From a virus: a stretch of 41,326 nt of DNA. Under the pieces are notes generated by a model, which was not told the DNA's origin, made no database searches, and saw only the letters and a list, made by a program, of their open reading frames with translations. Made by a program: the position numbers and the translations under genes. Positions 1-41,326 of this stretch are shown in pieces (within the stretch, counting starts at the first letter, position 1; each line of letters begins with the position of its first letter). The stretch lies in the IMG/VR virus record IMGVR_UViG_3300006921_000035, positions 1 through 41,326 of that record; one strand, given 5' to 3'.

Positions 1-3000
1 AGATACGTTTGCTGCTAATTGGTCAAACTGTGTATCAGTCATTAAACCATGAGCAGAAGTTGTAGCATCGGGAACAGTTGCAGTTAATGTACTACTATCA
101 TTTTGTGTAAGAGTTAGTAAACCTTCACTAAATGCTGCACCTGTAATTAAATTACCAAAATTAGTATTAATAAATGTTAATGCTTGGTTATTTGCACTTT
201 TAGTTATGCTTATACCATTACCTGCTGAAAAGAATATTTCATCTGTTTCACCTTGATTAGAAGTTAATCGTAAAGTTTTACTGTTAGCATTACCTTCTAC
301 ATCATCAAAATCAGCAACATATGTTCTAGTTAGATTTTCAGCATTTGTAACTAAATCAAAAACGGCTTTTGCACTAGGAATTTGAGTTGTTGTATTGTTA
401 CTTGCAATGCTATTAATTAATCCTGAACTAACATCACTTAATCCCGATACAGAAAGTGTTGATAATTTTGTATTTAATTGAGTTTGTATAGAAGATGTAA
501 CTCCATCAAGATATCCTATTTCTGTTGCTGAAACACCCGTAACTCCATCTAGTATGTTTATTTCTGCGGCAGTAGCAGTTATACTCAAATCACTCAAATC
601 TTCTACTTTAGATGCTAAGTTAGAAACTAAATCAGTTACTTTACTTTGCGGTATACCACTGGCTAATTGTGAACTCTGAATACCAAATAATTTAACACTC
701 ACCACACCACTATCAACAGAAAAATCATTACTATTAAATGATGCAATTCCTTTATTAGAACTTGTAGCATCTTCAGCAGATATAGTCAAAGCATTAGAAC
801 TATCATCATATGAAGTATCTATTCCTTCTCCTGCCGTAATTAAAGCATTAACTCTATCATCTACTCTTTCATCAGTATAGTATTTGTTATTACCTTCTCC
901 AATATCATCTGTGTCTAATGTAATACTTGCTCCTAGTGCTACTGCATTACTGTTAACTGTAACAGAAGAGTTTGATAATTTAGCATTTGTAATACTACCT
1001 GCTAGATGAGCATTGGTAACTGCACCACTTGTTAAAGCAAAGTTATTTGCATTTGCAGCAATACCTGCAAGTTTTTGTTGTTCACCATATGTAAATATCT
1101 TTTTTGTAGAAGAATTAGTACCACTCTCATCTGCTAACTTATCAGCAGTAATTGCTGCATTGCTTGCTACAGAAGCATTTACGATAGCATCGCTTGCTAT
1201 ATGTTCTGCTGCAACTGCATCATCAGCAATTTTTGCTCCCGTAATAGCATCAGCAGGAATATCAGCAGAAGTTAATTTACTTAGTATATTTTCTAGTGTT
1301 ACTTTTCTTAGTTTGGTTGTATTACCATCAGCATCATAAAAGGCTAAAGTATCATTAGTTCTATGGATAGCATTTTCATTTGTTAATGAATTAATATCTA
1401 AAGATAAAGTTGCACTGTTTCTATTTAATCCAAGACCAATTGTAAGACTAGGTTCTTTACCTGCTAAAGAAGTAGATAAACCATCTATCTTACTTTGTGC
1501 AATAGCAGCGTTAGAAGCAACACTTGCATTAACTACTGCATTAGATGCTAATTGGTTAACACCTACTGCATCATCTGCTAATTTAGCCAAAGTGATTGCA
1601 TCATCTGCTATGTAAGCAGTTGCAATTGCAGTACCTTGCCATGTTCCTGTTCCTATAGTTCCTACAGTTGCAATGTTACTTGTACCTGTAAAACTAGAGA
1701 TAGCCGTATTTTCTACATTACCTAATCCTAAATCTCCCTTAGTTAATGTTCTCTTTGTCATAGCGGTAATATGACCAGTAGCATTAGTCACTAATGTATC
1801 CAATACTTCTGCTCCACTAAGGTCTAAATTAGCAACAATACTATTGGGGTGAGTATATGGGTTTGCTAATTCTGCGGTAGTTGGTAAATTAAAGTAAGCA
1901 GAACCATCATTTGTAAATTGCCACCTATCTGTAGATTCGTTCCATCTTAATTTTACATTCGCAGAATTACCACGTTCCACTTCTAATCCTGCATTTTCAC
2001 TAGGAGTATTAGCAGAATTACTATTTAATAATAAAATATTATCTTGTAAGGCAACTGTTTCAGTGTTAATAGTAGTTGTACTACCTTGAATTGTTAAATT
2101 ACCGCCAACGGTTAGATGACCACTAATTATTGCAGTATCATCACTTTGATTACCTATCGTAAAGTTTCCACCAAAATCACTGTTTAATTTAGTTTTTAGA
2201 TTAGCAAGTGAAACATCTACATCTGTATTAGTATCTGAACCGTGTGTATCAATCATACTGTGAATATCAGCAGGAGTAAATCTTCTAATTGCAGTTACAG
2301 TTCCATCTGTTTTTTCTTGTGAACTAACTGCTGCAACTTGATTATTATATGCAGTTTCTATTTGTGCATCTGTTTGGTCAGCAGTTGCTCCATCTTCAAC
2401 ATTAATCATGGTACGCAAATTGGCAGGTGTAATCTCTTCTACAATTCCTGCTCCTGAAGAATCTCTTCCTAATATTCTATTAGTAGCAGATACGTTTTGC
2501 ATTTTAGCATAAGTTACTGCATCAGCAGCAATAGTTGTAGCACCATCTGCACTAGAAGTTACATCACCACTATGGTTAGGGTGAACATATGCTTGACTTG
2601 TTAGAGCAATAGTTCCTGTAGCATCGGGTAATGTTAATGTTCCTGCAACACTTCCTGAAGCAATCTTAGATATTGTACCTGTTTTATTTATTCTTAATGT
2701 TTCTGAAGGAACACCACCTGCTTCATTTACAATAGAAAGTTCTCTAACGGTTTGTCCATGAGCCAAATATTGTATTTGATTTTCTACTCCTAATTGATTT
2801 GCAGCGAATTTAATAACTGCGATTGGTATATCTCCACCTTCTAGTGTAGAAACTGTTGCAGAAGAACCACTAGATGCTCCTGTTCTAATAACATAATCAT
2901 TTTCACTTTCACCACTTTCTGTACCATCTGCTATTACTAATACACCATACCAATCAAAAGTTTTTTGAGCAATTTCAACAGTTAAATTAGAAGTTGTAGC

Positions 3001-3234
3001 AGCAATAGAAACTAACAAACCATCTCTAAAGATTGAACCCAAACTAACTGCATAAGTAGTATATGTACCACTTGTATTTTGAGTAATATTAAATCCATCT
3101 ATAACTCTATTATCAGAAGTAGCAATATTCATTTGAGCAAAAATTAAACTGTGAATATTATCTGCTCCATCTGCTAATCTAGTTGTAGGGTTAGTACTCA
3201 TTGTACTTAGAAAATCAGGATTATTTTGTACCAT
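1..3234 (-). CDS. Tail fibre / distal adhesin, 3' end outside window
   Basis: An uninterrupted minus-strand frame runs from ATG at 3234 to the left edge, giving 1078 residues without a stop, so the C-terminus is missing. The composition is low-complexity and rich in A, T, S, N, D and G, typical of trimeric beta-helical fibres. Recognisable marine phage fibre segments are VGGNLTIQGSTTT (about residue 370), two copies of an ADDA..KLADDA / VNASVASNAAI repeat in the middle, YTDERVDDRVNAL (about 783-796), and the paired AEINILDGVTG / ATEIGYLDGVT repeats (about 889-912). The start follows a strong GGAGGTGA Shine-Dalgarno and lies just after the stop of the 119-residue gene. It is the last gene of the tail module and most likely recognises the host surface. 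The fibre-like nature is clear; the receptor-binding tip would lie outside the window. Confidence 0.85.
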   Translation of the reverse strand, partial: MVQNNPDFLSTMSTNPTTRLADGADNIHSLIFAQMNIATSDNRVIDGFNITQNTSGTYTTYAVSLGSIFRDGLLVSIAATTSNLTVEIAQKTFDWYGVLVIADGTESGESENDYVIRTGASSGSSATVSTLEGGDIPIAVIKFAANQLGVENQIQYLAHGQTVRELSIVNEAGGVPSETLRINKTGTISKIASGSVAGTLTLPDATGTIALTSQAYVHPNHSGDVTSSADGATTIAADAVTYAKMQNVSATNRILGRDSSGAGIVEEITPANLRTMINVEDGATADQTDAQIETAYNNQVAAVSSQEKTDGTVTAIRRFTPADIHSMIDTHGSDTNTDVDVSLANLKTKLNSDFGGNFTIGNQSDDTAIISGHLTVGGNLTIQGSTTTINTETVALQDNILLLNSNSANTPSENAGLEVERGNSANVKLRWNESTDRWQFTNDGSAYFNLPTTAELANPYTHPNSIVANLDLSGAEVLDTLVTNATGHITAMTKRTLTKGDLGLGNVENTAISSFTGTSNIATVGTIGTGTWQGTAIATAYIADDAITLAKLADDAVGVNQLASNAVVNASVASNAAIAQSKIDGLSTSLAGKEPSLTIGLGLNRNSATLSLDINSLTNENAIHRTNDTLAFYDADGNTTKLRKVTLENILSKLTSADIPADAITGAKIADDAVAAEHIASDAIVNASVASNAAITADKLADESGTNSSTKKIFTYGEQQKLAGIAANANNFALTSGAVTNAHLAGSITNAKLSNSSVTVNSNAVALGASITLDTDDIGEGNNKYYTDERVDDRVNALITAGEGIDTSYDDSSNALTISAEDATSSNKGIASFNSNDFSVDSGVVSVKLFGIQSSQLASGIPQSKVTDLVSNLASKVEDLSDLSITATAAEINILDGVTGVSATEIGYLDGVTSSIQTQLNTKLSTLSVSGLSDVSSGLINSIASNNTTTQIPSAKAVFDLVTNAENLTRTYVADFDDVEGNANSKTLRLTSNQGETDEIFFSAGNGISITKSANNQALTFINTNFGNLITGAAFSEGLLTLTQNDSSTLTATVPDATTSAHGLMTDTQFDQLAANVS

Positions 3235-3235
3235 T

Positions 3236-3595
3236 TTAGTTCACCTCCAATGTTATTTGAAACGTAACCGTATCTGTAGACGGTACGACTCCGGTATTAG
3301 CGAATGTAACTCGGCTCAAGAGTTTATCCGATGTAGAATGGAATATACCTAGTTCTGCAACTCCTTGTGTTCCTAATTCTGTTCCTGTAAAACTTACTGT
3401 CCATGTTAGTTGTGAACCTATTACTGATGGTATAACAGTTTTAGTTAATTCACTGCCATTAGTTTGTGTAATAATAGAGTCTAATTTTGTTTGAGATGCA
3501 GCAGTATCATCTCCACCTGTTCCTACTTTTATTGTTCTATAATTTACTGCAACATAACTTACTGCTATCTCATCTTTTCCTGCGTTTACTATCAT
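3236..3595 (-). CDS. Small tail-tip / fibre-base structural protein
   Basis: This 119-residue beta-rich protein has no signal peptide or membrane segment. Its middle and C-terminal part (VAELGIFHSTSDKLLSRVTF, then a run of T/V strands) resembles a recurring small virion protein family of tailed phages with the pattern ElGlF....LLaRttF, found beside fibre and baseplate genes. It sits between the giant hub gene and the fibre gene, which suggests a fibre-attachment or tail-tip decoration role. Its stop is followed almost at once by the fibre ATG, so the two are probably translationally coupled. The family resemblance is from memory of the motif, so the precise role is uncertain. Confidence 0.65.
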   Translation of the reverse strand: MIVNAGKDEIAVSYVAVNYRTIKVGTGGDDTAASQTKLDSIITQTNGSELTKTVIPSVIGSQLTWTVSFTGTELGTQGVAELGIFHSTSDKLLSRVTFANTGVVPSTDTVTFQITLEVN

Positions 3596-3597
3596 TT

Positions 3598-6500
3598 TTA
3601 ATCCTCCATCATGTCCGTATATTTTCTTGCTCTCCGAATTATCTCATCATCATAATGCGATATAAGACTAGTTTGTGTATCAAAGTTTACGGTTTCAGTA
3701 AACCCAACTGTGTCATCAAAACCTAAGTTTGGATTCTCCACAACTGTACTAGTAATGTCATACTTTACACTAATAAAATTAATATTAATAGAATCAAACA
3801 ATGCTAAACCTGCACTTACAATTAAAGCATCCTTTTTCATTAAACTAATATTAGACTTCTTTTGTTGTAATGATATTTCACTAAGTCTTTCTGCAATTGT
3901 TTTGTCAAATGTTCCGACTGTTACTTTCATTACACCTGCCAATACATTTTCAATTTCAAACACTTGATAATCTGCTTTAGGAATATTATGTTGTGGGAAA
4001 TTCAAAGTTAATATATCACCTGCTTCTAATAATTCTAATCCTTTTTTATCTAATGTTAAAGTGATTTTTCTACTTTCTCCATTGTGTACTTTCAGAGTTT
4101 CTTGTGCAATCTGATTTGCTTCAGTTATATCTTTAATAGAAGAATCTACTATTCTAATTACTTTATCAGTTCCTTTTACAGGGCTAGTTATTTCTGTTCT
4201 TATTTTATCTCCAACAACTATGACCTTGTTTGCTTTATCAAACAGAGAAGTATTACTTTCTACACTAATTAATCTATTAGCCTCTAGATATCCAACTGAG
4301 TACTTTCTTAAACTACTAATATCATCTAGATTTCTTGTTATAATCTTTTTACCCTTTAATGTATAATCGAGTCCTTTCTTATTTACCAATGTATTAAGAG
4401 CAGTAAATACATCTATATCTTCTAAGTTTAAAGATGAAATAAATGTTCTTTTATTTATTCTAATCAATTCATCATATTGTGTTGGTGTATAATATAATTG
4501 TGTATCAATAACAACAGTAGCCCCACTTGTAGAGGCTACTTTACCTATCAAATGTCCATCCTTTGAATATAATATATCTCCGGCAGTTATATTTGCAACA
4601 GTTTCAAGACATGTGATAGTTAAACTATTTACACTGTTAACAACATTTCCTGTAAATTCTGAAAAACTCTTAGAATTATCATATATTAACCCTGCATCTT
4701 TCACAATATTTTCTACTTCCTTTTCTATATTACTTCCTATTCTATACGAACTACCTATATGACAATGTTGTATATTCTTTATTTTCGGCCTTTGTCCTAA
4801 TTTAATATCAAATATTTCACCAAAAGATACAACACCATTACCTGTAAGAGAACCACTAAATGATATTACTAATCCTGCTTGAGTTGCAGAATCGTCATTA
4901 CCTTTCTTTCTAGTAGTAGAAATTGTCAATGTTTTTCTCTGTGAATTATTTCCATCAGTAATGTATGTCTCTATAGTTTCACCATTAGTAAAATTGTCAT
5001 CTACAGTAGTATTAGTTCTTCTTTCAATAAATGTTGAAGCATTGTCTATATCTAATAATAAATGCATTTCATATACGGATTCTTGGTATTCTAAATTATT
5101 ATCATCTTGTCCTCCCTTTTTCCAATTGAAAGCGGGTATTCTTTGTTTCATTACATTAAATTCTATTTTATCTTCGTGACCTTCAAAGGTAGTTTCTGAA
5201 ATCCTCATTAATCTATATCTTTTATTATTACTATCTATAGTTAAATTAGCATCTACTGTAATAGTATGAGTTTCAATACTAGATGTAGTAGGTAATGTAG
5301 AAACTGTATGGCTTATTATTTTATGAATATCTGCGGGAAACCCACCATCGGGGTCTGTTCTTAAATTTCCTGCTTCAGCAACATTATTGCCACTAGTGTC
5401 TACAATTGTAGATATATTGCTAAGAGATTCTGATACCATATAATATCCTGTCAAATCAGGCATAAAACTTAACCAAGCATGTTGTGTATCTGCATTCAGT
5501 ACAAAGGTTAGTTGAGCATTAGATACAGTAACCCCACCACTACCATGTGTTAAATTAAAAACGGGTTTAACTAACATTTGAGCAGAACAAACAATTCCAT
5601 CTCCTGAATTACAGGCCGCATGAGTTGCATTAACCCCATTAGCAATAGCCTTCTTGTCTCCAAGAAAATCTCCATTAGTTCTTGTACCAATCATAGAAAG
5701 AGTTTTACTATTAGGGTAAGATTGTATAAAAGATGTACGTGTAAGTTGGTCTAATGTATTACCCACTCCATTTATATAATCGGCATAATTAGCATCAGTA
5801 TCTAATTCTAACGGAGCAGAAGAAATAGATAATTTATCTAACTTAACTTGACTATCAGTTTCCGCTAACCTAATATCTTTAAACACACCAATACAACTTT
5901 CATATGGATGGGCAAAACTAGGAGAAGCAGTGTTAGTTAATCCCATACCATATTTATCTAAGACATCAAAATATGTATTATCACTTTTATACCTTTCAAC
6001 TAATGCTGCAATGACTCTTGACATATGATGAAAATGTCTTGCTCCTGAACCCCAATTAGTTCCGTGTACAAATGGACTAAATGTTCGGTCTTCATTATTT
6101 CCAGTGTTTAATTTTTCTTCTGCAATTATTGGTAGTATAACATTTGGTGGTTCATATTCATCACCACCGTCGGATAATCTACCAAATCTAAAATTAGAAG
6201 TTGCTTTGCTACCCCTTCTTGTAAAGAAAACATCTGTCCATCTTATGTTTTTTAATGCATCTCTTCTGTCTGTAATTATAGTATTATCAGTAGTAGTGTT
6301 TAAATTATCAATTAAATAATCAGTGGTTCTATGTATTCTAAATCTTTCTACTCCTTTTACCGCAGAATTACCATCAAACCTCAACAAATCTTTTCCTGAT
6401 GCATTACCGAATCTTGTATTTCCTAATAAAGGTGAATTGAAACCATTGTGTGCTTTAAATTTAGTACTATTACTTTCACTACCAATAGAACAAACAAACC

Positions 6501-9500
6501 CATTAGGGTCAATATTACTAGTAGCACCACCACTAATAAAAAATCTATTTGTTGAAGTACCTACTGTTGGATTAAGACCAATATAATGTTCATCATAAAA
6601 AATATCTCCTTCTGATTCTGTCACGTTTTCATCCTGTACACTACCGTCTGCCAAAAACTCAATTTCTCCATTATCATCAACAGGTGTATTAAACATAACA
6701 TAATCAAAATATGGAATAGTAGGTATTTCTTCAGAAGGTTTTAATGATTCAAAATCTACAGGATTAAAGTGCCAATCAAATGTTGCTTCTATGAGTTTAA
6801 TGACTCCCCATCTTCTAAGTTGATTAGTTGTCTGTGTAGCACTTTGTATCTGTCCTGTTTCAAACATATTGTCGGTTTTGACAGTTTGTTTAGTTTTTCC
6901 ATTATATAATTCATGAGTTGTAGAACCTGTAACACTTGCTTTAGATTCTAATAAGATTCCAAATTGGTCATAACTCATATTATGAAAACCAAGATTATTC
7001 CATCTTAATTTAGATAATGGATATATATCACCAACGGCTAATAATTCATAAGGAATGGTTCTAGGGTCTATTTGCTCAAATGCACTATATATAATATCAT
7101 ATTCTTTGTTGACCATATCATAAGCATATGATTCTATTAAGTCTTGATTGCCATAAAAAGCGGTTCTTTGAGTATATCCTTGTATTGTATTACTACCTAG
7201 TATGGGTTTATTATTCACTGTTACCGCAGGGTCAGTAACCGTACCTGTTACTGTTACACCATATCCCACTGCATAGCCTTGTATTTTCTGTTGTTTACTT
7301 CCTTCACTATAAATAGTATCAGATTTTCTTCTTAATGTACCCGCTTCAAAGGTTTGTAAATCCCAATATCTAATTGTTTCCTTTGGATGATATATTCCAT
7401 CAAAGGTATCGGGTAAGCGATGTATATATCCTCCCGTATTAATATTATTATTTACCATGTAGATATGTGTATTACCTCTAGTGTCAGATGTATTTGTATC
7501 TATTCTTCCTAATACAATAGGCATCTTAGGGGCAACAGATATTACTGTTTCAGATTCGCTCTGTTCATCTACTTCTACTACTACAAAGGATTCTGAATTT
7601 AAAGAATTATAATTTGTTATTTCATTGACAATACCATCTTCGTTTCCAATGAAAAAGGCATGAGAAGCATCGTTAGTAGAAACACTTCGTATCGAACTTA
7701 CATCATAGCCCAATGTCTTGTCATCAAAATTATCTCCTGTATTAGAAGAACCTTGTACATCAATAATAGTATGACTAGGAACTCTACCATCTAATTTAAT
7801 ACCTTTATCAAATATCAACCCTTTCTCACTAAAAGAAGCAAAATCATTAATTGTATCAGTATGAGCAGTATTAGTCTGTAAAGATTTGAATGATATCAAA
7901 CGAGTATTATCTACAAAGGGGTCAAAGTGTTTTATTGCAGTAGTTGATGTTGTTGGTGTTTCACAAATCGTATGAGCCAAAGTAATATCTGTTCCATCAA
8001 TACTAACAACTTCTCCTAATAGTTCTCCGGCTTGATTTACTACAATTTCATATTTATTAACAACTCCACCTGTAGCATTTAATTTTACAACTTTACCTAC
8101 CAACATATTACTACTATTACCCGTTAGACTTGTACCGTTTGTCTTCTTAAACACCTCAACTGTTCCTGTATATGGTGACATAGTACTCATCACTAAGTCA
8201 TCACTAGAAACTAAATTCCTGTTAATTGTTTTAGATAAGAACTTAGATACATCATCTCTACCTGTAACTGTAATAGCATTTACCCCATTCTCAGTCATGG
8301 TTTGTATATCTTCTATTACACCACTAAACACTTCTTCATGTATGGCATATCCTCCATTATAGTAATTTAATCTTCTACCTGTGCTTTGATAAAACTTAGT
8401 ATCTTCATTTTGTAACTTTATTACTTTATGCACTTTATCAATATAATCAATCTTATTTTCATGAGCACTGAATGTTTTAAATGTACATCTTGCATTGTAT
8501 AATTTAGCATCTTCTTTATCTATTGTTCTACCATTCAATGTTAATCTATTTTGATTAATGTCATATTCTGTATCAGCCTTAAATTTAACATTTAGAACAT
8601 GTGTATATCCGGCAACAGAAATTGGATGGTTATTTCCTGCTGCCGCTTCAGGAGTAGAACTAACTGTCCATGTGTTAGCACCTTCTTCTCTTTTGGCCTT
8701 TATAGTAAACTGTTGATAGTCTCCTGCTGAATCTCTAACTTTAGTAGCAACAGTATCAACCACATAATAATACCCTTTAATTTTAACAATAGAATTTTCT
8801 GCTAGAATACTTTTTAAATCATAATTACTATCTAAATCCATTATTCTAAATACATTGCTAACTATAGTAGTTCTTCCTTGTATTTGTTTAAACCCTAGAT
8901 TATCAGTAAAGGTAGTCTTACGCATTTTTAGAATTTCATTTTCTTTTATTTTCTTATGTCCAACACCACTGTTATCTAAATAAGTTACTTGTGCTATTTT
9001 AGTCATTTTATTCTTAGGATTATTTAGATTAGAACCTTGTACTACAGGTATTTTATCATTCTTTAATTCAGATTTTTCAAATGTTAAATATTTACTTGGG
9101 CCTGTCATCCCACCATCTACGGCACTACTTACAACTAGAAGATTAGCAGCCTGTCTATGCATTCTAGGAAATGCTTTATGCCATCTAATAGGATTAAACT
9201 CAGTTACTCCTGCATCATTATATTGTTTACCTGCATCATCTAAATCTCTATTTGCATCTACAAGCACTGCATCTAATCTATGTTTACCTATATTCTGAAT
9301 AGTATCTCCAAACTTAGACTCTGTTCTAAATACAATATTTTGAATTGTTTTTCCTATTTTTAATGTAACATTAGAGGCAGCAGATATAGCGACTCTAGCA
9401 AAATCTAAATGAAAATAATCTTTAGTTGTACTAATCCCACCAGTTGTAGTAACAAAAAACTTATTTTCAATATTACCTAAGTATATCCCATTACTATCAA

Positions 9501-10494
9501 ATATAGACATTCCTTCATTTAAGTTATTATATATAGTTGATGGATTTTGACCTCCGATTGAAGCAATGTTTATATTTTTACTACCACTATCATCAGGATT
9601 TGTACTATTACCTTCATCAAACTGAGCATGTGCTTTGACTCCACTTACAGTAATAGAAGTACCATAATTCCACCAACGTAATACAGTTACAGTATATTTT
9701 GTTGTATAATCTAATTGGTCATCTTCATCTAATCTCTCATTATAGAAATAGAAAGTAGGTCTACTTGCTATATTGAATACATCATATTTAGGTGTACTAG
9801 CATCAGCATCTCCTCTTAAGCCATAACTTACTGCTACAACATCTGTATCTGTTTTTGCTGGCCCTTTAAATATCTCAACTTTAGCATTATTAGGAACACC
9901 TGTAGGATAACTAGGGCTAAACTCTAATCCATCTCCAAATATATCAAATCCTACAATACCTGTAATCTTTGCAAAATGTGGTCTAACACTATCTGTTCCT
10001 ACACTTACAATATCGGGATTAATTAAAATAAAATAATCGTAATTATCTATATCTATTCCGACAAAATCAGAACTAGGATAATCAGTTGTAGAGAATTTAA
10101 ATTGCCTATTTGTTGTAGAAGAACTAATAGAACTATCATATAATTTAACTTTAAATCCATGTGTCTCTTCTTTATTAGTAGCATATACTGCTAAATCACT
10201 ACTACTAGGACTACTATCAACAGGTAAGATTCTATTACCTATTCTAGAAACTGCATCATTAGAAATACTTCCAATGTGAGAACTCTTTCTTATTTCTGTA
10301 AAGATAGCAGAATTTACATAAGAACTAGATGAAACAGAATTTTCTGTATTTATACCTACAGTTTTTAATACAGGATTAACAGAAACATTACTAAACGCTC
10401 TACCACTATTAAACTCTGTAACTCTATCATCTTGAGTACTAACTACCGCAGAATCTAGTATTCCTGCGTTAACCGGATATGTAAATTTACTCAT
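3598..10494 (-). CDS. Giant tail hub / tail-tip protein (2298 aa)
   Basis: The largest gene in the window. The C-terminal third (about residues 1940-2220) has features of tail hub (gp27-like / Gp37-like) proteins: FTALNTLVNKKGLDYTL, then RKYSVGYLEANRLISVESNTS, then ANKVIVVGDK, and a terminal beta segment on codon-like spacing (LEAGDILTLNF). An earlier hub-like segment around residues 690-780 (NKIDYIDKVHKVIKL, then VFSGVIEDIQTM and ITVTGRDDVSKFL) looks like a second, partial hub fold. The remainder is S/T/N/D-rich beta sequence without obvious repeats, probably inserted carbohydrate-binding or structural domains. It lies downstream of the tape measure and distal tail genes, where hubs normally lie. 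Typical hubs are 300-1000 residues, so this one is unusually large and may combine hub, spike and side domains. The hub call rests on motif style and position. Confidence 0.65.
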   Translation of the reverse strand: MSKFTYPVNAGILDSAVVSTQDDRVTEFNSGRAFSNVSVNPVLKTVGINTENSVSSSSYVNSAIFTEIRKSSHIGSISNDAVSRIGNRILPVDSSPSSSDLAVYATNKEETHGFKVKLYDSSISSSTTNRQFKFSTTDYPSSDFVGIDIDNYDYFILINPDIVSVGTDSVRPHFAKITGIVGFDIFGDGLEFSPSYPTGVPNNAKVEIFKGPAKTDTDVVAVSYGLRGDADASTPKYDVFNIASRPTFYFYNERLDEDDQLDYTTKYTVTVLRWWNYGTSITVSGVKAHAQFDEGNSTNPDDSGSKNINIASIGGQNPSTIYNNLNEGMSIFDSNGIYLGNIENKFFVTTTGGISTTKDYFHLDFARVAISAASNVTLKIGKTIQNIVFRTESKFGDTIQNIGKHRLDAVLVDANRDLDDAGKQYNDAGVTEFNPIRWHKAFPRMHRQAANLLVVSSAVDGGMTGPSKYLTFEKSELKNDKIPVVQGSNLNNPKNKMTKIAQVTYLDNSGVGHKKIKENEILKMRKTTFTDNLGFKQIQGRTTIVSNVFRIMDLDSNYDLKSILAENSIVKIKGYYYVVDTVATKVRDSAGDYQQFTIKAKREEGANTWTVSSTPEAAAGNNHPISVAGYTHVLNVKFKADTEYDINQNRLTLNGRTIDKEDAKLYNARCTFKTFSAHENKIDYIDKVHKVIKLQNEDTKFYQSTGRRLNYYNGGYAIHEEVFSGVIEDIQTMTENGVNAITVTGRDDVSKFLSKTINRNLVSSDDLVMSTMSPYTGTVEVFKKTNGTSLTGNSSNMLVGKVVKLNATGGVVNKYEIVVNQAGELLGEVVSIDGTDITLAHTICETPTTSTTAIKHFDPFVDNTRLISFKSLQTNTAHTDTINDFASFSEKGLIFDKGIKLDGRVPSHTIIDVQGSSNTGDNFDDKTLGYDVSSIRSVSTNDASHAFFIGNEDGIVNEITNYNSLNSESFVVVEVDEQSESETVISVAPKMPIVLGRIDTNTSDTRGNTHIYMVNNNINTGGYIHRLPDTFDGIYHPKETIRYWDLQTFEAGTLRRKSDTIYSEGSKQQKIQGYAVGYGVTVTGTVTDPAVTVNNKPILGSNTIQGYTQRTAFYGNQDLIESYAYDMVNKEYDIIYSAFEQIDPRTIPYELLAVGDIYPLSKLRWNNLGFHNMSYDQFGILLESKASVTGSTTHELYNGKTKQTVKTDNMFETGQIQSATQTTNQLRRWGVIKLIEATFDWHFNPVDFESLKPSEEIPTIPYFDYVMFNTPVDDNGEIEFLADGSVQDENVTESEGDIFYDEHYIGLNPTVGTSTNRFFISGGATSNIDPNGFVCSIGSESNSTKFKAHNGFNSPLLGNTRFGNASGKDLLRFDGNSAVKGVERFRIHRTTDYLIDNLNTTTDNTIITDRRDALKNIRWTDVFFTRRGSKATSNFRFGRLSDGGDEYEPPNVILPIIAEEKLNTGNNEDRTFSPFVHGTNWGSGARHFHHMSRVIAALVERYKSDNTYFDVLDKYGMGLTNTASPSFAHPYESCIGVFKDIRLAETDSQVKLDKLSISSAPLELDTDANYADYINGVGNTLDQLTRTSFIQSYPNSKTLSMIGTRTNGDFLGDKKAIANGVNATHAACNSGDGIVCSAQMLVKPVFNLTHGSGGVTVSNAQLTFVLNADTQHAWLSFMPDLTGYYMVSESLSNISTIVDTSGNNVAEAGNLRTDPDGGFPADIHKIISHTVSTLPTTSSIETHTITVDANLTIDSNNKRYRLMRISETTFEGHEDKIEFNVMKQRIPAFNWKKGGQDDNNLEYQESVYEMHLLLDIDNASTFIERRTNTTVDDNFTNGETIETYITDGNNSQRKTLTISTTRKKGNDDSATQAGLVISFSGSLTGNGVVSFGEIFDIKLGQRPKIKNIQHCHIGSSYRIGSNIEKEVENIVKDAGLIYDNSKSFSEFTGNVVNSVNSLTITCLETVANITAGDILYSKDGHLIGKVASTSGATVVIDTQLYYTPTQYDELIRINKRTFISSLNLEDIDVFTALNTLVNKKGLDYTLKGKKIITRNLDDISSLRKYSVGYLEANRLISVESNTSLFDKANKVIVVGDKIRTEITSPVKGTDKVIRIVDSSIKDITEANQIAQETLKVHNGESRKITLTLDKKGLELLEAGDILTLNFPQHNIPKADYQVFEIENVLAGVMKVTVGTFDKTIAERLSEISLQQKKSNISLMKKDALIVSAGLALFDSININFISVKYDITSTVVENPNLGFDDTVGFTETVNFDTQTSLISHYDDEIIRRARKYTDMMED

Positions 10495-10496
10495 AT

Positions 10497-11624
10497 TTAG
10501 ACCCCAAATGCATAATAGAAAAGAATATTATTATAATTAGGGGTTAAAGTTCTATAAGTAGGACAAGGTTTTTTACTTGTATGCATACTTATTTCAAACA
10601 GTTCCCCATAAAATTGCTCTTGATTTGATGTACCTCTACCAATTTGACAATCACTTGCATCTAATTGTAAAGTTTCCATACTAAATACTTCTCTTTTAAC
10701 TAAACCATTATTAACATATAATTCAACAACACCTTGTTTTAGATATACTAATGAAAACTTATACGTTTGTTCTAGATACATTGCTTCTTTAAGTTGAGGA
10801 ACATATACAGTACTCGTAGTTGTAGTTAATCTATCTGCCTTTAGAGTGATTCTATCTCGGCTTGAATCACTATGTACACTACTTGTTTCTCCAATTAAAT
10901 TTAAATTAGAATCGTATACTTTTGTACCTTTACCTACTAATGCATCTGCTTCTCCTGTTTGAATATTTATTCTTTTGGCAGCCTGTCCACCAGTACCATT
11001 AGTTGCATTACTAGATAGTTTCTTAAAACTAGTACTATTTCCAGTATAATATCCATCTGCATCATAATAATTATGTAAAGTACTTGTAGCACTAATAACA
11101 ACATCAGAAGATATAGTTTTAGTAACTCCACCACTAGTCATTTCTGCAACTAATTTATATTCAGCAGGTTGATTAAATGAACTGTCAGTTGTATTTTGTA
11201 AATAGAATTTTAAATTAGTGTTATAGAATAACATCATCTTTTGCGTTGTATAATTACTATCATGTAATACACTAACACTTTCATATGTAGTAATTCGGTT
11301 ACTTAAAGATTCATTAGGAAATGGAGGAGTTTTAGTTGAATCTAATACACCATGTCCTGTTGCTCTATTAGCAAGCCCATTAACATCATAAGGAGTAACA
11401 ATTGCCTCTAATGTAAATGAATCTTTATGACCCCATATCTGTCTCTCTCTTGTTGCAGTAATAGTATCTGTTGTAGGTGTTCCTGCGGTATCTCCTGTAC
11501 CTCCTACAGTAGCCGTAGTTCCTTCTATTTGTGTAACAGTATCATCATAATTTAATAATAAATAACCATTAGACAGAATAGGAAAAACTAATCTGTAGGC
11601 TTCACCTGAATAAGCATTAACCAT
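10497..11624 (-). CDS. LamG/concanavalin A-like tail protein
   Basis: This 375-residue protein has the hallmarks of a concanavalin A-like (laminin G) beta-sandwich: SFTLEAIVTPYDV near residue 69, a late strand pair VELYVNNGLVKREVF, and the closing QFYGELFEISMH segment. Between these lie about 150 residues of S/T/N-rich beta sequence that may be an inserted domain. There is no signal peptide. The start has a GAGGTG Shine-Dalgarno. It lies between the distal-tail candidate and the giant hub, so it probably sits at the tail tip and binds glycans or another tail protein. Fold assignment is moderately sure; ligand and exact position in the virion are inference. Confidence 0.65.
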   Translation of the reverse strand: MVNAYSGEAYRLVFPILSNGYLLLNYDDTVTQIEGTTATVGGTGDTAGTPTTDTITATRERQIWGHKDSFTLEAIVTPYDVNGLANRATGHGVLDSTKTPPFPNESLSNRITTYESVSVLHDSNYTTQKMMLFYNTNLKFYLQNTTDSSFNQPAEYKLVAEMTSGGVTKTISSDVVISATSTLHNYYDADGYYTGNSTSFKKLSSNATNGTGGQAAKRINIQTGEADALVGKGTKVYDSNLNLIGETSSVHSDSSRDRITLKADRLTTTTSTVYVPQLKEAMYLEQTYKFSLVYLKQGVVELYVNNGLVKREVFSMETLQLDASDCQIGRGTSNQEQFYGELFEISMHTSKKPCPTYRTLTPNYNNILFYYAFGV

Positions 11625-11633
11625 AGTAACACC

Positions 11634-12326
11634 TCAATCGAATGGATTGTCTCCTATAACTAACGCCTCTTCAAAATCTAAACTAAATGCTATTGCAGGA
11701 AAATCCTGTGCATTTATCTGTGTAGAGAAACTACGAATAAAACCTGTCATACCAACAGTAGCACTAGTGTTATCAGAATAAGGTGTAAAGTGTGCTTTAC
11801 CATCTCCAACACCTACTGCAAAATCATTATCATATAATCTATTTTTCCAAGAAAAAGGAATTAGTGGTAAATTATTTATATCTGTATTTTCAGTAACACC
11901 AGTATGATATTCAAAATTATGATTAGCACGGCTTGGAATTAAGAAAACTATCTTAGCAATGTTTTGGTCATCTTGTAATGAAGAAGCATCTGTATAGGAA
12001 TGAATTAATTGAGCCATCTCAAACGAAGTTAGATTTACCTGTTTAAGATTACCACCCTTATCTTTAGCAATACTTTGTCCTAAAAGTGTACCCGATATAT
12101 TGATTGTTTTTTCTGACATACCAACATCGAATGCTAGTTTGAGTGATTCACCTCTGACCATACCAACAAAAGGAACACCCATATTCATTACAGTTTTATT
12201 AGTACTCACACCAATCTCTGAAACAAACAAAGGTATTCTATTTACTTGAGCAGAAGAACCATCTATTTCATTACGTCTTTGTAATTCTAAGAATACTCTA
12301 AACTCACTAAAATTTTCGCCACTCAT
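11634..12326 (-). CDS. Probable distal tail protein
   Basis: This 230-residue protein has no membrane segments and is rich in beta strands; its C-terminus (QINAQDFPAIAFSLDFEEAL) is compact. Its start ATG overlaps the tape measure stop in a TAATG arrangement, so translation is coupled. The gene directly after the tape measure in siphoviruses usually encodes the distal tail protein that caps the tube and holds the hub. The assignment is based on position and size, not on a recognised motif. An alternative is a second tube-like or adaptor protein. Confidence 0.45.
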   Translation of the reverse strand: MSGENFSEFRVFLELQRRNEIDGSSAQVNRIPLFVSEIGVSTNKTVMNMGVPFVGMVRGESLKLAFDVGMSEKTINISGTLLGQSIAKDKGGNLKQVNLTSFEMAQLIHSYTDASSLQDDQNIAKIVFLIPSRANHNFEYHTGVTENTDINNLPLIPFSWKNRLYDNDFAVGVGDGKAHFTPYSDNTSATVGMTGFIRSFSTQINAQDFPAIAFSLDFEEALVIGDNPFD

Positions 12327-13651
12327 TAAAACCTACCTGCCGATGCCCCTGTTCTGTTCATGCGTAAGTTTATTTCTCTTGCAACTTTATTTGCAATATC
12401 TTTTATTTCTGCATCACTAGCACCAACTCTACCATTAACGTGTACATTAATGACATTGCCTCCCATACCTCTTGATGCTTGATTTGAATGTACTCTTGCT
12501 CCTGACGGTAAAGTAACTAATTCAGGTCCATTTTCTCCAACTAAAGTCATACCACCACTAGATATTCCACCTCTAGCCATTTTTGGTATGAAAGATAATT
12601 TACCAAGTGTTTTATTAAAGAGTGCTCTAAATCCTGCATATAACAAATTAAGTATTATTTTACCAACTCCTAATAATATATTCTTTAATAAACCAACAAA
12701 ATTAGTTAGAACAGGAATTAACCCGTCTACTAATGCCTTTTTTAATTTACCTTGAAATAATGCTTTAAAGAAAACAAATAAACCTTTTAGAATATTTATT
12801 ACATTATCAAGTGCGGCTCTAAATTGAGGTGCAGCAGTTTCTAACGCCTTTTGAATTGTAGGCCAACTACGATAAAGAAGACCAAACAAAATAGTTCCAA
12901 TAGCAGCAAAACCCAATAATGCTGAAAATCCAAGTAGACTTATACCAACTAATTGAGAAAATTTACCCGTTCCTATATTTTTAAAAGCCCCTATTAAATT
13001 AGAAGGTTTTACCATAGAAAATACTCCAAGAACTTTACTTCCTAATGCTCTAAATTTATCTTTAGTACCACCAACTAAACTAGCAGCACTATCCATACTA
13101 AAGATTTTTTTGAACATATTTACATCTTTACCTAATCCTCTATCTTTTAAAAATGAACCAACCCTTCCAAGTTCTTCTACATCGGCTGCTTTTAACATAA
13201 CTTGATGTAATCTTGCTTGAGCATCTTCTAATTTTTTAGTTGCTTTTTCCTGAGCATTAAGTTCAGCCGTTATTTCATCAAAAGGATGTTTTAGATTTTC
13301 AAACGCCAAAAATTGTTCATATAAACCACCCCCAAAGTTTTCTGCATCTTTTAAATCACTAGCCAAACTTTGTAGAGTTTTACCCATATCTGCTTGAGCA
13401 TCCAACGCTTTACGTTGGGCTTCTGCTTGACCACTTAGATTTTTGTTATACAAAAAAACTACGTTACCTATTGCTCTAACTTTATTCTGTAATTTCCATA
13501 ATCCTGAACCGGATAATAATCTTGATGCAATATTCCAAACCTTACTACTTTCAGCCGCATCTCCAAAAGCAGAGGCAACTCCCTGTGTTTGAGCCTCTAT
13601 AACACTTAATGCTTTACTAAGATTAGTAGTAGACTCATATGCATCTGTCAA
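12326..13651 (-). CDS. Tail tape measure protein
   Basis: Its 441 residues start at TTG. The N-terminal half is helical (residues 1-165). Hydrophobic segments follow at about 234-260, 283-300 and 311-340, as in tape measure proteins that insert into the host membrane during ejection. The C-terminus has the diagnostic pattern at about 359-390 (ARGGISSGG, then LVGENGPELVTLPSGARVHSN), seen in many siphovirus tape measures. The gene follows the frameshifted tail chaperone, as expected. It is short for the family. At the usual rule of roughly 0.15 nm of tail per residue the tail would be about 65 nm long. The call is firm; the length is inference. Confidence 0.9.
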   Translation of the reverse strand: MTDAYESTTNLSKALSVIEAQTQGVASAFGDAAESSKVWNIASRLLSGSGLWKLQNKVRAIGNVVFLYNKNLSGQAEAQRKALDAQADMGKTLQSLASDLKDAENFGGGLYEQFLAFENLKHPFDEITAELNAQEKATKKLEDAQARLHQVMLKAADVEELGRVGSFLKDRGLGKDVNMFKKIFSMDSAASLVGGTKDKFRALGSKVLGVFSMVKPSNLIGAFKNIGTGKFSQLVGISLLGFSALLGFAAIGTILFGLLYRSWPTIQKALETAAPQFRAALDNVINILKGLFVFFKALFQGKLKKALVDGLIPVLTNFVGLLKNILLGVGKIILNLLYAGFRALFNKTLGKLSFIPKMARGGISSGGMTLVGENGPELVTLPSGARVHSNQASRGMGGNVINVHVNGRVGASDAEIKDIANKVAREINLRMNRTGASAGRF

Positions 13652-13654
13652 AAC

Positions 13655-14232
13655 TTATCTCTCCATTTTTTTTCTCATTTTCTCCATTTCATCCGATTTC
13701 ATTTCTTCTACTGTTGTGTGTATTGATATCATTTCTAACATGTCTTTTATTGATGTATGTCTTGCATCATTGGGATTTATACTAAATATTTTACAATAAG
13801 AGTATAATAAAACACGTAAACCAATAGAGGGAGAAACTTCTTTTCCCTCTAATGCTTTTCGTATTAATTTTCTTTTCCCGTATCAGCCTCCGTTATCATA
13901 TCATTGAATGGGTTTGGTAATACTTCCTTTAATTGACTCCCAATATAAGGACTTAATTTCAAGAGTTCTAAAGTATTGAGAGAAGGCTCTGTTTTCTCTA
14001 TAAAGTTCTCTACCATAAATCTGTACATTTTATTTAAATCTAAATTCATAGACTGGGTCTGTTGATTTAAATCCATTACAGAAGACAGGGCTTGTTCTAC
14101 CTGAAGCCATGTCGGTTCTTTAACCCAAACTTTCATTATTTGTTCAGAGTTTGGGCTTACTCTTAATTCATGCATCGTTGTTTCATTTAGTGCAAATAGC
14201 ACACTCTTATCATTTACTACTTCTTTATTCAT
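13655..14232 (-). CDS. Tail assembly chaperone, -1 frameshift fusion (gpGT-like)
   Basis: This is the predicted long product of the tail chaperone gene. Translation starts at ATG 14232 and reads 120 codons to GGA AAA, then slips back one base on GGGAAAA at 13873-13879. It continues as RKLIRKALEGKEV for 72 more residues to TAA at 13655-13657, giving 192 residues. The extension is fully open, reads as a normal protein with a helical acidic/basic tail (DEMEKMRKKMER), and has no plausible start of its own. It ends four bases before the tape measure TTG. The arrangement matches lambda G/GT and its relatives: two overlapping frames immediately before the tape measure, joined by a canonical X XXY YYZ heptamer. 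The fusion is inferred from sequence and not shown experimentally. Confidence 0.85.
13825..13851 (-). promoter_or_regulatory. Hairpin downstream of the frameshift site
   Basis: On the minus strand TAGAGGGA and TCCCTCTA form a perfect 8-bp stem around an 11-base loop. It begins 21 bases after the slippery heptamer. That is farther than the usual 5-9 base spacer, so a stimulatory role is possible but not assured. Confidence 0.45.
13864..14232 (-). CDS. Tail assembly chaperone, short form (gpG-like)
   Basis: The zero-frame product has 122 residues and ends ITEADTGKEN. It is mostly helical, with no membrane segment or metal site. The ATG follows a GGTGG Shine-Dalgarno at good distance. It sits between the tail tube and tape measure genes, the standard place for the chaperone that coats the tape measure before tube polymerisation. 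The last codons before the stop contain the slippery heptamer, so most ribosomes should make this form and a minority the 192-residue fusion. The residue content itself is not diagnostic; position plus slippery site make the call. Confidence 0.8.
   Translation of the reverse strand: MNKEVVNDKSVLFALNETTMHELRVSPNSEQIMKVWVKEPTWLQVEQALSSVMDLNQQTQSMNLDLNKMYRFMVENFIEKTEPSLNTLELLKLSPYIGSQLKEVLPNPFNDMITEADTGKEN
13873..13879 (-). promoter_or_regulatory. Programmed -1 frameshift site (GGGAAAA)
   Basis: Read on the minus strand in zero frame as G GGA AAA, this is a perfect X XXY YYZ heptamer, one base different from the lambda G/GT site GGGAAAG. Six bases after it comes the zero-frame stop. The -1 frame is open from here to 13655. 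Confidence 0.85.
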
Positions 14233-14253
14233 TTTCTTCCACCTAACTTATAA

Positions 14254-14280
14254 CCAACAAACAAACAAACGGATTGTTGG
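14254..14280 (-). promoter_or_regulatory. Hairpin upstream of the tail chaperone gene
   Basis: CCAACAA and TTGTTGG (7 bp) flank a loop containing a GTTTGTTTG repeat; a CCACC/GGTGG pair lies just outside. It ends 21 bases before the chaperone ATG at 14232, with the gene's Shine-Dalgarno in between. It could modulate translation or protect the transcript end. Confidence 0.35.
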
Positions 14281-14297
14281 TGGAATTTCAAATACTA

Positions 14298-14321
14298 GAA
14301 TATCTTATATTTTTGATATTC
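14298..14321 (-). promoter_or_regulatory. Hairpin just after the tail tube gene
   Basis: GAATATC and GATATTC form a perfect 7-bp stem around a 10-base AT-only loop. It overlaps a consensus AAGGAGG located directly after the tube stop codon, with no ATG, GTG or TTG at proper spacing behind it. It may be a processing site or weak terminator; no U-tract follows. Confidence 0.35.
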
Positions 14322-14325
14322 CTCC

Positions 14326-15900
14326 TTAATCATTAAGATGGTAAATAGCCCATCTACTATTAGAACTACAATTATGTAATGTTCTAGGACTTATAGTTAC
14401 TTCAACTTCAACTGGCCCTTTATCATCAGGATATGGTACAGAAACAGAACGAGTAATATAATCTTTAAATTGTATTTGTACAAAATCTTCAGAATTTCTT
14501 TCAAACTTTAATGTTAAAATATTATCATTACCACCTGCACCATGACTACTTTCTCCACCTTCTCTTAATAAATCCCAAATTTTTGTATCGGTAATAAGTA
14601 GAGTTAAAGAAAGTTCATACTGTCTTTGTCCGGCAGTGTGATTAGACATAATTTGATTATTATAGTTACCAATAAATCTTTGACCTACAATGTTATTATT
14701 TATTGTTAAAGTACCTGATTTAACTCTAGCAAAACTTTGTCCATAAATTTCAATAGTACCATCATGAAATAAATATGGTATTTTATTTTCTGAATAGTTG
14801 CTATAACTAGTTATATCTATTACTTGTCTATGAGGTGCATAATTTTGTGGTGCATCGAATGCACTACGAGTTACTAATTCTACTGAATTTTTTACTTCCT
14901 GTCCTTCATCAAATTGTAGGGTTAAAGAATTAACTTGACATCCTGTAAAGATTCTAGAATATACTTGTTCTTCAGGTGTACTTGATGATGGTGCAGTTTG
15001 AACTGAAAAATCACCACCGGATGCTCTGTTCGCTCCTTTTGAATATGAAACATCTAAAGCAAAAGAAGGTAATATACCGGAATTGTCTTCTGTAATACCA
15101 TAGACAAACTCTTTACTAGCGTCAGTAGCGTTTATCTTACTAAAATTATCAGTAAATTCTGTACCGTCTACTTGACTTCCTACAGGAGAAGGGTCAGGAT
15201 AACCTTGAGCACCCGTTGTACCACTTGGAACAATATTACGAACAATTCCTTTTGTTACATCTACTGCGATTTCATTAGTACCACCACTAGTAGTAAGAGT
15301 ACCTGTTCCGTCTACACTACTTACAGATATATTACCTAATGCGTAATATAACCACATTGCGTTATTCATAGATACTTCTATACTTCCACCACTTACTGTT
15401 TCACCCTTAGTAAACTGAAAGCCTAAATTTCTAGAACCACCTGCAACTAAATTTAATTCGCCTGTTTCTACTTCTACATTTGGCGGTGTAAATGTATTTA
15501 CAAGACCTAACCAATTATCAGAAAGAATTGAGGTTTTACCACTAGTAGGAGCAAAAACAGGAACAGGTGCTCCAAATTCTTGTATTGTAACAGTACAATT
15601 TGTACCTGTTGTAGTAAACACATTTTCAGCAACAGTAATAGTAGTATCTGTATTGGATAAAACACTAGTTATTATTTTGTTAGTAGTAGCACTTGTATCA
15701 ATTATTTCAATATTACAACCTGTGTATAAATTAGGAACTAATTTTAAACTTTGTCTAGTTCCATCAGTATAATCTGTGTCAATAGTAATTATAGAATTAG
15801 CAGCATCAGAAACTAAACAATCACTACCAAGAAATATTTTACTCTCCGGTGCATAACTAGCAATAACTCCTGACCCTACAAATATCTCATTACTTACCAT
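14326..15900 (-). CDS. Major tail tube protein
   Basis: This 524-residue beta-rich protein has a C-terminal half that reads like a tail tube fold: YGQSFARVKSGTLTINNNI, then YELSLTLLI, then DNILTLKFERN with VQIQFKDYITRSVSV and the closing VEVEVTISPRTL. The N-terminal half is T/S/N/G-rich and may be an extra surface domain, making the protein longer than usual tube proteins (150-350 residues). It lies after the tail terminator candidate and before the frameshifted chaperone, the standard place. There is no sheath gene in the window, which points to a non-contractile tail. Confidence 0.75.
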   Translation of the reverse strand: MVSNEIFVGSGVIASYAPESKIFLGSDCLVSDAANSIITIDTDYTDGTRQSLKLVPNLYTGCNIEIIDTSATTNKIITSVLSNTDTTITVAENVFTTTGTNCTVTIQEFGAPVPVFAPTSGKTSILSDNWLGLVNTFTPPNVEVETGELNLVAGGSRNLGFQFTKGETVSGGSIEVSMNNAMWLYYALGNISVSSVDGTGTLTTSGGTNEIAVDVTKGIVRNIVPSGTTGAQGYPDPSPVGSQVDGTEFTDNFSKINATDASKEFVYGITEDNSGILPSFALDVSYSKGANRASGGDFSVQTAPSSSTPEEQVYSRIFTGCQVNSLTLQFDEGQEVKNSVELVTRSAFDAPQNYAPHRQVIDITSYSNYSENKIPYLFHDGTIEIYGQSFARVKSGTLTINNNIVGQRFIGNYNNQIMSNHTAGQRQYELSLTLLITDTKIWDLLREGGESSHGAGGNDNILTLKFERNSEDFVQIQFKDYITRSVSVPYPDDKGPVEVEVTISPRTLHNCSSNSRWAIYHLND

Positions 15901-15910
15901 TTTTTCTCAC

Positions 15911-16459
15911 CTAAACTGTACTTCGCCCGAACCGCTTAATCTCTACCGATAGTTTGTAGCCCAATAACCTTTTGCCCCTATCATTGGCTTCACTTCTACC
16001 TGTTAATGTAATTAATTCAGCAGATTCTTCAACAGTTCCCGAAGTTCCGCCTCCTTGATACACGGTAGGGCTACGAGCATTATTCTCTAAAATGTATCGG
16101 GTAATTCGATAAATACTTTGTAGTCTATCTCTAGAATCAGTAAGAGAAGAAAAATCTCTTCTATGTAAAACTCTCATGTGTACTGTCATGTTGAATGTTT
16201 CATTTCTCACCACTGTATCAATAGTTGGATTTGTTTGAGACATACCATCTTCAAACACTAAAAGTATTGAATGAGAATCTACATCAACTCTTCTTCCTTC
16301 TTTCGGTTCTAATGAACGTATATCTAAAATTTTAATAGAAGCACTATTACCTGTAGAAAGAGGTCTATGGTTTGTAGGTAATTGACTACCCAAAGAAGTA
16401 ACTGCGGCATCCCATCTATCGGATAATAATCGTATAAGAAAAGTCACTTCATCCATCAT
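15911..16459 (-). CDS. Probable tail terminator / tail completion protein
   Basis: This 182-residue alpha/beta protein has the lay-out of gpU-like tail terminators: an N-terminal helix (FLIRLLSDRW), a strand (SILLVFEDG), a second strand with conserved basic residues (NMTVHMRVLHRRDF), a long helix (RDRLQSIYRITRYILENNA), and a final strand (LLGYKLSVEIKRFG). Its start overlaps the stop of the 63-residue gene by four bases. Its place just before the tube gene fits a terminator that ends tube growth and joins the tail to the head. The assignment is by fold pattern and order, not by a diagnostic motif. Confidence 0.55.
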   Translation of the reverse strand: MMDEVTFLIRLLSDRWDAAVTSLGSQLPTNHRPLSTGNSASIKILDIRSLEPKEGRRVDVDSHSILLVFEDGMSQTNPTIDTVVRNETFNMTVHMRVLHRRDFSSLTDSRDRLQSIYRITRYILENNARSPTVYQGGGTSGTVEESAELITLTGRSEANDRGKRLLGYKLSVEIKRFGRSTV

Positions 16460-16647
16460 AGTTTAGCAACCTCTTCTTCTATTCTTTTTGCAAATACTTT
16501 ATCAAATGCACTATGGGATTGTTCTATAACTGCTTCGTCAGATAATGCAAACTCCGCATATATACTATCTTTTAACATATCATTACGTTGTTGCTGAATT
16601 GCAACAATTTCTTTGAATAATTTAATAACATCTTCCATAATAATCAC
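16456..16647 (-). CDS. Small helical protein, unknown function
   Basis: This 63-residue helical protein is rich in E, K, A and Q. The first codon is GTG, overlapping the connector's TGA; an ATG three codons later (16638) is an equally good start. Neither has a clear Shine-Dalgarno, so translation is probably coupled to the connector gene. It overlaps the next gene by four bases. Position suggests a head-completion or neck factor, but the sequence itself does not identify it. Confidence 0.55.
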   Translation of the reverse strand: MIIMEDVIKLFKEIVAIQQQRNDMLKDSIYAEFALSDEAVIEQSHSAFDKVFAKRIEEEVAKL

Positions 16648-17753
16648 GATATAAAATGAATAATATTTTTCTTTCCATTTAATATCTTATTCGCTTCTTC
16701 TAATAAAATATCATGTTTGGCTTTCAAATCAATATTAGAACCTGTTTCAGCAATTAATATTGAATTATCATCATGTCTAATTATTTCAGCCGCTACTAGT
16801 TTTGTGGCTGCTTCATGTATAGGAGCAGGTACACGTCCTTCACCTGCAACATAAGTTACTCTAATAGAATGATGTTGATTGTGTGGATATTCTTGTCTGA
16901 AAAAAATCTTCCCTTCATCATTTATAGTCCAATAATCATCATCTCTACCTGAATTTTGATTATCGGCAAATGAAGATACTGAACCGTATGTAGAAGTTAA
17001 TGTACAAAATGTTCCATCTTCTCCATCTAATAGTGAACTAATGACTATTTTTGTTTTATCTTCACTATCTAAAGTAGCATAAAAGAAATCAGAAACACGT
17101 ATATTATCTGCTTGACTAGTGCCATTAGCAAAAATTTCTTTACGTGCAGTTTCTTTTGTAAACTTAGCCGTCTTCATAGGAAATACTTCATTGATAGCAT
17201 CAACTATTTGACTTGCCGTAGTTTTAGGGCCAAAATTATCATAGAAGTGTCGAATGCTATTATTTGCTAAGTTTTTAATTTCAAAAGTGTAGGTAGTAGG
17301 ATTACCTACCGTTAATGTTATTGTCCAATCATTTGTGGTTGCAGAATTAGGTACAGTGAGTGTAGCAGTAGCAGAAGCCAAATCTAACCAAACATCTCCT
17401 TGATAAACTTCTAATCTTACTAATTTCTGTACTTTAGGATAACTTAACTGAACAAATCCTACATAGTCTTTGTAAGGTCTAAGAGGATATGCACGTTGTC
17501 TTAAATTATCAAATGAATGAAATTCATCTTTGTAAATAATAGGTCTGTATGATGTTTTTATTGAATCATCTATCTTTTCTTCTGCTCTTTTTATTAGTTT
17601 ACCTATTTCTACAAGATTTGGAGTAGTGTTTCCACTAAAAGAACTTATTTGTAATAAATTAGAAATATCTGTATGAGTAGTATAATGCCCATTACCTGCT
17701 GAATAATCTACATTTATATTTGTAAAATCACTAGGGGATGAAACTTTACCCAT
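16644..17753 (-). CDS. Head-tail connector (gp6-like adaptor) with beta insertion
   Basis: This 369-residue protein has helical ends resembling the adaptor fold. Near the N-terminus DISNLLQI and IGKLIKRAEEKIDDSIKTSYR form the first helices. Near the C-terminus SIRVTYVAGEGRVPAPIHEA leads into helix AATKLVAAEIIRHDD. Between them (about residues 110-270) lies a beta-rich insertion (TATLTVPNSATTNDWTITLT and later strands) that ordinary adaptors of 100-200 residues lack. The Shine-Dalgarno AGGAGG lies inside the last codons of the upstream gene. The adaptor would bind the portal after packaging. The role is well supported by the VTYVAGE..VP..I..A pattern and gene order. Confidence 0.65.
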   Translation of the reverse strand: MGKVSSPSDFTNINVDYSAGNGHYTTHTDISNLLQISSFSGNTTPNLVEIGKLIKRAEEKIDDSIKTSYRPIIYKDEFHSFDNLRQRAYPLRPYKDYVGFVQLSYPKVQKLVRLEVYQGDVWLDLASATATLTVPNSATTNDWTITLTVGNPTTYTFEIKNLANNSIRHFYDNFGPKTTASQIVDAINEVFPMKTAKFTKETARKEIFANGTSQADNIRVSDFFYATLDSEDKTKIVISSLLDGEDGTFCTLTSTYGSVSSFADNQNSGRDDDYWTINDEGKIFFRQEYPHNQHHSIRVTYVAGEGRVPAPIHEAATKLVAAEIIRHDDNSILIAETGSNIDLKAKHDILLEEANKILNGKKNIIHFIS

Positions 17754-17754
17754 A

Positions 17755-19773
17755 CTAATTGCCTCCTACTAACGCTCTTAGACTATTGTATCCCCTTTTA
17801 ATGTTTAGAAAATCTTTCTGAACTCTAACAACATCCATATTCATTGAAGTCGATTCTTCACCTTTCTTTGGTTTTTTAATTCTAAATTTATAATTTTTAG
17901 GTGTCGTATCAAGGAGCGTATTCATGTCATAAATTACATCTGCATATAATATTGGTATTCTACTTTTACCTGTGCTAAAACCTGAAAATTTACTAGTAGA
18001 CATAAGTTCTTTAGCATATTTATACATTGCAAGAAATAAAGGACTTTTTGCATCAGCAAATGATTCTTCAATATTTTCTACTTCTTCTGAAGTTAAATAT
18101 CCGTCTTGTTTCATGGCTTCATATTCTTCAAATAAATCGGTTAAATATAAATCGGGAGAATTAGATAATTCTTTGAATGATTTAAATAAATCAAGAATAA
18201 TTTGAAAATTACTTTCATCATCTTCGTCTTCTAAGAAATATTCCTTTTGATTTATTTCTATCTGACGTAACTCTTTTAATTGTCTCTTTTTTTCTCGCTT
18301 TTGTTCCTTCACTTCGTCTTTGTCCTTATTATTTATTTTGAACTCCAATTTTTTATCTTTTTCTTCTAATTCTTCTAATTGCCTTTTTTGTCCTCTAGTT
18401 AACATTGGTTTTGTTGAATCGGCAGCATTCTCTATTCTAGTCCTTAACTCATCTCTATCTATATCTTCAAAGAAATTTATAATTTCTTTTAATTTCATTA
18501 CTATTTTTTTAATTTCTTTGTTACTAGTTTTCATATCTTCTATACCTTCAAGATTAAGTTTATTTTTTATACTTTTAACCCACTTTTGTTTATCTTTAAT
18601 TGAGCCTTCTTTTGTTTTACTAACTTGTATTTCTAAAGTACCTAATTTTAATTTTCTTCTTTCTGCACTTAGATATCCATAAATAATATTTTTCAACGGG
18701 TGCTTATCTTGAGACATAATAATTTTTTCTAAGTATTTTTCAAGTAATTTAGGTTTAGTGCTTATTTCATCTATAGCATCATATGCTTCTTCTAAGGTAT
18801 CAAATGATTTACTACCTTTAAGTCCTTCAACAAGAAACTTGTCCTTTCCTTGTTCATACTTACCTGCTCCTTTATCGCCAATTAATTTTAGATGTAATAA
18901 AGGGATATTATTTCTTGTATCTTTTTCTGAAAAGGGTTTTGTTTCTGCTTCATACTCTTCACCGGAATAATCTTTTCCGGCAGGTGTAATAGTTTCACCC
19001 CCCAGTAGTCCAGCCCTAAAAGCAAAGTTTTCACTATCAAAAGCACCAAATCCTTCCCTAACAAATACATCATTTACATATTGTTTAGTATCCAATGTGA
19101 TTAATGCACCCATATTAATTTCACTATAATCAAAATATTTTTTAATCATCTCATACAATATAGGCTTACCACTATCTATAGCACTCATAAGTTCTCCACT
19201 TCTTTCAGAACCTTCTTCATCAGGTTCTTGTCCTCTCTCAGTAATATCTACTAATCTCTCTATTGCAGACTCATTATCTAATTGTGATAATTTAAAACTC
19301 TGTAATCTTCTCTCATTAAGTTTAAGTGGTTTGTCAATTATAACTTCAGTTGCTTCTTTACCACCCATCATTATTTTTTTGTTTTTTTGAGGAAAATATC
19401 CGTTTTCACTTAATGCTTCTATTATACTAAGCATATTTGTTTTTTCTATTTCTGATAAATAATGTTTGAAAAATTTATTCATTTCAGATTCAGTAATAGT
19501 ATCCATTAAATCTTGTTCTCTTTCTTTTAATCTTTCATACTGTTTATCATCATACTGCATTAATACAGCAAGTTTAGGTTTGACATTCTGCATAGGTTTA
19601 GGTCTTTTATTACTAGGTACGGCTCTATAAAACATATAACCTAACATACTTAAAAAAATAGGATTCTTTTCACTAATTAAAGCATCAAAACCTTTTCTTA
19701 GTTGAGCATTATTTAATACAACATCTTTCTCAGTATTAGGTACTATGTCAGCAGGTAATATTATTTCGCCCAT
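17755..19773 (-). CDS. Large coiled-coil protein of unknown function
   Basis: This 672-residue hydrophilic protein is rich in K and E, with no membrane segments or recognised catalytic motif. The stretch from about residue 440 to 520 (RGQKRQLEELEEKDKKLEF and following KDEVKEQKREKKRQL) is a clear charged coiled coil; most of the rest looks helical. The AAGGTGG Shine-Dalgarno supports the start. It stands between the GTPase/zinc-protein set and the head-tail connector. Possible roles include a head-completion, internal-core or scaffold-like factor, but the sequence does not choose between them. Confidence 0.6.
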   Translation of the reverse strand: MGEIILPADIVPNTEKDVVLNNAQLRKGFDALISEKNPIFLSMLGYMFYRAVPSNKRPKPMQNVKPKLAVLMQYDDKQYERLKEREQDLMDTITESEMNKFFKHYLSEIEKTNMLSIIEALSENGYFPQKNKKIMMGGKEATEVIIDKPLKLNERRLQSFKLSQLDNESAIERLVDITERGQEPDEEGSERSGELMSAIDSGKPILYEMIKKYFDYSEINMGALITLDTKQYVNDVFVREGFGAFDSENFAFRAGLLGGETITPAGKDYSGEEYEAETKPFSEKDTRNNIPLLHLKLIGDKGAGKYEQGKDKFLVEGLKGSKSFDTLEEAYDAIDEISTKPKLLEKYLEKIIMSQDKHPLKNIIYGYLSAERRKLKLGTLEIQVSKTKEGSIKDKQKWVKSIKNKLNLEGIEDMKTSNKEIKKIVMKLKEIINFFEDIDRDELRTRIENAADSTKPMLTRGQKRQLEELEEKDKKLEFKINNKDKDEVKEQKREKKRQLKELRQIEINQKEYFLEDEDDESNFQIILDLFKSFKELSNSPDLYLTDLFEEYEAMKQDGYLTSEEVENIEESFADAKSPLFLAMYKYAKELMSTSKFSGFSTGKSRIPILYADVIYDMNTLLDTTPKNYKFRIKKPKKGEESTSMNMDVVRVQKDFLNIKRGYNSLRALVGGN

Positions 19774-19786
19774 ACATCAAACCACC

Positions 19787-20473
19787 TTATGCAAGCCACT
19801 TAGCCCAAGCAACGCCTTTAGTTATAGCCGCACCTAAACCTAATCCACTTGCAGGAGGTGTATATGTCATTTGACCTGTGTTAGGGTCTATCCAATATGC
19901 ATTGTTCATATTATCGTATCCGGCAGGTGGAACAGGATATCCACTACCATTGTTCATAGCCATTTGTTGTTGCATCATAGTATTATTAATTCCTGTTCCC
20001 ATATTAGCACCTTGAATATTTTGTGGGTTCATTCCCATTTGATTGGTAACTTGAGGTTGTGTAGGAGATGCTGCACCACTAAATCCTTGAGACTCTAAAT
20101 ATTGTGCTTTTGCCATTCTTCGTTGCATAATAACTTCTGAATTTATTGCTGAAGTTAATAGATTTTGTAAATCTAATTCAATATTAGCAGCAGTAATTTG
20201 TTGATATTCTGTTTTAACATTAGGATTTAAAACAAACCCTCCACTTGCAGTATTAAATTCTAATTTTGATAGCATATCTCCAACAACTCTAGCAACAACA
20301 TCTTCAATTAATTTTTCCATACTCGTAAGAAATGCTTCTCCATGATATTGGAAAAAATCTTCTACATGATTCTCTTGTAGTGTTAATAAATTGTTCATCG
20401 TTTTAAATTGATTTTGTTGACTATTAGATATACTATTAGCCAATTGTGAATTGCTTGTTCCAAATAATCCCAT
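19787..20473 (-). CDS. Q/N/M/G-rich protein with hydrophobic C-terminus
   Basis: This 228-residue protein has an N-terminal helical half (residues 1-120). A low-complexity tail of Q, N, M, G and P follows at about 130-200, containing YWIDPNTGQMTYTPP, an OCRE-like or WW-like short aromatic/proline stretch. The end is a mildly hydrophobic segment (LGLGAAITKGVAWAKWLA) that could associate with a membrane. The start overlaps the upstream stop (TAATG). Together with the zinc protein, GTPase and two membrane proteins just upstream, it may belong to one functional set. Function is unknown. Confidence 0.55.
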   Translation of the reverse strand: MGLFGTSNSQLANSISNSQQNQFKTMNNLLTLQENHVEDFFQYHGEAFLTSMEKLIEDVVARVVGDMLSKLEFNTASGGFVLNPNVKTEYQQITAANIELDLQNLLTSAINSEVIMQRRMAKAQYLESQGFSGAASPTQPQVTNQMGMNPQNIQGANMGTGINNTMMQQQMAMNNGSGYPVPPAGYDNMNNAYWIDPNTGQMTYTPPASGLGLGAAITKGVAWAKWLA

Positions 20474-21159
20474 TACTTCTCACTCTCCGCCTGTACGCCC
20501 TTGCTTGTAACCTTAACGCCTTCGGTCAATAAGACTTTCACTCTTTTGGTATTAGATTCATTTTCTATTAGTAATCTAAATAACTCTTCTTCTTTATTTT
20601 CTATTGCCGCTTGTGGAGGTTTAATTGTCCAACCTAATCCTGCAAGAGATTGTATATCTCCTTGTTTTAAACTAGTTAATGGCCCACTAGATAATGGATT
20701 CAAATTAGGCATTTTTGGAATGTAAGCACTGTATGATAACCCATGTTCTTCGGCTAACATTTGTTGTTCTAACATTTCATATTGTCTATGTATTTGTGCA
20801 TGTTTATCACAATAAGTTCCTCTCATTGGATATCCTTTTCTAACTTTATGTAGTGGTAATGGTGGTCTTAAATTATCACTTGCTTCCCAAATCTTTTGAG
20901 TTCCACAAACAACACATCTGTCTTTTATGTTATATTTGAAACTATAAGGTATTTTGAAAAAAGATTTTTTCTCCGGTAAAAGAATCTTAATTATTTCTTT
21001 TAATTGTTTTTTCGGTTTTATATTCTTAAATTCGTACAACATTACTGTACCTGCTGCTCTTGCTTGGTCATGCCTGTCCATGAAGGCATTTGACGCTACA
21101 GATGTAGTAGTTGCACCAATTAAATTAGGTGGCTGATAGTTCATCGTCATGGTCTTCAC
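20473..21159 (-). CDS. Zinc-binding protein of unknown function
   Basis: This 228-residue protein has one probable zinc site made by C82-VV-C85-G and C117-DK-H120, a split C2/CH knuckle. A basic stretch (KPKKQLKEIIKIL) precedes it. The C-terminal third is helical and charged, with a KRVKVLL segment. The frame opens with GTG at 21159, but an ATG at codon 4 (21150) is better spaced from AGGTG and is likely the true start. It is translated next to the GTPase gene (three bases apart) and the Q/N/M-rich gene (overlapping), so it may be a partner of the GTPase. No family was recognised. Confidence 0.6.
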   Translation of the reverse strand: MKTMTMNYQPPNLIGATTTSVASNAFMDRHDQARAAGTVMLYEFKNIKPKKQLKEIIKILLPEKKSFFKIPYSFKYNIKDRCVVCGTQKIWEASDNLRPPLPLHKVRKGYPMRGTYCDKHAQIHRQYEMLEQQMLAEEHGLSYSAYIPKMPNLNPLSSGPLTSLKQGDIQSLAGLGWTIKPPQAAIENKEEELFRLLIENESNTKRVKVLLTEGVKVTSKGVQAESEK

Positions 21160-21161
21160 AC

Positions 21162-21833
21162 CTAGTAGTCCTTTATCATTGTTAAGATTCCCCTATATAC
21201 CATAGTTGAATCAGTTTTAGCACTAACAATGTATTTAAAACAAGGTATTCCTTTTTCATTTAATTTTTGCATTCCTGCTTTAAATGCATCAAAAATAGGA
21301 TGTTTATCTATTTCTCCTTCATGTTCATATTTATCTTTCCATAAGTCATATTTATTTGCCCAAACACCAACTGCTATAGGGTAATCATGGTCTTTTTTCT
21401 TTTTTAATTTATTATTAACATTCCAATGAGGTGAACAAATAGTATCTACTAAAAATGTCCAACATAATTGTTGTTCAATATCATAGTGTTTATCCATGTG
21501 TCTGTCATCAATTAAAAAAATAATATATTTTGTTCTACGCTCTTTCATGTCTTTTATCCATTCTGTCCAATAAATAGTTTGTCCACCAATATCAGCAGTT
21601 TTGACAGTATGTGCATTACCATCTAATTTAATATATTTTCTTGAGGCTTTTTCTAAACCTACTGTTCTTTCCATTATATCGGGTACTTCTCCCCTAGTTC
21701 TCAATTGGTGGTGCAATGTTGTCTTCCCTGCTTTACTCGCACCATATACACCAAAAGGTATTGAATGTAATCTTTGATATACCTTATTCAAACCCTCCAC
21801 CATTAAAATGGCAAAACCTGCCATTACTGACAA
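21162..21833 (-). CDS. Ras/Arf-like small GTPase
   Basis: This 223-residue protein has all five G motifs of a small GTPase: G1 GASKAGKT (31-38), G2 threonine T57 in RTVG, G3 DIGGQ (81-85) with the catalytic glutamine position kept, G4 NKYD (160-163), and G5 SAK (204-206). The G3 form DIGGQ is of the Arf/SRP-receptor-beta/Ras type and not the DTPG of translation factors. There is no CaaX box or N-terminal glycine for lipid anchoring; a short hydrophobic N-terminus (AGFAILMVEGL) precedes the G domain. The TTG start follows GGTGA; ATG at codon 4 (21824) is an alternative. It lies directly after two small membrane-protein genes and before a zinc protein. GTP binding is nearly certain, GTP hydrolysis likely, and the viral role unknown. 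Such a gene inside a capsid-tail operon is unexpected. Confidence 0.88.
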   Translation of the reverse strand: MSVMAGFAILMVEGLNKVYQRLHSIPFGVYGASKAGKTTLHHQLRTRGEVPDIMERTVGLEKASRKYIKLDGNAHTVKTADIGGQTIYWTEWIKDMKERRTKYIIFLIDDRHMDKHYDIEQQLCWTFLVDTICSPHWNVNNKLKKKKDHDYPIAVGVWANKYDLWKDKYEHEGEIDKHPIFDAFKAGMQKLNEKGIPCFKYIVSAKTDSTMVYRGILTMIKDY

Positions 21834-21837
21834 ATTA

Positions 21838-22062
21838 TCACCACAAATGATGCCAAATGTCTACCAACCCATTCCACATTATTGACATTGTATTAATACC
21901 AAATATTGCTAATGTTTGTCCAAGAAAGAAACTAGAAATTGAACCTACAATTCCCCATATCCAAAATCTTGCTCTCAAAAACCAAATGTCAGCAGAATGT
22001 GCTCTTTGTAAATCGTAAGCCATAGCGGTTTCATCAAAACCCATTAGGATTTCTCCAACCAT
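21838..22062 (-). CDS. Small membrane protein upstream of the GTPase
   Basis: This 74-residue protein has a hydrophilic N-terminus (1-30) followed by hydrophobic stretches (WIWGIVGSISSFFLG, then LAIFGI and IMWNGLVDIW), enough for one long or two short membrane segments. The GAGGTGA Shine-Dalgarno is well placed before the ATG. It lies 13 bases after the 146-residue membrane protein and 4 bases before the GTPase. The tight spacing suggests the membrane proteins and GTPase act together, the membrane proteins perhaps as anchors. No known family was recognised; a holin is a weak alternative because no endolysin is present. Confidence 0.65.
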   Translation of the reverse strand: MVGEILMGFDETAMAYDLQRAHSADIWFLRARFWIWGIVGSISSFFLGQTLAIFGINTMSIMWNGLVDIWHHLW

Positions 22063-22075
22063 TATCTCACCTCAA

Positions 22076-22516
22076 TCATTGTTCTATTGTTAAAAACGAA
22101 GGGCTTACACCTTCTGTATTGCCTTTGATGACGGGTAAATTAGCATCACCATAAACATTAGTAGGGGATTGAACTGTATTATTCCATGTTTGTTGAAAAT
22201 TTCTAAAAGATTCTCGAACTCTTTTACGGTTCTCTTCCTCTCTTGCTCTACGATTCCAATAAGAATCAATACGTCTTTGTAATAATGTTTCTTCAATGTA
22301 ATCATTAGCAACTAAATCAAAAACTGCTTTCATTATCATAATTCCGCCTATTGTAGATATACCAAATAAAACTGCATGTGCTTCAATAGTATATGGGAAA
22401 CCTACTCCATATTGGGCATAGAAATAAACATTTACTCCACTAACTGCTCCAACAAAAAGAATAGTCATTACTAATCTTGTATCATTATCTATGCTTGCCA
22501 CGATAATCAACTCCAC
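22076..22516 (-). CDS. Membrane protein with cytosolic helical tail
   Basis: This 146-residue protein has two predicted membrane segments at about 14-33 (LVMTILFVGAVSGVNVYFYA) and 45-68 (HAVLFGISTIGGIMIMKAVF). A basic amphipathic region follows (RIDSYWNRRAREEENRKRVR), then a polar tail. The frame opens at GTG 22516, but GTG at codon 7 (22498) has GGAG nine bases upstream and begins after the previous gene's stop, so it may be the real start. It is the first member of the membrane-protein/GTPase set. The function is unknown; an inner-membrane anchor or a virion-associated entry factor are both possible. Confidence 0.65.
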   Translation of the reverse strand: MELIIVASIDNDTRLVMTILFVGAVSGVNVYFYAQYGVGFPYTIEAHAVLFGISTIGGIMIMKAVFDLVANDYIEETLLQRRIDSYWNRRAREEENRKRVRESFRNFQQTWNNTVQSPTNVYGDANLPVIKGNTEGVSPSFLTIEQ

Positions 22517-22796
22517 TCTAGGGAGAAAAAACCTGTGCCACTAACCTTTTTTATAAATAGTCCTTTAGCACAAAAACGACCATGCATATCAAATTCACCG
22601 GAAGTTCCTGCTAGTAATATCATTCTACAAACTTCAGTATCTCCTGATTCTGAAGCATCATCGCTATCATAAACTGAAACAGTTAATTTATCAGATGCAT
22701 GAGTATTAGCGACATGTAAACTTACTAATTTACACTTACCTGTAAAAACTAATGCATCAGCATTCTTTACTCCACTACCACTACAACCTATGCCAT
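22507..22796 (-). pseudogene. Decoration-like beta protein, frame broken after codon 2
   Basis: A clear protein frame encodes IGCSGSG, then ADALVFTGKCKLVSLHVANT, then strands ending FSLEWS, finishing with TGA at 22507-22509. It resembles small beta-sandwich decoration or head-fibre proteins of marine phages. The frame has no ATG, GTG or TTG before its middle. Instead, an ATG at 22796 with a good Shine-Dalgarno (AAGGAAGTG) reads ATG GCA TAG in the frame of the upstream gene and stops at once. Adding one base after GC would give MAIGCSGSG and a 96-residue protein, so a one-base deletion, real or a sequencing/assembly error, is the simplest explanation. A -1 frameshift from the upstream 135-residue gene, in the manner of T7 10A/10B, is the alternative, although no slippery heptamer is seen. 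Confidence 0.6.
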
Positions 22797-23195
22797 CACT
22801 TCCTTATCTTCTTCTGTAGGGGTTTCTTTCTTAGGGGTTTCTACCTTTTTTGCTTTCTTAGCAGGTGCTTTCTTAGCAGGTGCTTTTTTTGCTTTAGGTT
22901 TTGGAGATGCTTTTACTTTCTTAGGAAATAATATTTTTTCTACTTGTGATGCAGTATCTCCTTCTTGTAATCCATCTGTGAATTTAATTAATTGATTTAA
23001 TTTATAATTACTTAATCTTCCAATATCTGCTTTATCCATATTATCTAATTCTATAGTAAGATTAGGTTCTGTCCATATGTTGATAGCATGATTTAGTGGC
23101 ATTTGTATTGCTTTGTTAGAACTGATGACGTAATTCTGTCCACCGATTCTAATTGTTCTTGGCAGTGCGTTTATTGATTGTTTTATTTGTACCAT
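22788..23195 (-). CDS. Head-associated protein with K/P/A-rich tail
   Basis: Its 135 residues comprise a compact N-terminal domain (1-90: NALPRTIRIGGQNYVI, then HAINIWTEPNLTIELDN) and a tail of lysine, proline and alanine repeats (KKAPAKKAPAKKAKK, about 105-119). The very end is acidic (TPTEEDKEVMA). The tail is like those of histone H1 or HU-like proteins and could bind DNA or acidic surfaces. A tandem DNA repeat underlies the KKAPA units. A Shine-Dalgarno AAGGAG precedes the ATG, and a strong hairpin lies between the capsid gene and this start. Its position after the capsid gene suggests a head protein. The role is unknown. Confidence 0.6.
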   Translation of the reverse strand: MVQIKQSINALPRTIRIGGQNYVISSNKAIQMPLNHAINIWTEPNLTIELDNMDKADIGRLSNYKLNQLIKFTDGLQEGDTASQVEKILFPKKVKASPKPKAKKAPAKKAPAKKAKKVETPKKETPTEEDKEVMA

Positions 23196-23223
23196 GTGTG
23201 TTTTCTCCTTAAATATTTAGGGG

Positions 23224-23266
23224 ATAGTAGCCCCCATTCTGATTAACTCAGAACGGAGACTACTAT
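23224..23266 (-). promoter_or_regulatory. Strong RNA hairpin between capsid gene and next gene
   Basis: On the minus strand a 19-bp stem with a 5-base loop (GTTAA) is continuous, with 16 Watson-Crick and three G-U pairs. On the plus strand the same three positions would be A-C mismatches, so the structure favours minus-strand RNA. It has no U-tract, and the Shine-Dalgarno of the next gene follows about 10 bases later. Partial termination, mRNA stabilisation for the capsid gene, or an RNase processing site are the likely roles. Confidence 0.7.
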
Positions 23267-23289
23267 TTTATGTTTATTCAATTTTTTAA

Positions 23290-23326
23290 TAATTGTCCAT
23301 AGACTCTTGCTCTTATTGAACAATTA
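23290..23326 (-). promoter_or_regulatory. Second RNA hairpin after the capsid gene
   Basis: Just after the capsid stop, TAATTGTTC and GGACAATTA on the minus strand make a 9-bp stem with one G-U pair around a 19-base loop. Together with the stem at 23224-23266 it fills the longest gap of the operon. Confidence 0.45.
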
Positions 23327-23328
23327 CC

Positions 23329-24717
23329 TTAAGCACTCTTCAAGTTAGTTATCTTACCTTGACCTTTGAAGAAAGAACAACATGTTTCTGCAATTGTTCT
23401 ATACAAACCTAAGTTTCCAAGTTTACCAACACCGAATGGGTTTCCATTTGAAATACCATCCTCGAAGTATTCTGTGGGTTTCATAACTGATAACCACAAA
23501 TGGTCTGTATCTAGGATAAATATATCACTTAGACCATTTGTTGTACCGGATGCAGTTGTTGAAGCCATATCCTTACAAGGGATAATTGGTATATCATAGT
23601 ATGTTGCAACTCTGAATCCAACTTCTTGACCCTTTACACCACGAACACCATTATGTGTAGGAACAATTTCTTTCCTATCCATAAATCTCTCTTGGCTTTG
23701 TAGTAAGTCAGAGATGTGTTGTATAGTATCGTATCCTGTTAAGATAACTTTAGGGTTTCCACCATTTTGACGGATTCTGCGAATCATGTCATTTAGTAGT
23801 GTTAAAGTTAATACTCTAGCAGAACCACTTGCGTAACTTGCACCGAAATCAACTTCAGCATCTAAATAACTTGGTGTAATTACTACGTCATCAACACTGT
23901 CAGCATCATTTGGACTGTTAGTGTTATCTGCCGCAGCAACAACTCCTCTGTTGTCACCATAAATAGCCTTGATTTTTGGGTCAATTGCTACTACACCGCT
24001 ACCAGTTGCATTGTCTTCTGTTATATCATCCAAATACATTTGTCCTATTTCAGTAGCACTTGTTACAATCTTATACAAAGATGTGTAGTTGTGGTCTACT
24101 TCTGTAATACCTGATTGAGAGTAAGATTCAAGAGGCAATAATAGCATCTTGTTCTGTACTTCAGCATGGTGTTTACCCATATCTTCACGAACTACTGCAC
24201 GTATATCGCCAACACCGTCATCAATAGCAGCCATTTCCATTGCAAGTTCAGAGAACTCAAATTTGTGTGCTATTGTTTTAGGGCTTACGAATAGTTTTGT
24301 ATATTCAGGGGCTAAAGCAGGTATGTTTGATAGAGATTGATTCTCCGATACACCACCTATTTCATCTAATCTTGGTGCTGCTCCACCTGCATTATCTGTA
24401 CCAACTGCAAAAGAAGAACCACTACCACCTTGAGGTCGGCTCTTTAGAACTCTCCAACCACTTGATGTATATGGTCTCTTAGCAATCATTGACAAAGCAT
24501 TAACTTCTTGGTTAAGCATTGACCATACTTTCTGTCCATAAAGAACATTGTACAAGTCAGTTAATCCTGTTGCACCACTAAAGGCAGTACCGCCATCGTG
24601 TGAACCATGTAGTCCACCAACCACTCCTGCCGCTTTCAACAAAGCATTACCATTACCGCCTGTTAGACCGTATGATGATGCTTCTAAATCTTTCATTGTT
24701 TTTATATATCCACTCAT
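23329..24717 (-). CDS. Major capsid protein (HK97-type)
   Basis: Its 462 residues have features of an HK97-fold capsid protein. After an N-terminal arm (to about residue 130) comes LAPEYTKLFVSPKTIAHKFEFS, the typical start of the P domain strand and spine helix (LAMEMAA...VREDMGKHH). The A domain includes LTLTLLNDMIRRIRQNGGNPKVI with the family-like GYDTIQHISDLLQ. The end has a strand pair around DIFILDTDHLWLSVMKP and LGNLGLYRTIAETCCSFFKGQGKI. The AAGGAGTGA Shine-Dalgarno supports the start. It lies right after the protease/scaffold gene, as usual. The arm is G/A/S-rich and long enough to be cleaved by the protease, but no cleavage site could be fixed. Confidence 0.88.
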   Translation of the reverse strand: MSGYIKTMKDLEASSYGLTGGNGNALLKAAGVVGGLHGSHDGGTAFSGATGLTDLYNVLYGQKVWSMLNQEVNALSMIAKRPYTSSGWRVLKSRPQGGSGSSFAVGTDNAGGAAPRLDEIGGVSENQSLSNIPALAPEYTKLFVSPKTIAHKFEFSELAMEMAAIDDGVGDIRAVVREDMGKHHAEVQNKMLLLPLESYSQSGITEVDHNYTSLYKIVTSATEIGQMYLDDITEDNATGSGVVAIDPKIKAIYGDNRGVVAAADNTNSPNDADSVDDVVITPSYLDAEVDFGASYASGSARVLTLTLLNDMIRRIRQNGGNPKVILTGYDTIQHISDLLQSQERFMDRKEIVPTHNGVRGVKGQEVGFRVATYYDIPIIPCKDMASTTASGTTNGLSDIFILDTDHLWLSVMKPTEYFEDGISNGNPFGVGKLGNLGLYRTIAETCCSFFKGQGKITNLKSA

Positions 24718-24730
24718 TTCTTATCACTCC

Positions 24731-25390
24731 TTAATTATATTTCCTCGCTATATCAGCAATCTCATTCCATGATAGGTTACTTACATCACTAGGAATTTCT
24801 ATTGATTGTGATTTAACAATCTCATCATTTTGTACAGTTAAAGATTTGCGTAGTTCTGCAAATTCTTCTTTCAAAGCAATTACATCTGAACGAGCATCAT
24901 ATGATGCTGCTTCAGCACTTGCTTTCTTAACTTCTAATTCTTCTGTAAGCCTTGCTTCAAATTGCTTGCTTAGAGAATCGTATGCAATCTTTTCCATTCT
25001 TTCTGCTTTGAATGCTTCATATGCTTTTTCAACATTTTCTGCACTTAAGTTAAGAGTAGAGAAGTCAGTATCCGCTAGACCTTTTGCAACATCTAATGCT
25101 GCTGGTGCTGCTTTAGGATTACCATTGTCAACAACAAGTTCTCCGGCTTCGTAGTCTCTTGTTGAATCTTCATCAAGAGCCTTTTCTTCCATATCCATGT
25201 CATCATCCATGTCATCATCCTTATCCTCTGTATCCATCATTTCTTTATCAGAATCCATGTATTCCATATCGCCTTTTACTTCAAGGGATGCGTCTGTCGT
25301 ATTTTCTTCATTTTTTTCCACAATTGAGGAATTAACTTGTTTCATCAAGTCATTTAACTCCTCAAGTGCTTTTTCCAGTTTATCACTCAT
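24731..25390 (-). CDS. Nested scaffold protein (internal start)
   Basis: Inside the protease-scaffold gene, codon 181 is an ATG preceded by GGAGGT with a 6-base spacer, a near-ideal ribosome site. It falls exactly at the boundary between the protease and the scaffold (MSDKLEKALEEL). Translation from here gives a 219-residue scaffold without protease, as in lambda C/Nu3. The internal start is inferred from the ribosome site and its position at a domain boundary. Confidence 0.7.
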   Translation of the reverse strand: MSDKLEKALEELNDLMKQVNSSIVEKNEENTTDASLEVKGDMEYMDSDKEMMDTEDKDDDMDDDMDMEEKALDEDSTRDYEAGELVVDNGNPKAAPAALDVAKGLADTDFSTLNLSAENVEKAYEAFKAERMEKIAYDSLSKQFEARLTEELEVKKASAEAASYDARSDVIALKEEFAELRKSLTVQNDEIVKSQSIEIPSDVSNLSWNEIADIARKYN

Positions 25391-25930
25391 TTTATTACCT
25401 CCAACATCTTGTTTTAAAATGTCGAATTTCGCTTCGGGATTTATTCCCTTTTCACAAATGGTTACTTCGTGAAGTTCTAACTTTTCTATTTCGTTATACT
25501 CTCCGTATTCATCATTTGTCTTCTGTTTCTTAGATATGGCTTGTCCACCAATACTAAAGGAACGAAGAGTTCCTTTTCTAATACCTCTTGATATTTCTTT
25601 TGCCTTTTCTATATCATCTCTTAGTTTAATAACAACATAGAAACCAACATCGTCTACTGCTGTTTTATGTAGTATACCATTACTATCTCGATATTTTTCT
25701 ACAACTTCTCCAACTTGTACATTAGAATGATTAGACATTACATTTCTATATTTTGTTTCTTTCATATATTTTGTAACTGCATCATTTAATGCTTCTAATG
25801 TAATTAAGTCATTTTGTTTGTCAACAATTTCTATAGAAGCATAGCCACCAATAACCAAATCATCAGACTTTAAAATACGAAATTCGTGGCTACTATCTGC
25901 CTTCATTAAAAGGGATTCTGCCATAACCAC
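24731..25930 (-). CDS. Prohead protease fused to scaffold
   Basis: This 399-residue protein has two parts. Residues 1-175 form an S78-like prohead protease: VIGGYASIEIVDKQNDLI near the start, a candidate catalytic His68 in MSNHSN, then the serine segment TLRSFSIGGQ (S124/S126), and the closing LHEVTICEKGINPEAKF. Residues 181-399 are an acidic scaffold with an MD/DD-rich stretch (about 235-255), a long helix, and a C-terminal LSWNEIADIARKYN. The frame opens with GTG; the ATG at codon 3 (25924) is the likelier start. Fusion of protease and scaffold is common in tailed viruses. A possible promoter lies 31 bases upstream of that ATG. The scaffold would bind capsid protein and be digested after shell assembly. 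Confidence 0.85.
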   Translation of the reverse strand: MVMAESLLMKADSSHEFRILKSDDLVIGGYASIEIVDKQNDLITLEALNDAVTKYMKETKYRNVMSNHSNVQVGEVVEKYRDSNGILHKTAVDDVGFYVVIKLRDDIEKAKEISRGIRKGTLRSFSIGGQAISKKQKTNDEYGEYNEIEKLELHEVTICEKGINPEAKFDILKQDVGGNKMSDKLEKALEELNDLMKQVNSSIVEKNEENTTDASLEVKGDMEYMDSDKEMMDTEDKDDDMDDDMDMEEKALDEDSTRDYEAGELVVDNGNPKAAPAALDVAKGLADTDFSTLNLSAENVEKAYEAFKAERMEKIAYDSLSKQFEARLTEELEVKKASAEAASYDARSDVIALKEEFAELRKSLTVQNDEIVKSQSIEIPSDVSNLSWNEIADIARKYN

Positions 25931-25954
25931 AAAACAAATACCTTAAACTTTTAC

Positions 25955-25962
25955 TATATAAG
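25955..25962 (-). promoter_or_regulatory. Candidate archaeal TATA box
   Basis: CTTATATA on the minus strand follows directly after the ligase stop. Its centre lies about 34 bases before the protease ATG at 25924, so transcription starting about 26 bases downstream would give a very short leader. It could provide extra transcript for scaffold and capsid. In AT-rich DNA such matches also occur by chance. Confidence 0.35.
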
Positions 25963-28578
25963 TTAGTCGCTACTTTTAGGAGGAAATTGTAATTTTGCAT
26001 ATTTATCTTCTCTAATATCCCATAAATTTTCATTGTCCTTATTATCTAACATCTCTTGCTTTTTTCCTGTCCATGCTATCCATGTATTTTTCTCATTTAA
26101 TGGTACAACACGAAGATGCATTCTTGTATCAAATTTATCTCCTTCCAATTTATATTCGTGATATCCGTCTTTTTGAACTCCTAAAATTAATTTACCACTG
26201 TCTAACAAATCGTCTTCGTCAGTTTTGTTTGCTACGACAGCAGGAAACTTACCCGATTTACCGAATAAATTGTAAACATCTTCAGTATCTTCTATATCAA
26301 TAGTCCATGCTAACTTTTCATCTTCTATCATCATAACAAAATCTAAATTACTATCTTCACGCTGATATATTTTAAAAGTCGCTTCTTTTACTTTTTTTTG
26401 TAAATCATCAATGTCTTTTTCTAAAACATCTTCTCTTGCTTGAAATTTGTTAGGATGTATATATCGCATATCATCTTGTTTTTTCATCCAAGACATTAAT
26501 TTTTCTTTTCTACTATCAAATAGTTCTTCATATTGTTCTTTATAATTTGTAATAATAAACTCTACTATTTTGTCAAAGGGCTTGGGGCTATCTCCATATT
26601 CTATAATATCATTACGAATGGCAAGTCTTAATTCAGACCTTTTTGTTTTTAAAATAGAACTTAGTTGTTCTTTCCATAAATCTATATTATACAAAGCATT
26701 TTTTTGCATAAGTGAGTCACCTTCAAACCCATAAATAGTAAATCCATCAATGTCTTCTTTTAATATAATTTCAGCAGTTCCATGTACATCATCAGTAACA
26801 TAGTATGATTTTTTTATTCCTGCCTTTTTATGTTTTTTCTTATTTTTCCCGTTATCTGATAAACCACTACTTACTCTAAACAACCCTCCCATTGTTCTTC
26901 CTGCTACAAACTCTACAAAATCAGATAGTGATTTTTTAGTTTTTCCTGCAAGTTGTTCTAAAGTAATAACACTATCAGATTCAGTTACTTCAGGCAATTC
27001 AATAACTTTGGCAGAATATAAACTAAAACCATCTTTTGTTTTCTTGACTTCATCTACTTTAACTCTAATAATATCACCAATATTAACACTTTGTTTAGTA
27101 TTAAGTGCTTTACCTACCGGAATATATGCTTTATCTTCTAATTCTACAGTCTTATATTTTCTAGCATTTTCAGCAGTAACAGGGCCAATACCCATAGTAT
27201 AACTATGTAAGTTACTTTTAGTTTTTTTATCATCTAAAACTATAACATCTAAATCAATAAATTTTTTCCACTTAATCCACTTAGGATTTTTCTTTTTGCC
27301 TATCAAATAGGTTGATTCAATGTCTTTAATTACAACTCCTTCAGAATTAGGTAGTATCATAATATCCTTAGAATAGTCTTCTATTTCTTTTATTGAGTCA
27401 GCAATACGAGTATCTTTTTTAGATGGGAAAGCCAAATTTTCTGTAGAATGTTGGCTATATTGATAAAATAAGATATTAATTCTTTCACGTAATGGTTCGT
27501 CAGCAATCATCTTACCTTCATGTTTCATAATGTCAAACACGTGAGCAGATAGTCTTCCTTTGGTTTCTTTCTTAAAAACATGTGAAATTGTATCGGCTCT
27601 GTGCAACGGTTCATCATTTAGAAATAAAGTAAGTTCTGCATCCAAAATACAATCTCCAAAGTTTTTCTTTTTCATTTCTTTTACTTGTTGAGGACACTTA
27701 TCAGTGATATCCTTTTTGTTGTAGGAATATATAGTAATAATATCATCAGTCTTATGGATTTGTATTCTCATCCCATCATACTTCTCTTGTACTAACCATT
27801 CTCCACTGAAACCTTTTAATTCTTTAATATCATCTACTTCAAAAATTCTATACATAGGTTTGTTAGGAATTAAAAAATCAACCTCTGCTTTTTCTTCTTC
27901 GCTTTTTTGTGCCTTTGTAATATTTACTGCTTCTAAGTTTTCCCATTTAGATTCAGGATATATTTCTTTATACATCTCTTCTAATTTTTGTAATCCTGCT
28001 TTTATTTTATTTTTTATTCTAGAATTATTCTTGTCATTTCCATAGTGTTCTATTACAAATAAAGATATATCACTAACTTTCAAATCTAATCCCATTACTC
28101 CTCTTGTAATTAAATCAGGTTTCATTTCAAATTGTTCCCATAATTTTTCCGGTAAAGCATTTGCATGACTTCTCATAGCATAATGTAAAAAAGCAAGTAA
28201 AACTTCTTCTTTTTCCATAAAAGTTTCAATTACTTTATTATCAAATTGTTTGACAAAAGGGTCAGTTATTTCTTCTGATTTGAATCTCATTTCTTTTATA
28301 GAGTCAAATAGTTTACGAGCATCATCAGAAGTTGCATCTAAAACATCACTATCAAACAAAACTTTTTCATCTATAAATTTCTTAAGTTCTGATGCAAAAC
28401 TACTAATGTTATCAAAGTCTTCTTTCATCATTCTTACAATTTTTTTCCACTCGGTAGTATATTCCGCAGGGTCTTCTCTTGCAGAAAGATAAGCATATCT
28501 AGCACGTTCAAAGAAATCTAAAATACGTTGCGTTAACGAATCTTTTTCTTTTTCAAAGGCTAAACCTGTTTGAGCCAT
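25963..28578 (-). CDS. ATP-dependent DNA ligase with long C-terminal extension
   Basis: This 871-residue protein has the nucleotidyltransferase motifs: I EKYDGMR with adenylated Lys266, III DAELTLF (313-319), IIIa SAHVFDI, IV EGVVIKD (413-419), and V WIKWKK (434-439). An OB-fold (about 445-540; NIGDIIRVKVDEV) completes the core. The N-terminal 240 residues are helical but do not obviously match the usual DNA-binding domain. Residues 540-871 are an additional region: a K-rich helical part and a final beta domain (KLILGVQKDGYHEYKLEG, then MHLRVVPL and WIAWTGKK). That end loosely recalls the fold of LigD phosphoesterase domains, but no catalytic set was confirmed. Typical archaeal ligases are about 560-620 residues. 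The gene sits among capsid genes, so the enzyme may be packaged or may repair nicks during packaging; that is inference. Confidence 0.85.
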   Translation of the reverse strand: MAQTGLAFEKEKDSLTQRILDFFERARYAYLSAREDPAEYTTEWKKIVRMMKEDFDNISSFASELKKFIDEKVLFDSDVLDATSDDARKLFDSIKEMRFKSEEITDPFVKQFDNKVIETFMEKEEVLLAFLHYAMRSHANALPEKLWEQFEMKPDLITRGVMGLDLKVSDISLFVIEHYGNDKNNSRIKNKIKAGLQKLEEMYKEIYPESKWENLEAVNITKAQKSEEEKAEVDFLIPNKPMYRIFEVDDIKELKGFSGEWLVQEKYDGMRIQIHKTDDIITIYSYNKKDITDKCPQQVKEMKKKNFGDCILDAELTLFLNDEPLHRADTISHVFKKETKGRLSAHVFDIMKHEGKMIADEPLRERINILFYQYSQHSTENLAFPSKKDTRIADSIKEIEDYSKDIMILPNSEGVVIKDIESTYLIGKKKNPKWIKWKKFIDLDVIVLDDKKTKSNLHSYTMGIGPVTAENARKYKTVELEDKAYIPVGKALNTKQSVNIGDIIRVKVDEVKKTKDGFSLYSAKVIELPEVTESDSVITLEQLAGKTKKSLSDFVEFVAGRTMGGLFRVSSGLSDNGKNKKKHKKAGIKKSYYVTDDVHGTAEIILKEDIDGFTIYGFEGDSLMQKNALYNIDLWKEQLSSILKTKRSELRLAIRNDIIEYGDSPKPFDKIVEFIITNYKEQYEELFDSRKEKLMSWMKKQDDMRYIHPNKFQAREDVLEKDIDDLQKKVKEATFKIYQREDSNLDFVMMIEDEKLAWTIDIEDTEDVYNLFGKSGKFPAVVANKTDEDDLLDSGKLILGVQKDGYHEYKLEGDKFDTRMHLRVVPLNEKNTWIAWTGKKQEMLDNKDNENLWDIREDKYAKLQFPPKSSD

Positions 28579-28588
28579 ACTTAACTCC

Positions 28589-29215
28589 TCAAAATCTATT
28601 TTTGTTCAAAAAAGTTAAAATAGATTTCGATAGTATTTCATATTGGTCTGCAAAATTATTATCATAAGGAAGGTCATTAGCCATAGTTTCTAAAGTTTCA
28701 TATGCTTGTTTTATAACATCTGTTTTATTTTCAGACTTTGATATAATATTATAATCATTAACAATCATTTCTTCCAAAGTAGATAATCCTTTTAGCACTA
28801 TAGATTTGTAAATTTCTGCATCTATATCTTCTATAGAAGATTCTAATCTATTACGTTCTGATAATAACCTTCTATATCCCTGATTTGATTTACCATCTTT
28901 CATAGAATCATAAGATTCCATTTCTTCCTTAACATCATCTAATCTTTCTTGAAGTCTCTTCTTTCTAGATGCACTCTCTTTTTCTTCATCAGCATCTAAA
29001 ACTGGATTACTTTCCTTATAGTCTTCTTCTGCTGATTTAATCATTTCTTTATTTGCATCTTTAGGCATATCTATTTTTTCTTCTTTAGGATTCTTTGGGG
29101 GTCTTTTTACCTTTACCTCTTCCCCTTCTGAATCATGAAGTCTAGCAAATTGACTATCTTCTAAAACTGCTTTTGCTTTTTCTATGGCTTCTTGTACTAA
29201 CTTCAATTGATTCAT
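28589..29215 (-). CDS. Charged helical protein, unknown function
   Basis: This 208-residue protein is strongly charged (K, E, D), with a coiled-coil-like middle (RKKRLQERLDDVKEEMESYD and following RRLLSERNRLESSIEDID, about 84-135) and a helical end (SKSILTFLNKNRF). There is no membrane segment or motif of catalysis. It lies immediately before the ligase gene (10 bases apart) and just after the 77-residue gene. It may be an internal head or scaffold-assisting protein. The family was not recognised. Confidence 0.55.
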   Translation of the reverse strand: MNQLKLVQEAIEKAKAVLEDSQFARLHDSEGEEVKVKRPPKNPKEEKIDMPKDANKEMIKSAEEDYKESNPVLDADEEKESASRKKRLQERLDDVKEEMESYDSMKDGKSNQGYRRLLSERNRLESSIEDIDAEIYKSIVLKGLSTLEEMIVNDYNIISKSENKTDVIKQAYETLETMANDLPYDNNFADQYEILSKSILTFLNKNRF

Positions 29216-29218
29216 TTT

Positions 29219-29452
29219 TTATCCCTCTATTGTTTCTATTATGTTATGAATTTCTGACCAGTCCATCTTGGCTATTTTGTCTCCTGACATTTGATTACCA
29301 TTCATATTCATAGATGGTTTAGGACTATCTACTACAACATAACCTGACTTCATTAACAAATTATCTTTGTTGTATACTGCGTCTTCTAAGGTTTTTACTT
29401 TACTTACTAACTCTTTTAGTAATAGTAACATTTCATTATTTTCATTGCTCAT
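29219..29452 (-). CDS. Small protein with C-terminal W motif
   Basis: This 77-residue protein starts at ATG 29452, chosen because AAGGAGG lies seven bases upstream; the longer frame back to 29515 lacks such a site. The N-terminal half is a short coiled coil (NEMLLLLKELVSKVKTLEDA). The C-terminus is KMDWSEIHNIIETIEG, which carries a tryptophan motif shared with neighbours (compare GKMDWFESLKAH in the next gene upstream). It could link other proteins to the capsid or scaffold. No family was recognised. Confidence 0.6.
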   Translation of the reverse strand: MSNENNEMLLLLKELVSKVKTLEDAVYNKDNLLMKSGYVVVDSPKPSMNMNGNQMSGDKIAKMDWSEIHNIIETIEG

Positions 29453-29521
29453 ATCTGTTCCTCCTTGTATGCTATGACTTTCTCTTGTATTCGTTCTTTT
29501 AAAAATGCTTTCCAATTCATT

Positions 29522-30349
29522 CTAACTCTCTCTTGCTTTCTTATTACGTTCTAATATTCTTGCTAACAATTCCTTTTCATCATCTTTAGTTCTTTTAGCG
29601 GCTTCTTCATCTTGCCCTGTAGAAGTTGTTGTTGTAACCCTATCCATTGGGTTAGATTTTTCTGTTGCACAATGAGCCTTAAGACTTTCAAACCAATCCA
29701 TTTTACCAAATTCTCCTAGTGTAGTTTGACGTTGTTCTTGTGGTTGTTGTGGTTGTTGTGGTTGTTGTGGTTGTTGTGGAGGTGGAGTATTAAATTGGTC
29801 TAATGTTGCTTGTTGAGGCTGTTTTTTTGCTTGTAATTCTGCTTTTCTTTTCTGTACTGTGTTATCAAACACACCACGTATTTCTTTAGTGTCAGCACTA
29901 ACGAAGGCTTTATACATGTCTCTTATACCAAAGGCTCTACTAAAACTCAACCTTAGGTCTCTAACATGGGTAAGATATAGTTTCTCCATTTCAGCAGCAT
30001 CATTCAATGCATTATCATAATATCCTGCTCGAATCATAGCAAGATATTGTCGTCTATCATTGGGAAGGACTTGTTCTTGTGATATTGCTGCTTTACCTAT
30101 TATTATTGCGTCCTTTAACGAATTTCTTGCACCACCTTCATTCCAAATATCTTCTCCTGAAGGATTACGTGAAAGGGTTTCCATAGCATTTATTAAATCA
30201 TTAAAATTTTGAGCATATTTAATAGACTGTTGAAATCTAGATTTAACTTCTTCATTAGAATTTTGTTTATTCTTTCTACCAAATGGTAATCTTATTTTAG
30301 AGATATTATCTTCTTCATCACCTTTCTCAAGTATATCTTGCCAACTCAT
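29522..30349 (-). CDS. Accessory head protein with two PIP-box-like peptides
   Basis: This 275-residue protein opens with MSWQDILEKG, a copy of the shared tryptophan motif. Residues 30-175 form a helical domain. A linker follows with QATLDQF (180-186), a PQQ repeat, QTTLGEF (208-214) and a second tryptophan motif KMDWFESLKAH (216-226). The QxxLxxF pattern is that of PCNA-interacting (PIP) boxes, although the last aromatic is replaced by N and G. The end is a charged helix. The start overlaps the previous stop (ATGA). A bridge between capsid proteins and the host sliding clamp is possible; nothing in the helical domain identifies it. Confidence 0.6.
   Translation of the reverse strand: MSWQDILEKGDEEDNISKIRLPFGRKNKQNSNEEVKSRFQQSIKYAQNFNDLINAMETLSRNPSGEDIWNEGGARNSLKDAIIIGKAAISQEQVLPNDRRQYLAMIRAGYYDNALNDAAEMEKLYLTHVRDLRLSFSRAFGIRDMYKAFVSADTKEIRGVFDNTVQKRKAELQAKKQPQQATLDQFNTPPPQQPQQPQQPQQPQEQRQTTLGEFGKMDWFESLKAHCATEKSNPMDRVTTTTSTGQDEEAAKRTKDDEKELLARILERNKKARES
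29742..29777. repeat. Tandem 9-base repeat (GGTTGTTGT x4)
   Basis: Four perfect direct copies of the nonamer GGTTGTTGT lie inside the 275-residue gene and encode its PQQ linker on the minus strand. A repeat of this kind may vary in copy number by slippage without breaking the frame. Confidence 0.85.
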
Positions 30350-30675
30350 TCTAAATCACCTTTCTTCTTTGGATAAACTACTGTTCTTAATTGATTGTAA
30401 AGAGTCTCGTAGCCCTTCCTTAGTTTAGATGCGGTGGCTACTAAGTCTAAGTTACTTTCGTCATATTTTTCTAATTTCTTCCTTAATACCTTATCAGACT
30501 TTACTAAATCTAGTGACTTCATCTCTGAAATTAAATCAGTTAATTTAGTAACTTCTTGACCCATAAACTCTGTTGGTTCAGCAGCCTGTAATAGTTTTTT
30601 GATTTTCTTTTTTTGTTTAGGTTCTAACTTAGCAACAAGACCTCTATCTTCTTTAACTAGTTCGAACCAATCCAT
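30346..30675 (-). CDS. Small helical protein starting with W motif
   Basis: This 109-residue helical protein is rich in K, L and E. It begins MDWFELVKED, a copy of the tryptophan motif shared with its neighbours. A basic stretch (PKQKKKIKKLLQAAEP) follows, then coiled-coil helices. The AGGTGA Shine-Dalgarno supports the ATG. Its stop overlaps the start of the 275-residue gene (ATGA). The motif in several consecutive genes suggests one shared partner. The function is unknown. Confidence 0.6.
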   Translation of the reverse strand: MDWFELVKEDRGLVAKLEPKQKKKIKKLLQAAEPTEFMGQEVTKLTDLISEMKSLDLVKSDKVLRKKLEKYDESNLDLVATASKLRKGYETLYNQLRTVVYPKKKGDLE

Positions 30676-30678
30676 TCT

Positions 30679-31902
30679 TTATTCACCTAACTTTTTTCTT
30701 ACATTCGTTTTGTTCATATAATTATTTGCAGCACTTTCAAGTTCGGGAAAACGCCTCTCTAAATTAACATTTCTAGGAACGTCTATATCTTCTAAGGGGT
30801 CTTCTATTTGAGATAAGGCCATGTAGTCTCCTCTTAATTTCAATACTGCAATCAAAAATTCTGCTACATCTAGATATTTTTCTACAGAACTTAATTCGCT
30901 TTTTGGAGGACTTCTTCTGTGAGTTTCCAACCTATCTTGTAGTTCTATAGTTTCCATTGCTATTTCAATTAATGCACTTTCTAATTTATTATATTTAGTA
31001 GTGAATAATAATTTTTCTTCCTGTTCAGAATATTCTTCTGATTTTTTAGGAACTATTGTCATTATCTCTTCTATGAGTTTTTCATAATCTCCTAAGTCAA
31101 AGTGTTCCATTAATGACTCTCTGCTACTAGATACTTCTTTTCTTGATATTGTATCTAAACCTAAACCTTTTTGTAATTCTATGAACAATTCTCTACTATC
31201 TTTGTCTTGATATTTTCTATATGCAATTTTTTCATCATACATCCAATTTTCAGTTGAAGCATCCCATTTTGCTTCAGTATTTTCTAATAATACTGGATGT
31301 AATTGTTTATATGGTCTGCCATCTAAAAAGAAATCTTGAATTTTAGGTATAGCACTTTTAATATTAGCAGCCTTGAGATTTTGTATATCTTCACTATCTT
31401 CTCTAAACCCGTTAGCCGCAATAGATACAAATGCTTTTTCTAATAACTCTATTGGCAACGTTTCCTTTGTTGGTCGAGGTTTTTTCTTTTTACTTCCTAA
31501 TTTTGTATTTTTATCTAACATACTTAATCCGTATAATACATCTAATAAGTCGTCTATCTCATTTCTCATTTCTATTGATAATTTTTCTTTTGTTTCTTTT
31601 TCATATCTCATTAGACTTTTAAAAGTTATATTTTCTATAAATTTACGCAGTAATTTACCAATAAAATTAAGATAAGAATCTTGACGAAGGTATGTTTCTT
31701 TTGATGCCTTAATATCTTTTAATTTATATGATAATGGATTTTTATCGTTTTTTACAGCATGTAATAATATTTTTTTAATGTAGTCTTTTTCAAATATATC
31801 ATATGCCATATCCATTTCTTGTCTTGAGATTTTCTTTTTTTTAGCCTGTGCATACAAAAAGGGGTCAATTTCTCTAGCCTTTAATACATCCATAAAACTC
31901 AT
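30679..31902 (-). CDS. Helical protein starting with W-like motif, unknown
   Basis: This 407-residue, mostly helical, charged protein begins MSFMDVLKAREIDPF, a variant of the motif with F in place of W. It has no membrane segment. A basic patch (KLGSKKKKPRPTKE) lies at about residue 136-149. The GGTGAG Shine-Dalgarno supports the start. It follows the short 74-residue gene in the portal-to-protease interval, where minor head proteins are usual. I recognise no domain; an inner-capsid or ejected protein is possible. Confidence 0.55.
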   Translation of the reverse strand: MSFMDVLKAREIDPFLYAQAKKKKISRQEMDMAYDIFEKDYIKKILLHAVKNDKNPLSYKLKDIKASKETYLRQDSYLNFIGKLLRKFIENITFKSLMRYEKETKEKLSIEMRNEIDDLLDVLYGLSMLDKNTKLGSKKKKPRPTKETLPIELLEKAFVSIAANGFREDSEDIQNLKAANIKSAIPKIQDFFLDGRPYKQLHPVLLENTEAKWDASTENWMYDEKIAYRKYQDKDSRELFIELQKGLGLDTISRKEVSSSRESLMEHFDLGDYEKLIEEIMTIVPKKSEEYSEQEEKLLFTTKYNKLESALIEIAMETIELQDRLETHRRSPPKSELSSVEKYLDVAEFLIAVLKLRGDYMALSQIEDPLEDIDVPRNVNLERRFPELESAANNYMNKTNVRKKLGE

Positions 31903-31911
31903 ACTCTCACC

Positions 31912-32136
31912 TTAAAATGGTATATTTTCACTTTGCTTTTGTCTTTTCTTTGGTAAAAGTATAGCATTTGGAACTTCAGCACTATTAGGCGAAGGTCTGT
32001 GATTTTCAGTAGGTCTAGCAACACCAACAGTAAAATCTCTATTTTTTTCTATCCTTGCATCTGCTATACTTTTCTCACGTATTCTTGCTTCTTTTAGTTC
32101 TTTTTCCAATTGTCTTACACCTTTATCTTCGCTCAT
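31912..32136 (-). CDS. Small hydrophilic protein, unknown function
   Basis: This 74-residue protein has a charged N-terminal helix (QLEKELKEARIREKSIADA) and a proline-rich, disordered-looking C-terminal half. There is no motif. A GGGAGG Shine-Dalgarno is well placed, and its start overlaps the stop of the EF-hand gene. Short size and composition suggest a linker or minor head factor; no family was recognised. Confidence 0.5.
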   Translation of the reverse strand: MSEDKGVRQLEKELKEARIREKSIADARIEKNRDFTVGVARPTENHRPSPNSAEVPNAILLPKKRQKQSENIPF

Positions 32137-32486
32137 TTTTTTTCCTCCCTTAATTGTTTGAAATCTTTTTCATCAATATCTCCATCATTATCGGTATCTA
32201 ATTTTTTTTGGTTGCCTACTAATTTTTTAGTTAAATTTTCTTGCTCTTGTTGTAATCTTTTTTGTTCAGCCATTAACCTTTTTTGTTCTTCTAGGTCTTT
32301 CTTTTGTTGTTCTATTTTTTCTTTCATCTTACCCGCAGCAAAATTCCCTGCTGCACCTATAGCCTTTTTTCCCATTGGTGTTTTAGCAGCAGCCAAACCT
32401 GCTCTCCCTGCTACTGCTAAAGCAGGTAAAATCTTCTCTACTTCTCCTGTTTTTAAAGTATTAAACCATTCTTCTTTTTCTACCAT
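32133..32486 (-). CDS. Small protein with W motif, coiled coil and EF-hand loop
   Basis: This 117-residue protein opens MVEKEEWFNTLKTGE, with the shared tryptophan motif. An A/G-rich, mildly hydrophobic stretch follows (LAVAGRAGLAAA and KAIGAAGNFAAGKM). Then comes a Q/E/K coiled coil (about 55-90). At 97-108 is DTDNDGDIDEKD, a canonical 12-residue EF-hand calcium loop (D at 1, 3, 5; G at 6; I at 8; D at 12). Only one loop is present, so calcium might bind a dimer or have a structural role. The gene directly follows the portal gene. Calcium binding is inferred from the loop consensus. Confidence 0.65.
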   Translation of the reverse strand: MVEKEEWFNTLKTGEVEKILPALAVAGRAGLAAAKTPMGKKAIGAAGNFAAGKMKEKIEQQKKDLEEQKRLMAEQKRLQQEQENLTKKLVGNQKKLDTDNDGDIDEKDFKQLREEKK

Positions 32487-32494
32487 ATAAACAC

Positions 32495-41326: not shown

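Follow-up and report, generated by a model that had tools for sequence, protein, structure and literature searches.

What does a complete small GTPase do among the head and tail genes of a tailed virus? The question is posed by a stretch of viral DNA of 41,326 nucleotides (IMG/VR record IMGVR_UViG_3300006921_000035; hereafter the window), in which the minus strand carries head and tail genes in a single long series. A first-pass annotation had singled out a GTPase gene, two membrane protein genes and the genes of a zinc and a Q/N/M-rich protein as a five-gene set, here called the cassette, placed between the head and connector genes. The genes concerned are the following.

35474-36910, minus strand: terminase
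32495-34120, minus strand: portal
25963-28578, minus strand: ATP-dependent DNA ligase
24731-25930, minus strand: prohead protease
23329-24717, minus strand: major capsid protein (PF17236, E 9e-9; phrog_24667, E 9e-22)
22076-22501, minus strand: TM146, membrane protein, two TM helices by hydropathy
21838-22062, minus strand: TM74, small membrane protein with a single TM helix by hydropathy
21162-21833, minus strand: small GTPase, 223 aa, TTG start
20473-21159, minus strand: Zn228, CxxC...CxxH zinc-ribbon-like protein
19787-20473, minus strand: QN228, Q/N/M/P-rich protein
16644-17753, minus strand: head-tail connector (Ad1-like), bounding the cassette on the tail side
14326-15900, minus strand: tail tube (further tail genes are also present)

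The window is part of a magrovirus-type tailed virus; the known hosts of magroviruses are Marine Group II archaea. Its capsid protein matches that of HCTV-1 at 24% and the Druskaviridae with an hhalign probability of 99.65%, and the connector matches HVTV-1 gp125 (hhalign 98.4%) and the PHROG head-tail adaptor phrog_442 (E 6.5e-7). The features of Magrovirales were found, namely a Druskavirus-related capsid, PolB and marine genomes of 85-105 kb; PolB and genome size were seen in near-complete relatives, the window itself being a 41-kb fragment without replication genes. All 20 long contigs (86-103 kb) bearing the cassette encode PolB, 19 of them with two matches, and nine encode a chaperonin; a split PolB together with a GroEL-type chaperonin would mark an Aoguangviridae-like subgroup, to which these viruses may belong. 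This content agrees with that of published magroviruses (PMC10768690; PMC5332604), which are without integrases and predicted to be lytic (PMC10768690).

Several neighbouring genes have features of their own. The gene for a 135-residue protein lies between the capsid and TM146 genes, and between it and TM146 is a small beta-rich open reading frame (22507-22803, minus strand) with no ATG, GTG or TTG near its start in the window; one is present in 176 of 178 distinct relatives, and a non-standard start, a frameshift or a sequence error are possible explanations. The highly variable 672-residue protein between QN228 and the connector (17755-19773, minus strand) was found at the equivalent place in only 40 of 106 relatives, forming a fast-changing island amid conserved genes. 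Upstream of the terminase, an 894-residue protein (37477-40161, minus strand) gave only a weak match to DNA gyrase B (E 0.0019). Several head-region proteins (29522-32486, minus strand; also L458, L460 and L461) share a short helical motif at their start or close to it, in the forms MSWQDILEK, MDWFELVKE and MDWFESLK; in a second marine virus group described below (the sister group) it appears in many copies as EPMDxAxxLLK. By analogy with T4 internal proteins, it could be a capsid-targeting peptide.

Judged by its motifs and predicted fold, the product of 21162-21833 is a true small GTPase with a TRAFAC G domain of the Ras superfamily. The gene begins with TTG in the window and with ATG at the equivalent codon in most relatives. 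The protein is laid out as follows.

Residues 2-22: N-terminal helix
Residues 31-38: G1, GASKAGKT
Residues R56-T57: switch I, with T57
Residues 81-85: G3, DIGGQ
Residues 160-163: G4, NKYD
Residues 204-206: G5, SAK

All five G motifs are thus present as first described, and apart from the switch-II glutamine they are invariant (G36, K37, T38, T57, D81, G83, G84, N160, K161, D163, S204, A205, K206) in an alignment of 34 relatives, 62-87% identical to the window protein. The switch-II glutamine, said to be kept, is indeed present in the window virus and in sister-group GTPases; as a family feature it did not hold, as among 146 distinct sequences 50 carry it and the other 96 have Glu. Sister-group GTPases keep G1, G3 and G4, and their G5 reads ATR. 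The gene is under strong purifying selection, with dN (0.011-0.075) about 12-20 times below dS (0.15-0.91). A chance motif match was ruled out by the invariance among relatives together with the predicted fold, and an ATPase/AAA reading, prompted by weak PF01637 and PF13479 matches, by the NKxD motif and the fold. The GTPase had no PADLOC match, and a role as a defence gene was likewise rejected.

A predicted fold lacking a G domain would have counted against the first-pass annotation; structure prediction of the GTPase returned a G domain. The AF2 model built from 46 sequences of both groups (mean pLDDT 84.7, pTM 0.82) has the canonical order of strands and helices, with the extra helix 2-22 in front. 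Foldseek matched it to 1545 PDB chains at E <= 0.001, the best being Rab, Arf and Arl proteins (Rab1, Arl1, Arf6 and Rab5, target-normalised TM 0.70-0.79), and on this model the protein folds as a G domain of the Ras superfamily, with Arf/Arl/Rab as its nearest kin. An earlier model from 34 close sequences (pLDDT 67), poor in the P-loop and switches until mended by the sister sequences, gave the same structural kin; the viral matches listed at E <= 0.001 for that model were all proteins of eukaryotic giant viruses. The subfamily is unsure, because the Arf profile (PF00025) scored 22.9 bits, barely over its gathering cut-off of 22.3, with Roc, MMR_HSR1 and SRPRB close behind. PF00025 was matched at E 0.01 by only 15 of the 34 relatives, and Roc and MMR_HSR1 match more family members than the Arf profile does. 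Residue 2 is a Ser conserved in the window clade, in place of the Gly2 of Arf-type myristoylation. Hydropathy analysis revealed no TM helix in the GTPase; the N-terminal helix is shorter than a TM segment requires, and relatives in both groups show it to be hydrophobic, with moderate amphipathicity.

The partner genes are tightly packed. Intergenic gaps along the cassette are 13, 4, 2 and -1 bases, a spacing like that of operons with translational coupling; the first two, from TM146 to TM74 and from TM74 to the GTPase, had been given correctly. The membrane character of both upstream proteins was borne out by hydropathy. The length of 146 residues given for TM146 was not, as the true start is probably the GTG at 22501, where relatives begin with MPSID or MAAI, giving 141 aa. 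In TM146 the TM helices are followed by a charged helix and then by a disordered tail that ends with a conserved FL. In TM74 the TM helix comes after an invariant YxxxRAHSAD stretch (Y16, R20, A21, H22, S23, A24 and D25 in 12 diverse relatives). Both downstream proteins are present as described. Zn228 has four invariant positions, C82, C85, C117 and H120. QN228 has a helical N-terminal half, then a Q/N/M/P-rich linker and a conserved C-terminal tail (GYPxPPxGYD...YWIDPxTGQ...AWAKWL). A WW-like domain suspected by eye in this tail (PPxGYD...YWIDPxTGQ...Y.PP) had no Pfam match up to E 10 and was discarded.

Is the set an accident of one genome? The GTPase family occurs in at least 391 IMG/VR stretches. 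Across 157 distinct GTPase loci the four partners were present wherever room allowed (TM146 154/154, TM74 155/155, Zn228 133/133, QN228 123/123). The order TM146, TM74, GTPase, Zn228, QN228 was kept in 142 of 142 complete loci, so the five genes do form a conserved set. Starting from the capsid gene, the GTPase was found in 63/63 and then 106/106 loci with room (169 in all, in two sets that have contigs in common and are not fully independent); starting from QN228, it was found in 64/64. Among eight late proteins the GTPase is the most conserved (mean pairwise identity 0.694, versus 0.682 for the capsid), and its distances track those of the other late proteins (Spearman 0.71-0.84). The phage collection, plasmids and PHROGs contained no relative of the family, in line with the original remark that a complete small GTPase is not a known component of the HK97-type assembly line. 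In the genome collection, relatives were detected on two contigs (L109, L110) binned in a Maricaulis MAG; these are viral by content, and their placement is probably a binning error. No close cellular relative was found there by a pattern-based search, which remote kin could escape.

The sister group has capsid, protease and connector in common with the window clade, and its capsid-connector interval holds no cassette gene. From this empty interval the group had been taken to be without the GTPase, a conclusion overturned by searching whole records: all four records longer than 77 kb carry a homologue (E 1e-33 to 1e-36), shorter ones being possibly incomplete at their ends. There, about 8 kb upstream of the terminase, lies a cassette of a two-TM protein, a small membrane protein, the GTPase, a zinc protein and a protein rich in Q/N; with 80 more loci added, 71 of 71 cases had the full set in this order. 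The co-occurrence of the five proteins, proposed at the outset as a check, thus holds in both groups, whereas the location between head and connector is right for the window virus and not for the sister group. Profile comparison linked the GTPases of the two groups at 99.95% (E 1.6e-37), the zinc proteins at 95.8% (hhalign, E 7e-9) and the Q/N proteins at 82.8% (hhalign, E 9e-6). For the two membrane proteins hhalign detected no homology between groups, and the match is one of position and topology; a spanin-like PHROG match of the sister TM protein (E 0.048) is weak and carries no evidential weight. In the sister group (L393-L457; G021-G027) the Q/N gene is followed by genes for one more small TM protein and for an HTH protein rich in Cys (72/72 each). 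With their unsplit PolB and high-scoring chaperonin, these viruses look like a further magrovirus group, perhaps group A with its thermosome. Either the cassette shifted as one unit or it was placed twice. Because it is intact at another genome position, it is an independent functional module rather than part of the head-connector line.

Druskaviridae (HVTV-1, HCTV-1) have homologous protease, capsid and connector, yet no GTPase, zinc or Q/N gene between capsid and connector, and a whole-record search of two druskavirus-like records (G028, G029) found no GTPase. Directly before the connector, HVTV-1 and HCTV-1 each encode a small one-TM protein, gp124 and gp116 respectively (L111, 14199-14531). 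The GTPase cassette may thus be younger than the presence of a membrane protein here, although gp124 has no detectable homology to TM146 or TM74. The G domain resembles Arf/Arl proteins (PF00025) in structure (Foldseek TMt up to 0.79 to Arf6), in the helix before strand 1, in TxG of switch I and, in the window virus and sister group, in DxGGQ; it differs in its identity of about 17%, the lack of Gly2, a G5 of SAK or ATR and a switch-II Gln that is often Glu. Rab/Ras-like GTPases of giant viruses (BFVD matches) are likewise small, virus-encoded GTPases, but belong to eukaryotic viruses and are 10-20% identical to the window protein.

Of working systems, ArvABC is the nearest analogue. In Haloferax volcanii the small GTPase ArvA, which has an N-terminal helix, drives vesicle formation with ArvB and the zinc-ribbon protein ArvC; loss of ArvA or ArvB reduces vesicles, loss of ArvC increases them, and the authors of that study suggest that ArvC is a GAP (PMC10927574). 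The viral cassette resembles this operon, as far as the published description of ArvA rather than its sequence allows, in a small Arf-like GTPase with an N-terminal helix, a zinc-ribbon operon partner and an archaeal setting. It differs in being viral, in the late virion region, and in having two integral membrane proteins and a Q/N-rich protein; Pfam scans found no DUF2073 (ArvB) or DUF2072 (ArvC) match in its proteins. By analogy, it would at most work like the Arv system.

We propose, tentatively and as a serious possibility, that the cassette is a virus-encoded, membrane-associated GTP switch, made late with the virion genes and serving a late membrane step. The proposal is drawn from the neighbourhood, in which two membrane proteins, a zinc ribbon and a disordered multivalent protein accompany a GTPase with an N-terminal helix. 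Also in its favour are the invariant G motifs, the fold, the synteny kept at two genome positions, the high conservation of the GTPase and the predicted lytic life of magroviruses. Less favourable are the shortness and moderate amphipathicity of the N-terminal helix, the missing DUF2072 and DUF2073 matches and the lack of detectable homology between the membrane proteins of the two groups. The GTPase in its GTP state would insert the N-terminal helix into the host membrane where TM146 and TM74 mark the site. The invariant RAHSAD segment of TM74, which has an Arg, and/or Zn228 might regulate GTP hydrolysis in a GAP- or adaptor-like way, and multivalent QN228 could collect and crowd at the activated site. 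The outcome would be a controlled membrane site where assembling virions dock and, most likely, where the membrane is also opened or vesiculated for exit, in the manner of the ArvABC vesiculation operon or an Arf-type switch.

Sequence alone does not separate exit from assembly or entry; the gene neighbours and the position in the late virion region favour a late membrane step without pointing to entry in particular. The module might instead serve assembly only, holding proheads or connectors at the host membrane while timing a maturation step by GTP hydrolysis with no remodelling or opening of the membrane. It adjoins the capsid and connector genes in the window clade and lies upstream of the terminase in the sister group, and the GTPase is co-inherited with head genes. 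We nevertheless think this rather unlikely, as the module can change place in the genome and is missing from Druskaviridae despite their homologous capsid, protease and connector, so that basic HK97 assembly is independent of it.

Improbable, in our view, is that the proteins are packaged and delivered to act on the host membrane or signalling at entry: integral membrane proteins are unusual cargo for a membrane-free tailed virion and no signal in favour of packaging was seen, even if the cassette is encoded among virion genes, where small internal proteins are common. Poorer still are the prospects of a host take-over independent of virion production, in which the viral protein imitates a small GTPase of the host, or competes with it, and stops host vesiculation or redirects the envelope. 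GTPases of the ArvA type do serve vesicle formation in archaeal cells (PMC10927574), but the viral gene is locked in the late structural region with four dedicated partners, and the pattern-based search of the genome collection gave no close cellular relative.

In the magrovirus literature apart from the founding papers (Philosof 2017, Zhou 2023, Prabhu 2025) we found no mention of a GTPase, nor any account of the conserved cassette or of its change of place from one group to the other; an earlier annotation of the gene is possible. The cassette, strictly conserved in both virus groups, is a concrete and testable candidate for a membrane step. How archaeal tailed viruses leave the cell is, to our knowledge, largely unknown, and we know of no Caudoviricetes with a GTPase-driven membrane exit. 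Marine Group II are among the most abundant surface-ocean archaea. That a tailed dsDNA virus lineage should have its own Arf/ArvA-like vesiculation machine and leave the archaeal cell by GTPase-driven budding or opening is a speculative reading, and we doubt it more than we credit it; if true, such exit would be a viral parallel to eukaryotic coat recruitment. The cassette suggests that a cell-like molecular switch controls an assembly or exit step at the host membrane. Arf-like membrane switching is usually linked to eukaryotes and their archaeal kin; if the proposal is true, it would also be a stable tool of prokaryotic viruses.
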